From Sphaerochaeta pleomorpha str. Grapes (GTDB lineage Bacteria; Spirochaetota; Spirochaetia; Sphaerochaetales; Sphaerochaetaceae): a stretch of DNA of 64,000 nucleotides. The notes below the pieces were generated by a model. The model ran no database searches. It saw only the letters and a program-made list of their open reading frames with translations, and was not told the DNA's origin. Location: contig NC_016633.1 of NCBI RefSeq assembly GCF_000236685.1, forward strand, positions 62,001-126,000, read 5' to 3'. The translations under genes were made by a program, and so were the position numbers. Below, piece by piece: positions 1 through 64,000 of the stretch. Numbering within the stretch: the first letter of the stretch is position 1; each line of letters begins with the position of its first letter.

Positions 1-477
1 GCCGGCAAGCAGGGACGGAATTCCCAGAACCGCATATGCCAGACCATTGGCAAAGGCAACCAGGGAAAAAGAATAGGCATGGATGAAATTTACCATGAAG
101 TCAAAATCCTCAGCTGTTGCCAAAGTCTTCTGGGCCAGAGAGGGAATAAGGAAAACTTGACTCGCATAGCAACATACATTGAGCGCACCATAGAGAATTA
201 CAAAGGTAAAACAGGTTTTCTTGTAGTTTCCAAATTCAAAATCCAAATATGATAATAAATTGTAGAAGAACCACACGGCAACAAGCGTGAGCAAGGTTGC
301 ATTACCATAATTTATCAAAAAGAAAATATCAGGGTGTGATGCCCACCGCAGGAAATCCCCTGAGGTCCATTCTGATTTTACCTGTGACATCGAGATGAAC
401 GTAAAAACCAACCAGACAATGGTTTGGAACAAAAGGAAAACAGTCGATATTCTCAGTTTCGTTTGCGTTTTTTCCAT
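1..477 (-). CDS. Partial polytopic membrane protein, 3' end outside window
   Basis: The minus strand from an ATG at 477 stays open for 159 codons to the left edge, so only the N-terminal part is here. The product starts MEKTQTKLRIS and has hydrophobic segments at about residues 11-30, 56-72 and 84-105, plus another near the edge, separated by short polar loops. That suggests a multi-spanning inner-membrane protein. I do not recognise the family. It is transcribed divergently from the acyltransferase gene at 677, with about 200 bases between them. No function is proposed. That it is a real gene is fairly secure, from the long open frame and the membrane periodicity. Confidence 0.7.
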   Translation of the reverse strand, partial: MEKTQTKLRISTVFLLFQTIVWLVFTFISMSQVKSEWTSGDFLRWASHPDIFFLINYGNATLLTLVAVWFFYNLLSYLDFEFGNYKKTCFTFVILYGALNVCCYASQVFLIPSLAQKTLATAEDFDFMVNFIHAYSFSLVAFANGLAYAVLGIPSLLAG

Positions 478-676
478 GGTTCTTGTTCTCCGGAAAACAG
501 AATAGTAGCACTGACTGTTTCTGTCTTTCATAAAACCGATGTTCCGCCATACTCATTGTAACAGGAGAAATCCCCTTTGGCGATATTTGGACTTCCCTGT
601 AAAAAGATGTTATGACTCAGTAATATTTCTGGTTTTACTACTATCGCCGGATACGTTGCTCTGTTATAGTTCTGGT

Positions 677-1363
677 ATGAAATTATCAGAGCGATTCATG
701 AATGCATTGTTCCGTACCCTATTTCGGATGTTTTTTCGAATAAACCTAGGGGAACTGGAAAAGATTCCAAGAAAGGGTCCTTATTTGATGATGGTCAACC
801 ATACTTCAGCCTTGGACGGTCCTATGCTGTATGTGTTTTTGCAGCCCATGAAATTGGTTGCCTTGGCAAAAAAGCAGCTTTGGGAAAAAAAATTTACCGC
901 GTATGTAATGAATTCCTGGCATAGCATCCCCGTCGACCGTGAAAATATGGGGCGTGAAACCATGGAAGCTTGTTTTTCCGTGCTTGACCGTGGGGATGTC
1001 CTTGCGATGGCACCGGAAGGGACGAGAAGCCATGATGGGAATCTGCAGCAAGGAAAGGCCGGTATTGCCTACATTGCCCATAAAAAACAGATTCCTATGG
1101 TACCTGTTGCGGTATATGGATTTAATGACCCTTCCTACAAAAAGAAACTTTTCAGGCGTAGGCCGATAACGATTGCCGTGGGAAAACCCTTTGAAATCAT
1201 CCAGAAGGGTGGTCGCCTCGATGCTTCCATGCGTCAGGAAATCATTGACGAAATCATGCTGAGATTGGCAGAGAACATGCCCAAGAAACATTGGGGGTAC
1301 TATAAGGACCATGTCATAGACTACCAGCTTACCAAGACGCTGCAAGAGGGTTTGCTCTCCTGA
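677..1363 (+). CDS. plsC: 1-acyl-sn-glycerol-3-phosphate acyltransferase (PlsC family)
   Basis: This is a membrane-associated acyltransferase that adds the second acyl chain to lysophosphatidic acid, giving phosphatidic acid for phospholipid synthesis. The 228-residue product has the family's block I catalytic motif H-x4-D (NHTSALDGP, about residues 41-49) and the block III substrate motif PEGTRS (about 114-119). The open frame reaches back to 539, but the protein from ATG 677 matches the usual PlsC length of 220-250 residues and the upstream extension has no PlsC-like sequence, so I prefer 677. It converges on the serpin gene, with one base between the stop codons. A lyso-ornithine or other lipid acyltransferase of the same superfamily is possible. 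Confidence 0.88.
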   Translation: MKLSERFMNALFRTLFRMFFRINLGELEKIPRKGPYLMMVNHTSALDGPMLYVFLQPMKLVALAKKQLWEKKFTAYVMNSWHSIPVDRENMGRETMEACFSVLDRGDVLAMAPEGTRSHDGNLQQGKAGIAYIAHKKQIPMVPVAVYGFNDPSYKKKLFRRRPITIAVGKPFEIIQKGGRLDASMRQEIIDEIMLRLAENMPKKHWGYYKDHVIDYQLTKTLQEGLLS

Positions 1364-1364
1364 T

Positions 1365-2618
1365 TCATTGACCAGTGGGATTGTCCAATATCCCCAGGAA
1401 CAGCGGGATTCCCTCCTGCCTGTCCATGATCCCGTATACAAACGGTCTGTCAAAGACAAGCGGCATACTCTGTATTGGCATGCTCGTTGCCTTCATCATC
1501 ACAGCGGTCACTGCTGCCGCTTCAGACCCTTTCTCATCAACGCGTATGAACGTTTTGTGAAGGATTTCGTCAAGTACGAGATCCTTTGTCTTGTTTTCAG
1601 TCATAAGCGAAAAATCTGCCAGTTGGGAATCGAAAGCAATCGACATTCCCATGCTCTTCAAGGAATCTGATACACTGGTCTTGTACCTTGCTATGAATTT
1701 TGGAATACTCAGTTCTATCTGTTTTTGGATGCTCTCGTCGATCATGGAAACAAGCAGACCACAGAACGACGCATCAGATTGACCTTGCAACCATTGCCGT
1801 ACCGTAAAGGGGGAAGCGGGGAGCAAGGCAAAGAAAACAAATCGTTCGTTCTTATAAGGGAGTACTATCAACTGGCTCTCATCCACATTGCTATATAAAA
1901 ATGACCCGTTTCGGTACATAAAAGGGGTTGTAATTGTTCCTGTAGGAGTATGGAAGATATTCTCACGAGTGTTCGATCTTTCAAAGGGAGTGCGCCAGTC
2001 AGCCTTGAAATAGATGGCATTTATCAGATACATAGCCATCCCAGGGTCAATTGAGTCGAGGATGGAATCGATTGCACCCTTAGTAGAGTCATTCACCCAT
2101 CTGTTAATCGTATCTACTGACTGGACTCTGGAGAAATCGAGCGATTGTACCGATGCCCCAAAAAATTCAGTATTGCTTTGCAAGAACTGCGGGTCTGCTT
2201 TTATTTCCTTATGCAACCAGAGGCTGTTTGCAATGTCCATTGTAATGGAATCATCAAGCGCCGCTATCGATGCAAGATACGATTTGCTTTTCTCGTTGAG
2301 CGAAAGCAATGGGTATTCACTTTTTGTCAGAACCTTGAGCATGGCATCTTTTGTTTGTCCCCCGGCTCCATTTGCTGTCATGCCCAAGGCAAGAAAAACA
2401 GAAATGGGGGAGACCAAAAGATTTCCAACCTGTTTGCTTGAAGCCAGGAATAGAGAGTCGGAAAATTGGTTTACAGAATCTTTGAAATAAGAGGCGGGCA
2501 CTTCCACAGGATTCAGAATCTGGGGAGTCCCCATGATTTTTTCAGTATCTTTGCTCCCACTTCCCAGAAGAAGGGAAGTCACTGATATAAAAAAGATAAA
2601 AGCAGCCATTCGTTTCAT
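1365..2618 (-). CDS. Exported serpin (serine protease inhibitor family)
   Basis: The 417-residue protein has an N-terminal hydrophobic signal ending LLLGSGSKD, with no lipobox cysteine, followed by a full serpin fold. Visible serpin hallmarks are the LVSPISVFLALGM segment (helix B) and the C-terminal reactive-centre region. There the hinge reads EKGSEAAAVTAV (about residues 362-373), close to the consensus of inhibitory serpins with small residues at P15-P8. It is followed by a variable loop around residues 374-386 and by FDRPF. The cut site probably lies in the TSMPIQSM stretch, which would suit a protease accepting small or medium hydrophobic residues (inference). Serpins are scattered in bacteria, so transfer is plausible. 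The target protease is unknown. A 32-codon frame ends on its start codon. Confidence 0.93.
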   Translation of the reverse strand: MKRMAAFIFFISVTSLLLGSGSKDTEKIMGTPQILNPVEVPASYFKDSVNQFSDSLFLASSKQVGNLLVSPISVFLALGMTANGAGGQTKDAMLKVLTKSEYPLLSLNEKSKSYLASIAALDDSITMDIANSLWLHKEIKADPQFLQSNTEFFGASVQSLDFSRVQSVDTINRWVNDSTKGAIDSILDSIDPGMAMYLINAIYFKADWRTPFERSNTRENIFHTPTGTITTPFMYRNGSFLYSNVDESQLIVLPYKNERFVFFALLPASPFTVRQWLQGQSDASFCGLLVSMIDESIQKQIELSIPKFIARYKTSVSDSLKSMGMSIAFDSQLADFSLMTENKTKDLVLDEILHKTFIRVDEKGSEAAAVTAVMMKATSMPIQSMPLVFDRPFVYGIMDRQEGIPLFLGILDNPTGQ

Positions 2619-2713
2619 TTCTGGTTGATCTCCTGTGTCTGCAGTATGGCTTTGTACGATTCAGGTGTAAAGCCACCTGGGAAAACAGTATCTTCAAATA
2701 GATGGGAGATCAT
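2615..2713 (-). other. Short 32-codon open frame overlapping the serpin start
   Basis: An ATG at 2713 opens a 32-codon frame (MISHLFEDTVFPGG...) whose TGA overlaps the serpin ATG in an ATGA junction. It has no convincing ribosome-binding site, and the frame is closed a few codons upstream. It could be a leader peptide coupled to serpin translation, the remnant of a gene deleted upstream, or chance. I do not recognise the sequence. Confidence 0.25.
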
Positions 2714-2733
2714 TGGAAAAGTTCTTTGTCATG

Positions 2734-2774
2734 AAAAAAGACGATGGATTTTTTACGTTCCACCGTCTTTTCTT
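2734..2774 (-). terminator. Rho-independent terminator of the first ABC operon
   Basis: On the minus strand, just past the stop of the substrate-binding protein gene at 2785, an imperfect stem (arms at about 2734-2749 and 2759-2774, with one mismatch) has an AAGACG/CGTCTT core and is followed by a run of T. It fits the end of the transcript that reads from 5940 to 2785. Confidence 0.65.
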
Positions 2775-2784
2775 CTTGTATCGT

Positions 2785-4074
2785 TTATTTGAATGACTCG
2801 TTATATTCCTTTAGCAAGTCTGCAGTTGTTTCTTGCATGACGGTAAGCGGGTCCCTGTTGGCAATCAAGAGTTTCTCGATCATCTGCCGTAGGATTTCCG
2901 TACCTTTTCCCAGGGAAATAACGCTGGCTTGTGGCCGGGTGTACTGCAATTGCTCCAGGGCGACTTTCCGTTCAGGATTTTCCTTGAAGTACTCAACGGT
3001 TGCCGGATAATTCAGGGCCGTCGTGCTATTTGGCATATATCCTGTCTTGATTACAACTAATGAGTTATTTTCAGCATTTGTCATGTATTTCATAAACTCA
3101 TAGGCTGCCTGTTGCCTGCGTTTGTCATTGCTTGTCATTGCAAGGACCGAACCTCCGACTGGCACCAGATTTTGCACCTGCCTGGGAAGGAATGCAGGAA
3201 TAACCTGGAAATCGGCTCGACTCAAAAGATTCCCCATACTTCCTGTCGACCCAAATACCATAGCTACCTGCTTATTCAAAAAGTCATTGTGAGAGTTGGA
3301 GGGCATGGCTGTCTTATCCTTGAACACCATATCCTGCCAGAGTCTGGCAACTTGCAATACTGGTTCCTCGGTTAGATGGATGCCAAAATTTTCATCTGAC
3401 ACCAGACCACCGAAAGAATACACAGCTCCCTGGAAATACCAGTGTGCGCTGGTTTGCCCCATTGTAAAGCCAACGCCGAGTTGTACGGGTTCTCCTGATG
3501 TATTGTATTTGGTTACTTTCCTGCTGAATTCTCGAAATTCATCCCAGGTGACAGGAGCACGGCGTGGTAATCCTGCCTCTGCGAACATATCGCCATTTAC
3601 ATACAACAAGGGGGTGCTTCGCATAAAAGGAAGGGCGTACAAAGAACCACCGTAGTAGCCATCCTCCAGCAACCCGGGAATATAGTCCTTTAGATTGAAG
3701 CCGCTCGTATCTTTTTTAACGAAATCATCAAGGCTTACCAGGGCTCCGTCCTTGGCAAATAATGCCACAAACGGGGAATCGAGCAAGACGACATCAGGTA
3801 CTTCCCCGGATGCAAGGGCTGCGAGGATTTTCTGCAAAAGTTCAGCATAGGCTCCTTGGAACTGAGCCTCGACAATGATTTTATCCTGGGAAGCATTGAA
3901 TTTTGCTACGATTTCATCTTGGACATCCCCAGCAATTCCGGTAAGGCTTCTCCAATAGACAATTTTTACCGGTCCTTCAGGGGCTTTTTCGGCAGCAGGT
4001 GCTGAAAAGACAGTTCCGATAGGTAACATGATAAGTACAAGCAGCAGAGCAGAGAAAACAAATTTCTTGATCAT
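2785..4074 (-). CDS. Sugar ABC transporter, extracytoplasmic substrate-binding protein
   Basis: The 429-residue product has a signal peptide (MIKKFVFSALLLVLIML..., predicted cut after VFSA) and a family 1 solute-binding fold. The mature N-terminus KIVYWRSLTG and the block ALASGEVPDVVLLDSPF are typical of UgpB/MalE-like proteins. It would deliver an oligosaccharide, glycerophosphodiester or similar sugar to the two permeases encoded upstream on the same strand. The ATG at 4074 has a good GGAGG six bases upstream. The gene is third in its operon, after two permease genes, and a terminator follows. The substrate cannot be read from sequence. The mature N-terminus has no lipobox cysteine. Confidence 0.88.
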   Translation of the reverse strand: MIKKFVFSALLLVLIMLPIGTVFSAPAAEKAPEGPVKIVYWRSLTGIAGDVQDEIVAKFNASQDKIIVEAQFQGAYAELLQKILAALASGEVPDVVLLDSPFVALFAKDGALVSLDDFVKKDTSGFNLKDYIPGLLEDGYYGGSLYALPFMRSTPLLYVNGDMFAEAGLPRRAPVTWDEFREFSRKVTKYNTSGEPVQLGVGFTMGQTSAHWYFQGAVYSFGGLVSDENFGIHLTEEPVLQVARLWQDMVFKDKTAMPSNSHNDFLNKQVAMVFGSTGSMGNLLSRADFQVIPAFLPRQVQNLVPVGGSVLAMTSNDKRRQQAAYEFMKYMTNAENNSLVVIKTGYMPNSTTALNYPATVEYFKENPERKVALEQLQYTRPQASVISLGKGTEILRQMIEKLLIANRDPLTVMQETTADLLKEYNESFK

Positions 4075-4142
4075 GGAAAACCTCCGATTGTTTTCTGGTA
4101 GCGCCTTTAACGCTTCATAGATGATGTAGTGCGGTACTTCCC

Positions 4143-4994
4143 TTAGCCTTTGACAGCCCCAGCCGCAATACCTTCGATCAATTGCCTCTGCGCAATGAAA
4201 TACACGACGAGCACAGGGGCAAGAACAAACAGAGAAGCTGCCATGAGATGTTCTGGACCAATGGAATATTCAGCAGACCTGACCATGGCGAGCCCTACCG
4301 GGAGGGTGCGCATATTCTGGGTATTGGTGACAACCAGTGGCCAGAGATAACTGTTCCATTTGGCAAGGAACAGATACAGCACAAGCGTTCCCAAAACAGG
4401 GCGTGAGAGCGGTAGGGCAACATAAAGCAGGGTTCTGAAATGTCCGAGCCCATCAATCTCGGCGGCATCATACAGGGACGAGGGAATGGTAAGGAAATAT
4501 TGCCTGAGCAAAAAAGCACCAAAAACACTCGATACATGAGGAATTACGATGCCTTGGTAGGTGTTTATCCATCGTAGGTATTTCAAGGTCACATAGTTGG
4601 GAATGAGGGCAATCTGGCTGGGAATCATCATGGCAGCGAGCATGAGCATAAAGAAGAATCCACTATACTTGAATCTGATCCTGGCAAAGGCATAGGCCGA
4701 AAGACCTGCAATGCTTACCTCCAAAAAGACTCCGGTTCCTGCAGTGATAATGCTGTTTATATAAAACCGTCCGAATGGCGCAAGCGACCAGGCTCTACTG
4801 AAGTTATCCCACCTGAAAACCTTTGGCCACCAGATAGGTGGGAACATGGCAACTTCTGCAGGGCTCTTTACAGAGGTCGTCACCATCCAGAGAAAGGGTA
4901 GTCCTATGATAATGGAAGCAATGAGCAGGGTAAGGTGGGTGAATAATCGGGTAGCGACCTTTTGTTTGACTGCAATATGCACTTTGTTTCTCAT
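4143..4994 (-). CDS. Sugar ABC transporter permease, MalG/UgpE type
   Basis: This inner-membrane subunit (283 residues) of the binding-protein-dependent transporter has six predicted transmembrane segments. The EAA loop that contacts the ATPase is visible as DAAEIDGLGHFRTLLYVALP. The frame is open back to 5150, but that extension lies inside the upstream permease gene. The ATG at 4994 has AGGAG seven bases upstream and gives the MalG-like start MRNKVHIAVKQ. It lies 10 bases after the preceding permease gene and upstream of the binding-protein gene. No ATPase gene is in the operon, so a shared MsmK/MalK-type ATPase elsewhere is likely (inference). Confidence 0.9.
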   Translation of the reverse strand: MRNKVHIAVKQKVATRLFTHLTLLIASIIIGLPFLWMVTTSVKSPAEVAMFPPIWWPKVFRWDNFSRAWSLAPFGRFYINSIITAGTGVFLEVSIAGLSAYAFARIRFKYSGFFFMLMLAAMMIPSQIALIPNYVTLKYLRWINTYQGIVIPHVSSVFGAFLLRQYFLTIPSSLYDAAEIDGLGHFRTLLYVALPLSRPVLGTLVLYLFLAKWNSYLWPLVVTNTQNMRTLPVGLAMVRSAEYSIGPEHLMAASLFVLAPVLVVYFIAQRQLIEGIAAGAVKG

Positions 4995-5004
4995 AGAGGT
5001 ACTC

Positions 5005-5940
5005 CTAATAATGGACCCAGTGTTTTGATAATCGATTCTGAAAAAGGGTAATGACAATAATGAGGGTGAAAAGGATAACAGCCAAAGCCGAGGCATAGCC
5101 AGTCTTAAACCATTGGAAGGCATTCTGATAGAGATACAGCACAAATACATTTGAACTGTTCAGAGGTCCTCCCTCGGTCATGATAGCGACGATATCAAAG
5201 GCTTTGAGGGCTGCGATTATAGAGGTGATGGTAAGGAAAAAAGTCGTAGGGGAAAGTAGGGGAAACGTTATATACCAGAAGTTCTGCCAAGGGTTGACCC
5301 CATCTACCAGGGCAGCGTCATAGATATCCTTGGGAATGTTTTTCAACCCAGCAAGGAACAATACCATGTCATAACCCAACCCACTCCAGATAAGGACTAT
5401 GATTACCGCCGGTAAGGAATAATGCACGTCATAGATCCAGTTGGGTGCTTTCATGCCAAAGAGACTGATGAATACTTTCAAGAGTCCAAAATTCGGCTCA
5501 AAGATCCAGGTCCAGACCATAGCCACTGCAACACTGGTGGTGAATGTCGGTGAAAAAATAATTGCCCGGTAAAAAGCCTGACCCTTTACCTTGGTATTCA
5601 GCTGGAGAGCCAAAACAAGGGCGATGGTTAATTTCACCACCACGGTAACGAAGGCCAAGATGAGTGTATTGCGTGTGACTTGCCAGAAGACCGGATCATC
5701 GAATAGGACTTGATAATTTTCCAGACCCAGAAAAGTCTTATTGGGTGCGATCATATTCCACTTGAAGAAACTCAAGAACAGGCTATAGAGTATCGGCCAG
5801 AACACAAAGATTCCAAGCAACAGGAAATTCGGGGCAGTAAAACAGATAAATGCAATGGCATCCCTTCTGGAACGGGGAGAGATGGTTTTTTTCCCTTTCC
5901 TTTTGAAAAACCCATTATCCGAACTGTCCTTGGATGCCAA
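5005..5940 (-). CDS. Sugar ABC transporter permease, MalF/UgpA type
   Basis: The first gene of the operon encodes a 311-residue inner-membrane permease with six transmembrane segments and the EAA motif DAALVDGVNPWQNFWYITFP. It pairs with the downstream MalG-type permease to form the membrane channel. The start is a TTG at 5940 with a strong GGGGAGG four bases upstream, which makes it more convincing than any internal ATG. A sigma-70-like promoter lies at 6027-6055. The N-terminus is basic (FFKRKGKKTISPRSRR), as expected for a cytoplasmic tail. Confidence 0.9.
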   Translation of the reverse strand: MASKDSSDNGFFKRKGKKTISPRSRRDAIAFICFTAPNFLLLGIFVFWPILYSLFLSFFKWNMIAPNKTFLGLENYQVLFDDPVFWQVTRNTLILAFVTVVVKLTIALVLALQLNTKVKGQAFYRAIIFSPTFTTSVAVAMVWTWIFEPNFGLLKVFISLFGMKAPNWIYDVHYSLPAVIIVLIWSGLGYDMVLFLAGLKNIPKDIYDAALVDGVNPWQNFWYITFPLLSPTTFFLTITSIIAALKAFDIVAIMTEGGPLNSSNVFVLYLYQNAFQWFKTGYASALAVILFTLIIVITLFQNRLSKHWVHY

Positions 5941-6304
5941 TAGACCTCCCCGGCTGATGGTTCATTCACCTCTCTGCCTTCAGTGAGAAAGAATAGGCGG
6001 AAACACAAATGAAACTATTCACTACACCTATACGTTACCATGACTTGTTTGCCAATTCCAGAGGCAGGTCGGAAAAAATCCATCAAACCAAAAGGGGAAA
6101 AAAGAATTAAAATATACGGGATAAGGTTGTATATTTACGGCACGTTTATGGTGTCTTCACAGAATGCACATGTTTCTGCAATATCCTTTGGGTGTACCGT
6201 CAAATACAATAAAAGTAGCAATTGAACCAATGGTAGCCTATGCTGATTCCATCAGGATTGTATTTGGGGTTTCTTGCTCGAAGAATCAAAAGAAGGGGAA
6301 TGAG
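5941..6304. other. Divergent intergenic region, 364 bp
   Basis: This stretch separates the ABC operon (minus strand) from the membrane ferredoxin gene (plus strand). It is AT-rich and holds the promoter described at 6027-6055 and the ribosome-binding site AAGGGGAATGAG before the ATG at 6305. The plus-strand frame is open from 6164, but the extra 47 residues have no similarity to the family. I see no further gene or RNA. Confidence 0.5.
6027..6055 (-). promoter_or_regulatory. Sigma-70-like promoter for the first ABC operon
   Basis: On the minus strand TTGGCA (6055-6050) and TATAGG (6032-6027) are exactly 17 bases apart, about 87 bases upstream of the TTG start at 5940. Both hexamers match the consensus well at the key positions. 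No operator is evident. Confidence 0.5.
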
Positions 6305-7858
6305 ATGAAAAAGAACAGCCTTGGAAAAAACAAAGTCCAAACATGGCGGAGCCGGATTCAAATTGGGTTTTTTGTGTTGGTTGCCTTTATTGCAACTATT
6401 AATGGACTTGCCGAAATAGGGGTAACCTTACCGGCCTTCCTTGGCGGGGCATCGTTGCATGCCATCTGTCCCTTTGGTGGCGTGGTTTCATTTTGGAATC
6501 TTGCGACGTTGGGGACATTGGTTAAGAAAGTCCACGACTCCTCTGTAGTGCTGGCTGTCCTCGGACTTTTGCTCGCTCTTCTGTTCGGACCGGTTATCTG
6601 TGGCTGGATCTGCCCCTTTGGAACATTTCAGGAATGGATTGGCAAACTTGGTAGAAAGCTGTTCAAAAAACGGTACAATCACTTCGTCCCCAAAAAGCTT
6701 GATAGAATCCTCAGATATCTTCGGTACCTGGTCCTTGCCTGGGTTTCCTATATGACCGTCGTAACAGGTAAGCTTATTTTCCAAGATTACGACCCGTATT
6801 ATGCCCTGTTTAATTTCTGGAGGAGCGAGGTAGCAATTTCAGGGTATGTAATACTGGGTGTTGTCATACTGCTCTCCTTGTTCGTTGAGCGGCCGTTCTG
6901 TAAATATGCCTGTCCGTATGGTGCTTTCCAAGGAATATTCAATTTGTTCAGGGTTTTCAAGATCAGGAGAAAAGAAGCTACCTGTATTTCCTGCAATGCC
7001 TGTTCAAAAGCCTGTCCCATGAATATTGAGGTTTCAAAAGCCGGAATAGTGCATGACCCACAGTGTATTTCCTGCATGAAATGTACCAGTGAGGCAGCCT
7101 GTCCTGTGAAGGAAACCGTAGATTTTTCCAGCGCCAAGACGCGATTTACGGTCAAGACAAAAACAGTAGGCCTTATAGCAGTAGTTGTCTTGCTCGGTGG
7201 TATTGGCCTGTCAATGCTTATCGGCCTGTGGAACACTGAATCTTCCAAGCAGCCGGCATTGATTAAGGAAGGCGACTTTGCAGGACTTCCCAGTCCCTCC
7301 GACATCAGGGGGTCCTATACCTGGGAGGATGTCTCAAAAGCCTTTGCTATCCCTTCTTCGTTATTGGTTGAAGCCTTTGGAGCCGCCCAGAGCACAGATA
7401 AGGTTAATCTATTGGAAGCTGTTTACCTTGGAAAGGTTCCCGAGGGATTGGAAATCGGTACCGATTCGGTTCGACTGTTTGTTTCTTTCTATACAGGTCT
7501 GCCCCATATCCCTGAGGAAGGGACAATCCTGCCTGCCTCGGCAATCACCGTCCTGCGAAGGGAAGGAAAAGATACCTCGCCGCTTTTCGAAGAAATTGCA
7601 AGCAAGGCAATCAGCCTAGGCGAAACGGTTTCTTTTACAGAGCAACCAGTTACCCCTGCTACGGAAATAATCTCCATAACGGGGAAGACTACCTTCCAAG
7701 AACTGATTTCTGCAGGGTATTTGCTGGAGGAAATCGAGGCAATCGTAGGAAAACCTGAGGATTTGAATATGGCAATCAAAGACTTTGTAGCTGAGCAGGG
7801 CATAGAATTTTCTGAGATGAAAGCACAATTAGCTATGTTGACGCCTAAGAAGAAATAA
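6305..7858 (+). CDS. NosR/NapH-type polytopic membrane ferredoxin with duplicated C-terminal module
   Basis: The 517-residue integral membrane protein probably moves electrons between quinol or flavin carriers and an outside acceptor. Predicted membrane helices are at about 17-34, 83-100, 139-156, 178-195 and 288-308. The NapH/NosR/CcoG signatures CPFG, CGWICPFG and CKYACPYG are present. Two cytoplasmic [4Fe-4S] motifs follow at Cys227/230/233/237 and Cys254/257/260, then AACP at 266. The second is atypical in spacing. After the last helix comes an outside domain of about 200 residues with two related modules: DIRGSYTWEDVSKAFAIP (about 333-350) and SITGKTTFQELISAGYLLEE. ATG 6305 is chosen because AAGGGG lies just upstream. 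The partner reductase is not nearby. Confidence 0.8.
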   Translation: MKKNSLGKNKVQTWRSRIQIGFFVLVAFIATINGLAEIGVTLPAFLGGASLHAICPFGGVVSFWNLATLGTLVKKVHDSSVVLAVLGLLLALLFGPVICGWICPFGTFQEWIGKLGRKLFKKRYNHFVPKKLDRILRYLRYLVLAWVSYMTVVTGKLIFQDYDPYYALFNFWRSEVAISGYVILGVVILLSLFVERPFCKYACPYGAFQGIFNLFRVFKIRRKEATCISCNACSKACPMNIEVSKAGIVHDPQCISCMKCTSEAACPVKETVDFSSAKTRFTVKTKTVGLIAVVVLLGGIGLSMLIGLWNTESSKQPALIKEGDFAGLPSPSDIRGSYTWEDVSKAFAIPSSLLVEAFGAAQSTDKVNLLEAVYLGKVPEGLEIGTDSVRLFVSFYTGLPHIPEEGTILPASAITVLRREGKDTSPLFEEIASKAISLGETVSFTEQPVTPATEIISITGKTTFQELISAGYLLEEIEAIVGKPEDLNMAIKDFVAEQGIEFSEMKAQLAMLTPKKK

Positions 7859-7888
7859 TAGATAGCCCTCTATACTCAATGTGTCATG

Positions 7889-7920
7889 GCAAGGCTTGGA
7901 ATGAAGTTTTCAAGCCTTGC
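7889..7920. terminator. Bidirectional hairpin terminator
   Basis: Perfect 10-base arms (7889-7898 and 7911-7920, core GCAAGGCTTG) with a 12-base loop lie between the convergent genes ending at 7858 and 7936. A T-rich stretch follows on the plus strand. Confidence 0.65.
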
Positions 7921-7935
7921 TTCTATTCTGATAGG

Positions 7936-8250
7936 TCAGTCACATTTTCTTCCGCTGGATTTTCTTCTTGCAAGGGAAAGACCACCGAACCCGCTGATGA
8001 TGGCCATATAGTAACCAAAGTCATACCACCAGCCAGTATTGAATGACTCATAGATGCGTACTCCGGGTTTAAAGATACTTACAATAAGCGAAATTGGAGC
8101 GATCCACCCATGCCAGATACCCATAAAGAACCCGGCAGGTTTTCTGGAACTCGGAAAAAGAGTGCCTGGAAGACATGCTGTGAACAGCAAGGAAACCAAT
8201 ATAACCAGCACAACGATTGCCACGGCTTTTTTTTGTTTGGATTGAAACAT
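7936..8250 (-). CDS. Small lipoprotein-like membrane protein with GIWHGWIAPISLI motif
   Basis: The 104-residue product begins with a signal sequence ending LLFTAC (about residues 20-25), a good lipobox, so it may be lipid-anchored. Two hydrophobic stretches follow (about 41-60 and 77-92), containing GFFMGIWHGWIAPISLI and YDFGYYMAIISGFGG. I recall the WHG-x-IAPISLI and YDFG pattern from small conserved proteins of many bacteria, but I know of no assigned function. The ATG at 8250 is preceded by GGAGGT four bases upstream. The frame is open further upstream (to 8274), but without a ribosome-binding site. It converges on the membrane ferredoxin gene. Confidence 0.7.
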   Translation of the reverse strand: MFQSKQKKAVAIVVLVILVSLLFTACLPGTLFPSSRKPAGFFMGIWHGWIAPISLIVSIFKPGVRIYESFNTGWWYDFGYYMAIISGFGGLSLARRKSSGRKCD

Positions 8251-8373
8251 AGTTACCTCCATTAGTACCTTCAAAGAGTACTAGACAAGAACGGTCTTTT
8301 ACAAGAAGCCTACCTGCCCCTATCTTACGTATCAGATACAAGTACAACTCGAACAGCTTGGAATGGATTTATC

Positions 8374-9867
8374 TCAAGGCTTGTCCTTATCCTGTGTAAA
8401 TAGCTCTTGAAAACGGTTTCTGGCATAGACTGCTGTATCATGAAACCATTTTCCCAGCGTATCGAAAGATTGCTTTTTCTTGAGATACAACATGATCACG
8501 AGCAATACTGCTAAGGTGCAAAGCCCCAGGATGATCAAAACGATTGCCAAGGGATTTTCTTCATAGAGAGCAAGTGCAAAAAGCTGGAGGGTCGCTACAT
8601 ATCGCATGATATAGGTGTTTGCAGGGGAGGGAAGTTCAACCATAGTTATTTCTTTACTGTCTCCGATTTTTGCAATCAAGTAATGAAAATAACTATCTTC
8701 GGTCAATAATTCTGCACCTGCACCGCCTGTAATGAGATATCTCACCCCTTTTGAATAGTATTCCTGATAACTATGGATATGAGAAAGGTAGACCGTATCG
8801 ACAGAGTATTTGCTCATGAGCTCTTCAAATCGGCTGGCTTCCTCCCTGTCCTGAAAACCATGGTTCATACTTTTGCTCACGCTATAGGAATCGAGTTTTC
8901 TTTCGACCCAGTTGGAGTTCCCGTCCAACGAGCGTACATACGAGGGAATCAGGTTGGGATTTGTCCCCGGTCTTGGATCAGTGGAAGGAATATGGGTAAT
9001 GACAAAAATTTGTTTTCCCTTGGCCTTGGCAAGGTCTTTCTCCAGCCAGGAATATTGAGCTTCTGAAATTGCTGTTTTCTCAGCCCAGCCAGGGGAGGAG
9101 TCAAGAAATACAAAATGGCTCGTAGCATAGTCAAAGGAATAGTAGGCAGGTCCATAGAGCATCGTGTAGGTTTCTCGGCCGTTTCGCCGTACATCATGGT
9201 TGCCAAGGGTTGTACAGATGGTTGAGGATAAATTGGAAATCATCTTATCGAACAATCTGTATTGGTTGGGCTTCCCACTGAAGACCAGATCCCCGTTGTC
9301 TATTACAAATACTGGCTTAATTCCATTTACCTGTTGGATAATCTGATCAAATGTATCGTATCCATCCCTGTTGTCTCCCAAGATGACATAAGAATCATGC
9401 AAGGTCGAGGTTGGCTGCACAGGCTGTATATTCACCGGTTGTCCCTTCTCGACATGCAGGAGGATACGCACCGAATTATTCGATACCTGCTGTAAGTCCA
9501 CTTTGTTACCAGCGAGTGCTTTTGCATAGAGGTCAGGGTTTATGTTTTCAACAATCAAGGAAATAGATTCTTGCAACGTTGCCTGTACCTGAAGGGAAGG
9601 CAATGGTGACAAAGCCCTGATGACAATACTTGTGGAGTTGTCTGAAGGATCTTTGATCAAAGCTTTGACAAATCCATTTGTCACCGTGATGGTAGCTTGG
9701 TTATTTGTATAGGTAGAAGAAGCATCCTCTGGATTGAATTGCAAGGGGATGCTTTCGAAATTATCATGCACTGTATACCTTGAAAACGAATTGAACAGAA
9801 AGAGGCCTATGCCTACCATAAGGCAGAGCATGACGAAAAGAACCAAAACAGGTATAAATTTTTTCAT
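8374..9867 (-). CDS. Membrane-anchored calcineurin-like metallophosphoesterase
   Basis: This 497-residue protein has an N-terminal transmembrane anchor (about 5-27), a region facing outside, and a second transmembrane helix near 430-455 with a basic cytoplasmic tail. The two-metal phosphoesterase motifs run in order: VILGDNRDG in place of the usual D-x-H block, VIDNGDLV, LGNHD, VITHIP and LSHIHSY, covering about residues 180-370. The first block lacks the usual D-x-H but keeps an aspartate. An N-terminal beta-rich region of about 130 residues precedes the catalytic domain. The substrate is unknown and could be a nucleotide, phospholipid or phosphoprotein outside the membrane. It stands alone on the minus strand, with no operon partner. 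Confidence 0.85.
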   Translation of the reverse strand: MKKFIPVLVLFVMLCLMVGIGLFLFNSFSRYTVHDNFESIPLQFNPEDASSTYTNNQATITVTNGFVKALIKDPSDNSTSIVIRALSPLPSLQVQATLQESISLIVENINPDLYAKALAGNKVDLQQVSNNSVRILLHVEKGQPVNIQPVQPTSTLHDSYVILGDNRDGYDTFDQIIQQVNGIKPVFVIDNGDLVFSGKPNQYRLFDKMISNLSSTICTTLGNHDVRRNGRETYTMLYGPAYYSFDYATSHFVFLDSSPGWAEKTAISEAQYSWLEKDLAKAKGKQIFVITHIPSTDPRPGTNPNLIPSYVRSLDGNSNWVERKLDSYSVSKSMNHGFQDREEASRFEELMSKYSVDTVYLSHIHSYQEYYSKGVRYLITGGAGAELLTEDSYFHYLIAKIGDSKEITMVELPSPANTYIMRYVATLQLFALALYEENPLAIVLIILGLCTLAVLLVIMLYLKKKQSFDTLGKWFHDTAVYARNRFQELFTQDKDKP

Positions 9868-9954
9868 CAGTTAGGCTTCCCCCTTCTTAGGTTTGTAGCC
9901 TATCACCGAAACAGGTAAAAATATACTCTTCAATGCAAAAGAGAACCTGAGAGC

Positions 9955-10470
9955 TCAGGATGCAGCTTTTTCTTCGAAAACGCGAAAGATGAGGGTCAGG
10001 GCAAGGGCAACCAGACACCCGAGGATAACCGAGAAAATGCGTTCAAGGGCAATGCTCCATTTTGCTGATTCAAATTCTTGGATAAACACGATGACCAAGG
10101 CGGCCAGGGCACTTCTGGTAGCCTGCGAGTAATTGAGGAAACTGCAAACCAATATGGTTGCAAGTACCCCGATACACAGCGATATAAGTTGGGGAAAAGG
10201 TATAAAGAAACAGAGAAGGCCCACGATTCCCCCTGTCAGGTTTGCCTTGATCCTATTCAAAGGTAACTGGATGGAATTGTTCCAGTCCGGGGCCAAGACA
10301 AGCAGAAGCGATATGATCGACCAATAGAGATGATATTGGGGGATTGCTTTGTATAAGGCATAGCAAAAGATGGTTCCTACCAGACATTTAAGCAGGTAGA
10401 GAAAGAAGACCGTATTCCAGATTTCTGTTTTTATACGAAGCAAGGTGGGGGTTTTGTCTGGTTTTTCCAT
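9955..10470 (-). CDS. FUSC/aromatic acid exporter-like membrane protein
   Basis: The product of about 171 residues is almost entirely membrane, with five to six predicted helices. It resembles the N-terminal membrane half of FUSC/ArAE proteins: WSIISLLLVLAPDWNNSI, LNRIKANLTGGIVGLLCFF and ERIFSVILGCLVALALTLIF match the repeat-with-arginine pattern of that family. Full-length transporters carry a cytoplasmic domain that is missing here, so this is a short form. ATG 10470 has AAGGAT six bases upstream and is preferred over the earlier in-frame ATG at 10494. Its role, export or envelope, is uncertain. It is divergent from the DOMON gene. Confidence 0.7.
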   Translation of the reverse strand: MEKPDKTPTLLRIKTEIWNTVFFLYLLKCLVGTIFCYALYKAIPQYHLYWSIISLLLVLAPDWNNSIQLPLNRIKANLTGGIVGLLCFFIPFPQLISLCIGVLATILVCSFLNYSQATRSALAALVIVFIQEFESAKWSIALERIFSVILGCLVALALTLIFRVFEEKAAS

Positions 10471-10551
10471 ATGCATATCCTTATCGTTTTGCAATTGTTG
10501 TGCAAGTATGCATTACCTTGTAGCGAAATAATTGCCAAAGTATCATTATCC

Positions 10552-10580
10552 TTTCAACTGGGAAGTGGTTGTATTACAAT
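10552..10580 (+). promoter_or_regulatory. Possible promoter of the DOMON gene
   Basis: TACAAT at 10575-10580 lies 17 bases after a weak -35, TTTCAA (10552-10557), and 32 bases before the start codon. The spacing is good, but the -35 match is only partial. Confidence 0.35.
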
Positions 10581-10612
10581 AAGTAAGAACTCTCAACAAA
10601 TGTAAGGAGTCA

Positions 10613-11119
10613 ATGATGAATCAGAAAAAATCTCTATTGTTGGCCTTGTTTGCCTGTGTGTTTGTGTTCAGTGGGTTTTCTGAAACCGTTATTGCAGACA
10701 ATTGGACCCTATCCTGGGAATTCGTGGGAAGTGAAATAGAATTTACCTTGAAAGCCCCAACAACCGGTTGGGTTTCCATCGGATTCAACCCCAGCAGGAT
10801 GATGAAGGATGCTGAATATGTGCTTGCTTACGTGAAAGATGGTGAAACGGTAGTCAGGCAAGATTTCGGAACCGGTATGTTTTCCCATAAAGCCGTTACA
10901 GAATTGGGCTGGAAGCAGAACCTACGTGTGATTTCAGGCAGTGAGGAGGGTGGGAATACAAGCATCGTTTTTACGCTTCCCCTCACCTGGGGAGAAGCGT
11001 ATGGCACAAAATTTGAGAAAGGGAAAACCTATAAGATACTGCTCGCCTATGGCCCTTCAAATGCCGATAACTTTACTTCCAAACATCGGAAAAAGGAATC
11101 AATAACCCTCACGCTGTAA
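10613..11119 (+). CDS. Exported DOMON-domain protein
   Basis: This 168-residue secreted protein has a signal peptide (about 1-28) and a single DOMON domain: WTLSWEFVGSEIEFTLKAPT, GWVSIGFNPSRMMKDAEY and SIVFTLPL. DOMON domains bind haem or sugars. A methionine at about residue 63 or 64 and the histidine in TSKHRKK near residue 160 could be axial haem ligands as in cytochrome-type DOMON proteins (inference). In an anaerobe it may act as a small redox or ligand-binding protein in the periplasm. Two ATGs (10613 and 10616) share the same AAGGAG, and the second has slightly better spacing. It is followed by a hairpin terminator. Confidence 0.8.
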   Translation: MMNQKKSLLLALFACVFVFSGFSETVIADNWTLSWEFVGSEIEFTLKAPTTGWVSIGFNPSRMMKDAEYVLAYVKDGETVVRQDFGTGMFSHKAVTELGWKQNLRVISGSEEGGNTSIVFTLPLTWGEAYGTKFEKGKTYKILLAYGPSNADNFTSKHRKKESITLTL

Positions 11120-11120
11120 A

Positions 11121-11168
11121 CAAGAGACCTGCTTGGGCAAGTATGAGCTACCTCTGACAGGTCTCTTG
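11121..11168. terminator. Long-loop hairpin terminator
   Basis: Perfect 11-base arms (CAAGAGACCTG at 11121-11131 and its complement at 11158-11168) flank a 26-base loop, between the convergent DOMON and LCCL genes. It fits a bidirectional stop, although the loop is large and no T tract follows. Confidence 0.5.
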
Positions 11169-11175
11169 TCAGGGA

Positions 11176-11652
11176 CTACCAGATGACTGCAGTGCCCTGT
11201 GGCCCGATAAATACAAAGCTTCCATACCAGCTGTCGTAACTTTGGGAGGTGACCCCATTGCGCGTAGATCCTACATAGTTGTCGATGCCTTCCCTGATTT
11301 CAAACGTTACAGTCCCCCCTTCTGCAAAGGTAATAAGTCCCATATGTACGGCAGCAGTCCCTATGCTGGAATCATCTGTATAGATTGCGGTTCCCCAGAT
11401 TGTATGGGGTTGTCCTCCAGGAGGAATTTCTATCGTGAAACGTTGCCCGATCTCTCCGCTGAAATCTCCAGCAGTTATTCCCCAGGTAAATTGTTGGGGA
11501 ATGATTTCCTCGATGACCGGCTCTTCCTTTTCTGCAACCATTGGGGGCATTGGTTCAAAGAACTGAAGATTTCCTGCTGTCGAGCAAGAGGTCAGGACGA
11601 TGGCCACGATAGCGCAGACTAGTACCGTAACATAGTGATCCTTGTGTTTCAT
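11176..11652 (-). CDS. Lipoprotein with an LCCL domain
   Basis: The 158-residue product has a signal peptide ending IVLTSC, a clear lipobox with cysteine near residue 22, then a proline- and glutamate-rich linker and a C-terminal LCCL domain. LCCL hallmarks are GTAIYTDDSSIGTAAVHMG, GGTVTFEI, and YVGSTRNGV followed by SYDSWYGSF (about residues 92-150). The domain is best known from eukaryotic extracellular proteins and appears sporadically in bacteria, where it is thought to bind lipids or carbohydrates. The cysteines of the eukaryotic domain are absent. ATG 11652 has GGAGGAG upstream. It stands alone, facing the DOMON gene. Confidence 0.82.
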   Translation of the reverse strand: MKHKDHYVTVLVCAIVAIVLTSCSTAGNLQFFEPMPPMVAEKEEPVIEEIIPQQFTWGITAGDFSGEIGQRFTIEIPPGGQPHTIWGTAIYTDDSSIGTAAVHMGLITFAEGGTVTFEIREGIDNYVGSTRNGVTSQSYDSWYGSFVFIGPQGTAVIW

Positions 11653-11953
11653 AAGCTCCTCCAACGTAGAATTTACCTTTACAGGATAGGCATTTAGTAT
11701 AACACTGAGTAGGTGATTTGGAAATATGAGCTTATTTTGTCATACTAATGGTTCTGATAGGATTACCTTCCCTCTTTGACTGGTATCCCCCTATTCCTTT
11801 TTGCTAGGTTATATATGTTTTTAACAGAAAAAATTACGATAAACAGGTGACATTGCATCGTGCAGAGGTTAATCGTTCTTTACCAGGGGCCAGTCCGATG
11901 GTACACTTTACTATCTTTATGGGGTATAATCGCCAGCATTGTGGGGGTAGCCT
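11653..11953. other. Divergent intergenic region, about 300 bp
   Basis: This region lies upstream of the LCCL lipoprotein (minus strand) and the signalling operon (plus strand). It is AT-rich. I see no open frame of note, no hairpin of terminator quality and no clear promoter that I would place with confidence. Confidence 0.4.
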
Positions 11954-13024
11954 TTGAACACCATCTTGATTGTCGATGATTCAAATACTGACAGTATTCT
12001 GATAGGTGCGATGTTGCGCTCAAATTTTGTCATGTATGCAAAAGATGGTATCCAGGCACTCGAGATTGTTGCAAGTGGCCAACACATAGACTTGATCCTC
12101 CTTGACCTCCATATGCCCCTGCTGGATGGATTCGGCGTAATGGCTGAGCTGAACAAATTGAAGAATGAGATTCCTGTCATGATTCTTACCAATTCCGATG
12201 AAATCGAAAAAGAAATAAAGGGATTGGAGCTTGGAGCCGTTGATTACATTCGCAAACCATTGAACATTCTTGCCTTGAATAAACGGGTGGATATCCAGCT
12301 GAAATTGATAGAAGCTACCAAGAACATCAAGCATAACAACAAAATATTGGAAGAGACTGTTCGGTTGCGAACAAGAGAAGTCCTCAAGACCAATGAAATT
12401 ACAATAAATGCCTTGATCAGGCTTCTGGAAATAAGAAACATTGAATCAAGCAATCATTCCAAGCGAACCCAAGCCATGATGGAAGTGTTGTGCAAAGAAA
12501 TTGTAGGGCTCGACCTCCCAGGTTATTATTTGGATGAAAAACAAATACTTGATCTTATCCATACTGCTCCGCTGCATGATATTGGGAAGGTGGGAATTCC
12601 AGACAGTATTCTCCTCAAAAAAGGCAAACTGAATCCTGAAGAATTTGAAATCATGAAACGCCATGTGAAATTTGGAGTTGAAGCGTTGGAATTTGGGACT
12701 AGCGGAGAAACCTTTAAATTCGATTTTATCAAAACTGCCAAAGAGTTGATCGGGTCTCACCACGAATGGTTCGATGGCAGTGGATATCCCAACGGGCTGG
12801 CAGGTACTGCTATTCCCCTTTCTGGCCGTCTGATGGCTATTATCGATGTATATGATGCTTTGACCAGTAAACGTATCTATAAAGAAGCTATGACACATCA
12901 AGAAGCAATGGCAATTTTATATGAGGAAAAGGAAAGTCATTTTGACCCTGTAGTATTCCAAGCCTTTTTACACATGCAGATGGAAATTCTGGATATTGTG
13001 AAGGCAAATTCGTCAAAAACGTAA
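11954..13024 (+). CDS. Response regulator with HD-GYP phosphodiesterase domain
   Basis: The 356-residue product has an N-terminal receiver domain with phospho-acceptor Asp51 (LILLDLHMP) and Lys101. A coiled linker of about 30 residues leads into an HD-GYP domain with HD at 208-209 (LHDIGKVGIPD) and HHE...GYP at 269-279. In this last motif the usual HHExWDGSGYP tryptophan is replaced by phenylalanine. HD-GYP enzymes hydrolyse cyclic di-GMP, so phosphorylation by a partner kinase would control second-messenger levels. The next gene, nine bases downstream, encodes the likely partner. The start is TTG at 11954 with only a weak GGGGGT upstream, so the exact start is less certain than the function. 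Confidence 0.9.
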   Translation: MNTILIVDDSNTDSILIGAMLRSNFVMYAKDGIQALEIVASGQHIDLILLDLHMPLLDGFGVMAELNKLKNEIPVMILTNSDEIEKEIKGLELGAVDYIRKPLNILALNKRVDIQLKLIEATKNIKHNNKILEETVRLRTREVLKTNEITINALIRLLEIRNIESSNHSKRTQAMMEVLCKEIVGLDLPGYYLDEKQILDLIHTAPLHDIGKVGIPDSILLKKGKLNPEEFEIMKRHVKFGVEALEFGTSGETFKFDFIKTAKELIGSHHEWFDGSGYPNGLAGTAIPLSGRLMAIIDVYDALTSKRIYKEAMTHQEAMAILYEEKESHFDPVVFQAFLHMQMEILDIVKANSSKT

Positions 13025-13033
13025 AGGAGTCAT

Positions 13034-15943
13034 ATGCCGAAAGGAATTGCAAACAAACTGTGCATTTGTCTTATATGCACGTTGTGCATGGTTCCTTCGG
13101 TTTGTTTTTCCGCATCTGTTGCATTGTCCTTGGATGAGGCAGCTTTTATTTCAGCACATCCGACAATCCGCATCGGAATAGACCGTGAATTCGTCCCGTT
13201 TGAATTTATTGACAGTAATGGTACCTATTCGGGAATTTCTTCTGAGATTCTTGCATTGATTGCTGCAAACACAGGTTTGTCCTTTACCTATGATTCTGCA
13301 TTGGGTTGGGACGATACGGTTGAAAAAGCAAAGATACAGGAAATCGACCTGCTGCCAGCGGTGGCAATTACCGAGGACCGGAAACAGTATCTGACGTTTA
13401 CAAGTCCCTACATCTCTTTTCAGCAGTCCATTGTCATAAAGAATACAAATACCAGTATCAAAGGTATTGAAGACCTTTTCAATCGTCAGGTCGCTGTGCA
13501 AGTAAATACCTTCTGGGAAGGTTTTCTCAACGACTATCCCCTTATCGGAAAACGACAGTATGAAAACGTTGAGAAAGCACTGCTTGCGGTAAACAGAGGA
13601 GAGGAGGTTGCCTACATAGGCAACGAAACCTCTTCGATTTATTGGGCAAGGAAACTGGGCCTTTCGGAATTGAAATTCATTCCCCTGAAGCAAGAACCTG
13701 AGCAACAATTGAGTTTTGCCGTCCGCAAAGATTGGTCTTTGTTGGCTTCAATAATAGAAAAAGGGGTACAGTCAATATCCGAGCAAGAATTCAATGAAAT
13801 TTTCGACCATTGGATTCTTGTGGAAAAACCTACGGATTATTCCCTTGCCATACGCATTTCCCTATTCGCTGGTGCCTTGATTCTCTTTGTGGCCTTGGTT
13901 TCGGTCTTTTGGATCAGAAAACTGAAACAGGAAATTATCAATAAGGACAATACGCAAAAGGATTTGGAAATCGAAAAGCAGAAAGCCGAGTTTGCAGATA
14001 AAGAAAAATCGCGTCTTATGGCAAGGATTTCCCATGAAATCAGGACTCCCTTGAACGGAATCAATGGGACTACCTATCTATTGGAAAAATCAGAGCTTTC
14101 AATAACCCAGAGGAGATATCTATCCATCATTTCGGGGGCAACCCATACAATGCTTTCCCTTATAAATGATATTCTCGAATACTCGAGGATTGATGAACAT
14201 TGCCTTGCCTTGCAAGAAATTCATTTTCACCTTGATGAGATAATCAGGGAAATTCTATCGTTGGAAGATTGGGCAGCGAAGCAAAAGAAACTGAAGGTTC
14301 ATGTTCGTATCGATGAAGATGTTCCCTTGGTTCTGAGAGGGGATAGCGGAAAGCTTTCACAGATTCTTACCAACCTTATTCACAATGCCATGAAATTTAC
14401 CCTACAGGGAAGCATTGATGTACATGTATCAGTGCAACTTAAAGAGAATGACCACTGTATCATTGTCATTGCGATTCAAGATACCGGTATTGGCATGACA
14501 GCGCAGCAGGTTGAAGGAATATTCCAACCTTTCACCCAAGCCGATGATTCCATTTCCCGTCGATTTGGAGGATCCGGGTTAGGGCTTTCCATTGTGAAAG
14601 GCTTGGTTACCCTCATGCAGGGGACCATCGATGTTTTCTGTGAACTAGGCAAAGGATGCACCTTTACCGTTGCGCTTCCTTTCAAAATTGACCACCAGGA
14701 GGAATCGTCAGGATGCAATGATTGTGCTACTTCTCTCCGTCTCGATTGCAGGCACGCTTTGCTGGTAGTCAAGAACAAGGAATCGGTTGCTGCCGTAGGA
14801 TCCTTGTTGACTTCCTATAAAATTAAATATGATTTGGTCGACTCGGAGCGCTTGGCTATATCCTTGCTTGAAGCCGATTCCTATGAGGCAGTAACTCCCT
14901 ATTGCCTATTGATTATGGATGCCGTTTCTTGGAATACAAGGCCCAGGCAATTGCTCGATTTTTTGGCAGGAAAGAACAAGAACAAGACCAAGCCTACTGT
15001 AAAAACCCTGTTGCTTCTTGAAGATGATAGCAATTTCAACCCCTTGGAGAGTAAGGATAGTGATAATGGCCCTGATTTGGTTTTGTCCTTACCTGTCAAC
15101 AGTTCAGTTTTTTATAACGCAATGCTTGGATTGTTTCTTCCTGAGGATAGTCTTCCTTCCCCCGTTCCTGAACCAGAGATAGTGCGTATCAAAGACACGC
15201 ACTATCGCGTTTTGGTTGTCGAGGATAACAAAATCAACCAGATTATTTGCAACGAGGTTTTAACAAGGAGTGGATTTCAGGTAACCCTTGCCTCCAATGG
15301 AAAAGAAGGGGTGGAGTATTTCAAGCAAATGGGGGATGAAGTCGATCTTATCCTACTCGATTTGCACATGGATGTAATGAATGGATATGAAGCCTTGGCC
15401 ATGATACGGAGTTTGAACAAGAGAATTCCTATTGTAATAACCTCGGCTGACCTCCTTGAAATTGCAAAAACGCGGGCTTTGGGGTTGGGTGCCTCTGAGT
15501 TTCTTGGCAAACCCTACAATCCTGATGAATTGATCCAGATCAGTAGTGAGTTGATAATCAATTATCGGGTTTTCGAGGCAGGTACCAGATGTATCGATAT
15601 TGATGAAGGGTTGCTAAGGGTAGGGGGGGATACTCATCTATACAACCTGGTGATAAGTTCGTTCTTACAAGAATATGAGCAGGAAAGCGTTCTCTTGATG
15701 ACCCAGATTAAGGCCAATCAATATATCCAAGCCTTTGAAACCGTGCATAAAATCAAAGGGGCCTGCGGTTCGATCGGGGCTACCGTGGCTCAGACTCTCG
15801 CCGCACAAGTACAAAGCCTGCTCAATGAGGGATATTCTCAAGAGATGCTGGAAAAGGCAGCATTACTGGAGACTGAATTGCGGGGTGTGCTTTTTGAAGG
15901 TGCCAGGTGGAAAGAACGTTACGAAACTTCGTATAGAAAATAA
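13034..15943 (+). CDS. Hybrid sensor histidine kinase with periplasmic family 3 binding domain, two receivers and HPt
   Basis: The 969-residue multidomain sensor has a signal sequence or first helix (1-27), an SBP_bac_3-type periplasmic ligand domain (about 40-260, starting TIRIGIDREFVPFEF), a transmembrane helix (about 272-293) and a short coiled coil. Next come HisKA with His334 (ISHEIRTPLNG) and an HATPase with the N and G boxes DTGIGM and GGSGLGLS. A degenerate receiver follows at about 575-695, then a canonical receiver with Asp776 (LILLDLHMD) and a C-terminal HPt with His905 (VHKIKGACGS). It senses a small periplasmic solute, perhaps an amino acid. Phosphate could pass from the HPt to the HD-GYP regulator just upstream. 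AAGGAGTCAT precedes the ATG. Confidence 0.93.
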   Translation: MPKGIANKLCICLICTLCMVPSVCFSASVALSLDEAAFISAHPTIRIGIDREFVPFEFIDSNGTYSGISSEILALIAANTGLSFTYDSALGWDDTVEKAKIQEIDLLPAVAITEDRKQYLTFTSPYISFQQSIVIKNTNTSIKGIEDLFNRQVAVQVNTFWEGFLNDYPLIGKRQYENVEKALLAVNRGEEVAYIGNETSSIYWARKLGLSELKFIPLKQEPEQQLSFAVRKDWSLLASIIEKGVQSISEQEFNEIFDHWILVEKPTDYSLAIRISLFAGALILFVALVSVFWIRKLKQEIINKDNTQKDLEIEKQKAEFADKEKSRLMARISHEIRTPLNGINGTTYLLEKSELSITQRRYLSIISGATHTMLSLINDILEYSRIDEHCLALQEIHFHLDEIIREILSLEDWAAKQKKLKVHVRIDEDVPLVLRGDSGKLSQILTNLIHNAMKFTLQGSIDVHVSVQLKENDHCIIVIAIQDTGIGMTAQQVEGIFQPFTQADDSISRRFGGSGLGLSIVKGLVTLMQGTIDVFCELGKGCTFTVALPFKIDHQEESSGCNDCATSLRLDCRHALLVVKNKESVAAVGSLLTSYKIKYDLVDSERLAISLLEADSYEAVTPYCLLIMDAVSWNTRPRQLLDFLAGKNKNKTKPTVKTLLLLEDDSNFNPLESKDSDNGPDLVLSLPVNSSVFYNAMLGLFLPEDSLPSPVPEPEIVRIKDTHYRVLVVEDNKINQIICNEVLTRSGFQVTLASNGKEGVEYFKQMGDEVDLILLDLHMDVMNGYEALAMIRSLNKRIPIVITSADLLEIAKTRALGLGASEFLGKPYNPDELIQISSELIINYRVFEAGTRCIDIDEGLLRVGGDTHLYNLVISSFLQEYEQESVLLMTQIKANQYIQAFETVHKIKGACGSIGATVAQTLAAQVQSLLNEGYSQEMLEKAALLETELRGVLFEGARWKERYETSYRK

Positions 15944-15955
15944 ACAGGGGAAAGC

Positions 15956-17059
15956 ATGGAACTTATAAAAACAGGAAATCCTAGGGTAGAAAAGCTGGTC
16001 CAATATCTTCAAATCCTTTGTACAGGGATCTGTGAAAAAGAGAATTATGATTCCTATAGAGACATTTTGGAAACTGCCACTCCCTTTGAAGTGAACAAAG
16101 CCCTTTCTATCGTTCTTGCAGGGGCTACTTCTTTTTCTGATTACATGCTGCCTGTTTCGAGGTTTTTTCGTTCGGTCGGAAAATCGCTTGACAGCCAAAT
16201 AGTGGCTGCCTATCCCCCGTCGCATATACTTAGCCGACTTTCTGCAGAGAATACTGCTATTGCTGCCTTGTGTTCTGCACTACAAGTCTTATCAAAACAA
16301 GTTCATTTGAAAACCCTTAATAGGGAAGTTTTGGTCAACTTTGTCGCATCCTTTGGCTTGCTCAATTCCCACTATACTGCCTTGCAGAACGAGTTGTTTC
16401 CTTTATTCGAAAAAGCTACCGTTGACCATGCCTGTGTCAAATTGATGTGGAGTATCCAGGACCTGGTACTGGATGCACAGAAAAAAATCATTCAGTTTGA
16501 TACTTCCCTGTCAATGGATGAATTCTGGAAACTGTTCGGAAAGTTTTTTTCCTTGGTAGAGATTCTGGTATATCGTGAAACAAGGGTTTTGTTTCCCGTT
16601 GCCTACCGAGCTATTTCCCAGGAATATGAAAAAGAGAATTCCTTGGTAAAAGGTGTCTCTCTTGCACGTTTTGTCTCGAATACCGGTTCGTTGGCGTTTG
16701 GAGAACTAGAAGCAATTTTTAAATTGCTTCCCCTTGATATCGCCTTCATCACTGCAGATGACAAGGTAGCCTTCTACTCTGATCCTCCACACAGGATTTT
16801 TCCTCGGAGCCCGGCAGTACTAAAAAGGCTGGTGCAAAACTGCCACCCTATGAAAAGTGTTCAAACGGTTGAAGCAATACTATCCTCTTTCAAGGACGGA
16901 AGCAAAGATTCTGCAGAATTCTATCTCACCGTACAGGGGCGTTTTATCCATATTGAATACTTTGCCGTAAAAAACAACCAAGGTACCTATCTTGGTACCT
17001 TGGAAGTAACACAGGATGCCACGCGTCTTCGTGCCCTTGAAGGGGAAAAACGCCTATGA
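15956..17059 (+). CDS. DUF438 protein with hemerythrin-like region and C-terminal PAS domain
   Basis: The 367-residue cytoplasmic protein shows the DUF438 architecture: an N-terminal helical DUF438 segment (about 10-85), a middle hemerythrin-like helical region (about 95-235) and a C-terminal PAS domain (about 245-360, DIAFITADDKVAFYSDPPHRIFP). In the usual family the middle region has HYxRKEN.LFP, MWSxHDEI and similar iron ligands. Here the segments read HYTALQNELFP and MWSIQDLVL, so several ligand histidines are gone. It is third in an operon with an HD-GYP regulator and a hybrid kinase (12-base spacing), so a signalling or redox-sensing role is likely. ATG 15956 has GGGGAA upstream. Confidence 0.8.
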   Translation: MELIKTGNPRVEKLVQYLQILCTGICEKENYDSYRDILETATPFEVNKALSIVLAGATSFSDYMLPVSRFFRSVGKSLDSQIVAAYPPSHILSRLSAENTAIAALCSALQVLSKQVHLKTLNREVLVNFVASFGLLNSHYTALQNELFPLFEKATVDHACVKLMWSIQDLVLDAQKKIIQFDTSLSMDEFWKLFGKFFSLVEILVYRETRVLFPVAYRAISQEYEKENSLVKGVSLARFVSNTGSLAFGELEAIFKLLPLDIAFITADDKVAFYSDPPHRIFPRSPAVLKRLVQNCHPMKSVQTVEAILSSFKDGSKDSAEFYLTVQGRFIHIEYFAVKNNQGTYLGTLEVTQDATRLRALEGEKRL

Positions 17060-17074
17060 CAAGCAAAGACAATC

Positions 17075-18262
17075 CTATGAGAGCTGGTTGATGTATTCCT
17101 GGACTATTTTCGCACAACTGTTTTCCATGAGTCCGAGGATTTTCATTTCTCGAATGGCATTTTCCTTGGAATCGGAAGCATGTGCTGCATTCACCCTGAT
17201 ATTTGTTCCGAAATCACGCCTGATTGTTCCCGCGGGAGCCTTTGTGGGATCAGTTGGTCCCAAAATATCCCTGATTTTTTTTACTGCATCGACCCCTTCG
17301 TATATCAGGACCATGCATTTGACCAGTCCTGGTTTCTGCAAATCCTCTGGAGGGCAGGCACTGGGACGGATACCTGACATGAAATCTACGATTCTTTCAA
17401 ATTGCTCCTCGGCATAGGTTGCCCCAAAGCTCGTAGCAAGAATCTCTTGGATATTATTGTTAAGGATAACATTGAATTCGCTTTCCAAAAGTTCTTTAGC
17501 CTGCATGCCATAGATCGGTGCCAGTTTGTTTTTGAGATTTTCCTTGATAGGGCCATAGAATTCCAAGGCCTGGGCTACAGACATTCTCAAAACCTTAATC
17601 CCCACAATACGCAATCCAGTCCTGGAAAACATATCGATAATCATCCCGGGACGGGATGACGCATATTTCCAGTTATCCGGTTTGATAATAGCAAGGGTTC
17701 TCTCAGTGCCTTTCCGTTCCGATAATGGAAGGTTTTCGATGATATTGCTCTGGGTTACAAGCCAAGAAGAGATCAATTTGAAGGTAGCATCGGCTTCCTC
17801 TTGGGTCTGGGCAGTCAAGACTCCCGGTTCGAAATAGGATACCTTCTCACATTTCTCGTCCTCAAAAACCAAATCAGCATAGGTATCCCTGATCGATTCA
17901 CCGGTGAGCATTTCCACCCTGCTGTTTTCCCCTTGGAAGTTTCCGCAAACATTTGCCAGTTGGGCACAGGGGTTGGAGCCCTGGAAAACGAGTAACAGGG
18001 AACGGTGGCGCACACCTTTTGAGGGACCTAGGTTTTTTTCTACATAATCGGCAAGCAACGGTGAGGATTTGAACCCCTCTGATTTTTCTCGTTTTCGTAT
18101 GAGCTCGGCATACTCGCTTGCGATTTTTTGATCCATGGCAATCATCTGAGCCCCGACCAATTCAAGGTCGATGCGGGACAATAAGCGCGAAAGAACCCCT
18201 CCTGTGCGGCTTTTTGCGACCGTGTACGGGGTAATCAAAACATACGATAAGCATTGTTCCAT
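17075..18262 (-). CDS. Two-domain nucleoside diphosphate kinase-like protein
   Basis: The 395-residue product contains two NDK-like domains, about 2.5 times the usual 140-150 residues. The C-terminal domain (about 195-395) has ERTLAIIKPD, GLRIVGIKVLRMS, then GPTDPTKAPAGTIRRDFG and the catalytic histidine segment NAAHASDSKENAIRE with His361. It also has an insertion of about 60 residues before the last third. The N-terminal domain (1-185) has LSYVLITPYTVAKSRTGGVL and LLVFQGSNPCAQ but no histidine at the catalytic position (GVLTAQTQEEA instead). NDK transfers gamma-phosphate between nucleotides. Only the second domain should be active. ATG 18262 has AGGAG seven bases upstream. It converges on the DUF438 gene. 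Confidence 0.85.
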   Translation of the reverse strand: MEQCLSYVLITPYTVAKSRTGGVLSRLLSRIDLELVGAQMIAMDQKIASEYAELIRKREKSEGFKSSPLLADYVEKNLGPSKGVRHRSLLLVFQGSNPCAQLANVCGNFQGENSRVEMLTGESIRDTYADLVFEDEKCEKVSYFEPGVLTAQTQEEADATFKLISSWLVTQSNIIENLPLSERKGTERTLAIIKPDNWKYASSRPGMIIDMFSRTGLRIVGIKVLRMSVAQALEFYGPIKENLKNKLAPIYGMQAKELLESEFNVILNNNIQEILATSFGATYAEEQFERIVDFMSGIRPSACPPEDLQKPGLVKCMVLIYEGVDAVKKIRDILGPTDPTKAPAGTIRRDFGTNIRVNAAHASDSKENAIREMKILGLMENSCAKIVQEYINQLS

Positions 18263-18345
18263 CAAAAGACTCCTTCTGCGATTGTCTGTCTATTTATGGT
18301 ACAAGGGGCATCGTCTTTTGTCTATTGAGAAAGGCAAAAATTATT

Positions 18346-18897
18346 TTACATTATTTCAATTTGGCAACAAGCCATGGAAATCAAGGCGGCAGTATGGTTT
18401 TCTACCGTGGAACCTGCACAGTTTTCCGCATCAACAGAAATTTCAATGTCAGGTCGAAAGGCTTTTATAAGCAGTGCATTCGAGATGACACAGATATCTG
18501 TACAGACCCCTGCCAACTCAACTTTCTTGATTTCCGGCATAGCCGCAATCTGCTTTGCCATCTCTACCGAACCGAAGGTGGGTTTTTCAAAAACCCTGGC
18601 GGATTGGAAATAGGGAAGCAGTTCATCGATAATATCATGCCCTTCGGTTCCCTTGATGCAATGGGGAACCGGTAGTTTCAAGCCTTCAGGGGTGTGAAGG
18701 TAATCCTGTGTATGGGTGTCCAGGGTAAACCATAGCTGTTTTTCTGTCTTTTTAATTTTGTCGATAAGCTTGGGTACCAGTTGCTGTGCCTCCCTTGATC
18801 CAAGGGGGCCGGTTACAAAATCCTTTTGCATATCGATTATGATGAGCAAAGAATCAGAAAGAGGTTTTCCAGATTCCGTGTATGTTGCAATATGCAT
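18346..18897 (-). CDS. Nicotinamidase-related cysteine hydrolase (isochorismatase family)
   Basis: The protein of about 183 residues has the isochorismatase-like fold. The catalytic triad is visible as Asp in LIIIDMQKDF, Lys in VFEKPTFGS and Cys in AGVCTDICVISN. LDTHTQDY and PVPHCIKGTEGHD resemble nicotinamidase segments that bind the metal and frame the substrate. Nicotinamidase converts nicotinamide to nicotinate for NAD salvage, and this is the best guess among the family. ATG 18897, with GGAG six bases upstream, overlaps the end of the superoxide reductase gene (18854-18856 stop) by about 44 bases in a different frame. In-frame ATGs at 18903 and 18909 are alternatives. Confidence 0.82.
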   Translation of the reverse strand: MHIATYTESGKPLSDSLLIIIDMQKDFVTGPLGSREAQQLVPKLIDKIKKTEKQLWFTLDTHTQDYLHTPEGLKLPVPHCIKGTEGHDIIDELLPYFQSARVFEKPTFGSVEMAKQIAAMPEIKKVELAGVCTDICVISNALLIKAFRPDIEISVDAENCAGSTVENHTAALISMACCQIEIM

Positions 18898-19231
18898 ATA
18901 CATCTCCATGGTCCTTGTCAGTAAATACGGCGGTTGCCGGTCCATCATTCTTAAGGTTGCTTCTCCGTATTGTCTGTTTGGTTACAAATGTGATAAATGA
19001 AATATGATGGCCTTCTGACTGTGGGTGCATCTTTGCTCCCACGTTTACATATAAGAGTCCATTCTGATGGCGGATCTCAGGGATATGGTATTCCTGACCT
19101 TCCCCAGAGACTTTGGCTTTTAATAGTTCCATCGGTTGGTTGCAGCAAGCAAGGCTATGGCCACCATCCTCGACGACTTCTACTACACTATTGCACACAT
19201 TGCATCGATAGAAAGAAATTTTCTTTGCCAT
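18854..19231 (-). CDS. dfx: Desulfoferrodoxin, superoxide reductase
   Basis: The 125-residue two-domain desulfoferrodoxin reduces superoxide to hydrogen peroxide without making oxygen, a typical anaerobe defence. The N-terminal desulforedoxin site has CNVC and CC (YRCNVCNSVVEV...ACCNQP). The catalytic domain has YHIPEI, MHPQSEGHH and YCNIHGIWK, which supply the histidine ligands and the cysteine that bind the second iron. The usual HPMxxxHYI reads HPQSEGHHI here. ATG 19231 has AAGGAGG upstream. Its 3' end overlaps the nicotinamidase-like gene. It is divergent from the pst operon. Confidence 0.92.
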   Translation of the reverse strand: MAKKISFYRCNVCNSVVEVVEDGGHSLACCNQPMELLKAKVSGEGQEYHIPEIRHQNGLLYVNVGAKMHPQSEGHHISFITFVTKQTIRRSNLKNDGPATAVFTDKDHGDVYAYCNIHGIWKTSF

Positions 19232-19360
19232 GTAGCCTCCTTGCTTAAACGTACTCCTGTTCAAAGAAAGAGAAAAGACTTATTAACAGAATTTTCATAT
19301 ATTCTTGATGCCTTGCTTGCAATTTGACTTCAAGCTCCACACAAGGAGAAACGAAATTCT

Positions 19361-20194
19361 ATGAAAAAAATGACAATTATCCTCATGGTCCTTGCGCTTG
19401 CGATTTCCCCGATTCTTGCAACCGGTTCAAAAGAGACGAAAGCTGTCGAAGAATATACGTTCGGGGGTTCGTCCACGGTTGCCCCCGTGGCTGAGGCTGC
19501 GATCGAAGCCTACCAGAAAGACAATCCAAAAGTGAAACTGAGCTATGAGACCCTCGGGTCTTCAGTCGGTCTCAAGCAACTGCAGGAAGGTACCTTGAGC
19601 CTTGCAGGTTCTTCCAGGGAACTGAAGAGTGCTGAAGTCGAGGCAGGTTTGATCCCCCATACAATCGCCCTCGATGCGCTCAGTGTAGCAACCAACTCCT
19701 CGGTAGGCATCGCCAATCTGACGATGAAGCAGCTCTCTGCCATCTTTGCCGGTGAGATTACCAACTGGAAGGAAGTGGGCGGCAACGACGCGAAGATCGT
19801 GTTGGTCGTCCGTGACGAAAGTAGCGGCACCTATGGTTCCTTCAAGGAAATTGTCCTTGACTCCCAGAAGAAAAGCCCAAGCAAGAATGCGATTGTGGCC
19901 CGGGAGAACGGGGAGCTTGCTGCCAAGATTGCTTCCACTACCGATTCAATCGGGTATATCGGGATGGCGTTCAACCACCTGGTAACTGAGAAAGGTGGTA
20001 CAATCCTCTCTATTGACGGGGTCAACCCCTCGGAAAGTAACGTCAAGAACGGGAGCTACCCGATCAGGCGCGAACTGTATGTAGTTACCGCCGGCGATTT
20101 TGTAGCGGGGAGCATCCAGAAAAGCTTCTTCGACTTCCTGGTTTCCAAGAAGGGCCAGGCTATCGTAAGCGAAGCTGGATTCGTAAGCCTGTAA
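19361..20194 (+). CDS. pstS: Phosphate ABC transporter substrate-binding protein PstS
   Basis: The 277-residue periplasmic phosphate-binding protein has a signal peptide ending near ILATGSKE, with no lipobox cysteine. The phosphate-binding segments are FGGSSTVAPVA (about 31-41), ETLGSSVGLKQL, GSSRELK and RDESSGTYG, matching the PstS clamp of Ser, Thr, Asp and Arg residues. The segments LTMKQLSAIFAGEITNW and VGGNDAKIVLV are also typical, and they recur, degenerated, inside the PstA of this operon. The gene starts the cluster pstS-pstC-pstA-pstB-phoU, which is most likely one phosphate-starvation operon. I could not place a Pho-box-like site. An AAGGAG site precedes the ATG. Confidence 0.95.
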   Translation: MKKMTIILMVLALAISPILATGSKETKAVEEYTFGGSSTVAPVAEAAIEAYQKDNPKVKLSYETLGSSVGLKQLQEGTLSLAGSSRELKSAEVEAGLIPHTIALDALSVATNSSVGIANLTMKQLSAIFAGEITNWKEVGGNDAKIVLVVRDESSGTYGSFKEIVLDSQKKSPSKNAIVARENGELAAKIASTTDSIGYIGMAFNHLVTEKGGTILSIDGVNPSESNVKNGSYPIRRELYVVTAGDFVAGSIQKSFFDFLVSKKGQAIVSEAGFVSL

Positions 20195-20198
20195 CAGT

Positions 20199-21068
20199 AT
20201 GGAAAAAAGAAAAACCTTAGATCAGACATCGACTGTAGTAATTACCATCAGTGCGCTTGTATGCTCTTTTGCCGTATTGCTTCTGGGAGGCTTTATCGTC
20301 TCCCAGGGGCTTCCTATGTTTTCAAAGGTTCCCCTGGTACAATTCCTGTTTTCAACTGATTGGAGTCCGACTGGGGACGTCCCTAATTTCGGTATCCTTA
20401 CGTTCTTTTTCAATACGACGGTAGTTACCGTTCTGGCGCTGGTATTTGCTATGCCCATAGCATTGTCTACCTCAATCTATCTGGCATTGTTTGCAAAGGG
20501 AAAGACCGCCAGTTTGCTGCGTAGTGCCATTGAGTTGCTTGCTTCGATTCCTTCGATTATCTATGGACTGGTAGGTATGGTAGTGATTGTTCCCATTGTT
20601 CGTTCCCTGTTCGGAGGAAACGGCTATAGTATTCTCTCCTGTGCAATCGTTTTGTCAGTCATGATTCTCCCTACAATAATCAGTGTGAGCGAAGTCTCTA
20701 TCAGAAGTGTACGGGATGACTTGAAATGGGCTTCGGTTGCGATGGGTGCCACAACCTGGCAGACTATCAAGGGTGTAGTACTGCCTGCAAGCAGATCAGG
20801 GATTGTGACAGCGTTGGTAATGGGCGTCGGAAGGGCGGTCGGAGAGACAACTGCAGTATTGCTTGTCGGTGGAAACTCTCCTTTGTTCCCCAAGAACCTC
20901 GCTTCCATGGGCCGAACCCTTACCATGAACATCGTTACCGATATGAGCTATGCTGCAGGGACACACCTGCAGGCACTCTTTGCTACCGCAATTCTCTTGT
21001 TTATCTGTGTCCTGGCACTCAATATCCTGGTAATGAAACTGGGAAAGGATAAAAACAATGGCAGATAA
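20199..21068 (+). CDS. pstC: Phosphate ABC transporter permease PstC
   Basis: The 289-residue inner-membrane permease has six transmembrane segments and the PstC family blocks LLASIPSIIYGLVGMVVIVP, DDLKWASVAMGATTWQTI (the ATPase-contact loop) and GRAVGETTAVLLVGG. It forms the phosphate channel with PstA. The ATG lies four bases after the pstS stop and has a weak ribosome-binding site, which suggests translational coupling. The 3' end overlaps pstA by 11 bases. The length is normal for the family. Confidence 0.95.
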   Translation: MEKRKTLDQTSTVVITISALVCSFAVLLLGGFIVSQGLPMFSKVPLVQFLFSTDWSPTGDVPNFGILTFFFNTTVVTVLALVFAMPIALSTSIYLALFAKGKTASLLRSAIELLASIPSIIYGLVGMVVIVPIVRSLFGGNGYSILSCAIVLSVMILPTIISVSEVSIRSVRDDLKWASVAMGATTWQTIKGVVLPASRSGIVTALVMGVGRAVGETTAVLLVGGNSPLFPKNLASMGRTLTMNIVTDMSYAAGTHLQALFATAILLFICVLALNILVMKLGKDKNNGR

Positions 21069-22509
21069 ACGAATCAGGACAAACACTATTGCCCTTGCTA
21101 TCATCAAAACCCTTGCATTCTCCACTTTGTTTATCCTGGTGTTTCTCATCGGATACCTTACCTTCAAGGGGCTTGTTAAGGATGCTATTACCATTAGTCC
21201 CTACAAGGAATCGAAGGACCAGGTTGTTTCTGTCTTCAGCGGTGATTCCCATATCAAGCGAATGTCGTGGGAACAAGTGCGGGATATCCTGGATGGGAAA
21301 ATCTACTCCATGCGAAGTGTGAGTGGATATGATGACGATATTCAGCTTTTTGTAGATCGCTCCTCCTTACCGGTCATTGCAGAGTATTTTGCCCTAAGCG
21401 AGGCATCGATAGCAGAAACTGCCAAGGTTGTCGAGTTTGGGGACAAAGGGATAGCCCGTGCGAACGGGAGCCTTTTTATTGCCAAAACCTCCCAAGGCAA
21501 GGCTTCCGGTTTAAGCAGGGTTGAACTTTCTGCAACGGTCGTGGCAGTCAATAAAACCGTTACTACACTTGTAAATAACAAGAAAGTCGGTATTGTGGAT
21601 GCCTTGGATATTGATAGGCTTGAGAACGGGTCTATCATGAACTGGTCCGATCTCAACGGGTCTGATTTGCGTGTGGTACGTTGCACCAGCTTTGAGCAAC
21701 TTTTCCAGACTGAAGGTGGCTATTTTGTCACTGAGGCCAACCTTGCATATAGCCATAGCGATGTGGAACTGCTGAGTATAAGAAGTACCCACATGGAAAA
21801 AAACCTTACCCTCCGGTTCATGGCAAGCTCTGCTATCCAAGGGGGTAAATATGGTGGTATCGGGTCAATTATCGTGAACACCTTTTTTATGATTCTGCTT
21901 TCCATCCTCTTTGCAGCCCCTGTGGGCCTCGGGGCAGCCATTTACCTGAGTCTCTATGCGCACAAGGGAAAACTGCTTTTCATCATCCAAAGCGGTATCG
22001 ATTTGCTTGCATCGGTTCCTTCAATCATATTTGGTCTATTCGGCCTTTTGGTTTTCGTGCAGACGTTTGGATGGAGCTTCAGCCTGATAAGCGGCAGTTT
22101 GACAATTGCCCTGATGATTTGTCCAACAATCATCCGAACAAGCCAGGAAGCAATTAAGAGTGTGGATGCAAGTCTCTTTGATGGCTCCATTGCCCTTGGG
22201 GCAACGAAGATTGAAACAATCCTAAAAATAAGTATTCCCAATGCAAGGGAAGGGATCATCGGTGGCATCATATTGGCAATCGGAAGGGCAGCGGGTGAGA
22301 CTGCAGCCCTATTGTATACGATAGGTAGCGGAACAGAGGTTGCCAATGGCTTGTTCAGCCCTGCAAGATCTCTGGCAATGCATATCTATCTTACGGTGAG
22401 CGAGGGAAGGGGCCTTGATGGGGCTTTTGCAGCCTCGCTGGTTCTGATGGTTATTGTCTTGATAACCAATCGCATAGCCCGGCTGTTTTCTAGAAAGGAG
22501 TTGAGATGA
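21058..22509 (+). CDS. pstA: Phosphate ABC transporter permease PstA with large PstS-like insertion
   Basis: The second phosphate permease is 483 residues long, about 190 more than usual. Helix 1 spans about 14-36. An outside insertion of about 215 residues (40-255) precedes the permease domain proper (263-480: [29 protein letters not shown] and [15 protein letters not shown]). Within the insertion, [17 protein letters not shown] and [17 protein letters not shown] recall the PstS segments MKQLSAIFAGEITNW and ITNWKEVGGNDAKIVLV, so it is probably a degenerate phosphate-binding-protein-like domain (inference). It may dock PstS or tune transport. The gene overlaps pstC by 11 bases and pstB by 4. 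Confidence 0.93.
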
Positions 22510-23270
22510 GTTTGTTCGAAGTAGAGCACTTGGACCTGTTTTATGGTCAGACACAAGCACTCAAAGATGTAAATATTAAGATTGAGGAACAGGCGATCAC
22601 TGCCTTTATCGGGCCTTCTGGTTGTGGGAAATCTACTTTTCTCCGGGTGTTGAACAGAATGAACGACCTTATCGGCAATGTCACCACAACAGGGACAGTC
22701 TTGTTTGGCGGCAAGAATCTGATAACAGACTATGAGCCTATGGAACTAAGGCGTCGTGTCGGGATGGTTTTCCAGAAACCCAATCCATTTCCTATGAGTA
22801 TTTTCGATAACGTAGCGTATGGGCCCCGGTTGTTCAAACGATATACTAAATCCGATATCGCAGACCTGGTTGAGGATAGTCTAAAAAAGAGTGCCTTGTG
22901 GGATGACGTGAAAGACCGGTTGGGGAAAAGTGCCATGAGTCTCTCCGGTGGGCAGCAGCAACGTCTCTGTATTGCAAGAACCCTGGCTACCGGTCCTGAG
23001 GTCGTCTTAATGGATGAACCGACCAGTGCCTTGGATCCGATTTCCACTGCACGGATCGAAGATTTGATGATAAGCTTGAAAAAGCAATATACTATCGTAG
23101 TGGTCACCCATAATATGCAACAGGCGTCCCGGGTCAGTGATGATGTTGCTTTCTTTCTGGTAGATAAAAACAGGTGTGGGTTTTTGGTGGAATATGGTAA
23201 TACCCAGGAATTGTTCCTGAATCCCAAGGACAAGCGTACAGAAGACTATATCAGTGGAAAATTCGGTTGA
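22506..23270 (+). CDS. pstB: Phosphate ABC transporter ATP-binding protein PstB
   Basis: The 254-residue ATPase has Walker [10 protein letters not shown] (about 37-45), Q-loop [14 protein letters not shown], signature [16 protein letters not shown], Walker [14 protein letters not shown] and the H-loop [15 protein letters not shown]. It energises PstC and PstA. The length and all motifs are standard. The ATG overlaps the pstA stop (ATGA-type junction), with AAAGGAG upstream. Confidence 0.97.
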
Positions 23271-23284
23271 TAGGGAGGAATGAA

Positions 23285-23941
23285 ATGAAGACAACCCAGT
23301 TGGAAGAGAAATTGCAATATTATCATGAGTTGCTTGTCCAGATGCTCAATGAAGTAGAGGGCGCTTTGTTTTTGGCTGTCGATGCGACCAGAAAACGAGA
23401 TACTACCCTGGCAAGCCAAATCATTGCCCACGACCAGGCCATCAATACATTGCGCGATACCGCCGAGCATGAAGGAATCATGTTACTCGTCACAGAACGG
23501 CCCTATGCACATTTTTTGCGTCAGACCATTTCTGACTTGAAGATTGCAGGTGAAATTGAAAGAATGGGTGACTATGCTTCGCATCTAGCCAAGGTCGGCA
23601 GTGCTCTTCCCCATAGCAAAGAGGTTGATTTCATCGTTTCCCAGATTTGCGAGATGGCCCTTTGCGGGGCGAAAATGGCCCGCAGTGTCGCCGATGCCTT
23701 GGATAGCCAGACTTCTGACCTTGCCCGTATGGTGGCTAAGATGGATGATACGATCGATTCCAAACGCGATATGATCAACAATTTGCTTTTCGATTACCAG
23801 AGCACCACCGATGAAGAGCGGGTGGCCCTGTACCAGTGTTTCTATCTTACCAAAGAAATGGAAAGGCTTGGGGACCATGCGACCAATATCTGCGAATGGA
23901 TGGTGTTCACTATTGAGAGTGTCAGGCCTAAGCTGAACTAG
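23285..23941 (+). CDS. phoU: Phosphate transport regulator PhoU
   Basis: The 218-residue all-helical protein is built of two three-helix repeats, with the metal-binding motifs ERMGDYASHLAK (about 83-94) and EMERLGDHATNICEW (near 200) typical of PhoU. It couples the Pst transporter to the PhoR kinase and represses the phosphate regulon when phosphate is plentiful. ATG 23285 is chosen over the earlier in-frame ATG at 23267 because GGGAGG lies six bases upstream of it. It closes the pst operon. A PhoR/PhoB-like pair lies 21 kb away. Confidence 0.95.
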   Translation: MKTTQLEEKLQYYHELLVQMLNEVEGALFLAVDATRKRDTTLASQIIAHDQAINTLRDTAEHEGIMLLVTERPYAHFLRQTISDLKIAGEIERMGDYASHLAKVGSALPHSKEVDFIVSQICEMALCGAKMARSVADALDSQTSDLARMVAKMDDTIDSKRDMINNLLFDYQSTTDEERVALYQCFYLTKEMERLGDHATNICEWMVFTIESVRPKLN

Positions 23942-24009
23942 GGTACAACCTTTGTAGGTTTTGTGGTAAGGTACCAGTGTTTGCCACCATAAACCGAGGA
24001 GGGGGTGTC

Positions 24010-25083
24010 GTGAATCTTATGCTACAGGCGAAGAGCCCTGAGGCCCTGTATGATACGCCATTGTTGCACCAGAGTTCTTTCTGGTCCCAAGTAAAACAGA
24101 ACCAAGGATTCGCTGCACGGGCCTTTGATATAAAAGTCCGTACAAGCGATGTGCTTCAATTGAGTGGATCTTCCTATTTGCTTGATGATGTGCTGGTCTT
24201 GCTTGCTCCCATCGGAAGGTCTTATTCCATGGGATATGTTCCCTATGGACCGGTACTCAACCCCATCGATTCTTTGATGGGGCCCTTCTTGGAAGAACTC
24301 TCAGAGCAATTACGGGAAAAACTTCCCAAGGATTGTGCCTTGCTCCGGTTTGATCTTCCCTGGCAACGGCCGTGGCAAGCCGATAACTTGGATACTTCCC
24401 TGCAAGAGCTCAGGCTCAATTGGGGTACTGAAAGAAAGGTCCTGCGCAAGGCTTGTTCGGATCAACTTCCTCCTGACACCCTGCTTTTGGATCTGTGCGG
24501 CAGTGAAGAATCCATTCTTTCGCGGATGCATAGAAAGACGCGGTATAATATCCACCTTGCCCAGCGTAAAGGTGTGGTGGTGCGGGAAGGGACCTTTGAA
24601 GACCTTCCGATATTCTACGAACTCTATAAAGAGACTTGTCTGAGGAATGGCTTGAACCTCCATGACCTTTCCTTTTTTTCCTCATTCTTCGGGCCAAAGG
24701 ACATCCATGCGGGGTTTTGCCTGCTATTGGCAGAATGGGAAGGTGTTCCGCTTTCTGCAATGTTCCTTACCCGGTCTTCGAACCGGGCAACCTATCTGTA
24801 TGGGGCTTCTTCTTCAAGGATGAGGAACAGCATGAGTACCTATGCATTGCAGTGGAATGCCATTGTCCTGGCAAAAAAATGGGGATGTACCCAATATGAC
24901 CTGTTTGGTTTAGCCCCCTCTGACGAGCCTTCCCATCCCATGCATGGGCTGAATGCCTTCAAAATGGGTTTTGGCGGTAAACCGTTTCATAGGATGGGTT
25001 GCTGGGACTACGCTTTCGACGAACAGATAAGCAACGAATTGTTTGCCTATGAGATGGTCGAGAAAGGATATCACCTGACTTGA
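24010..25083 (+). CDS. FemAB/MurM-family aminoacyl-tRNA-dependent peptidyltransferase
   Basis: The protein of about 357 residues belongs to the FemABX fold (two GNAT domains) that adds amino acids from aminoacyl-tRNA to peptidoglycan stem peptides. Recognisable blocks are GRSYSMGYVPYGPVL, SILSRMHRKTRYNIHLAQRK, and LYGASSSRMRN followed by YDLFGLAPSDEPSHPMHGLNAFKMGFGG. The start is GTG 24010, seven bases after AGGAGG, rather than the frame opening at 23977. An ATG at 24019 is an alternative. Since this lineage is thought to have an unusual cell wall, the natural acceptor is uncertain. The 3' end overlaps the convergent XdhC-like gene by 13 bases. Confidence 0.85.
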   Translation: MNLMLQAKSPEALYDTPLLHQSSFWSQVKQNQGFAARAFDIKVRTSDVLQLSGSSYLLDDVLVLLAPIGRSYSMGYVPYGPVLNPIDSLMGPFLEELSEQLREKLPKDCALLRFDLPWQRPWQADNLDTSLQELRLNWGTERKVLRKACSDQLPPDTLLLDLCGSEESILSRMHRKTRYNIHLAQRKGVVVREGTFEDLPIFYELYKETCLRNGLNLHDLSFFSSFFGPKDIHAGFCLLLAEWEGVPLSAMFLTRSSNRATYLYGASSSRMRNSMSTYALQWNAIVLAKKWGCTQYDLFGLAPSDEPSHPMHGLNAFKMGFGGKPFHRMGCWDYAFDEQISNELFAYEMVEKGYHLT

Positions 25084-26036
25084 AAAAGTATCTTTGCATC
25101 CCCGCCGCAGATCATACCGAGCGAACCTGCCTTGCTACTATCCAGATTGTAGTGGATTATCTCAGCCCTGCTGGCTTTTGCAGATAGCATCTCTTGGGCA
25201 TGTTCGATGGTCTTTGCCTCTACCATACCTCCACCGACCGTACCTGAGGTGGTCCCATCTGCAAAAATAGCTATCTGGAAACCCACATCACAAGGGGCTG
25301 AACCGGTTTTTTCAATGACCCTTGCCAGGATGTACCCTTTGCTTTGGGAAAGTTTTTCCAAAAGTTTCGGGTCGAGCCGTACAGCTTTTTCTTCCTTGCG
25401 GTATACGCTGATAATCTCAGCCATGATACTGATGGCAATCTCGCTGGCAGTGATTGCACCGATGGAAAGCCCGATAGGGGAGTGCACCGTTGCAAGCAGG
25501 TCCTCGCTGAATCCTTTTTTGCGCAGATTGTCCAAGGTTATCTTGACCTTGTTCTTACTGCCGATCATCCCGATGTAGGAATGGGGGAGGCCAAGTGTTT
25601 GTTCCAGGCATACCTGGTCAAATCCATGGCCTCGGGTAACCAGTACATAATAGGGCTTTACCCAGGTCTGTTTTTCAGTGAGGGTTTTCAAAAAAGGAGC
25701 ACAGTGTAAATCAGCTTTGGGATAAAGCTCTTTGTTACAGAATTCTTCCCGCTCATCAAGTATGGACACTTCCATGTCCATCAGGACAGCTAAGGCATAG
25801 AGTTCTTTGGCAACGTGGCCGCCGCCACAGAGAACCAAATGCACCTTTGCCCCCAAAGTCTCGCTAAGTACCTCCCCAGTATCAAACGAGTGGGGAGTCT
25901 GCTGGTAGGTTGCGATTTGTGCATTTCCCCTATAGAGGGCTTCATCCCCAATATACGGACCGGAAACAATGGTCTTTCGTACTATATTGCCTGTTTGCAA
26001 CGCTTTCAGCATCGTATTGTAATAGTTTTCCATCAT
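25071..26036 (-). CDS. XdhC/CoxI family molybdenum hydroxylase accessory protein (permuted domain order)
   Basis: The 321-residue protein relates to XdhC, which inserts or sulfurates the molybdenum cofactor of xanthine dehydrogenase-type enzymes. The usual order is an XdhC_CoxI domain followed by a Rossmann domain. Here the Rossmann part comes first (LVLCGGGHVAKELYALAV, LVTRGHG and IGMIGSKNK), and the CoxI part (VIEKTGSAPCDVGFQIAIF, SGTVGGGMVEA) lies at the C-terminus. Its ATG overlaps the stop of the NifS-like gene in an ATGA junction, so the two are co-expressed. Together with YedE, YedF, DUF3343 and SelD it forms the maturation set for selenium-dependent hydroxylases. Confidence 0.85.
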   Translation of the reverse strand: MMENYYNTMLKALQTGNIVRKTIVSGPYIGDEALYRGNAQIATYQQTPHSFDTGEVLSETLGAKVHLVLCGGGHVAKELYALAVLMDMEVSILDEREEFCNKELYPKADLHCAPFLKTLTEKQTWVKPYYVLVTRGHGFDQVCLEQTLGLPHSYIGMIGSKNKVKITLDNLRKKGFSEDLLATVHSPIGLSIGAITASEIAISIMAEIISVYRKEEKAVRLDPKLLEKLSQSKGYILARVIEKTGSAPCDVGFQIAIFADGTTSGTVGGGMVEAKTIEHAQEMLSAKASRAEIIHYNLDSSKAGSLGMICGGDAKILFQVR

Positions 26037-27187
26037 TTGTTCCTTTTCAATTCTTTCAAGACCTGTGCCAAAGAGGCAAGGGTAACATCGATTTCGCTAT
26101 CGGTTGTGAAATACCCCGGGCTGAACCGTATGGTTCCCTTGGGGAACGTTCCTAGTGTCCTGTGGGCACTCGGGGCACATTGCAATCCTACCCGAGTCTC
26201 TATGCCTGCCAATTCTTGTAACCGAAATGCAATGAAAGCATTGTCGAAGGTAGGGAAATCGATGCTGATTGCACTCGTTCTTCCTTCAAGGGAAGCAAGT
26301 CCCTTCAACTCTATCAGATTGTTTGACAAAAAGAAATCGAGCAAAGCCGCACTGGCTTTCTGTTCTTGCCTGATGAGCCGGTCATGGTTTTCCTGCAGGT
26401 ACGAAAGGCTGGTATGGAGACCTATGATACCTGGGAGGTTGAGCGTTCCCGCCTCCAGTCTGTCAGGAAGCAGGGGGGGGATATCCTCGCTGTCGCTGAA
26501 ACTTCCGGTTCCCCCGCTGATCAAGGGGTCAATTGCCCTTCCCAGTTCGGGTGAGAGCAAAAGGCCCCCGATTCCCTGGGGCCCGAGCAATCCCTTGTGC
26601 CCGGTGAACGCTACTGCGTCTATACCCATATGGTCCATATGAATGGGGAAGACAGGACTTCCCTGGGCAGTGTCGACAATACACAGGATTCCCAGTTCCT
26701 TGCAAAGTGAGGCTACCTGCTCGATGGGCATTACAGTCCCCGAGACATTGGAGGCCAGGGTGATGATGATTGCCTTCGTATTTTTCTGCAGTAAAGGACG
26801 AATCGCATCAAAGTGAAGGCGACCTTGCTTGTCACAGGGAATCTTGGAAAAAGGAATTTTACTTTGCACGAGCGGGCGCATGACAGCATTGTGTTCCATG
26901 GAACTTATCAGTATATGGTCTTCTGCAGTAAACAGGCCTTTGATGAGCATGTTCAATGACTGGGTGACATTCATGGTAAAAACGGTGCATTCAGGATGGG
27001 AGAACCCAAAGAGAGTACAGAGTTGTTGTCTGGTTTCCTGGACAACCATGGCGGTGTCATAGGCACTTTCATATCCTCCTCGAGCGATATTGCTTCCGCA
27101 ATTGGTGAGGAAGTTGGCCATTTTTTGGGCAACTGCAGGTGCTTTTGGCCAGGAGGTCGAGGCGTTGTCAAGATAGATTCTTTGCAT
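26033..27187 (-). CDS. Cysteine desulfurase-like class V aminotransferase (EF2568 type)
   Basis: The 384-residue PLP enzyme is related to NifS/IscS. The PLP lysine is in VAFTGHKGLLGPQGIGG (about residue 202). The N-terminus YLDNASTSWPKAP and the catalytic-loop cysteine in RVGLQCAPSAHRTLGTFP are those of the subfamily found beside SelD and YqeB genes. It probably releases selenium or sulfur from (seleno)cysteine for the labile selenium cofactor of molybdenum hydroxylases (inference from the family and neighbours). It is first in a two-gene minus-strand unit with the permuted XdhC, divergent from the yedE-selD operon. An extended -10 (TGCTAAAAT) sits near 27228-27236 on the minus strand. Confidence 0.88.
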   Translation of the reverse strand: MQRIYLDNASTSWPKAPAVAQKMANFLTNCGSNIARGGYESAYDTAMVVQETRQQLCTLFGFSHPECTVFTMNVTQSLNMLIKGLFTAEDHILISSMEHNAVMRPLVQSKIPFSKIPCDKQGRLHFDAIRPLLQKNTKAIIITLASNVSGTVMPIEQVASLCKELGILCIVDTAQGSPVFPIHMDHMGIDAVAFTGHKGLLGPQGIGGLLLSPELGRAIDPLISGGTGSFSDSEDIPPLLPDRLEAGTLNLPGIIGLHTSLSYLQENHDRLIRQEQKASAALLDFFLSNNLIELKGLASLEGRTSAISIDFPTFDNAFIAFRLQELAGIETRVGLQCAPSAHRTLGTFPKGTIRFSPGYFTTDSEIDVTLASLAQVLKELKRNK

Positions 27188-27287
27188 AGGCTACAGAATA
27201 CCACCAAAAATTAAAAATTTCCATTGCATTTTAGCATAAATAATGGTTAAATTGTTGCAGAATGTTTCATAAATTGAAGGGGTGTTT

Positions 27288-28352
27288 ATGGCTGTGTCGA
27301 AAGAAAAACGAAATCTAATAATTGCAGGAACGACGATTGGGGTTATTTCTGCAGTTCTTGTCTTGTTGGGAAATCCAAAAAACATGGGGTTTTGCATTGC
27401 CTGTTTTATCCGGGATACCGCAGGGGCTCTGTCTTTGCATTCTGCATCTGTAGTGCAATATGCAAGGCCAGAGGTTATGGGACTGTTGCTTGGATCCATG
27501 TTCCTTAGCCTGGTAAAGGGTGAGTTCAAACCCAGGGGTGGTTCTTCTCCCTTCATTCGGTTTGTCATCTCATTTTTTGTCATGATCGGGGCTCTGGTAT
27601 TTCTGGGTTGTCCTTTTAGAATGTTGCTTCGTCTCAGTGGCGGTGATCTCAATGCCTTGGTTGGTTTATTCGGGTTTGCCGGGGGTATTGTTATAGGTTC
27701 GATTCTGCTGAACAAGGGATTTTCCTTGGGGAGAAGCTATAAACAGAGTAAAGCTGAAGGATCTGCCATAGGGTTTGTCACGCTTGCTCTTTTGGGAATC
27801 CTGCTTTTTATTCCCTCCTTGTTGAAATTCAGCGAGAAAGGTCCTGGAAGTCTGCATGCACCCATTCTTTTCGCCCTTATCGGAGGTTTGGCTGTAGGCA
27901 TGTTAGCCCAGAGAAACCGTTTCTGCATGGCCGGGGGGATTCGGGATATTTTCTTGTTCAAAGACAGTACCCTGGCAATGGGTTCCCTGTTCGTATTTCT
28001 GTCAGCTTTGGTATTCAACCTTTTTACGGGTGATTTTCACCTTTCCTTTGCAAACCAGCCGGTTGCCCATACCGATTGGCTTTGGAATTTCTTAGGCATG
28101 GCCTTGGTTGGGTTAGGTTCGGTTTTGATCGGGGGTTGTCCGCTGAGACAGACCATTCTCGCCGGTGAGGGTAGCAGTGACAGTGCCATGAGTGTACTTG
28201 GTATGCTCGTAGGTGCAGCCTTTGCCCATAACTTTGGTCTTGCCTCTTCGGCAGCTGGAGCTACCACAAATGGCAAAATTGCTGTTTTTGTCGGGTTTGC
28301 TGTCATTTTTCTGATCTCTGCATCTGTCATGCGCAAAGCTAAAACTAATTAG
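27288..28352 (+). CDS. yedE: YedE-type selenium/sulfur transporter
   Basis: The 354-residue polytopic membrane protein (about 10 helices) has two half-repeats. Cysteine signatures are GFCIACFIRDTAG, FLGCPFRMLLRLSGGDLNAL, RNRFCMAGGIRD and IGGCPLRQTILAGEGSSD. These match the YedE/YeeE subset linked to selenium metabolism, which is thought to import a selenium compound such as selenite. ATG 27288 (AAGGGG five bases upstream) is preferred to the GTG at 27282. It starts an operon with yedF, DUF3343 and selD. Confidence 0.9.
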   Translation: MAVSKEKRNLIIAGTTIGVISAVLVLLGNPKNMGFCIACFIRDTAGALSLHSASVVQYARPEVMGLLLGSMFLSLVKGEFKPRGGSSPFIRFVISFFVMIGALVFLGCPFRMLLRLSGGDLNALVGLFGFAGGIVIGSILLNKGFSLGRSYKQSKAEGSAIGFVTLALLGILLFIPSLLKFSEKGPGSLHAPILFALIGGLAVGMLAQRNRFCMAGGIRDIFLFKDSTLAMGSLFVFLSALVFNLFTGDFHLSFANQPVAHTDWLWNFLGMALVGLGSVLIGGCPLRQTILAGEGSSDSAMSVLGMLVGAAFAHNFGLASSAAGATTNGKIAVFVGFAVIFLISASVMRKAKTN

Positions 28353-28362
28353 GAGTGATTAT

Positions 28363-28572
28363 ATGTTGGAAATTGATGCAAGAGGACTCTCCTGTCCCCA
28401 GCCGGTAATAGAAACAAAAAAGGTCTTGGACAGGAAAATCGAAAAAGTTACTGTCTTGGTAGATAATCAGGCAGCGTATGAAAATGTGACAAGGTATGCG
28501 AAAGCTGCAAAGTACGAGGTTGCAGCTGAGAAGGATGGCGATAGCTGGTCCTTGGTGCTGACGAAGGCCTAA
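28363..28572 (+). CDS. yedF: TusA/YedF-like sulfur (selenium) relay protein
   Basis: This is a 69-residue SirA/TusA-fold protein. The catalytic cysteine lies in the family motif DARGLSCPQPVIETKK (Cys11). It carries sulfur, or probably selenium here, as a persulfide or selenopersulfide between the NifS-like enzyme and SelD or a cofactor-assembly step (inference from the operon). It sits between yedE and DUF3343 with short gaps. The ATG follows a GGAG seven bases upstream. Confidence 0.92.
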   Translation: MLEIDARGLSCPQPVIETKKVLDRKIEKVTVLVDNQAAYENVTRYAKAAKYEVAAEKDGDSWSLVLTKA

Positions 28573-28814
28573 TGTTATTTATTGCTACTTTCTTTACCCA
28601 TTTCGGTGCTATTAAGTTCAGGGAATTTGCTAAAAAGCAGAACCTTGAATGTATACTGATGCCTGTTCCCAGGGTTTTGTCTTCCTCCTGCGGCACTTGT
28701 GCCCGCTACAAGGCAGAACACTGGGATATAGGCTTTTCTGATGAGGCCTTGGAAGGTGTTTTCTCCCTTGATAAGGGAGATGGTTACGAGCAACTTTTCA
28801 AGGCAAAGGAATGA
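28572..28814 (+). CDS. DUF3343 selenium-cluster protein
   Basis: The 80-residue product carries the DUF3343 signature MPVPRVLSSSCGTCARYKAE (about 30-49), with two conserved cysteines likely to bind or relay chalcogen. DUF3343 genes recur beside selD and yedF in genomes with selenium-dependent hydroxylases. The mechanism is unknown. Its ATG overlaps the yedF stop by one base, and its own stop overlaps the selD start region. Confidence 0.88.
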   Translation: MLFIATFFTHFGAIKFREFAKKQNLECILMPVPRVLSSSCGTCARYKAEHWDIGFSDEALEGVFSLDKGDGYEQLFKAKE

Positions 28815-29830
28815 ACATGGTAAAACTTACTTCATTGGTAAAAACCTCAGGGTGTGCGGCAAAGCTTCCCCCCGCCCAATTGCATGAGGTATTGGGAAGC
28901 CTTCCCTTGGTCCATGACGAACATCTCGTCGGTGGTTTCGAAAACAGTGATGATGCTTTGGTCTATCGTTTGGACAATGGGACCTTGGTCATTCAGACTG
29001 TCGATTTCTTTCCTCCCATGGTAGATGACCCTTATACATTCGGGCAGGTGGCAGCGGCAAATGCGCTCAGCGACATCTATGCAATGGGGAGTGAACCGAA
29101 GATTGCCATGAACCTGATGTGCTTTCCCTCTTGCCTGGAGCTTGAGGTAATGCATCAGATTCTGCTGGGGGGCCTCGATAAGGCAAATGAGGCCGGAGCC
29201 GTGATTGCAGGCGGCCACACCATTAGCGACCCTACCCCTAAGTATGGCCTCTGTGTTACCGGCTTTGCCAAAGAAGGGGAAGTCTGGGCCAACAAAGGCG
29301 CACAGGAAGGGGACCTTCTGGTGTTAACCAAAAGCCTTGGGGTCGGGATAATCAACACTGCAGTAAAGGCTTCCATGGCAAGCGAAGAGGCAGCCAGTGC
29401 GGCTATCAAGAGTATGGTTACCCTCAACAAATATGCCAGGGACGAAGCACTTGGCTATACAGTCCATGCTGCTACCGATATTACCGGGTTTTCCTTGCTT
29501 GGACATAGCCAGGAAATGGCTGTGGCAAGTGATGTACAGCTGGTGATTGAAAGCGAGAAGGTACCAATTCTTCCCTTTGTTGAGGAATACTCAATCCAGG
29601 GCTTGAATCCTGGAGGGTTGTACAATAACCGGGACTATATCGGGGGAAGTGTAGATATGGTAGCTTCTATCAGGCAGAGCCTGCAGGATGTGCTGTATGA
29701 TCCACAGACTTCCGGCGGGTTGTTGTTTAGCATGCCTGGCAAAGATGCCAAAGCCTATAGCGAGAAAACAGGCTTTCCCATCATAGGGTATGTCAAGGCA
29801 AAAGGTGAAAAACCTATACTCGTAGTGTAG
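28811..29830 (+). CDS. selD: Selenide, water dikinase (selenophosphate synthetase)
   Basis: The 339-residue enzyme makes selenophosphate from selenide and ATP. The active-site segment reads TSGCAAKLPP, with cysteine (Cys15 of the long start) where some homologues have selenocysteine, followed by the conserved lysine. The other blocks, VQTVDFFPPMVDDPY, GGHTISDPTPKYGLCVTG, ATDITGFSLLGHSQEM and DPQTSGGLLFS, are all intact. Two starts share the AAGG/AAAGGA region. ATG 28817 has better spacing, while 28811 overlaps the DUF3343 stop. Selenophosphate may feed the labile selenium cofactor, selenocysteine or selenouridine. This context favours the cofactor. Confidence 0.95.
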   Translation: MNMVKLTSLVKTSGCAAKLPPAQLHEVLGSLPLVHDEHLVGGFENSDDALVYRLDNGTLVIQTVDFFPPMVDDPYTFGQVAAANALSDIYAMGSEPKIAMNLMCFPSCLELEVMHQILLGGLDKANEAGAVIAGGHTISDPTPKYGLCVTGFAKEGEVWANKGAQEGDLLVLTKSLGVGIINTAVKASMASEEAASAAIKSMVTLNKYARDEALGYTVHAATDITGFSLLGHSQEMAVASDVQLVIESEKVPILPFVEEYSIQGLNPGGLYNNRDYIGGSVDMVASIRQSLQDVLYDPQTSGGLLFSMPGKDAKAYSEKTGFPIIGYVKAKGEKPILVV

Positions 29831-29867
29831 AAAAACAGCAATCTGATGTTGCTGTATACCCAAATGA

Positions 29868-29910
29868 ACAAGGCAATGATTGTCCTTTAGAAGGGCAGCC
29901 ATTGCCTTGT
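29868..29910. terminator. Bidirectional terminator between selD and murQ
   Basis: Perfect 11-base arms (ACAAGGCAATG at 29868-29878 and its complement at 29900-29910) lie in the 100-base gap between the convergent operons. A smaller hairpin (ACAGCAA/TTGCTGT) precedes it just after selD. Confidence 0.65.
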
Positions 29911-29933
29911 ATCGAATCTGACCAAAATGCCAC

Positions 29934-30830
29934 TTATTTCTGTTTTTGGTCCAGGACTTTATTGATGCTTCCTTCGTTGTTGTCCAGCAGTTCTTTAGCC
30001 TTCGAGCAAGAAACCTGCAGCATGGACATCAAAACGGCCACTTTCACATTTCCCCCTGATTGCACATAGAGTTCTTCTGCTTGATCCTCACTGCAGTCGG
30101 TAATCTCCTTGATAAGGCGTTTGGCCCTGTCCACTAGTTTTGCATTCAGTGGCATCAGATCGACCATAAGGTTGTTATAGACTTTGCCGATGCGAATCAT
30201 TGCCGTTGTGGTAATCATATTGAGTACGAGTTTCTGGGCAGTTCCCGATTTCATTCGGGTCGACCCTGTGATAATCTCCGGTTCTACCGCTAGATAGATT
30301 TTATGATCGGCATGGTTAAAAACCTTTGATTCCTCGTTGCAGGAAATTGCCCCGACCTTTGCCCCCAACCCCTGGGCGTACATCATCGCACCCAATACAT
30401 ACGGGGCCTGCCCCGAAGCAGTGATTCCGACAAGCACATCATCTTTGGTAAATCCCCTAGATTTAAGTTCGATGATTCCGGATTCAGCATTGTCTTCTGC
30501 TGCTTCAATGGCAGACGTAAGGGCTGGGAGTCCCCCTGCGATGAGACCTTGGACCATGGAAGGCGATACCCCGAAGGTGGGAGGACACTCAGAGGCATCA
30601 AGCACCCCGAGTCTTCCCGAGGTACCGGCCCCGATATAAAACAACCTGCCACCTTTCTTGAAAGAGACAACGACATCATCGACTAAACTTGCAATGGTAG
30701 GGATCATCTTTCTTACGGCAAGGGGTACTTTTTCATCTTCTTTGTTAATTATCTCAAGGATTTCCAAGGTAGATTTTGTATCAATCTTATAAGATGCAGG
30801 ATTTCTCTGTTCGGTAGTAGGTAGTGACAT
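29934..30830 (-). CDS. murQ: N-acetylmuramic acid 6-phosphate etherase
   Basis: The 298-residue SIS-fold lyase cleaves the lactyl ether of MurNAc-6-phosphate, giving GlcNAc-6-phosphate and D-lactate. Family blocks are TEQRNP at the N-terminus, RLFYIGAGTSGRLGVLDASE (sugar-phosphate site with catalytic Glu), GLIAGG, GITASGQAPYVLGAM and STRMKSGTAQKLVLNM. The length is typical. It is the last gene of an operon whose first three genes encode a sugar ABC importer, 11 bases downstream of the second permease. No PTS or kinase gene for MurNAc is nearby, so phosphorylation must occur elsewhere. AAGGGG precedes the ATG. Confidence 0.95.
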   Translation of the reverse strand: MSLPTTEQRNPASYKIDTKSTLEILEIINKEDEKVPLAVRKMIPTIASLVDDVVVSFKKGGRLFYIGAGTSGRLGVLDASECPPTFGVSPSMVQGLIAGGLPALTSAIEAAEDNAESGIIELKSRGFTKDDVLVGITASGQAPYVLGAMMYAQGLGAKVGAISCNEESKVFNHADHKIYLAVEPEIITGSTRMKSGTAQKLVLNMITTTAMIRIGKVYNNLMVDLMPLNAKLVDRAKRLIKEITDCSEDQAEELYVQSGGNVKVAVLMSMLQVSCSKAKELLDNNEGSINKVLDQKQK

Positions 30831-30841
30831 ACAATAACCCC

Positions 30842-31696
30842 TTATTTAACCGCTCCTGCGGTCATTCCTTTGATAAAATACTTGGACATGAACAGGTACA
30901 ATACCAGCATTGGCAGAATGGCGATGGATAAGCCTGTGAAAAGCAGGTTCCAGTTGGTGCTATGCTGCCCAAAGAAGGTACTTAACCCGACAGGAAGTGT
31001 CTTGAGTGCATTCGATTGCAAAAAGACCAGGGGAAAGAAAAAATCATTCCAGATAGGAACGGCATTATAGATGGTTACCAAGGCAATTGCCGGGGCTACC
31101 ATCGGCATGACGATGCGTCTGTAAATCGAGAAGTCATTGCACCCGTCGATTCTGGCTGCATACTCCAGTTCAACGGGAATTGATTTCATGAACCCTGAGA
31201 GAATAAAGACTGTCGAAGGAAGTCCCATTGCCATAAAGATCATGATAACCGAGAGCCTTGAATTGATCAGTCCCAGGCTTTTGATAAGCAGGAACAACGG
31301 GATGATAGCTGCTTTCAAGGGGAGCATGATCCCACTGAGAAACAGCATATACACCAAGGTGTTGCCCCTATAGGTGTAACGTGAGATGCCATAGGCTGCC
31401 ATGGAACCGAACAATATGACAAAGGCCATGGCTACGACTGTCACTACGATACTGTTGATGAAGAATTGGGAAAACCCCTTGTCGACCCAGACTATCTTGA
31501 AATTCTCCAGTGAAAAAGCAGTGGGGAGGGAAAAAGGGGTCGTGAGGATATCCCTGTTGGTCTTGAACGAGGAAGTGAACATGTTGAACAAAGGATACAG
31601 TATCAAGACCACATAGATGAGCATGATAACGATCATCACCGTGATAAAGAGTCTTTTTGCCAGGGAAGCTCCCTTATAGTGGAAGTCGGTTATCAT
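30842..31696 (-). CDS. Sugar ABC transporter permease (MalG type), murQ operon
   Basis: This is a 284-residue inner-membrane permease with six helices and an EAA loop (EYAARIDGCNDFSIYRRIVMP). It pairs with the permease encoded immediately upstream, whose TGA overlaps this ATG (ATGA). GGAG lies eight bases before the start. The association with murQ suggests an amino-sugar substrate such as MurNAc or a disaccharide from peptidoglycan (inference). Confidence 0.9.
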   Translation of the reverse strand: MITDFHYKGASLAKRLFITVMIVIMLIYVVLILYPLFNMFTSSFKTNRDILTTPFSLPTAFSLENFKIVWVDKGFSQFFINSIVVTVVAMAFVILFGSMAAYGISRYTYRGNTLVYMLFLSGIMLPLKAAIIPLFLLIKSLGLINSRLSVIMIFMAMGLPSTVFILSGFMKSIPVELEYAARIDGCNDFSIYRRIVMPMVAPAIALVTIYNAVPIWNDFFFPLVFLQSNALKTLPVGLSTFFGQHSTNWNLLFTGLSIAILPMLVLYLFMSKYFIKGMTAGAVK

Positions 31697-32607
31697 AGCT
31701 GGATCTCCTTACGTTTGGTGAAAAACACCGAAATCAGCGAAATGGCAAAGGTAAGCAGGTAGATTACCAGTCCGATTGCAGATCCTATGCCTATTTCAGG
31801 GCGTCCGGCATCGACAGAACCGAAGGCCGTGCGGTAAAACAACGTCCCGATTGTATCGGTAGAGTAGTTCGGCGATCCGTCAAGTCCGGTCATGATATAG
31901 ACTTGTTCGAATACATTCAGGCTTCCGATGATTGTCAGTACGGTTATGATAGTGATAGCGGGGATGATCAAAGGGAAGATGATTTTCCAGAATAACTGCC
32001 ATTCCCCGACTCCTTCAAGATAGGCAGCCTCCAGACATTCTTGGGGTACCCCGTCGATTGCTGCCAAAAATACGAGGGAAGGAAATCCTACCCAACGCCA
32101 GATATTCACCATGATAATGGAAGGGGTGGCCAATTGCTCAGCTCCAAGCCAGGCCCTTTGAAGGTTTTCGAGACCGATTACTTGCAAAAAATTATTCAAA
32201 AGTCCTGCAGGTTTGAGGTATATTCCCCACAGAAAACCTACGGCGACTATGGAAAAGAGCACAGGGATGAAGAAAATACGTTTAAAAATTGGAGCAAGGG
32301 GGATATTCCTGCTGAGCAAATATCCAAAGAGCAATCCAATGGAATTTTGTATGAGCATCGTGGAGATAAACCAAGTCCCATTGTTTCCCAAGGCATTGAG
32401 AAACCGTTCTTTGTAAGGGTAGGAACTGAACAGACGCCTAAAATTCTCCAGGCCGACAAAGTCCAATCTGATGAGTTGGTTCCAAGAGAACAGGCTGTTA
32501 TACAGAGTCATAAAAAGCGGAAGGAGGATGAAAATCCCCACAACCAACAACCCGGGTGTAATAAACAAAGCGATCCATGATGCCTTGTGTAATTTGCGTT
32601 GGTTCAT
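31693..32607 (-). CDS. Sugar ABC transporter permease (MalF type), murQ operon
   Basis: This is a 304-residue permease with six predicted helices and the EAA motif EAAYLEGVGEWQLFWKIIFP. ATG 32607, with AAAGGA upstream, gives a normal MalF-type N-terminus (MNQRKLHKASWIALFITPG). The open frame upstream of it runs into the intergenic space and the binding-protein gene. It is the second gene of the operon. No ATPase gene is present. Confidence 0.9.
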   Translation of the reverse strand: MNQRKLHKASWIALFITPGLLVVGIFILLPLFMTLYNSLFSWNQLIRLDFVGLENFRRLFSSYPYKERFLNALGNNGTWFISTMLIQNSIGLLFGYLLSRNIPLAPIFKRIFFIPVLFSIVAVGFLWGIYLKPAGLLNNFLQVIGLENLQRAWLGAEQLATPSIIMVNIWRWVGFPSLVFLAAIDGVPQECLEAAYLEGVGEWQLFWKIIFPLIIPAITIITVLTIIGSLNVFEQVYIMTGLDGSPNYSTDTIGTLFYRTAFGSVDAGRPEIGIGSAIGLVIYLLTFAISLISVFFTKRKEIQL

Positions 32608-32689
32608 GGTAATTCCTTTCTGATTTGATTCTGGACCATACAGAGGTAGAAACCCCTGTAGGATCCAGCATTGGATAACATAAACACGT

Positions 32690-33967
32690 CTATTTCTGGA
32701 AAGGCTTGTAGTAGGAGGCAATGCCGTCCTGAATCTGTTTTGCAGCTTCAGCAGGGGTTAGCGTTCCAGCCATTACACCCTGTGCGGCAGCCTGCCACAA
32801 GGAAGAACCAGTTGGCTGGTTGTACCTGAAACCTACGAGGAACAGGTAAGGGGTGGCATTTTTCTGCAGTTCGAGAACGCGTGCGATAAAGGGATCTGCC
32901 GACGCATCTACCCCAGGGACTGAGGTAACCATCTTCATTTCTGTGACGACGGCTTTTCCGAATTCCTTGGTTGAGAGGAACTTCAAAAATTTTACCGCTG
33001 CATCCTTGTTCTTGGAATTTGCATTCATGGCAAAGTTCATGTCAGCATATACCGATACATATGCAGGATCAGTTGCTTTTTCGCCAGGAACCGCAAAGAT
33101 GCCAAAGTTAAGGTTCGGGTTCTGAGTCCTGAAATATGCAGCTTCATAGGAACCTGCAATCAAGTGAGGGGACACTTCATTGATAAAGTTGGACCGCATG
33201 TCATCATAGCCGATGCCCATGTACATATTAGGCATATATTTGGTCAGTGATTTCATTTTCTCGATCATCTTGATGAAGGCAGGGTCTTGGAAATTCTTTG
33301 TTCCTGCTACAACTGCGTTGTAAAAATCTGTACTCCCGTAAAAACCTGGGCCCATCCCACCGAGCATGGTCTCAAGTGTCCATCCGTCTTTTGCACCGTT
33401 TCCGAGCGCCAGATAACCGGCTTTTGAAACAGCTTCAAAATTGGCAATGAGTTCATTCCAGGTCTTGGGAATGGAAAGACCGAGCTTCTTATACACGTCG
33501 ATATTGTAATACATGAATACAGTCTGGCTTACTGCAGGGCTTCCGTAGATTTTGCCATCGGTAGGCGAGGTTGCCCCAAGCAAAGCTGTGGGTGAGTAGT
33601 TCTTGAGTTCTGGCATCCACTGTTCAAGGGGTTCCAGAAATCCTGAATCGGCAAAAGTTGCCAGACCACCGTAGGCACGACCCTGGAATACATCGGGACC
33701 AGATCCGCCTGAAAGGGAAGCGGCGAGTATGGTATTGTACTCGGTGTTCTTATAGGCAGTCTGCACTACTTTGATATCGGGATTTTCCATCTCAAACTTT
33801 GCAATCTGCTTTGCATAGAAATCGACATCTTCCGGCCTCCAGGTCCAGAATTCCAATACCGTTTTTTCTTTTTGGGCAGCAGTGCTTTGCTCTGCAGTCC
33901 CTGCGGCAAATACGCTTGCCGATGCAACAAGGGCGATGAGCAACAAGATAACCACGTTTCTTTTCAT
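32690..33967 (-). CDS. Sugar ABC transporter substrate-binding protein, murQ operon
   Basis: The 425-residue family 1 solute-binding protein has a signal peptide ending SVFAAGTAEQ, without a lipobox cysteine. The mature part starts VLEFWTWRPEDVDFYAKQI and has typical blocks, including GGSGPDVFQGRAYGG and AYVSVYADMNFAMNANS. ATG 33967 with AAAGGAG is the start, and the frame upstream of it is noncoding. It is the first gene of the operon binding protein, permease, permease, murQ. A promoter is visible at 34031-34060, and a hairpin (TTTTCCG/CGGAAAA, 33994-34013) lies in the untranslated leader. Confidence 0.9.
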   Translation of the reverse strand: MKRNVVILLLIALVASASVFAAGTAEQSTAAQKEKTVLEFWTWRPEDVDFYAKQIAKFEMENPDIKVVQTAYKNTEYNTILAASLSGGSGPDVFQGRAYGGLATFADSGFLEPLEQWMPELKNYSPTALLGATSPTDGKIYGSPAVSQTVFMYYNIDVYKKLGLSIPKTWNELIANFEAVSKAGYLALGNGAKDGWTLETMLGGMGPGFYGSTDFYNAVVAGTKNFQDPAFIKMIEKMKSLTKYMPNMYMGIGYDDMRSNFINEVSPHLIAGSYEAAYFRTQNPNLNFGIFAVPGEKATDPAYVSVYADMNFAMNANSKNKDAAVKFLKFLSTKEFGKAVVTEMKMVTSVPGVDASADPFIARVLELQKNATPYLFLVGFRYNQPTGSSLWQAAAQGVMAGTLTPAEAAKQIQDGIASYYKPFQK

Positions 33968-34030
33968 TGAACTTCTCCTTTTGTTAATGAGACTTTTCCG
34001 TCTTAGCGGAAAATTGTTCCGTACACTTTG

Positions 34031-34060
34031 ATTTTGAGGCCCAGCAGTAGCTACTGTCAA
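34031..34060 (-). promoter_or_regulatory. Sigma-70-like promoter of the murQ operon
   Basis: On the minus strand a perfect TTGACA (34060-34055) is followed after 18 bases by CAAAAT (34036-34031), about 64 bases before the ATG at 33967. The leader contains a 7-base stem hairpin at 33994-34013 that could be an operator or a structural element. Confidence 0.55.
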
Positions 34061-34336
34061 GAAAATAATAAAACATAGTTTTAAACATAAAATAATTATT
34101 AGTGAAAATAATTTTTAAAAAATTCTGGCAATATTTCCTTTTGATGATATTCTATTGAAAATATAGTGCGGGGGTTTTCTTGATGAAATACTTTCTCTTC
34201 AAGCATTTCCCGATTTTGTAGTAGTAGAATGGGCTAATACCCTAGGAATTTGCATACGTTTTATACCAATACAAAAAAACTAAAACTGACGAATCATTGA
34301 CAGACAGTTTGTATCACGCAATACAGAGGAGAGAGC

Positions 34337-35152
34337 ATGTATATAGTCGTCCCTATCAAGCAGGTTCCCGAGACAAGCAATGTCCAGATGGATAAAGAGA
34401 CAGGCACTATGATCCGTTCGGCAAGTGAGGCCATTGTCAATCCGCTGGACCTCTATGCCTTGGAGACTGCCTTGCAAATCAAAGAGCGCACCGGTGGCAG
34501 GATTACCGTTATTACCATGGGTCCTCTCGGTGCCGCGAAAGTGCTCAAAGAAGCCATAGCCATGGGTTGCGATGATGCCATCCATCTATCGGACAGGGCC
34601 TTCGGTGGTTCCGATACCTGGGCCACTTCCTATACCCTGGCATCGGCTATCAGAAAACTGGGTAAGGTTGACCTAGTCATCGCAGGGGAACGGGCCACCG
34701 ATGGGGATACCGGCCAAGTAGGTCCCGGCCTTGCTTCCTGGCTCGATATGGGCCTGGTTACCTATACCTCCCACATCGAGGAACTTACCGATACCTATCT
34801 CATAGCGGAGCGATTGCTTGAGGAAGGCTACCAGAAAGTAAAAGCAACGCTTCCTGTGGTTCTTACCGTAGTAAAGGAGATAGCAATTCCTAGGTTGCCA
34901 ACGCTTAAAGGGAAAAAACGTGCGATGCACATGACTATCCCCCTTTTGGGGGCAAAGGACCTTGGCCTCGAGAATGCTGACCTTGGTCTGTTGGGTTCAC
35001 CTACCAGGGTAGTCAAGATAGAAAGTCCGAAGATCAGCCGTGCGTGCACAGTAGTAAAAGCTACCGATGACAGTTCTATACAGGAAGGGATAGACAAATT
35101 GATGCTGTTTCTCGCAAGCAAGGAACTGCTGGGCAAGGGAGTTGCAAAATGA
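34337..35152 (+). CDS. etfB: Electron transfer flavoprotein beta subunit
   Basis: The 271-residue EtfB has a nucleotide-binding region with VIAGERATDGDTGQVGP (about 114-130), the flavin/AMP loop found in bifurcating-type Etf, and NPLDLYALETALQIKE near residue 35. It pairs with EtfA, encoded next (ATGA overlap). With the FAD dehydrogenase that follows, it should carry electrons from a 2-hydroxyacid. GAGGAGAG precedes the ATG. This loop suggests AMP replaced by a second FAD, but sequence alone cannot prove it. Confidence 0.93.
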   Translation: MYIVVPIKQVPETSNVQMDKETGTMIRSASEAIVNPLDLYALETALQIKERTGGRITVITMGPLGAAKVLKEAIAMGCDDAIHLSDRAFGGSDTWATSYTLASAIRKLGKVDLVIAGERATDGDTGQVGPGLASWLDMGLVTYTSHIEELTDTYLIAERLLEEGYQKVKATLPVVLTVVKEIAIPRLPTLKGKKRAMHMTIPLLGAKDLGLENADLGLLGSPTRVVKIESPKISRACTVVKATDDSSIQEGIDKLMLFLASKELLGKGVAK

Positions 35153-36147
35153 ATGAAATATGGACGCTTAGCGAACAACATGGGGGAAAACTCAAGGACG
35201 TCTCCTTTGAACTGCTTGCACGGGGCAGAGCCCTCGCCGATACGCTTCAAAGCCAGCTCTGTACTGTAGTTTTGGGAAACAAAATCGATGATAAAGAGCT
35301 TGAATCGTTGATTTTCCATGGTGCCGATACTGTGTTTTATGTTGAAAACCCCTGCCTTGGCGATATGGTCTGTGAAATCTATGCAATGGTACTTGCCTAT
35401 CTGGTTGGTGAATATACTCCCCATGTGCTGTTAGCAGCCGCTACGACCACAGGGCGCAGTGTTTTGCCCTATCTTGCGGTAAAGATCCATACAGGGCTTA
35501 CCGCAGACTGCACCGACCTTGCCATCGAGAAAGAGACGGGAAACCTTCTGCAGACCAGGCCGGCAATCGGGGGGAATATCATGGCTACGATAAAAACCCC
35601 GAACCACAGGCCCCAGATGGCGACAGTGAGACCTAAATCCTACAAGGCCCTTGCTGAAGATAGATCGAGAAGTGGAAAGGTGGTAAGGGTTGCATGGAAT
35701 CCTGAATGGAATGACACAAGGGTCCAGGTTCTCTCGTATCGCGAGGAGTGTGGGAATTCCAGTTCCCTGGAAGAGGCCGATATCGTAGTTTCCGGTGGCA
35801 AGGGCCTGAAAAAGCGGGAGAACTTCCGCTTGATCGAAGAGCTTGCAGATAGTCTGGGAGGCCAAGTGGGAGCCTCGCGTGATGCTGTCGACCGTGGTTG
35901 GGCCAGCTACCCTCATCAGGTAGGCCTATCGGGAAAGACCATATCACCGAAACTCTACCTGGCTGTAGGGATTTCCGGGGCTGTCCAGCACCTGGCAGGT
36001 ATCAAGACTGCAGAATATATCGTGGCAATCAATAGCGATGAACATGCCAATATCCTACAGGTTGCCGACTTTGCCCTTGTCGGTGATCTGTTCGCGATTT
36101 TACCTCAATTATTGAGGCGTCTGGGCACGCAAGGCGGGGAGAAATGA
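35149..36147 (+). CDS. etfA: Electron transfer flavoprotein alpha subunit
   Basis: The 332-residue EtfA has an N-terminal domain and a C-terminal FAD domain with GGQVGASRDAVDRGW, VGLSGKTISPKLYLAVGISG and AVQHLAGIKTAEYIVAINSD. The LctC-type alpha subunits of electron-confurcating lactate dehydrogenases usually carry an N-terminal ferredoxin domain. It is absent here, and the protein begins MNEIWTLSEQHGG. The gene overlaps etfB and the following FAD-dehydrogenase gene by ATGA, so it is tightly co-translated. Confidence 0.93.
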   Translation: MNEIWTLSEQHGGKLKDVSFELLARGRALADTLQSQLCTVVLGNKIDDKELESLIFHGADTVFYVENPCLGDMVCEIYAMVLAYLVGEYTPHVLLAAATTTGRSVLPYLAVKIHTGLTADCTDLAIEKETGNLLQTRPAIGGNIMATIKTPNHRPQMATVRPKSYKALAEDRSRSGKVVRVAWNPEWNDTRVQVLSYREECGNSSSLEEADIVVSGGKGLKKRENFRLIEELADSLGGQVGASRDAVDRGWASYPHQVGLSGKTISPKLYLAVGISGAVQHLAGIKTAEYIVAINSDEHANILQVADFALVGDLFAILPQLLRRLGTQGGEK

Positions 36148-37565
36148 ATACCTATACAAAAGTAACACCAGAAATTGTCTCAGAACTTTCTACAATTGTG
36201 GGAAACAATAACCTTATCAGCGATTTCGACCGTATGGAGAACTATGGGCATGATGAGACTTCAAAGGAAGAATATGGCCACATGCCTGAGGTGGTAGTCA
36301 TGCCACAGTCTTGCGAGCAGGTAGCACAGGTCATGAGACTTGCCACCAGATACCATATTCCCGTAACTCCCAGGGGAGCCGGTTCAGGGCTGAGCGGGGG
36401 AGCAATCCCTCTTTTCGGGGGAATCGTACTTTCGGTTGAAAAAATGAACAAGGTTTTGGAAATCGATGAGAAAAACCTTACCGTAACTGCCGAGGCAGGG
36501 ATTATCACCAACGAGCTGAACAACCAAGTCATAGAGCATAAACTCTTTTTTGCCGGGTACCCGATGAGTCTTGAGACATGTTTCCTCGGTGGGAATATTG
36601 CTGAGAATGCAGGCGGAGGAAGAGCAGTAAAATACGGGGTGACCGGAAGATATGTCCTGGGTCTTGAAATCGTTACCCCTGATGGCCGCATCGTGAACCT
36701 TGGGGGAAAAGTGACCAAGGATGTCAGCGGCTATGATTTGAAACAGCTGTATATCGGTTCGGAAGGAACTTTGGGTATCATCACCAAGGCTACCATAAAG
36801 CTGCTCGGTCTTCCCACGGCAAAAGCCGACCTTCTAGTACCGTTCAAGACAGCGGAGGAAGCCATTGCGGTTGTCTCTGTCATTATGACCAAGGGCATTG
36901 TCCCGACAAGCATAGAGTTCATGGACAGGACTTCCTTGCAGATGTCCTGCAATTATCTCAACGAAACCCTTCCTCTTGAAAAAGTGGGTGCCATGCTGCT
37001 CATCGAGCTTGATGGCTCAGAGGAAAAACAGGTTGAGGCGGATATGATTAGCGTGGGAGACTTGTGCGAGGCGAATGGAGCTATGGAGGTCTATATTGCC
37101 GAGGACAAAAACACTCAGGAACGAATCTGGTCTGTGCGAAGGAACATTGCCGAAGCATTGAAGGTCTATAGCCCGGTGCAGAGTCTGGAGGATATTGTAG
37201 TCCCTATCGGCTCTATTCCCCTGGTTCTTCCCAAACTGACCATGCTTTCAGAGAAGTATGGGGTGACCATTCCCTGTTATGGCCATGCCGGGGATGGAAA
37301 TCTCCATGCCACTATTGTAAAGAACCCAGAGAGCACTATGGAACACTGGCATGAAATAGAGCCTATGATTCTGCGTGAGCTCTATGCCTTCATTGTCACT
37401 GAACTCGGGGGAAAGATCAGCGGGGAGCATGGCATCGGTATAAAACGGAGGGAATTCTTGCGTGAGGTTATCTCCGATACCGAATACGACTTGTTCTGTG
37501 CGTTGAAGAAGGCCTTTGACCCGCAGATGATTATGAATCCGGGAAAGATCATTCGGATACAGTAA
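36144..37565 (+). CDS. FAD-linked 2-hydroxyacid dehydrogenase, GlcD/LctD type
   Basis: The 473-residue enzyme is of the FAD-binding type 4 / vanillyl-alcohol oxidase fold. The FAD domain has VTPRGAGSGLSGGAIP and TCFLGGNIAENAGGG. The C-terminal catalytic part has YGHAGDGNLHATIV, then GEHGIGIKRREFL and QMIMNPGKI. These are typical of D-lactate, glycolate and related dehydrogenases. With etfB and etfA upstream it matches the lct-type layout, so lactate oxidation coupled to NAD through Etf is likely (inference). The natural substrate is not fixed by sequence. No lactate permease or racemase gene follows. Next is a convergent ablB gene. Confidence 0.9.
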   Translation: MNTYTKVTPEIVSELSTIVGNNNLISDFDRMENYGHDETSKEEYGHMPEVVVMPQSCEQVAQVMRLATRYHIPVTPRGAGSGLSGGAIPLFGGIVLSVEKMNKVLEIDEKNLTVTAEAGIITNELNNQVIEHKLFFAGYPMSLETCFLGGNIAENAGGGRAVKYGVTGRYVLGLEIVTPDGRIVNLGGKVTKDVSGYDLKQLYIGSEGTLGIITKATIKLLGLPTAKADLLVPFKTAEEAIAVVSVIMTKGIVPTSIEFMDRTSLQMSCNYLNETLPLEKVGAMLLIELDGSEEKQVEADMISVGDLCEANGAMEVYIAEDKNTQERIWSVRRNIAEALKVYSPVQSLEDIVVPIGSIPLVLPKLTMLSEKYGVTIPCYGHAGDGNLHATIVKNPESTMEHWHEIEPMILRELYAFIVTELGGKISGEHGIGIKRREFLREVISDTEYDLFCALKKAFDPQMIMNPGKIIRIQ

Positions 37566-37576
37566 ATTGCTGGAGG

Positions 37577-37595
37577 TTTCAGGTACTACCTGAAA
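37577..37595. repeat. Palindromic hairpin after the FAD dehydrogenase
   Basis: TTTCAGG and CCTGAAA arms (37577-37583 and 37589-37595) with a 5-base loop follow the stop at 37565. It could be a weak terminator or a binding site. No T tract follows. Confidence 0.35.
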
Positions 37596-37688
37596 AGGAT
37601 TTGGAAAATGGGCACCCCCCAGAAAGCTGGAAACAACTTGTAGGGGGTGTACGTAAAAAGGCGGAGACAAGGGTGAATTCAGTCGGAG

Positions 37689-38540
37689 CTATACAGCTTT
37701 GGCCGTCAAGTCCTTATACCAGACATTCATGCTTTCGATATTACCTGAGATGTCAGTATTGTTTTTTAACCTTCCTCCGTATAGGTAGCCTGCCTTTGAG
37801 AACGTTATATTCATGCCCTTGGAGATGGCCCTGGCAATGGTAAAGGCTGTTTTGATTCCTTTCTTCTGTGCTTCCTGCTCCAAAAAGAGTAAAAGGTGAG
37901 AGGCATAGTTATTTCCCCTGTGGCTAGGCAGCGTTGCAAAATCGGTCATTTCGCTGTGGAGATGGTCTTTTGCAAAATTACATTCAGCGGAGGCAAGGGC
38001 TACCAGGTTCCCTTTCTTTTCTATCCCAGCAAACAAGGTAGTTCCTTTCAAAGAAGATTCGATAAATAAAGGGTCGTCAATAGGAAAGGGATACGAGGAG
38101 AATACTTGCTTGTAGAGCAATGACATCCGTGGAATATCTTCAACAGTGCAAAGCCGGACTCTAGTACCCTTTCCCAAAGGGGGTAGCGGTGATGTATTCT
38201 TTGCCTGGGCGAGGGAGAGTACCTGGTTGTACTCTGGTATTTTCAATTCCTGCTCCCGCTCGGATGTAAAGTATTTGCATAGAAACAATCCTTTCTCTGT
38301 GCCCCCATAGAGTCCGTTTACGAGAGCTTCCACGGCAAACCCCGCTTGGAGGAAGGCCTTTGACTTGGATTTGGGGACTTTTGAGAAAATCTTGCCATAC
38401 CCATGTTTTACGGCAAGTTTGTTCATGTGGGCAATAAGGAAAACAGGGTCAGCTTCCCTGATATCCATCATATATACTCTGCTGTTATTCTCTCCATGCT
38501 GAACTAAAGCTCCATCAAGTGCAAGGGTAGTATCATACAT
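37689..38540 (-). CDS. ablB: Beta-lysine N6-acetyltransferase
   Basis: The 283-residue GNAT enzyme acetylates beta-lysine at N6, giving the osmolyte N-epsilon-acetyl-beta-lysine. The N-terminal domain ([20 protein letters not shown]) and the GNAT domain ([29 protein letters not shown] and CN-A-type acetyl-CoA loop) match AblB. ATG 38540 has AAGGAGG upstream and overlaps the ablA stop by eight bases, which indicates coupled translation. Its identity rests on pairing with ablA and on family-like blocks. Confidence 0.88.
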
Positions 38541-39870
38541 TGACAGCCTCCTTGACCTGGGAAGTTTTGGTTGCCTTCTCATGACAACTAGGTGTCATGG
38601 AATAGTTTTTCTCATAGTCACAAAGTAATTTCTCGATTCCGATTGCCTTGTATTCGTCCGCTTCCTGGAGTTTGAGCTCAAGGTTGCATTTTTCACAATT
38701 CCGATCACAGGTAGTGGGTACGTAGGAACTTGGTTCCTGGTAGGTAGTGATGACTCCCTCGTAGTTGCGGAGAATTACTTTGTTTGAAGACCAGGAAATC
38801 AGATAGTTTGGCATGACTGGTATTTTCCCTCCGCCACCGGGAGCATCGATAACATACGTGGGGACGCAGAGTCCACTGGTATGGCCCTGTAGGCTTTCCA
38901 TAATCTCGATACCTTTTCCTACGGAAGTTCTGAAGTGGGAGAGCCCCTCCGAGAGGTCACACTGATACATGTAGTAAGGTCGGACCCTGTTTTGCACGAG
39001 TTTATGGACCAATGACTTCATGATACGGGGGCAATCATTCACTTCATTAAGTAGAACAGACTGATTTCCCAAGGGAATGCCTGCATTGGCAAGTTTTTCC
39101 AGGGCTTTTCTGGAGGAGTCAGTCATTTCCCTGGGATGGTTGAACTGGGTGTTCAAAAACAATGGATGATGCTTCTTAAGCATAGCTATCAATTCATCGG
39201 TAATCCTATAGGGGAGTACCACCGGCACTCTTGTACCGATACGGATAATTTCAACATGTTTGATTTTCCTCAGTTCGGTGAGAATCCAATCGAGATATTC
39301 ATCGCTGAGGAGCAGCGGGTCTCCGCCACTGAGCAGGACATCCCGCACAATCGGATGCTCGGCAATATACTGGATGCCTTGTTCGATCCGCTCTCGATCG
39401 GGGATGCTCTCGATATCCCCGACTTTTCGTTTCCGGGTACAGTGCCTGCAGTACATGGCGCAGGTATTGCTGACCAGAAAGAGTACCCTATCGGGATAAC
39501 GATGGGTCAGGCCGGGAACCGGGCTGTCCACATCTTCATGCAAAGGGTCTTCCATATCACAATCCATAATGTCCAGTTCTTTGACCGAGGGAAATGCTTG
39601 TTTGAAGATAGGATCGTTTTCGATTGAATCTGTCGAGTCGCTTTGGATGAGAGACAGGTAATACGGGGTGATGGACATGGGGAATTTTTTAATGGTTCTC
39701 TCGATATCATTGCGTTGTTTTTCAGGGAAAGAATAGGCTAATAGTTTTTCAAAGGTCTCAATATCCCTGATGCAATGTCTCATCTGCCATTTCCAATCAT
39801 GCCAGCGTGTATGGTCCACGGTAGTGTCGAATCGATCGATGATCTGTTGTTGTGATTGTGAAAAAGGCAT
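38533..39870 (-). CDS. ablA: Lysine 2,3-aminomutase (radical SAM)
   Basis: The 445-residue enzyme isomerises L-lysine to beta-lysine using S-adenosylmethionine and PLP. The radical SAM cluster motif is CAMYCRHC with Cys137, 141 and 144. It is followed by [18 protein letters not shown] and the PLP region [16 protein letters not shown]. The C-terminal zinc motif has CDRNCEKC. The neighbour AblB turns the product into the osmoprotectant. ATG 39870 has AAGGAG eight bases upstream, and a strong promoter is visible at 39998-40026. A glutamate 2,3-aminomutase paralogue is possible, but the pairing with ablB argues for lysine. Confidence 0.95.
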
Positions 39871-40364
39871 AGAGAAAGCTCCTTGGTTTTAATGTGATCT
39901 AAGCACATCTCTGATAGTTTTTGGACATGGTTTATTTTGGCAATGTATTTGCCTGTTTTGCCCAATTACATGAGAAATATTTTTTATATTTTAAGTAATT
40001 ATAACACAGATAAAGAATAACTGCAATGGTTGTCTTCTGCAGTCAATTAATCGGGTATTTTTTACGGTAATTATTGGGGTAAGAAGTATCTTTCAAAAGG
40101 AATTTTAAAGGTGTTTTTTTACGGCAAAAACAAGACATTACAGCTTTTCTGAATGCTCCGGTTTTCCTTGCAAATGACCTCTTTTAACTTACAAAGCAAG
40201 GTTGCAGCTTTGGCCGAGGTAGTTTGGTTTGCAGGATCGGAAGCAATATTTGCCATGGCGGGACCACCCCCCCCCTACCTGAAAGCCCCAATAGATCTGT
40301 AAGGGGAAAAGGGGCTTGGTTAGACCTTTGGGCAAAGGTAGGTAGTACCTATGTATACGATGTG
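39871..40364. other. Long intergenic region upstream of ablA
   Basis: About 500 bases without a supported gene. The half near ablA is very AT-rich and carries the promoter at 39998-40026. The far half has a run of eight C (40267-40274) followed by a set of complementary segments that can fold into a three-way junction (40274-40345). No open frame shows coding character. Confidence 0.45.
39998..40026 (-). promoter_or_regulatory. Sigma-70 promoter of ablAB
   Basis: On the minus strand TTGCAG (40026-40021) and a perfect TATAAT (40003-39998) are 17 bases apart. The expected leader is about 120 bases. This is the best promoter in the window. The long leader could hold a regulatory element responding to salt, but I could not recognise one. 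Confidence 0.65.
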
Positions 40365-40386
40365 GCAGGGGGTAGAAACCCCCTGC
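40365..40386. terminator. GC-rich hairpin after the AEC transporter
   Basis: Nine-base arms (GCAGGGGGT at 40365-40373 and its complement at 40378-40386) with a 4-base loop lie 15 bases beyond the stop of the AEC transporter on the minus strand. No strong T tract follows, so its directionality is unclear. Confidence 0.5.
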
Positions 40387-40401
40387 AGGTATGGTTTGCT
40401 A

Positions 40402-41325
40402 TCAGACATATAGCGAAGTCGCAATCATCACCAAGAGAATGGAGAAGAGGGTATCGAGGCTGAGCGTGTTGTCCACATAATCGGCGTTTGCCTTGTCTCC
40501 CTGGCGCATATAGATGGTAATGACAAAGGGAGGCGGGGTGAGAAACATAACCAATACTGCATAGCGGTAGATGCTATCCATGTTCAGTAGTCCATCCACT
40601 ATAAAATAGTTGATTGCCAAAGCCAAGACAAATAGTACAATCTTTCTGAAAAGGATGGTCTTCACAGACAGGGCCAGACCTGCACGTTTGATGTGAATGC
40701 CATATCCTATGGAGATGGCGATGAGAGGAACGGTCAAATTTGCAAGGAGTGCGATAGATTCGCCTATTGCTGTCCAGAAAGGACTGGGGGGAATTGCTTT
40801 GCCTATGAGGCTGACTACGATTCCTGCAAAGATTGCCACAATCACAGGGGAGGTTAAAAACTGCCTGAGTAAGACTTTTGGGCTGGTTATCCCGTCGCGT
40901 TCGCGAATCAGGAGAGCCATCAGGACAAAGAAAACAAAGAGTACCTGTCCAAGGTCCACTAAGGCCATCTTGCCAAGATTCTCGCTGCCATAGACGGAGA
41001 GAAACAAAGCATACCCAAGCATTCCCATTTCAAAGCCACCCATCAGCAAAGGGAAATAGGGTGACACTAGCTTGAGCGGTTTTGCAAGTGCTTTGCCAAG
41101 CAGGACCATGAAAAGGCATACCAGAAACATGGCGACTACCAGCAACAGGTACCGCTTTTCGATTTCCAGGGAGGAAAAAGCCTGGAACAAGAGTGCAGGC
41201 AGGGCCAATGTAGAAACGACTTTTTTGATGCCAGCTAGAGAGGCTTCTGTAAACATTGTCGACTTCTGCAATAAAAAACCAAGCACGAACAATAAAAGAA
41301 TTGGAAGAATTGACCACATATGCAA
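40402..41325 (-). CDS. AEC (auxin efflux carrier) family transporter
   Basis: The 307-residue polytopic protein has about ten helices, arranged as two groups of five as in AEC carriers. LIAISIGYGIHIKR and VSTLALPALLFQAFSSL match the family's conserved blocks. AEC members export or exchange organic acids such as malate, or amino acids. The substrate is unknown here. The start may be TTG 41325 (GGGAGG five bases upstream) or ATG 41319. It stands alone on the minus strand. Confidence 0.85.
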   Translation of the reverse strand: MHMWSILPILLLFVLGFLLQKSTMFTEASLAGIKKVVSTLALPALLFQAFSSLEIEKRYLLLVVAMFLVCLFMVLLGKALAKPLKLVSPYFPLLMGGFEMGMLGYALFLSVYGSENLGKMALVDLGQVLFVFFVLMALLIRERDGITSPKVLLRQFLTSPVIVAIFAGIVVSLIGKAIPPSPFWTAIGESIALLANLTVPLIAISIGYGIHIKRAGLALSVKTILFRKIVLFVLALAINYFIVDGLLNMDSIYRYAVLVMFLTPPPFVITIYMRQGDKANADYVDNTLSLDTLFSILLVMIATSLYV

Positions 41326-41454
41326 ACGTACCTCCCTTGCGTTATGTACCGTATCAAGAATTCGTTTGGCAAAACTGTACGTTAAGCCCTAAAACAATAG
41401 CATCCCCAAGGAAGTGGGGCAAGGATTCGTGCCTAGTACATGCGACTAGATAAC

Positions 41455-41480
41455 CTCCTATTGGATTGCTCCAATAGGAG
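41455..41480 (-). terminator. Hairpin terminator after the XdhC-YqeB gene
   Basis: Perfect 10-base arms (CTCCTATTGG at 41455-41464 and complement at 41471-41480) with a 6-base loop, 17 bases downstream of the stop on the minus strand. Confidence 0.6.
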
Positions 41481-41497
41481 TGATTTGTTTCAGTAGG

Positions 41498-43303
41498 TCA
41501 TAGACTATTTCTAAAATGATCCAAAGCCTCGAGTACACCGCCTGCAATGGCCTTTGCCTTGTCGCTGGCAGTAGTAAACTGTGCTTCTTTTCCCCTTGGG
41601 TCGATGTCGGCTACCTTGAAGCCCTTGGTTACCAAAAGCCCATTGTTGAGCAGTCCCCTAAGCATACCGTCGATGGTTGCCAAAACTGGCTGGTCATCTA
41701 CTGTTGCGATGCAGTCCCCTGCCTTGACAATATCACCGAGTTTTTTGTCTGAGTAAAAGATTCCTTCGCCTGGGCTGCGCAGGACCCGTTCAGCACCGTA
41801 CCCGCCGATAATGCCGGGAATCCCACTGTCCGGGATAGCACATCCTTCTTTGATAATCCTTCCAAGGGTATGGCCCCGTTTGGTTTCGATGACAATATGG
41901 CAATCTGACCCTGCAGTGAAACCAGGGCCAAGGCCAATGACCAAGGGGGCATCGGTGATGTTGGTGCCCAGATTCCGCTTAGCCAGAATTGCATCGACGA
42001 CACACAGCGGTTTCAGTTTTGCAATAGACTCACCCTTCGGGTCACAGAGAATTGGGATCTTGCCTTCCTTGAGAATTGCATAGACATTTGCCAGGTTGTC
42101 ACAGCGTTCGGCAGTCGTATCCTCTACCGTGGTTGTTTTGTCAAACATAGCCTGGGCAAGGCTTACCGTGCACCTGATAACCGTAGGCTTATCGGTTTCC
42201 AGGGCAATGACCTGGTACCCTGCATTTGACAACCTGATAATGACCCCGGTCGCAAGGTCCCCGGCTCCCCTGACAATGACCAGGTTTCTGTTCTGGTACT
42301 TTAAGCTGTTCCCCGTTGTTTTGTTTTTCACTTTCATGATTTCGGCTAGGACACTCACCGCTATTTCTTCAGGACTCTGGGACCCGATATCGAGCCCAAT
42401 GGGACTGAAGAGACGACGTTCGTCGCTTGGTGTCAGCTTCAGTTGCTCCTTTAAGGCCCTTTCCTTATTGTGGGAGGCAAGGATTCCCAGATACGGGGCA
42501 TCGGTCGAGAACAGATAGGAAGCTTCTTCAAATCCGAAGGCATGGGCAGCAATTACGATATAGGTATACGGCGTGACGGTGACCTTATCCAATCCTTCTT
42601 TGATAGTAGGGGCCAAGACCAATCTTCTTGCTTTCGGGAACAAGGACCTTTGGGCAAATTCATCCCTGGTTTCCAAGACCTGGATCTCGAAACCCAACAT
42701 ATCAGCCAAGTTGGCTATTGCCTGGTTTACATGTCCCCCCCCGATGAGCAGAAGGGAGGCACAGGTTTGGGGAATATCCACAAAGTAGGTATATTTGTCT
42801 TCTTCGATACATATGCCTTTGTTCCTGCTAAGGGCTTCTATTGTCTTTTGTGCAAGCAAAGGGGAGGGATTGCCATATACAAAACCTTCGGGAGTTGCAA
42901 GGAAACGTTTTTTTATATCACCGGTAAGGGTCGTAACATAAGCAAAGGGAGAATGAAAATGCTCAAGGTCAGTGGCTAGCAGAAAAAGTTGATCATCCTC
43001 TCCAGGTTGTATCTGCTCTATATAGAGTTGCACAGAACCCGCCTGTCTGTTAGCCACCTGCTCGATGGAAAAGGAGCCCAGATAGGTTTTTTCCTTGCTT
43101 TTTTGCAGCAAGACAGCCTGTTCAACAGCAAAAGCCTCCAAGGCCCCGCCGCCGATGGTACCGCTACATTGCTTATCTTCCCAGACAAGCATCCTGCCGT
43201 TTTCCCGGGAGGCCGATCCTTCTTTTTTAATGAGTGTGACCAAGGAAAACTTAGTTCCTTTCTGTATCAATTCATATGCCTTGGAAAATATCATTGAGCT
43301 CAT
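41498..43303 (-). CDS. yqeB: XdhC-YqeB fusion, selenium-dependent molybdenum hydroxylase maturation protein
   Basis: The 601-residue fusion has an N-terminal XdhC part (about 1-335) with the CoxI block KEGSASRENGRMLVWED and CSGTIGGGALEAFA, then the Rossmann block LLLIGGGHVNQAIANLADML. The C-terminal YqeB/EF2563 domain (about 340-600) starts LVIVRGAGDLATGVIIRL and contains ALETDKPTVIRCTVSLAQA, ILCDPKGES and GLGPGFTAGSDC. YqeB marks genomes with selenium-dependent molybdenum hydroxylases. Here XdhC and YqeB are one polypeptide, in contrast to the separate permuted XdhC at 25071. The ATG overlaps the yqeC stop (ATGA) and has AGGAAGGA upstream. Confidence 0.92.
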   Translation of the reverse strand: MSSMIFSKAYELIQKGTKFSLVTLIKKEGSASRENGRMLVWEDKQCSGTIGGGALEAFAVEQAVLLQKSKEKTYLGSFSIEQVANRQAGSVQLYIEQIQPGEDDQLFLLATDLEHFHSPFAYVTTLTGDIKKRFLATPEGFVYGNPSPLLAQKTIEALSRNKGICIEEDKYTYFVDIPQTCASLLLIGGGHVNQAIANLADMLGFEIQVLETRDEFAQRSLFPKARRLVLAPTIKEGLDKVTVTPYTYIVIAAHAFGFEEASYLFSTDAPYLGILASHNKERALKEQLKLTPSDERRLFSPIGLDIGSQSPEEIAVSVLAEIMKVKNKTTGNSLKYQNRNLVIVRGAGDLATGVIIRLSNAGYQVIALETDKPTVIRCTVSLAQAMFDKTTTVEDTTAERCDNLANVYAILKEGKIPILCDPKGESIAKLKPLCVVDAILAKRNLGTNITDAPLVIGLGPGFTAGSDCHIVIETKRGHTLGRIIKEGCAIPDSGIPGIIGGYGAERVLRSPGEGIFYSDKKLGDIVKAGDCIATVDDQPVLATIDGMLRGLLNNGLLVTKGFKVADIDPRGKEAQFTTASDKAKAIAGGVLEALDHFRNSL

Positions 43304-44016
43304 AAATCCTTCCTGTAATAGAGTATGTTTTGCTTTAGCGAACCGAAAAACAGGGGGTAGGGGAGAGAAACCGAATCAGACAATTCCCTGCAGGCGTCAA
43401 TTTGGTTTGAGGTGACTTGGTTGAAAAGAACCACTCCCTTTCCCGTCATTCTTTTTGTTATTCCTTCCTTATGCAGAAGCAGTTTTTTCAATGTCTCGAT
43501 ATCGACCAATTGTTCGGGAAAATCCTGTGCATAGAGCTCCGAACCAAAACAATTTTCTGCAAACGGTTTTTTCAGGGTTGCAAAGGATGCTATGGCAATC
43601 GTTGCCGTCACAAAAGAAGGCACGACAGGATCGCCTTGGTTATGGAGTTTCAAGCCCAGGTGCCTCGAGCCGTCTGCTTCCAGAATAATGACATCATAGA
43701 GGGAGCGCAGGCGGTCTATCTCCTCAATAGGGGGAGTCAGGGCTTTTTCTCCCTTTCTTGCATAGAATACCCGTTCGCCTTCTTTGGGCATATGGGAAAA
43801 GACGGAAGAGTCAAAGAAATAGGAATCACATCCATATTCTACATCTGAGGGAAGCATAAGCTTTGTCGTAGTGGAAAGAAGCACCCGCTTTTTCTGTTTG
43901 CTATACAATGAGGCAAGCTTGATCATGCAAGTGGTTTTCCCACCGCCTCCGGTTATGGCAATACAGGATTCATATCCGTTAAGGGTTTTCAGGATTTCGG
44001 CATATAACTCGTGCAT
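43300..44016 (-). CDS. yqeC: Selenium-dependent hydroxylase accessory protein YqeC
   Basis: The 238-residue P-loop protein has ITGGGGKTTCMIKLASLY (Walker A near residue 24), KRVLLSTTTKLMLP and VIILEADGSRHLGLKLH (Walker B-like with Asp), the hallmarks of YqeC. It is encoded directly before the XdhC-YqeB fusion and completes the known accessory pair. Its molecular role is not established. By analogy with other P-loop maturases it may be a metallochaperone or nucleotide-dependent insertion factor. The ATG has little Shine-Dalgarno sequence. Confidence 0.92.
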   Translation of the reverse strand: MHELYAEILKTLNGYESCIAITGGGGKTTCMIKLASLYSKQKKRVLLSTTTKLMLPSDVEYGCDSYFFDSSVFSHMPKEGERVFYARKGEKALTPPIEEIDRLRSLYDVIILEADGSRHLGLKLHNQGDPVVPSFVTATIAIASFATLKKPFAENCFGSELYAQDFPEQLVDIETLKKLLLHKEGITKRMTGKGVVLFNQVTSNQIDACRELSDSVSLPYPLFFGSLKQNILYYRKDL

Positions 44017-44104
44017 GGAGAAACTGTACCACCGTGAGGTCCTGCTTGCAAGATGGATTTCTTATATAACTAGCAATACCGCAAAAAAAGGCTACACTTA
44101 TTGC

Positions 44105-44728
44105 ATGAATACACAAAATATTTCCTATGCTATTGGGGTATCCATCGAAAATGACCGATATGTACTATGCAAAATGAATCTGCAAGGGAAGGATATCCAT
44201 TATTACAGCGGAAGAACTGACACAGAGCGGGGACAGCAGAAATTCCTCTCAAGGTTTTCTTTTGATTCGATTGCCTTGATACCTGACTGTTATCTTGCTG
44301 TCAGGGCCTATGAACTGTTTTCCGAGCAGGTAGCAATCTTTCCCTCGTCAATTCTCTGGGATACCTGGAAGAAGGCTGGGGTTAAAAATGGTGAGCCCCT
44401 CTCCCGGTTTGCAGCAGAGTTCCTGCTCAATGAGCAACTTCCGCCCATGGAACTGTCGGATTACCAGAAAGAGCAAATCCTCTTAGACCAACAAAAGGAA
44501 TTGGAACAGATCCAGCGTATAGGGGACTCCTCGCAGGCTATCCTGCAGGAAGTTATCAAGGGAAGCAACGACCCGGATCTCTGTAAGAAGGCAATGCAGA
44601 ATGAGTATGCTAGCAGGACGTTTCCCGCCGCAGGGGAAAGCACTGAAGAAACCGCCGGTCAATTGAAAATACGTGACGATGGTTCCTTCTTTTCACGATT
44701 CTACAAAGTGCTCAAGGATTCCTATTGA
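44105..44728 (+). CDS. Protein of unknown function
   Basis: The 207-residue soluble protein starts MNTQNISYAIGVSIENDRYV. I do not recognise it. Its N-terminal half alternates strands and helices (YAIGVSIEND, IHYYSGRTDT and FDSIALIPDCYLAVRAYELF), a little like an RNase H-like fold. The C-terminal half is a glutamine- and glutamate-rich helical region. There is no signal peptide or membrane segment. ATG 44105 is the most likely start, since upstream codons overlap the divergent yqeC gene, but the ribosome-binding site is weak. Its 3' end overlaps the convergent histidine kinase by seven bases. Confidence 0.6.
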   Translation: MNTQNISYAIGVSIENDRYVLCKMNLQGKDIHYYSGRTDTERGQQKFLSRFSFDSIALIPDCYLAVRAYELFSEQVAIFPSSILWDTWKKAGVKNGEPLSRFAAEFLLNEQLPPMELSDYQKEQILLDQQKELEQIQRIGDSSQAILQEVIKGSNDPDLCKKAMQNEYASRTFPAAGESTEETAGQLKIRDDGSFFSRFYKVLKDSY

Positions 44729-46446
44729 GGAATGCTTAACGTGAATGTAGACCCTTCCCCTATATGGCTTTCAACAGAAATGTTCCCGTTATGGATGTTG
44801 GCAATATGCTTGACAATGGACAGTCCCAGACCGGTTCCGCCTTCCTTCCTGCTCCGTGCCTTGTCGACCCGATAGAACCGTTCGAAAATTCTCTCAAGGT
44901 TTTCTTCGGCAATCCCGCAACCCTGGTCCTGTACTTTGAACAGTATCTGGTTCTCGACCTCCTCTACAACGATTGAGATGGTCTTTCCTTCCTCGCTGTA
45001 GAGAATTGCATTAAGAATCAGATTTACCATAGCCTGTATCAAAAGACCTTCGTTACCCATACAGTATAGCTTCCGCTGTACTTTGCTTTCGATAACCATT
45101 TTCTTCATACTCGCCTTATAGGTACACCGCCTAAGGCTTTCCTCGATAATGTGTTCGACAGAGCAGGACTGCATGGTAATCTGTTTTTCATCGTTCTCAA
45201 GCGAGGCAAGCAGGAGCAAGTCTTCTACAATGAGTTGCATCTGTTTGACATTGTCAAAGATTATTTCGAGAAATTGTTGTGCCTGTTTGCCCTCTGCCTG
45301 TTTGTTAACCAGAATTTCTGCAAAGCCTCCAATTGAAGTCAGCGGGGTTTTAAGCTCATGGGACACATTTGCCACGAAATCCTTGCGTACCAGCTCGAGG
45401 CGTCTGGTTTTGGTAATATCGGTGAAAGTCAGTACCAGCGAGATGATTTTTCCTTTCTTTTCAGCAACTGGTGCCATGCAAACCTGAAAGTACATTCTCT
45501 CTGAACCCTCAGGGCACACTGTCAGACAGCAAGGGGTAGCTGATTGACCTGTAAAGGCTTTTTCAATTGATGTCTGTACTGCTTCACTGAATACCCACTG
45601 CCGAAGGGGTGTCTCTTTGGCAATGGTGTTATGGGCAAATATTCTGTCAAACGCATTGTTTGACAGGAGAATTCTCAAGTTGCTGTCGATAAGGACTATC
45701 CCTTCTTCCATGGCATTGAAAATGGCAAGGAATTCGAAGGAAGTGTTCTGCAGTTGCTTGAACTGCTGTTGCAACTGGACTGCCATCCCATTCAGGGTTT
45801 CAGAGAGAATTGTATATTCTGTAGGGCCTATAACCGTTGCATGGTGGGATAGATTGCCTTTGCTATATTCGATTGCCGTGTTTGTTAAAATTTCCAGGGC
45901 CTTTGTCGTATGGTTGATAATAAAGACAATCGTGAGCATGGATAAAAGTAGCAAGGCCAAGAATATCAAAGCAAGGTCGGATAGAAACTCGTATGTCCAG
46001 TTCTTGATGACCGATAGTTCCCTGCTGACCCGTATGACCTCATTTGAGTCAGTGAGCAAGGCTTCATAGAGCAGTTGTTGCTTGGCGTTGGCACTGCTTC
46101 TTATTGCCGTACCGGTTCCTTTTGCAAACGCATCCTTAATTTCCTGGCGATAGAGATGGTTGTCCAGGTCTTTTGGATTGAAATAGGTGTCATAGCTGAC
46201 TGTTCCGTCACTTTTGATAATGGTTATCCGAAGTGAAAAAGCTGCGGCGTAGGTATCGAGTTCTTTATCACTGAGATTTGCCTCCCTTAAGTAAACCGCA
46301 TGGTTCGAAAGGCGTTGTTGTTCCCTGGTTATCTCAGAAGACCTGTAATGAAGGACGGTAAACAAGGCACAGGCAAAGATAGCCATAGCCAAAAGGCTTG
46401 TGGCTGTAACAATAAGAATAAACCGAAGGGAATGTTGTTTTTTCAA
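44722..46446 (-). CDS. PhoR-like sensor histidine kinase (HAMP-PAS-HisKA-HATPase)
   Basis: The protein of about 574 residues has an N-terminal helix, an outside domain, a second helix (about 160-185), HAMP, PAS (about 245-350), HisKA with the phospho-histidine in VSHELKTPLTSIGGFAEIL, and HATPase with NLILNAILYS, DQGCGI and GGTGLGLSIVKHI. The architecture is that of PhoR-type kinases. The start is TTG 46446, seven bases after AAGGAG and one base after the regulator's stop codon. An upstream TTG at 46473 would overlap the regulator. Phosphate control is plausible, as a pst-phoU operon is in the same window, but other signals are possible. Confidence 0.9.
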   Translation of the reverse strand: MKKQHSLRFILIVTATSLLAMAIFACALFTVLHYRSSEITREQQRLSNHAVYLREANLSDKELDTYAAAFSLRITIIKSDGTVSYDTYFNPKDLDNHLYRQEIKDAFAKGTGTAIRSSANAKQQLLYEALLTDSNEVIRVSRELSVIKNWTYEFLSDLALIFLALLLLSMLTIVFIINHTTKALEILTNTAIEYSKGNLSHHATVIGPTEYTILSETLNGMAVQLQQQFKQLQNTSFEFLAIFNAMEEGIVLIDSNLRILLSNNAFDRIFAHNTIAKETPLRQWVFSEAVQTSIEKAFTGQSATPCCLTVCPEGSERMYFQVCMAPVAEKKGKIISLVLTFTDITKTRRLELVRKDFVANVSHELKTPLTSIGGFAEILVNKQAEGKQAQQFLEIIFDNVKQMQLIVEDLLLLASLENDEKQITMQSCSVEHIIEESLRRCTYKASMKKMVIESKVQRKLYCMGNEGLLIQAMVNLILNAILYSEEGKTISIVVEEVENQILFKVQDQGCGIAEENLERIFERFYRVDKARSRKEGGTGLGLSIVKHIANIHNGNISVESHIGEGSTFTLSIPQ

Positions 46447-46447
46447 A

Positions 46448-47125
46448 TCAAAGCTCCTTGAATGTATAGCCAATACCCCAGATTGTCTTGATAGAGTTTC
46501 CTTCTTCTCCTAATTTCTTTCTCAAGGTTGCAACCTGCACGTCTATTGAACGGTCGGTGACCGGATAATCGTTGCCCTTGACTTTGCTTATGATCTGGGC
46601 ACGGGTAAATACCTGTTCCTTGTTTGAGGCTAAGAGATACAATAGCGCAAATTCAGTGGCAGTGAGGTCTACTTGTTTGTCTTGTACCATACAGAGATGC
46701 CTCGTTACATCCATCGTCAGATTATTTGCACGAACAATTGTCTCCCCTTCGGTATTTGTCTGCATTCTCCTCAGTACGGCTTTGATCTTCGAAATCATAA
46801 CCTTCATGCTGAAAGGTTTGGTAAGGTAGTCATCGGCTCCAAGTTCCAGCGCCATGACGATGTCGCCTTCGTCTCCTTTTGCAGATGCAATAATTATAGG
46901 TACGCTGTTATGCAGGCCGTATCTGATTTCCTTGATAGTTTCCAAACCGTCCATGACAGGCATCATTATATCTAGGATTATAGCATCGATCGTTTCAGTA
47001 GCAAGCAGGCGCAATGCTTCTTTCCCGTTTTCCGCGGAAACTGTCTTGTACCCATTGGTTTCAAGATTAAAACACTCGAGCCTGCGGATATCCAGATCAT
47101 CATCGACAACAAGAATAGTATTCAT
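46448..47125 (-). CDS. OmpR/PhoB-family response regulator
   Basis: The 225-residue regulator has a receiver domain with VVDDDLDIRR, phospho-acceptor Asp in IILDIMMPVMDG (near residue 51) and Lys in YLTKPFSMKV. A winged-helix DNA-binding domain (about 130-225) has VDLTATEFALLYLLASNKEQ and DVQVATLRKKLGE. It is co-transcribed with the PhoR-like kinase. It would bind DNA upstream of target operons when phosphorylated. Assignment as PhoB rather than another OmpR-type regulator is inference. Confidence 0.92.
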   Translation of the reverse strand: MNTILVVDDDLDIRRLECFNLETNGYKTVSAENGKEALRLLATETIDAIILDIMMPVMDGLETIKEIRYGLHNSVPIIIASAKGDEGDIVMALELGADDYLTKPFSMKVMISKIKAVLRRMQTNTEGETIVRANNLTMDVTRHLCMVQDKQVDLTATEFALLYLLASNKEQVFTRAQIISKVKGNDYPVTDRSIDVQVATLRKKLGEEGNSIKTIWGIGYTFKEL

Positions 47126-47247
47126 GCATCTACCCTAGTATGGGAGGCGAGGGGAAGACAAGTGCATGCCTACCTTATTAACACATTTTTTATATTTGGA
47201 ACAATCTTGTGGTTGTTTAATGAGCAATCCCTTTCCTTTGGTTATTC

Positions 47248-47276
47248 TGGAATATGTTGGAGCCCAGTGCTATAAT
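47248..47276 (+). promoter_or_regulatory. Extended -10 promoter of the nfeD-SPFH operon
   Basis: TGCTATAAT ending at 47276 is an extended -10 with a perfect TATAAT. A partial -35 (TGGAAT, 47248-47253) lies 17 bases upstream. Transcription would start just before the ribosome-binding site at 47283-47287, giving a very short leader. Confidence 0.42.
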
Positions 47277-47293
47277 CCTGTTGGAGGTACACT

Positions 47294-47734
47294 ATGGTAG
47301 CTTGGCAAATCTGGATAGTTGTAGGATTGGTTCTTTTTATCCTTGAATTGTTCACCCCTGGTTTCTACATAATGAGTGTGGGGCTGGGGTGCTTCGTTTC
47401 TGCTTTGGGCTCAGCCCTTCATTTGTCTTTTATTTTGCAGGTGGTCCTGTTGGCAGCAGGCTCGTTGGCAAGTATATTCCTCCTACGGCCACTTTTGTTG
47501 CGTTACAAGGGTGATGGAAAGAAAAGCGGGGTGGACGCGTTGGTCGGACGTGAAGCTCTCGTAATCGAATCGATCGACAATGCATCGAATGAGGGAAGAA
47601 TAAAGGTTGGCGGGGAAAACTGGAAAGCCCGCAGTGTTGAAGACCAGCATATCGAAAAGGGAACTATCGTAATTATCGAGCATATCAGTGGCGTAACGGC
47701 TTCTGTAAAGACAAAGGAGAGCGAAAAATCATGA
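47294..47734 (+). CDS. NfeD-family membrane protein
   Basis: The 146-residue protein has three membrane helices (about 4-22, 26-45 and 48-66) and a soluble OB-fold NfeD domain (about 75-140: ALVGREALVIESI, GRIKVGGENWKA and KGTIVIIEHISG). NfeD proteins associate with SPFH/stomatin-type proteins in membrane microdomains. The next gene encodes the SPFH partner, with an ATGA overlap. GGAGG precedes the ATG. This is the short NfeD form without the serine protease domain. Confidence 0.9.
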   Translation: MVAWQIWIVVGLVLFILELFTPGFYIMSVGLGCFVSALGSALHLSFILQVVLLAAGSLASIFLLRPLLLRYKGDGKKSGVDALVGREALVIESIDNASNEGRIKVGGENWKARSVEDQHIEKGTIVIIEHISGVTASVKTKESEKS

Positions 47735-48675
47735 GCCCTGCAATTTTGATTGCCATATTGTTTGCGTTTTTTATTTTATTATCTCTACTGAAAGGATTGA
47801 AAGTCGTACCACAGGCTCAGACTATGGTGGTCGAGAGGCTTGGGAAATATCACAGGACCTTGGAAAGCGGGGTCACGGTCATTTGGCCTTTTATTGATAA
47901 ACCAAGGACAATTCCCTGGAGAACGAGCGTTTCCGGGCAGAAAGGGGAAAAAACTGTCAAACTTGTAGATACCAAATGGATAGATTTACGCGAACAGGTC
48001 TATGATTACCCGAAACAGAATGTCATAACAAAGGATAATGTAAATGTTGAGATAGATGCATTGCTCTATTTTCAGATTACCGATCCGATGAAGTCAGTCT
48101 ATGAGATCGCAAACCTTCCGATGGCAATCGAGAAACTGACACAAACCGCATTGCGTAACGTCCTCGGTGAACTTGAACTGGACCAGAGTCTGACAAGCCG
48201 CGATACAGTCAACGCCAAATTGACACAGATCCTGGACGAAGCGACCGACAAGTGGGGAGTGAAAGTAAATAGGGTAGAGTTGCAGGATATCAATCCACCC
48301 CAGGAAATTCGGGAACAGATGGAAAAACAGATGCGGGCTGAACGTGACCGCAGGGCTGCCATCCTCATCGCTGAAGGACAAAAGCAGGCGCAGATACTTG
48401 AGGCTGAAGGTTTCAAAGAGAGTGCAATCAAACGAGCTGAAGGTGAAGCAGAGGCAAGGATCAAACGCGCCAATGCGGAAGCAGAGGCTGTAAAGCTACT
48501 CAAAGGGGTGTTTGGTTCCGACTCCACGTACACGCAGTATCTGGTAGCAATGCGCTATATTGATACCTTGGGTGAAATGGTGAAAGGGAAAGACAATAAG
48601 GTAATCTATATGCCATATGAGGCAACCGGGGTGTTGTCTTCCCTTGGCGGCATAAAGGAATTGCTGAAATCGTAG
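47731..48675 (+). CDS. qmcA: SPFH/stomatin family protein (QmcA type)
   Basis: The 314-residue protein has one N-terminal membrane helix (about 3-20), an SPFH/PHB domain (about 25-200: VVERLGKYHRTLESGVTVIW and NVITKDNVNVEIDALLYFQI) and a long coiled coil (ERDRRAAILIAEGQKQAQIL, EAEARIKRANAEAEA). It is thought to form large ring oligomers that organise membrane domains and modulate proteases such as FtsH. Overlap with nfeD supports joint expression. The name qmcA follows the E. coli homologue. A hairpin terminator follows. Confidence 0.9.
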   Translation: MSPAILIAILFAFFILLSLLKGLKVVPQAQTMVVERLGKYHRTLESGVTVIWPFIDKPRTIPWRTSVSGQKGEKTVKLVDTKWIDLREQVYDYPKQNVITKDNVNVEIDALLYFQITDPMKSVYEIANLPMAIEKLTQTALRNVLGELELDQSLTSRDTVNAKLTQILDEATDKWGVKVNRVELQDINPPQEIREQMEKQMRAERDRRAAILIAEGQKQAQILEAEGFKESAIKRAEGEAEARIKRANAEAEAVKLLKGVFGSDSTYTQYLVAMRYIDTLGEMVKGKDNKVIYMPYEATGVLSSLGGIKELLKS

Positions 48676-48693
48676 TACCTTGGTAATGCATAA

Positions 48694-48721
48694 GCAAAAG
48701 GCGCCGTAATGGCGCCTTTTG
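48694..48721. terminator. Strong bidirectional terminator
   Basis: The stem AAAAGGCGCC/GGCGCCTTTT with a 5-base loop and T-tract lies between the SPFH gene and the convergent acetate kinase gene. It is a textbook rho-independent structure working in both directions. Confidence 0.85.
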
Positions 48722-48747
48722 TTAGTATTGCTGCTGTTTGCCGAAAC

Positions 48748-50085
48748 TTATCTGGGCAATGCAATGATACTCTTGAGTTCAGGTTTTTTCTTGAGGTTCT
48801 TTACCAGGTCCCGTGCACGGCCCTTGTTCACATAGTCTTTGCTCTCAAAGGTGTAATGGAAATTGGTGTGGACATCATAGGTTCCATTCATCAAAGCATA
48901 GGCATCTTCGGTAATGACCAATTCTTCATCGGTAGGGATGACGAAAATCTTAACCTGGGAATCATCGGTACTGATCTCAAATTCGCCATTGCGGCAATGG
49001 CAGATTTCATTTTTGTACTGGTCGAGTTTTGCGCCGATTACTTCAAGCCCAACGCAGGAACCCTTACGGATGTGTCCGCCCATTTCCCCGACACCGGCGG
49101 TAAATACAATGGCATCAACCCTTCCGCCGAGCAAGGCTGCATATCCTGCAATATATTTTTTGAGGCGGTGACATTCGAGGTCGATGGCTAGCTGGGCACG
49201 TTCGTTGCCCTCTGCAGCTGCAGCTGCTACGTCACGGCGGTCACTCATGCCACAGATGCCGATCAAACCACTTTTTTTATTCAGGGTTGTGTCCATTTCC
49301 ATGGCAGACATGCCGGTGTTCTGCATCATGTAAGGAATGATTGCTGGGTCAAGGTCACCGCTTCGTGAACCCATTACCAGACCTTCAAGGGGGGTAAGTC
49401 CCATGGAAGTGTCAACACAGACTCCGTTTTTCACTGCACAGACAGATGCGCCGTTGCCGATATGGCAAATGATGACATTTGTATCTTCATTCTTTTTGCC
49501 AAGCAGAACAGCAGCTCTCTTTGCACAATACAGGTGGCTGGTTCCGTGGAAACCATATCTGCGGACATTGTTATTAGTATACCATTCATAGGGAACTGCA
49601 TACATGAATGCCTCGGCGGGCATTGTCTGATGCCAAGCGGTATCCAAAACAATGGCCTGGGGAACATTCGGCATTGCCTTTCTTGCTGCTTCGATGCCCA
49701 TGATATTGGCTGGCATATGCAGAGGCCCGAGGGGAATGACTTTTTTCAGCTGTTCAACAACTTCATCGGTAACCAAGGCAGACTTTTTAAACAACTCACC
49801 ACCATGCAGTACACGATGTCCCACTGCTCCGATTTCGGAGAGGCTCTTGATCACCCCATGTTTCTCATCGAGCAACATTTTGATAATGAGTTCAATTGCT
49901 TCTTTGTGTGTAGGGGAAGAAAACTTTTCGTTATACTCTTCCTTGCCGGTTGCTTTGTGTTCAATTGTCGAATATTCGAGACCGATACGCTCAACAACGC
50001 CAACAGCCAGAATATCCTTGTTTCTCCAATCGTAAACTTGGTACTTGGCAGATGAACTGCCACAGTTCAAGGTCAGAATTACCAT
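48748..50085 (-). CDS. ackA: Acetate kinase
   Basis: The 445-residue ASKHA-fold kinase converts acetyl phosphate plus ADP to acetate plus ATP, a main energy step in fermentation. Blocks visible are LTLNCGSSSAKYQVYDW, VGHRVLHGG, RRYGFHGTSHLY (catalytic His), DTSMGLTPLEGLVMGSRSGD (catalytic Asp) and VDAIVFTAGVGEMGGHIRK. ATG 50085 has GGAG six bases upstream, and an earlier in-frame start (50109) is less likely. The C-terminus extends about 40 residues beyond typical AckA. No pta gene is adjacent. Confidence 0.97.
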   Translation of the reverse strand: MVILTLNCGSSSAKYQVYDWRNKDILAVGVVERIGLEYSTIEHKATGKEEYNEKFSSPTHKEAIELIIKMLLDEKHGVIKSLSEIGAVGHRVLHGGELFKKSALVTDEVVEQLKKVIPLGPLHMPANIMGIEAARKAMPNVPQAIVLDTAWHQTMPAEAFMYAVPYEWYTNNNVRRYGFHGTSHLYCAKRAAVLLGKKNEDTNVIICHIGNGASVCAVKNGVCVDTSMGLTPLEGLVMGSRSGDLDPAIIPYMMQNTGMSAMEMDTTLNKKSGLIGICGMSDRRDVAAAAAEGNERAQLAIDLECHRLKKYIAGYAALLGGRVDAIVFTAGVGEMGGHIRKGSCVGLEVIGAKLDQYKNEICHCRNGEFEISTDDSQVKIFVIPTDEELVITEDAYALMNGTYDVHTNFHYTFESKDYVNKGRARDLVKNLKKKPELKSIIALPR

Positions 50086-50203
50086 GAAAGTCTCCTCTAA
50101 GTGATTCAAAAAAAATAGATGAATTTTTCTACCCCGACATTAAACCACTAATGCAGTGAATAATCAACTGAAGCAAAACCCTTGGAAAGGTATCTTTTGC
50201 AAT

Positions 50204-51352
50204 ATGAAAGAATTTTTCCTGATATTTTTCCAACTTTTCCCCTTTTTATTATTTGCAAACCAGAATCTAACATGTAGTTTTACTCCGAATGAAAGCCATT
50301 ACTCCCTTTCGGTCGAGAATGTCAGTGACAATGCTTTCTGGCAAACTGGAATCTCTTTTACAGGGAAAGATGGATACTCACTCACGCTTCCTGTTACGGG
50401 TTCCCTGCAAACTGACTGGGGGCTTTTTACGTTTGGCAGCCGTGCTCTCTGGGAAAACAGCAGGTTTTGTACATTCCTTGATGGGCATCCTTCCCTCATG
50501 TTTTCAAATGGGTGCTTTTCGGCATCATTGACCAACAGCTTCTTGAATTTGCAAGGACCTCGTGCCTTTGAGGTGGAACTTCTTTTAAAAAATGCTTCTA
50601 TTTCGTTGTTGAATTGGGCTTGGGGTGCCTCAAATATTGAAAAAGAATACCACTATGTTACTACCTGGGATGAACAAAAGGCTGCAGGGGGTTTGGCAGG
50701 TAGCCTTTTTCTGCACGGAATGAAGGGTGAGGCCTCTCTTGAAGTGATTTACACTGGTGTCAGTGGCTTGCAAGCCTTCATCCAGCAAAAATTGGTGTTT
50801 CCCTTTGCTCAGGTTATGGTTTCCTATGGGGATAAAACCTATCCGAAATGTTTTAGGGTTGAACTTGCATATCAAGGTTGCAAGCTATTTGCAGATTATT
50901 CTTTTGAAAGCAAGTATGGAAGTATTCCTGTTTTTGGTGGGGAGTCACAGATTCACAATACCCAGATACAGGCAAGCCTACGAAAAGAAATAGGTCCTTG
51001 GTTCCTGGAGGTTTCATCATTTGCAGAGCAAACAATCAAAAAGGATGGAAGTGTCAAGTCCCGAAGGGATCTACAGCTATCCGCGGGAAAACAGGAACCG
51101 GACCAGATTTTTGAGGTATCGGTAAAAATGAAAGGGACACGAAATAGCGGCGACAAAAGAGGCCTTGCCTTTGTCAGCGAGGCCTCGTTGAGACTCTCGG
51201 ATGTACTCATTTGCTATAGGGATGCGGCATTCAGTCTTTCCCTTTCCCACGATTTTTGCATTGGACAAGGAACCTTAGGGTTTCAGATAACCCAAAGGCA
51301 AGGAGGCCGAAATGCTCTTTGTGTATCTTACAGTACTACCATCGGCCGATGA
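50204..51352 (+). CDS. Exported protein of unknown function, beta-rich
   Basis: The protein of about 382 residues has a strong signal peptide (MKEFFLIFFQLFPFLLFANQ) and a mature part of alternating hydrophobic and polar residues with many aromatic ends (WQTGISFTGKDGYSLTLPV, FRVELAYQGCKLFADYSFE). This suggests an outer-membrane beta-barrel. I do not recognise the family. ATG 50204 fits the signal peptide, though its ribosome-binding site is weak. An upstream GTG at 50156 is less likely. It overlaps the convergent murB gene by 17 bases. Confidence 0.65.
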   Translation: MKEFFLIFFQLFPFLLFANQNLTCSFTPNESHYSLSVENVSDNAFWQTGISFTGKDGYSLTLPVTGSLQTDWGLFTFGSRALWENSRFCTFLDGHPSLMFSNGCFSASLTNSFLNLQGPRAFEVELLLKNASISLLNWAWGASNIEKEYHYVTTWDEQKAAGGLAGSLFLHGMKGEASLEVIYTGVSGLQAFIQQKLVFPFAQVMVSYGDKTYPKCFRVELAYQGCKLFADYSFESKYGSIPVFGGESQIHNTQIQASLRKEIGPWFLEVSSFAEQTIKKDGSVKSRRDLQLSAGKQEPDQIFEVSVKMKGTRNSGDKRGLAFVSEASLRLSDVLICYRDAAFSLSLSHDFCIGQGTLGFQITQRQGGRNALCVSYSTTIGR

Positions 51353-52253
51353 ATTGAATTTCTGGCTCCAGAGTAATATGCTGCTCTTTTTGCACAACTG
51401 CCTGTATATGGGCTATCAGGTCAAAGATGTTCTGAGAGGTTGCCTTTCCATTGAAATTAGTAATAATGTTGCCATGGCGGTTGCTGATGGCAGCCCCACC
51501 AATCTGCATACCCTTCAGATTGCACTCTTCGATGAGTTTTCCTGCAACGTGTCCAGGAGGGTTTTTGAATACACAACCGAGACTGGGATTATCATACTGG
51601 CCGTCCAGTTTCCGTTTTCTCTTGGCTTCCTCTTTGCGGAGTCTGGCATCTGAGGTCTGGATAGTAGGGATGAGGCGAAAACCTGCCTCGTACATGATGA
51701 AATCCCTATGGTCGGAAAAAGGGGACTTCCTGTAGGAGAATTCGTCAGCATGGGTTTGCATCCGGTGCAGTTTGCCGTCGAGGGTCATATAATCGACATA
51801 ATATAGCAAATCGCTGGTCTGTACGTTGTTTGCCCCGCTGTTGCCAAAGATTGCCCCACCGATTGTTCCCGGGATACCCCCTAGGTTTTCCAAACCGGAA
51901 AGCCCTGCCTCGATGGACCTGTCTATTGCCCGGTCGAGAGAGAGCCCACAACGGACACAGAAAAGCTCACCGGAAATATGCAGTCTGGTAAGATGCGTCG
52001 TCACAATGGTCAAACCTTCGATCCCGTTATCACTGATCAGGCAATTCGAGCCACCCCCGAGAACCGTAACCTTCATTTGCTGCTCTTCTGCATAGCTTAA
52101 AAGCGAACGCAACTCTTCGAAATCCGAAGGGTGGGCTGCGCAGTCAGCTTTACCACCGGTATGGATGGTGGTATGGTCAGAGAGAGGAACCTCATATTCC
52201 AGTAATTCTTCAAGGTTGATTTTTTCACCACTATTGCGTACATTGATAGCCAT
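51336..52253 (-). CDS. murB: UDP-N-acetylenolpyruvoylglucosamine reductase
   Basis: The 305-residue flavoenzyme reduces UDP-GlcNAc-enolpyruvate to UDP-MurNAc in peptidoglycan precursor synthesis. The FAD segments are TVLGGGSNCLISDNGIEG and LSGLENLGGIPGTIGGAIFG. The general acid near NPSLGCVFKNP (about 223-231) is a cysteine (Cys227) at the place of the usual serine, and the catalytic Glu lies in LEPEIQFIG. The length fits the type II enzymes. It is divergent from cysS. Confidence 0.94.
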   Translation of the reverse strand: MAINVRNSGEKINLEELLEYEVPLSDHTTIHTGGKADCAAHPSDFEELRSLLSYAEEQQMKVTVLGGGSNCLISDNGIEGLTIVTTHLTRLHISGELFCVRCGLSLDRAIDRSIEAGLSGLENLGGIPGTIGGAIFGNSGANNVQTSDLLYYVDYMTLDGKLHRMQTHADEFSYRKSPFSDHRDFIMYEAGFRLIPTIQTSDARLRKEEAKRKRKLDGQYDNPSLGCVFKNPPGHVAGKLIEECNLKGMQIGGAAISNRHGNIITNFNGKATSQNIFDLIAHIQAVVQKEQHITLEPEIQFIGRW

Positions 52254-52304
52254 GAGGGTATCTTATCCCCTTTTATCTGGGTGGGCAACCCAAAGGAGTT
52301 TTGA

Positions 52305-53723
52305 ATGTCTATTTCCCTCTATAATACTATGAGTCGGAGCCTGGAAGAATTCAAACCGATTAGTAAAGAAGAAGTCGGGATGTATACTTGTGGTCCAACC
52401 GTATACAATTATGCCCATATCGGGAATCTCAGGACCTATCTTTTTGAAGACCTCTTGAAGCGCACGTTGCTTCATGCAGGGTATTCGGTAAAACATGTCA
52501 TGAATATCACTGATGTCGGACATCTTAGTGGAGATGGCGACGAAGGTGAGGACAAGATTGAGAAAATGGCACATAAAGTCCATAAGACAGTCTGGGAAGT
52601 TGCCGATTTCTACACGAAGGCCTTTTTCAAGGATTCTGAGGCCTTGCATATTATCAGGCCTGAAGTGGTCTGTAAGGCTACCGATCATATTTCCGATATG
52701 ATTGCCTTGATCAAACGCCTTGAAGCAAGCGGGCACACCTATGTAAATGGAGGGAATGTCTATTTCAGTATTGATTCCATCCCAGACTATGGTAAATTGG
52801 CTAGGTTGGATCTATCCAGTCTCCGTACTGCCGTACGCGATGATGTAACTGATGATTCCAACAAAAAGAATAGTAAGGATTTTGTCCTTTGGTTCACGAA
52901 CAGTAAGTTCGGGGATCAGGCAATGATGTGGGATTCTCCCTGGGGAAGAGGATTCCCCGGATGGCATATAGAATGTTCTGCGATGAGTATGCGCTATCTT
53001 GGTGAAGAATTTGATATCCACTGTGGTGGTATCGACGCCATTCCCGTTCATCATACGAACGAGATTGCCCAGAGTGAGGCAGCAACCGGGAAAAAATGGG
53101 TCAATTATTGGATCCATGGAGAATTCCTGCTGGATAATTCTGGTAAAATGAGTAAAAGCAAAGGGGAATTCCTTACTTTGGCTTTGCTCATTGATAAAGG
53201 GTATGACCCCATGGATTACCGCTATTTTTGCCTTGGCGGACATTACCGGAGCCAGTTGAAATTCTCTTTTGAATCACTGGATACTGCGCATACAGCACGT
53301 TCCAATGTATTCGATAGGGTCATAGCCTTAAAGAGGGAAGGGGCAAAGGAAATACCCTTGGAGAGCGAAGCTGCAAAAGCCTATGCTGCCGCCTTCGATG
53401 AACACATCAACAATGATTTGAATACTCCGCGGGCTCTTGCCGATCTTTGGGGTGTCCTAAAAGATGATACGTTGCTTTGTGATGAAAAATATACTTTGGT
53501 GCTCTATTTTGATGACCTCTTTGGGTTAGGTCTCAAAGATCTGACAGTTCCAAAAGAACATGTTGTCGACAACCCTGAAGCACTTGCCTTGCTTGAGCAG
53601 CGCACTCAAGCAAAGAAAGAAAAAAACTGGTCGCTCGCGGATTCGATTCGCCAGCAACTGGATGCGTTGGGGTTTCTTGTCAAAGATACAGCCTCTGGGC
53701 CTACTTTGGAAAAAAAGATGTAA
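52305..53723 (+). CDS. cysS: Cysteinyl-tRNA synthetase
   Basis: The 472-residue class I synthetase charges tRNA-Cys. The HIGH motif is YAHIGNLRTYLFEDLLK, preceded by the zinc cysteine in MYTCGPTVYN. The KMSKS motif is GKMSKSKGEF. The remaining zinc ligands lie in WHIECSAM and the HCGGIDAIPVHHTNE segment. AGGAG lies six bases before the ATG. The length is normal. It is divergent from murB and is followed by an ECF sigma gene. Confidence 0.97.
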   Translation: MSISLYNTMSRSLEEFKPISKEEVGMYTCGPTVYNYAHIGNLRTYLFEDLLKRTLLHAGYSVKHVMNITDVGHLSGDGDEGEDKIEKMAHKVHKTVWEVADFYTKAFFKDSEALHIIRPEVVCKATDHISDMIALIKRLEASGHTYVNGGNVYFSIDSIPDYGKLARLDLSSLRTAVRDDVTDDSNKKNSKDFVLWFTNSKFGDQAMMWDSPWGRGFPGWHIECSAMSMRYLGEEFDIHCGGIDAIPVHHTNEIAQSEAATGKKWVNYWIHGEFLLDNSGKMSKSKGEFLTLALLIDKGYDPMDYRYFCLGGHYRSQLKFSFESLDTAHTARSNVFDRVIALKREGAKEIPLESEAAKAYAAAFDEHINNDLNTPRALADLWGVLKDDTLLCDEKYTLVLYFDDLFGLGLKDLTVPKEHVVDNPEALALLEQRTQAKKEKNWSLADSIRQQLDALGFLVKDTASGPTLEKKM

Positions 53724-53750
53724 CTTGGTTACCAGTGAGTTGTTAAGGTT

Positions 53751-54269
53751 ATGGAAATACAGAGCAACGATGAGCGTGCGTTCAAGCAGGTGTATGAGCA
53801 GGTTTTCCCGATTTTGATGCGTGTTGTGTATCATGTCACCAATAATCAGGATCTTGCGGAAGAAATTTGCCAAGAAGCATTCATCAGGTTTTTTGATAAG
53901 GGGATGGAATTTGCAACCCTTGATGATGCCAAGTATTGGCTAATCAGGGTTTCAAAGAATCTTGCCATCAACCAGGTCAAGCGGAAAGCGCGTGAACAGG
54001 GGATGGTTGAAAAGCTGAAGCGGTATCCTTCTTCGCACTCGAACAACAAGGATGGTGGACAGGTCCTCGTTGAGAAGGAAACTTGCAAGCAAGTTCAGGA
54101 TGCAATTGATATGCTTCCAGAGAAATTCCGGCTTGTCATCGTGATGAAGGAGTACACTGATATGGACTATAAGCAGATTGCCCAGGTTTTGCATATTTCC
54201 GAAAGCAATGTGAAGGTAAGGGTGTACCGGGCACGGAAAATGCTTGAGTCCATCTTAAACCAGGAGTAG
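53751..54269 (+). CDS. ECF-type RNA polymerase sigma factor
   Basis: The 172-residue sigma-70 family factor has region 2 (FPILMRVVYHVTNNQDLAEE, EICQEAFIRFF and KYWLIRVSKNLAINQVKRK) and region 4 (LPEKFRLVIVMKEYTDMDYK, QIAQVLHISESNVKVRVYRA). It would direct RNA polymerase to a small stress or envelope regulon. The next gene, three bases downstream, encodes its likely anti-sigma partner. The ribosome-binding site is weak (AAGG), so the start is plausible rather than proven. The subgroup is not assigned. Confidence 0.92.
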   Translation: MEIQSNDERAFKQVYEQVFPILMRVVYHVTNNQDLAEEICQEAFIRFFDKGMEFATLDDAKYWLIRVSKNLAINQVKRKAREQGMVEKLKRYPSSHSNNKDGGQVLVEKETCKQVQDAIDMLPEKFRLVIVMKEYTDMDYKQIAQVLHISESNVKVRVYRARKMLESILNQE

Positions 54270-54272
54270 CCT

Positions 54273-54806
54273 ATGTGTGTCGATGATGAATTGTTGAATA
54301 CTTTTTTAGATGGTGAACTTGCAGAACCTTGGAGAACCCAGGTTGAAGAGCACTTGAGCTATTGTAGTGCCTGTAAACAACGGTTGGAGCAATTGCGGAC
54401 TCTGCATGAAAAAATTGCAAGCGCAGCGCTGAGGATGGAGGATATTAAGCCAAGGCAGGACCGTGTTTTATCATATTTTGAAAAAAGCCGGTTCCCTTCC
54501 AATAAAAAAATGGGGATTTTCCGCAAAAAGATCCAGGTTAAGCTTGTCCCTGCGTTGATTACTACAGCAGCAGCCTTTGTCGTTGTATTTATAGGTGCGT
54601 TCGTATTGTTCGGGACAAATGGACAACAGACGCAGCAGATATTGCCAGGGGTCTCAACTCCTATCGACAGTGTCAATGTCAGACAGGTTTCCGATATGCA
54701 GGAGGTAACCCTCGATTCTTTCTCCCTCGAGCAAATAGTGCAACATCTCGATTCGATGGGATATGCAGTGAAACTTGAGGTAAAAGCGGTTACACCGCTT
54801 GATTAA
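54273..54806 (+). CDS. Anti-sigma factor with zinc-finger (zf-HC2) domain
   Basis: The 177-residue protein has an N-terminal zinc-binding anti-sigma domain with H-x3-C-x2-C (HLSYCSACKQ, about 27-36), a single membrane helix (about 92-112) and a C-terminal part outside the membrane. It is expected to hold the ECF factor encoded immediately upstream inactive until a signal arrives, either by binding or by proteolysis. The AGGAG upstream of its ATG overlaps the sigma stop region. The C-terminal domain is not recognised. Confidence 0.9.
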   Translation: MCVDDELLNTFLDGELAEPWRTQVEEHLSYCSACKQRLEQLRTLHEKIASAALRMEDIKPRQDRVLSYFEKSRFPSNKKMGIFRKKIQVKLVPALITTAAAFVVVFIGAFVLFGTNGQQTQQILPGVSTPIDSVNVRQVSDMQEVTLDSFSLEQIVQHLDSMGYAVKLEVKAVTPLD

Positions 54807-54835
54807 GTATTGATTCCATTATTTTCCTCGCTTTT

Positions 54836-54866
54836 AGGGCTCTACAACTTACTTGTAGAGCCCTTG
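54836..54866 (+). terminator. Strong terminator after the sigma/anti-sigma pair
   Basis: Perfect 12-base arms (AGGGCTCTACAA, 54836-54847, and complement 54853-54864) with a 5-base loop lie 30 bases after the anti-sigma stop and 50 bases before valS. Confidence 0.75.
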
Positions 54867-54915
54867 TGATTCTGTTACTATAGTTGCAATATTTTTCGCT
54901 GTCAGGAGGCGTATT

Positions 54916-57570
54916 GTGAAGGCTGTCGAATTGCCAAAGGCCTATGATCCAAAAGACTTTGAGGATCGTGTGTACGAGGTCTGGGAAAAAGAAGGAATGT
55001 TTCGACCGAACGAGGGTGAAGGCGAGGCCTTTACCATTGTCATGCCCCCTCCGAATGTTACGGGAATCCTGCATATGGGCCATGCCCTGAACAATTCCCT
55101 CCAGGATATTCTTACCAGGTATTACCGGATGACCGGCCGACCGACCCTTTGGGTCCCCGGAACCGACCATGCAGGGATTGCTACCCAGAATGTGGTAGAA
55201 CGCCAGCTTGCCAAGGAAGGGTTGCGTCGTCAGGACTTGGGACGGGACAAGTTTTTGGAACGTACCTGGGCGGTCAAGGAAAAACACCACGATATAATCA
55301 AAAGCCAGCTTGAAAAAATCGGAAGCAGCTGTGACTGGGAACATGAGCGATTCACCATGGATGAAGGCCTCAGTAGGGCTGTAAGGGAATCCTTTGTTAC
55401 GCTGTATGAGCGTGGCCTTATCTATAAAGGCGAATATCTGGTCAATTATTGTCCCAAATGCGGGACTGCCTTGGCCGATGACGAAGTCGAATATAAGGAA
55501 TTACCTGGAAAACTATGGGATATCCGTTATCCTTACAGTGATGGGTCTGGCTATATAACCGTTGCGACTACCCGACCTGAGACCATGTTCGGGGATGTGG
55601 CTGTTGCGGTAAACCCTGATGATGAACGATATACGTCCTTGATCGGGACTATGCTCGATCTTCCCCTTACCGATCGGAAGATTCCCATCATTGCCGATAG
55701 TTTTGTCGACCTTTCCTTTGGTACCGGAATGGTAAAGATTACCCCTGCCCATGATCCTAACGACTGGCAATGTGGTAAACGGCACAATCTCCCTGCTATC
55801 AATGTGCTCAATGGTGATGGCACCCTCAATGAGAATTGCCCTGAGAAATATCGTAATCTTCCGGCTACCGATGCCCGCAAACTGGTTGTCGAGGATCTTA
55901 GGGCACTGGGTGTCTTGGGCAAGGAAGTCGAGCATAACCATGAGGTAGGACATTGCTATCGCTGTTCTACAGTCATTGAACCATACCTTTCCAACCAGTG
56001 GTTTGTCTCTATGAAGGGTATGGCTGACAAAGCCCTTGCAGCCTGGAAGAACGATGAATTCACTTTCTATCCCAGACGTTGGGAGAACACCTATTCCCAT
56101 TGGCTCGAAAACATCCATGACTGGTGTATTAGCCGCCAGCTCTGGTGGGGGCATAGAATCCCGGTCTGGTATTGTGAAGATTGCGGCGAAGTGATTGTTT
56201 CCCGTGACGATGCCACCGAATGTCCGAAATGCGGTTCGAAAAACCTCAGGCAGGAAACCGATGTGCTCGATACCTGGTTCAGCTCCTGGCTCTGGCCGTT
56301 CAGCACCCTTGGCTGGCCTGACAAAACAGCAGACCTTGAGAAATTCTTCCCTACCAGTACCTTGGTTACCGGTTATGACATCATTTTCTTCTGGGTTGCC
56401 CGGATGATCATGGCATCCCTGGAATTCTTGGGTGAGGTGCCTTTCAAAGATATTTACATTACCGGTCTCGTGCGGGACAAGCAGGGTAGGAAAATGTCCA
56501 AGAGCCTCGGCAATGGCATTGATCCTTTGGAGGTCATCGACCAGTATGGTGCCGATGCAATGAAGTTTACCCTTTGCTATATGGCAACCCAAGGACAGGA
56601 TATCCTTATCGATATGGATTCCTTCAGGATGGGTTCCCGTTTTGCAAACAAGATATGGAACGCCGCAAGGTTCCTGCTCATGAATCTTGAGGGGGCAAAC
56701 CTCCTCGATAGTAAGGAACTTACCCTTACCACCATGGACAAATGGATTTATAACCAGCTCAACGAAGCCACTTTGAAGGTTAAGGTTGCGATGCAGGGGT
56801 ATAAATTCAATGATGGGGCACAGGCTATCTATGATTTCTTCTGGAACGACTTCTGTGACTGGTATGTTGAGAGTGCAAAGCACAATCTCTATAGCGAGGA
56901 CCAGGCAGTCAAGGATCGTTGTGTAACCATCCTTCTTGATTTGTTGGCCGAATCAATGCGTCTGATGCATCCTTTTGTTAGCTTTATCTCCGAGGAAATC
57001 TATCAGAAACTTCCGAACGTACATGATAGCCTGATCACCAGCCGCTATCCTGTTTTCACAGAAGAGAGGAGTTTCAAGGATGATGCTCTGATGGTATCGC
57101 GTATGCAGGAAGCAGTTACCTCACTCAGGGCTGTTCGCAGTGAATTGGGTATTCCGATCGAGAAGAAAATCCGTGTGGTTATCAAATGTGACAAAGATTT
57201 TGTTGCGAGTGATTTCTTTGCAGAAGAGAAATGCCTTATTGCTTCCTTTGTCAATGCAAGCGAATTGTTGATTGACAATGACGGTAAGACAGATGTGCAG
57301 GGAGCTTTCCCTGTTGCTGGGACAGGCTATGAATCCTATGTCTTTGTTCGAGAGGCCATAGACCTTGAAAAGGAAATAGATCGTCTGAAATCTGACTTGC
57401 AGAAAAATACGGCTAGCCTTGAAGGTGTGTTGAAGAAACTCTCCAATGAGAAATTCCTGAACAACGCCAAGGAAGAGGCAATTGCCAAGGAGCAGGGCAA
57501 GAAGGCCGAATTTGAAGAGAAGATCGAGAAAGGCAATAAACACCTTGCCTTGCTTAAGTCCTTCCTCTAA
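54916..57570 (+). CDS. valS: Valyl-tRNA synthetase
   Basis: The 884-residue class I synthetase charges tRNA-Val and edits misactivated threonine. It has the HIGH motif NVTGILHMGHALNNSLQD, the editing domain (VATTRPETMFGDVAVAVNP), zinc-like cysteines (NYCPKCGTAL, ECPKCGSKN), KMSKSLGNGIDPLEVI and a C-terminal coiled coil (DLEKEIDRLKSDLQKN). The start is GTG 54916 with AGGAGG six bases upstream. The length is normal for bacteria. No T-box leader is seen. Confidence 0.97.
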   Translation: MKAVELPKAYDPKDFEDRVYEVWEKEGMFRPNEGEGEAFTIVMPPPNVTGILHMGHALNNSLQDILTRYYRMTGRPTLWVPGTDHAGIATQNVVERQLAKEGLRRQDLGRDKFLERTWAVKEKHHDIIKSQLEKIGSSCDWEHERFTMDEGLSRAVRESFVTLYERGLIYKGEYLVNYCPKCGTALADDEVEYKELPGKLWDIRYPYSDGSGYITVATTRPETMFGDVAVAVNPDDERYTSLIGTMLDLPLTDRKIPIIADSFVDLSFGTGMVKITPAHDPNDWQCGKRHNLPAINVLNGDGTLNENCPEKYRNLPATDARKLVVEDLRALGVLGKEVEHNHEVGHCYRCSTVIEPYLSNQWFVSMKGMADKALAAWKNDEFTFYPRRWENTYSHWLENIHDWCISRQLWWGHRIPVWYCEDCGEVIVSRDDATECPKCGSKNLRQETDVLDTWFSSWLWPFSTLGWPDKTADLEKFFPTSTLVTGYDIIFFWVARMIMASLEFLGEVPFKDIYITGLVRDKQGRKMSKSLGNGIDPLEVIDQYGADAMKFTLCYMATQGQDILIDMDSFRMGSRFANKIWNAARFLLMNLEGANLLDSKELTLTTMDKWIYNQLNEATLKVKVAMQGYKFNDGAQAIYDFFWNDFCDWYVESAKHNLYSEDQAVKDRCVTILLDLLAESMRLMHPFVSFISEEIYQKLPNVHDSLITSRYPVFTEERSFKDDALMVSRMQEAVTSLRAVRSELGIPIEKKIRVVIKCDKDFVASDFFAEEKCLIASFVNASELLIDNDGKTDVQGAFPVAGTGYESYVFVREAIDLEKEIDRLKSDLQKNTASLEGVLKKLSNEKFLNNAKEEAIAKEQGKKAEFEEKIEKGNKHLALLKSFL

Positions 57571-57595
57571 AGACTTTTTTCTACAGTTTCTGGAA

Positions 57596-57629
57596 AAATG
57601 GCCTGTCTCCGGTAGGGGGCAGGCCATTT
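57596..57629. terminator. Bidirectional terminator after valS
   Basis: Perfect 10-base arms (AAATGGCCTG and CAGGCCATTT) lie between valS and the convergent VOC pseudogene. Confidence 0.7.
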
Positions 57630-57647
57630 CAATACAAAAACTACGTA

Positions 57648-58035
57648 TTAGGTAATTTCTGCAAAAATTTCATGTATATTGCCATCTGGGTCTGCAAACA
57701 GTGCTGTTCTTTGATTCCAAGGCATGTTTTGTGGTTCGCGAATAGAAGTTGCTCCTTTTGAGATTATCATCGTAAACGATTCATCAACATCGTTTACGAT
57801 TTTCACAGGGGAAAGCAAGTTCAAAGCTCTGTCCAAATGACGCTTTCCTATATTCACTGCTATAGGCATACATAACATCTCTCATACAAATTGCAAATCT
57901 TGCTCCATCGTTTTCAAATTCAACATACTTGCCAAGGTCATTTTCAATGGTAAATCCGAGTACTTGATTATAGAAATTTTTCATTTTATCAATAGTATTT
58001 GTCCAAATCGTAATAAGATTGATTTGAGCTTTCAT
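57648..58035 (-). pseudogene. Frameshifted VOC (glyoxalase-like) gene
   Basis: Two overlapping minus-strand frames together make one VOC-superfamily protein of about 126 residues. The first (from ATG 58035) reads MKAQINLITIWTNTIDKMKN and FYNQVLGFTIENDLGKYVEF up to ELAFP. The second continues VKIVNDVDESFTMIISKGAT and ADPDGNIHEIFAEI to 57648. They join cleanly if one base is removed from the run of four G/C at 57808-57811. The gene is therefore broken, or the base is a sequencing error. VOC proteins bind a metal and include glyoxalases and antibiotic-binding proteins, and this one's function cannot be assigned. It is AT-richer than its neighbours, so transfer is possible. Confidence 0.8.
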
Positions 58036-58172
58036 CATAGAGTATTCCTTGTTCTTCTTGACTAGTTTGTGAACCTAAGGTAAAAACTTCTTCTCAAGTT
58101 GCTAGTATCTGTTCTTTCTGATGCAATAGCTATGTAAAAAAAATCATTCAAACTAAAAGCAATGTCCAGTAC

Positions 58173-58197
58173 AAAAAAAGCGCCCCATGCGGGACGC
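58173..58197 (-). terminator. Rho-independent terminator of the Hc1-like gene
   Basis: On the minus strand the stem GCGTCCC/GGGGCGC (58197-58180, one G-T pair) is followed by a run of seven T. It lies 22 bases after the stop of the small gene at 58220. Confidence 0.8.
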
Positions 58198-58219
58198 CAT
58201 TAAACTTGAAGCATAAGTA

Positions 58220-58393
58220 CTATTCAGTCTTTTCGTCCTGAATTTCCTTTCTTCTTTCTTTACAAAGCTTAGCAATTTCGGCCAGTGCCTTACGGGCTCT
58301 AGCTGCCGATACCTTTATACCTTTCTCAGAAAACTTCTGGTTTTCTGCAAGGTAGGTTTCATACTGTGCAACGATTTGCTCGTGAATAGTCAT
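58220..58393 (-). CDS. Small basic Hc1-like histone-type protein
   Basis: The 57-residue product (MTIHEQIVAQYETYLAENQK...) ends in a helical basic tract with GIKVSAARARKALAEIAKL and CKERRKEIQDEK. This resembles the small histone H1-like (Hc1-type) proteins of spirochaetes and chlamydiae that bind DNA or RNA. It is complete: ATG 58393 with GGAGG five bases upstream, a promoter at 58422-58449 and a terminator at 58173-58197. It would be missed by length filters. A nucleoid or RNA-binding role is inference. Confidence 0.82.
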   Translation of the reverse strand: MTIHEQIVAQYETYLAENQKFSEKGIKVSAARARKALAEIAKLCKERRKEIQDEKTE

Positions 58394-58421
58394 GGAATCC
58401 TCCGTTGGTCTAGGTTACCTT

Positions 58422-58449
58422 ATTCTACCATGCTTTTTATTTAGTGCAA
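58422..58449 (-). promoter_or_regulatory. Promoter of the Hc1-like gene
   Basis: On the minus strand TTGCAC (58449-58444) and TAGAAT (58427-58422) are 16 bases apart, 28 bases before the start codon. A single small gene with its own promoter and terminator follows. Confidence 0.55.
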
Positions 58450-58486
58450 GAGATAAACTCAAAATAAACGCCCCAAATGCTGTTTA

Positions 58487-59632
58487 TTATGTTATTTTTC
58501 TGTCTTTCCATACAAAACCTTTTCCGCTAACCCTCAGATAATACCCGTGAATATACATACTGACTACAAAAAGGAATGACAGTGGGCCCATGATGGCTAC
58601 CTTAAAGGGATATCCATGGAACAAGGCCATCCTGATCCATGAGCCAAACAGGAGAAACGAACCTACCAAAGCAAGGGTTCCTGGTAACAATACAGCCGGA
58701 TTGTCTTTGGAAATTACAAGCAGGACAGCTGAAAAGGGAAGTGAAAAAGCACATCCAATAAGCAGCATTGCTGCAACGAATATCGCGAAAAACATTGGTA
58801 CCGATTGTTTGATTACCCCCGTTATGCTTCTTTCCGTACCTTTGAAAGAATCTTTGAACGAAGTATACATGGTACAGGATACATTGTTTTTTAAATCGGC
58901 AAACATCTGTTTATGGCCGTTTCTCGCAAAAGTACGGGCAAGCATGACATCATCGCAAATTACGTTTTTCATGGTAGAAAATCCGCCAATGGCAATAAGG
59001 GCAGATTTTCGAATGAACAGATATTGTCCGATGGCCATGGAAAATCCTGGAAATTGTAATTTTTCCTGCAGTTTTATGGGCAGATAGAGCACGGTATTCA
59101 ATATCATTACACTGATGAGTGTCCATGTGAATATTCCTGTGCTTCTCTGCAGGGGATAGCCACTCAACAGGGAAGCCTTATGCTTGACCAGTACGTTCAA
59201 GCCGAACTGGACACTATGTATTCCATGAACCGTATCACAATCGGTAAACAACAGGAATTCACCTTTGCTTTCTTCAAAGAGCTGTTGCATCGCAAAGAGT
59301 TTTCCCCTCCATCCATCGTTTAGCTCCCTTCCTCTGATATATCGTACACGCGTATCTTCTTTTTGCAGGGCAAGGACTTTATCAGCCGTCCCATCAGTTG
59401 AATTATCATCAAGTACAAGGATTTCCAGGTTTGTGTAGCTTTGTTCCATCATGGATCTGACACATTGTTCAATCGTTGTTTCTTCGTTCCTGGCTGGAAT
59501 GACGATACTTATAAAAGGGGACAATTCTGTTTTTTCAGTTGCATTGAGCTGTATGAGCCTTTTTTTATTTGTAGTGGAGAGTATGGCTGCATAGCATCCT
59601 ACTAGCAAAAGTATGAATGAGAATATAAGCAT
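58487..59632 (-). CDS. Membrane glycosyltransferase, family 2
   Basis: The 381-residue protein has an N-terminal membrane segment, then a GT-A domain: FISIVIPARNEETTIEQCVR, LEILVLDDNSTDGTADKVLA, and LLFTDCDTVHG as the DxD metal motif. Several C-terminal membrane helices follow (about 265-370). It resembles the glycosyltransferases that modify carotenoids, hopanoids or other membrane lipids. The acceptor is unknown. The ATG overlaps the stop of the TPR-like gene by one base, so the pair is an operon. Confidence 0.85.
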   Translation of the reverse strand: MLIFSFILLLVGCYAAILSTTNKKRLIQLNATEKTELSPFISIVIPARNEETTIEQCVRSMMEQSYTNLEILVLDDNSTDGTADKVLALQKEDTRVRYIRGRELNDGWRGKLFAMQQLFEESKGEFLLFTDCDTVHGIHSVQFGLNVLVKHKASLLSGYPLQRSTGIFTWTLISVMILNTVLYLPIKLQEKLQFPGFSMAIGQYLFIRKSALIAIGGFSTMKNVICDDVMLARTFARNGHKQMFADLKNNVSCTMYTSFKDSFKGTERSITGVIKQSVPMFFAIFVAAMLLIGCAFSLPFSAVLLVISKDNPAVLLPGTLALVGSFLLFGSWIRMALFHGYPFKVAIMGPLSFLFVVSMYIHGYYLRVSGKGFVWKDRKIT

Positions 59633-60390
59633 CAGTTTGTTTTCTCCAATTCTGCAAGATATTCATCAAGCATATTGTCTAAACCATAGAGTGCTTTTGC
59701 TGCTTTCAGGTAGCCTGAGGCATTACCAAGATCACCAAGTTTGTAACAGGCTATTCCTATTCCGCTATATACGTTGGCAAGGTCCCATTTCGCAAGGGAA
59801 TCCTTTTTTTGTCGTAGTACTTCCAAAAACATAGATAAGGCTTCCTTGATACTGTTTTGGGATATGGATGGTGAGTATAACATACTGTTCGCCTTTAAAA
59901 GAATTGCCGTCGTCTCCGTTGGAAAGTTTGTATAGGCTTTTCCTATCAGCTTGGAACTTGCAATTCCCCGGGAAAGGTTTAAGGAGCTAATCAGATACCA
60001 TATGCCATTGATATCTGCGAGTGCACAATACGAGTAGAGAGTGTCTTTGCCCAAAGTGCCGGCCTTTGTTTCAGCTTCCCCCAGCAATTCCTTGGCATAA
60101 GGAATTTGCTTGGGTTCGACCTCTATACACATCCTAGCCAGCGCAGTATCTGCTTTGATTTCCAGCACCACGCGTTGTGTTGCGTCAAGGGAAGAGGAAG
60201 GCATTGCCAGGATCTCTGATCTGATCTGTTTTGCTTGTTCGAAATTGCCTGTGTTTTTCGTTTCTTCCAACAACTGTGAATACAGCGGGATACCTTGGAG
60301 AAACGCATAGCTGTCCGTAACAGTCTGTGCTGCTGAGGTATGCAGGACAAGGAAAACAAACAGCAAAACAAAGGCAATTGTCTTTCGCAT
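59632..60390 (-). CDS. Periplasmic TPR-like protein of unknown function
   Basis: The 252-residue exported protein has a signal peptide (about 1-21) and a mature part made of helical pairs. The C-terminal segment DLANVYSGIGIACYKLGDLG followed by NASGYLKAAKALYGLDN is a TPR-like repeat. TPR proteins scaffold complexes, and here the partner may be the glycosyltransferase encoded immediately downstream. GAGG lies four bases before the ATG. It follows the U32 gene by nine bases, so the transcript may be shared. Confidence 0.75.
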   Translation of the reverse strand: MRKTIAFVLLFVFLVLHTSAAQTVTDSYAFLQGIPLYSQLLEETKNTGNFEQAKQIRSEILAMPSSSLDATQRVVLEIKADTALARMCIEVEPKQIPYAKELLGEAETKAGTLGKDTLYSYCALADINGIWYLISSLNLSRGIASSKLIGKAYTNFPTETTAILLKANSMLYSPSISQNSIKEALSMFLEVLRQKKDSLAKWDLANVYSGIGIACYKLGDLGNASGYLKAAKALYGLDNMLDEYLAELEKTN

Positions 60391-60398
60391 ACTACCTC

Positions 60399-61652
60399 TT
60401 ATTTTCCGATTTCACGGCGAATGATATATCCTTTTTTTACCGGTAGTTCTGTTTTCAAGTACTGGACTTTACAATGGTCAGCCTGAAAAACTTCCTGGAA
60501 CTTTTCATCTAGCAGGATAAAGTCGGAGTCTTCAAGTTTCAAGACATCGTTACCTATATATTCAAGGGTTTGTCCGACCTTGATTTGGTTTCGTAAATCC
60601 ATCGACCAGACATGTTCTTGTACTTCCTCGTTTATAAAGCCACAGAATAGGTAGTCCCGAAGGTATCCTGACTGGGTGCTTGTATCTATGGATTCTCCCA
60701 TTGCAGGGTCAACAGGTCCATGTCCATAGAAGAAACCTGTAGAATACTCACGATGGCTGATATTCATCAGGTCATCCCGATATTCCATCCAGCTAGCATC
60801 ACCGGTTTCCAGGGCTTCCATCGCTTTCTTGTAGGCACGGGTGACTACCGCTACATAGTAGGGGCTTTTCATACGGCCTTCAATTTTCAATGAATCGATC
60901 CCTGCATCTACAAGGTCTTTGACATGGTCGATCATGCAAAGATCCTTGGAAGAAAGGATAGTCGTATACCCATCCTGCTCACTGATAGGATAGTAGACCC
61001 CGGGTCGCTGTTTCTCTTCCAAGGCAAGGTTCCCGCTTTGCAATAGCTGGTAATCCCAGCGACAAGTATGGGAACAATCCCCTTGGTTGCCACTTCGTCC
61101 AGTAAGGAAACTGGAAAGAAGGCAACGACCGGAGTATGCCATACACATAGCCCCGTGCACGAAGGTTTCCAATTGCAGATCGGGAACAGCATCCTTAATC
61201 TTCCTGATTTCAGAAAGGGAGGTCTCACGTCCTAAAATAACCCGGGAAAAGCCTAGGGACCGATACACCGAAGCACTGCTACTGTTCATGCAACTGGCCT
61301 GGGTAGAAAGATGAAGCTCTACCGAATCGCCGAATGCCTCGCGTATGATCGGGACCAGCCCAATATCACTGATTATGAATGCATCGAAAGGCCATTTTTT
61401 GATTTCAGGTATCTGTTGTTTCAAGTCTTGGATCTGGTCCTCATGAAACAGGATATTCATGGCACAGTAGAGTTTTTTTCCGGTTTTTTGCTTTAAAGCA
61501 ACAACTTTGGCAAGGTCTCCCTCACCAAAGTTATGTGCATTTGCCCGAAGGGAAAAATCTGAAAGCCCCATATAGGCTGCATCTGCGCCGTAATCGAAAG
61601 CCACGGCCAGCTTTTCAAAGTTTCCGGCCGGGCTCAGTAGCTCAACGCTCAC
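60399..61652 (-). CDS. U32 family peptidase (tRNA hydroxylation/collagenase-like)
   Basis: The 417-residue U32 protein starts at GTG 61652 with GGGGAGG six bases upstream (VELLSPAGNFEKLAVAFDYG, and so on). Conserved blocks are ADAAYMGLSDFSLRANAHNF, the cysteine clusters MAYSGRCLLSS and NQGDCSHTCRWDY, and SLKIEGRMKSPYYVAVVTRA. Bacterial U32 members such as TrhP act in tRNA uridine hydroxylation rather than as collagenases. The start overlaps the lon stop by 11 bases, so it is co-transcribed with lon. Confidence 0.9.
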   Translation of the reverse strand: MSVELLSPAGNFEKLAVAFDYGADAAYMGLSDFSLRANAHNFGEGDLAKVVALKQKTGKKLYCAMNILFHEDQIQDLKQQIPEIKKWPFDAFIISDIGLVPIIREAFGDSVELHLSTQASCMNSSSASVYRSLGFSRVILGRETSLSEIRKIKDAVPDLQLETFVHGAMCMAYSGRCLLSSFLTGRSGNQGDCSHTCRWDYQLLQSGNLALEEKQRPGVYYPISEQDGYTTILSSKDLCMIDHVKDLVDAGIDSLKIEGRMKSPYYVAVVTRAYKKAMEALETGDASWMEYRDDLMNISHREYSTGFFYGHGPVDPAMGESIDTSTQSGYLRDYLFCGFINEEVQEHVWSMDLRNQIKVGQTLEYIGNDVLKLEDSDFILLDEKFQEVFQADHCKVQYLKTELPVKKGYIIRREIGK

Positions 61653-64000
61653 GCAGAACCTCCCCGACAGCCTTGGCAACTGCCGCGGATATCGAAGCCA
61701 ACTCACTGGTATTGATACCAGGTTGTTCAATTGGTTCCATTGCAACCCGCTCGTTATCCTTGGGGAAGGCATGGGTCAGGACTTCTTCAATGTTACCGAC
61801 AAGATGGAAGGTAATTCCTTCCTTGACTGTAGCATCGAGTTTATCCAGGTCACGTTTGTTGAACTGGGGTATAAGGATGGTGTCAATCTTGTTTCTCCTG
61901 GCAGCGAGGACTTTCTCCTTCAATCCTCCGATCGGCATGACTTTGCCCTTAAGCGAAAGTTCACCGGTCATTGCAAGGTTTTCCTTGATTATCTGGTTGG
62001 TTACCAATGAGTACAGGGCGACAGTCATGGTTACTCCTGCTGAGGGGCCATCCTTAGGGGTAGCACCTTCGGGAACATGGAGATGGATTGAGTTGTTCTC
62101 AAACCAGGACTTATCAATCTTGTGCTCCTTCGCATGGGCTTTAATCCAGGTATAGGCAATGTTTACCGATTCCTGCATCACATCCCCAAGCTGACCGGTC
62201 AGTTTCAAATCGCCCTTGCCAGGGACATTCTGGGCTTCGATGATAAGTGTGTCACCACCCATGCTCGTCCAGGCCAACCCGATTGCCATACCCGGTTTGT
62301 CTGCCTTGAGGATCTCATCCTCGACGAAGACAGGCTGGCCCAAAAACAGTTCAAGGTTCTCGTTGTCAATGACAACGGGAAGTTTGGTATCGGGATTTTC
62401 TTCAATCATAAGGGCAACCTTTCGATTGATCTTATGCAACGATTTTTCGAAATTCCTGACTCCCGCTTCCCTGGCATATTCGTCAGCTATTTTGCGTAGG
62501 ATGGCTGGGGAATACTTAATCTCTGCTTTGGTGAGGCCATGTTTCTCCAAGGATTTGGGAACAAGGTACTTTTTCCCGATGGCGAGTTTCTCGTCACTGG
62601 TATAACCGGATAGTTCAATAATTTCCATACGGTCGAGCAACGGTCTGGGAATGGTTTCCAGAGTGTTTGCCGTACAGATGAAAAGGATCTCAGAAGCATC
62701 GAAGGGGAGATCGAGGTAATTGTCCCTGAACGTGGTGTTCTGCTCAGGGTCGAGAACCTCGAGCAAGGCACTGGCTGGGTCGCCCTGATAGGATACCCCC
62801 ATCTTGTCGATTTCATCGATGAGGAATACAGGGTTTTTCGTCTTGGTTATCCTAAGACCCTGGATAATCTTTCCGGGCATTGCCCCGATATAAGTTCGCC
62901 GATGGCCTTTTATCTCGCTTTCGTCATTCATGCCGCCAACCGAGAAACGGAAATATTGCTTTTTCAGGGCACGGGCAATGGAGATTCCAACACTTGTCTT
63001 ACCGACTCCCGGAGGGCCGACAAGGCAGATGATCGAGCCTTTTGTATCTTTTTTCTTTTTGCGGACTGCAAGGAACTCAAGGATTCTGTCTTTGACTTCT
63101 TTTAGTCCATAATGGTCATGTTCGAGTATTTTCCTGGCAGATTCTATGCTGAAATTCTCGCTCTTCGGTTCTTTCCAGGGAAGGTCGGAGATGATTTCAA
63201 GATAGGTTCTGCTAATAGAATATTCGGGGCTGCTTGGATCCATTGCCTCAAGGCGTGCCATCTCCCTGCTTACCGTTTCCTCGGCTTCCTGGGGGAGGGG
63301 AAGACCCTTGAACTTGTTTTTGAGGCGATTGATCAATTCAACCTTGGGGTTGGTTGTCATTCCGAGTTCGGCCTGAATGCTTTTTAACTCTTCCCTCAAA
63401 AAATATTCTCGTTGGTTTTTCTCGATCTTCTGATTGACCCTAGCCTGGATTTTTTCCTGCACAAGGGCGATGTTCTGCTCGTTTTTGATGAAGACCAATA
63501 CTTTTTCAATACGTTTGCGAACGACCAGGGTCTCAAGGATTCCCTGTTGTTCTTTTCTTTCGACGTTGAGGATGCTTGAAATAAAATCAGCGAGTTTGCC
63601 CGGATGGTCGATATTTACCATATTCAACCGCATCTCTTCACTGAAGAGCTGATTGTTTTTGGTTAATTGTTTCATTTCCGTAAGCAGAAGTCTGGTCCAG
63701 GCACGTAACTCTTCCGGTTCGTCCTCGATGTCTTCAAGATAGGAAACCTCGGCCACCAGATAGGGGCCGCTAGGGTAGTATTGTTTGGTTTCAAACCTCT
63801 TGAGAGTAGATATGAAAATACTGATCCCGCCGTCAGGGAGTTTTATTTTCTTTACGATTTTGGCGACGGTTCCCACTGTATACAGATTATCCTTGGTATA
63901 TTCCTCTTGTTCCAATTCGTCTCTGACCAAGAGAAGGCCAAGGTAACCGCCATGCTTGATAGCCTGGTTTACGATATCGACATCCTGGTTATCCGTGATC
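61642..64000 (-). CDS. lon: ATP-dependent protease Lon, 5' end outside window
   Basis: The gene runs through the right edge. The frame is open to 64000, where it encodes the N-terminal-domain segment TDNQDVDIVNQAIKHGGYLG. About 786 residues are visible. The AAA module has GPPGVGKTSVG, PVFLIDEIDKMGVSYQGDPA and ALLEVLDPEQN. The C-terminal protease domain has the catalytic serine in TPKDGPSAGVTMT and the catalytic lysine in GGLKEKVLAARRN. Lon degrades damaged and regulatory proteins. No HrcA/CIRCE site is in view. U32 peptidase follows in the same operon. Confidence 0.97.
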   Translation of the reverse strand, partial: ITDNQDVDIVNQAIKHGGYLGLLLVRDELEQEEYTKDNLYTVGTVAKIVKKIKLPDGGISIFISTLKRFETKQYYPSGPYLVAEVSYLEDIEDEPEELRAWTRLLLTEMKQLTKNNQLFSEEMRLNMVNIDHPGKLADFISSILNVERKEQQGILETLVVRKRIEKVLVFIKNEQNIALVQEKIQARVNQKIEKNQREYFLREELKSIQAELGMTTNPKVELINRLKNKFKGLPLPQEAEETVSREMARLEAMDPSSPEYSISRTYLEIISDLPWKEPKSENFSIESARKILEHDHYGLKEVKDRILEFLAVRKKKKDTKGSIICLVGPPGVGKTSVGISIARALKKQYFRFSVGGMNDESEIKGHRRTYIGAMPGKIIQGLRITKTKNPVFLIDEIDKMGVSYQGDPASALLEVLDPEQNTTFRDNYLDLPFDASEILFICTANTLETIPRPLLDRMEIIELSGYTSDEKLAIGKKYLVPKSLEKHGLTKAEIKYSPAILRKIADEYAREAGVRNFEKSLHKINRKVALMIEENPDTKLPVVIDNENLELFLGQPVFVEDEILKADKPGMAIGLAWTSMGGDTLIIEAQNVPGKGDLKLTGQLGDVMQESVNIAYTWIKAHAKEHKIDKSWFENNSIHLHVPEGATPKDGPSAGVTMTVALYSLVTNQIIKENLAMTGELSLKGKVMPIGGLKEKVLAARRNKIDTILIPQFNKRDLDKLDATVKEGITFHLVGNIEEVLTHAFPKDNERVAMEPIEQPGINTSELASISAAVAKAVGEVLRER

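Follow-up and report, generated by a model that had tools for sequence, protein, structure and literature searches.

A predicted selenium-cofactor locus with a circularly permuted XdhC in Sphaerochaeta pleomorpha, and relatives that keep its maturation genes without selD

We identified six genes, arranged in two divergent arms on opposite strands, at positions 25071-29830 of a 64,000-nucleotide stretch of the Sphaerochaeta pleomorpha str. Grapes genome (hereafter the window; Table 1). All six are open frames at the coordinates given in a sequence-only reading of the window, and curated models back their family assignments. The ATGA overlaps described in that reading for both arms are present at the nifS/xdhC and DUF3343/selD junctions, and the yedF-like and DUF3343 genes meet at TAATG. 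Two further genera of the family (L080, L082) have the identical divergent gene order, and the genes of the cluster were found again in Spirochaetales MAGs (L087, L088, L096). Given this recurrence, the clustering is far beyond chance.

Table 1. Features of the two gene groups, in window coordinates.
Feature	Coordinates	Strand	Description	Model
xdhC	25071..26036	-	predicted circularly permuted XdhC-family maturation factor	XdhC_C + XdhC_CoxI (Pfam)
nifS	26033..27187	-	NifS/SclA-like PLP lyase, EF2568 type	TIGR01977
nifS/yedE divergent intergenic region	27188..27281	.	94 bp	
yedE	27282..28352	+	putative selenium transporter	TIGR04112
yedF-like	28363..28572	+	TusA-domain carrier, YedF N-terminal half only, 69 aa	
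DUF3343 gene	28572..28814	+	putative Se/S carrier	PF11823
selD	28811..29830	+	selenide water dikinase, Cys form, orphan	TIGR00476
xdhC-yqeB fusion	41498..43303	-	601 aa, XdhC then YqeB	TIGR03309
yqeC	43300..44016	-	ATGA overlap with xdhC-yqeB	TIGR03172

The names proposed earlier hold for XdhC, the NifS-like lyase, YedE, DUF3343 and SelD, but not for YedF. SelD scored 367 bits with TIGR00476 (cut-off 125) and carries a GCAAK motif. YedE scored 481.7 bits with the seleno-YedE model TIGR04112 (cut-off 200); its true start is probably the ATG at 27288, with an AAGGGG ribosome site. The DUF3343 protein matched PF11823 (Se_S_carrier) at 42.5 bits, above the gathering cut-off of 25, and contains an SSSCGTC motif. 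The NifS-like lyase, with a cysteine within the RVGLQCAPSAHR motif, passed only TIGR01977 (381 bits, cut-off 377), as its 337 bits with the SclA model NF040779 fall below the cut-off of 525. The best model for the small TusA protein was that of YedF, TIGR03527, at 64.5 bits under a cut-off of 110, a shortfall explained by the lack of the C-terminal half. A YedF has a SirA/TusA domain followed by a DsrE-like domain; the protein found here, and likewise in relatives, is a TusA-domain relative.

The XdhC of the cluster is predicted, from its sequence and from a structural model, to be circularly permuted, with the Rossmann domain placed before the CoxI domain. Both Pfam domains score above their cut-offs, XdhC_C at residues 67-208 and XdhC_CoxI at 231-296. 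Canonical XdhC proteins of solved structure (2we7/2we8, the M. smegmatis Rv0376c homologue, and 3on5 from B. halodurans) share the two domains and the CGG motif, here MICGG, but have the CoxI domain first. A phmmer search against solved structures matched 2we7 and 3on5 in swapped order, with residues 239-316 falling on 26-101 of the 2we7 chain and residues 83-210 on 223-356. In an AlphaFold2 model (pLDDT 88, pTM 0.82), residues 1-214 aligned to 109-360 of 2we8 (VIA-align, Z 21.7, rmsd 5.5, 213 aligned), and the C-terminal 107 residues, outside this alignment, match by sequence the N-terminal part of the known structure. The full-length NCBIfam model NF045664 gave 252.5 bits in two stretches, under its cut-off of 350. 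The permuted order is shared by 16 family members aligned end to end. Cys143 and Cys310 are invariant in this family, and position 143 is occupied by cysteine in 33 of 36 permuted proteins versus 3 of 27 canonical ones. We found no paper that mentions XdhC and circular permutation together in the literature that could be searched.

The permuted form accounted for 36 of the 80 XdhC loci retrieved and occurs in Spirochaetales, Clostridia and a few others, in genera including Blautia, Flavonifractor, Faecalibacterium and Acetobacterium. YqeB was present in 28 of the 35 permuted-XdhC genomes tested, a frequency that cannot fairly be set against the canonical one, as the canonical set used for the genome-level YqeB/SelD test mostly omitted loci flanked by YqeB. 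The other 7 genomes have no YqeB, and SelD is missing from several. Either YqeB or SelD flanks 13/36 permuted loci, no larger a share than the 16/44 among the other XdhC loci retrieved. These counts rule out the permuted XdhC as a strict selenium-specific marker.

The window also contains yqeC and an xdhC-yqeB fusion, which the sequence-only reading overlooked. The YqeB half of the fusion matched TIGR03309 at 367 bits (cut-off 220) and YqeC matched TIGR03172 at 116 bits (cut-off 73). A whole-genome search for YqeB returned this single match. The pair has been published as the signature of the selenium-cofactor trait (PMC2276186, PMC2432076, PMC5029168). The genes yqeC, xdhC-yqeB and permuted xdhC co-occur in 15 relatives, several of which add selD or nifS to the block. 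As yqeC and xdhC-yqeB neighbor the permuted xdhC in these relatives, we regard the window as holding two halves of one system, ~12 kb apart.

We searched the genome (one contig, 3.59 Mb, listed as 100% complete) for candidate target enzymes. The earlier reading had placed the structural hydroxylase outside the window and would have been refuted by a genome devoid of molybdenum hydroxylases. Ten MoCoBD_1 proteins are encoded, none of them within the window. For two of them the equivalog model of selenium-dependent xanthine dehydrogenase, TIGR03311, gave 1337 and 1332 bits (cut-off 830); their genes lie at ~973.8 kb and 1516.0 kb, and a gene for a MocA-like cytidylyltransferase adjoins one of the two. 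A third, of the XdhD type (TIGR03313, 1241 bits, cut-off 1102), is encoded at ~3440 kb beside genes for YgfK, SsnA, YgeY, an 8-oxoguanine-deaminase-like protein and YgeW, and this ygfK-ssnA-ygeY-xdhD-ygeW purine cluster is like the purine/selenium region of E. coli. These hydroxylases are putative carriers of labile selenium; for spirochaete enzymes, we found no labile-selenium measurement.

Further features were seen among the hydroxylase genes of this genome. Two different large subunits flank a MocA-like gene (L018:5753-8380 and 9016-11127), and the 703-aa protein there is xanthine-dehydrogenase-like, below every NCBIfam cut-off. A divergent large subunit of 664 aa is encoded at ~2.27 Mb (L024:8280-10274), with 42 bits to MoCoBD_1 and no NCBIfam match at 1e-20. 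In a 793-aa protein (L023:5929-8310), a GltD/YgfK-like NAD(P)-binding flavoprotein, apparently an inserted electron-transfer domain, separates the halves of a hydroxylase FAD subunit.

The complete genome was also searched for other uses of selenium. SelA, the selenouridine synthase SelU and tRNA-Sec (Rfam model) were not found, and SelB gave no match above its cut-off, which answers the proposal of the sequence-only reading that selA, selB and tRNA-Sec be looked for. Of the tRNA-Sec candidates of 30-45 bits, the eight checked proved to be other tRNAs, the top ones matching Ser, Leu, Tyr and Gly, and the SelB matches under the cut-off look, from their scores and lengths, like other translation GTPases. 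For selenoneine, the one family searched was TIGR04348, which we take to be linked to SenB, and its weak matches were well under the cut-off. With SelA, SelB, tRNA-Sec and SelU all negative, SelD is left without another known customer. It thus qualifies as what Haft & Self call an orphan, predicted to serve the selenium cofactor only, and this cofactor would be the organism's only detectable use of selenium.

Given the analyses presented above, we propose that the genes at 25071-29830 and 41498-44016 encode the selenium-cofactor (SDMH) trait and supply xanthine-dehydrogenase-type hydroxylases, a reading to which we assign a probability of about 0.9. By profile scores the genome has the genetic elements expected of this trait, namely SelD, YqeB with YqeC, and a selenium-dependent-type hydroxylase gene. 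Gene identity, target enzymes, conserved synteny and the lack of rival selenium pathways are its basis in sequence, and the accessory set for selenium-dependent molybdenum hydroxylases recognized earlier is borne out by YqeB and YqeC in the window and the TIGR03311 enzymes beyond it. The same gene set has been predicted for the trait before (PMC2276186, PMC2432076, PMC5322559). Genetics from C. difficile links it to purines, as selD and yqeB mutants fail with uric acid, and their growth with xanthine is poor (PMC11448449), and EF2570 is a selenium-dependent XDH (PMC11448449). Previous work proposed YedE as a candidate transporter of selenium and considered DUF3343 and YedF as possible carriers or redox partners (PMC5322559).

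From such genetics and from family knowledge we infer the transport, carriage and insertion chemistry, which would involve a supply module (25071-29830) and a maturation module, made up of the genes at 41498-44016 and the permuted XdhC. YedE is probably the membrane transporter of a selenium compound, for import or export. Selenocysteine or a persulfide-like carrier may be the substrate from which the NifS-like lyase frees selenium, which may then travel to SelD on the TusA and DUF3343 proteins, and SelD would make selenophosphate. YqeC, XdhC-YqeB and XdhC are then predicted to hold the molybdenum cofactor and swap its terminal ligand, so that the molybdenum carries selenium, and the finished cofactor would pass to the TIGR03311 and XdhD-type hydroxylases, which would oxidize purines.

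The cluster represents a system already described by Haft & Self (2008) and Zhang et al. (2008). The closely comparable EF2563-EF2571 region of Enterococcus faecalis (PMC2276186, PMC2432076) also has an orphan selD, YqeB, YqeC, a TIGR01977 lyase, a SirA/TusA-type protein, XdhC and a selenium-dependent-type xanthine dehydrogenase, and neither organism has a Sec or SeU pathway. In S. pleomorpha, however, the enzyme genes lie at a distance from selD and the locus also encodes YedE and DUF3343; its TusA protein has no second YedF domain, one of its XdhC proteins appears permuted and another is fused to YqeB. The order of this fusion is that of the archaeal Haloarcula marismortui plasmid pNG7241, where selD, unlike here, is close by (PMC2276186). 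Lin et al. 2015 (PMC5322559) described YedE, YedF and DUF3343 beside SelD and a Sec lyase, as here, but their YedF has both SirA and DsrE domains, and Slackia heliotrinireducens, the case they work through, has SelA and SelB as well.

Across the genus, selD was detected in 16 of 26 genomes and selA in 4. Four selD-less genomes that are 96-98% complete (G012, G017, G019 and G025) and two drafts (G010 and G014) keep yqeC, xdhC-yqeB and the permuted xdhC. In the selD-positive genome G001, a DUF3343-yedF-yedE/nifS-selD cassette occupies 4.15 kb between conserved flanks (L163:4250-8402), and it is present at the same left flank in G003. The flanks recur in G019 and G012 (blastn identity ~87-94%), where ~67 bp join them and the cassette is absent. 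In the selD-less genomes other than G019, yqeB encodes 600 aa with dN/dS of 0.04-0.08, compared with ~0.04-0.06 for the neighboring FemAB gene. Between distinct selD-less lineages, dN/dS is ~0.07-0.12 for the permuted xdhC and ~0.12-0.16 for yqeC. Compared with that of its near-twin G025, the yqeB of G019 contains one inserted base, which is either real or due to misassembly. The placement of G001 is nested, though weakly supported, within the selD-less group, and given this nesting a clean ancestral deletion of the cassette is not provable; repeated loss, or regain by recombination, may account for the distribution of selD.

As these relatives keep the maturation module, at least that half of the system may also work without selenophosphate. 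Since the cassette is missing from a fixed site and the maturation genes are under purifying selection, we speculate that YqeB and YqeC are chalcogen-insertion factors in a general system, which would insert sulfur or selenium according to supply, with the SelD cassette as an optional selenium upgrade. The gene content of the complete or near-complete G019 and G012, the exchange of 4.15 kb for ~67 bp, a constraint on yqeB like that on FemAB, and the occurrence of permuted XdhC in genomes without YqeB or SelD all favor this explanation. We nevertheless hold it to be tentative, as selD and yqeB mutants of C. difficile have a common phenotype (PMC11448449), TIGR03309 has been reported in selD-positive genomes only (PMC2276186), and the G019 yqeB carries its insertion. 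Furthermore, the nesting of G001 means that selD losses may be recent or repeated, with the constraint inherited from selD-positive ancestors. That YqeC, XdhC-YqeB and permuted XdhC operate without selenophosphate, YqeB and YqeC loading sulfur or selenium from another donor, is similarly possible but doubtful.

Two further explanations would dispense with the hydroxylases as targets. The cluster could serve selenium detoxification or export, with YedE as an exporter, as has been suggested (PMC5322559), and YgfK/XdhD as a selenate reductase, in keeping with the old name of YgfK, 'putative selenate reductase subunit'. We consider this very unlikely, as SelD uses up selenide to yield an activated donor, the genome encodes YqeB/YqeC as well as two TIGR03311 enzymes, and C. 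difficile genetics connects SelD and YqeB to purine use (PMC11448449). Selenocysteine or selenouridine synthesis is the role of selD in most genomes, and four genus members carry selA, which also favors this reading; a merely coincidental hydroxylase link is still highly improbable in a complete genome that has no SelA, SelU, tRNA-Sec or SelB above the cut-off. The selenium-cofactor reading stands as our preferred one.

The permuted XdhC and the selD-less relatives that keep the maturation genes seem unreported in the literature that could be searched, and are modest additions to a known system. How selenium reaches the molybdenum cofactor has been called the least understood of the selenium routes, and in 2024 it was still open whether selenophosphate is the source (PMC11448449). 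A genus with the supply cassette in some species, cleanly absent in others, and the maturation genes kept provides a natural comparison. The selD-less relatives with YqeB and YqeC also weaken the rule that this pair marks selenium use.

Other arrangements of the selenium genes were seen in the genus. In the two-contig genome G012, tRNA-Sec, selA and a SelB-like gene of 597 aa are neighbors (L168:7351-10583) and selD was not found; either this is a Sec operon that lacks a selenophosphate synthetase, or the assembly has a gap. In G005, yedE-yedF-DUF3343-selD is doubled ~9 kb apart (L165:5238-7762 and 14458-16592), with the second yedE truncated. One selD copy of G016 is split into two frames beside xdhC, and an intact second copy lies in another cassette (L063:7156-8323, L172:7416-8444). 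The S. pleomorpha window itself also encodes an EtfB-EtfA-GlcD trio (34337-37565) with acryloyl-CoA-reductase-like Etf matches, which resembles an electron-bifurcating lactate/glycolate dehydrogenase complex.
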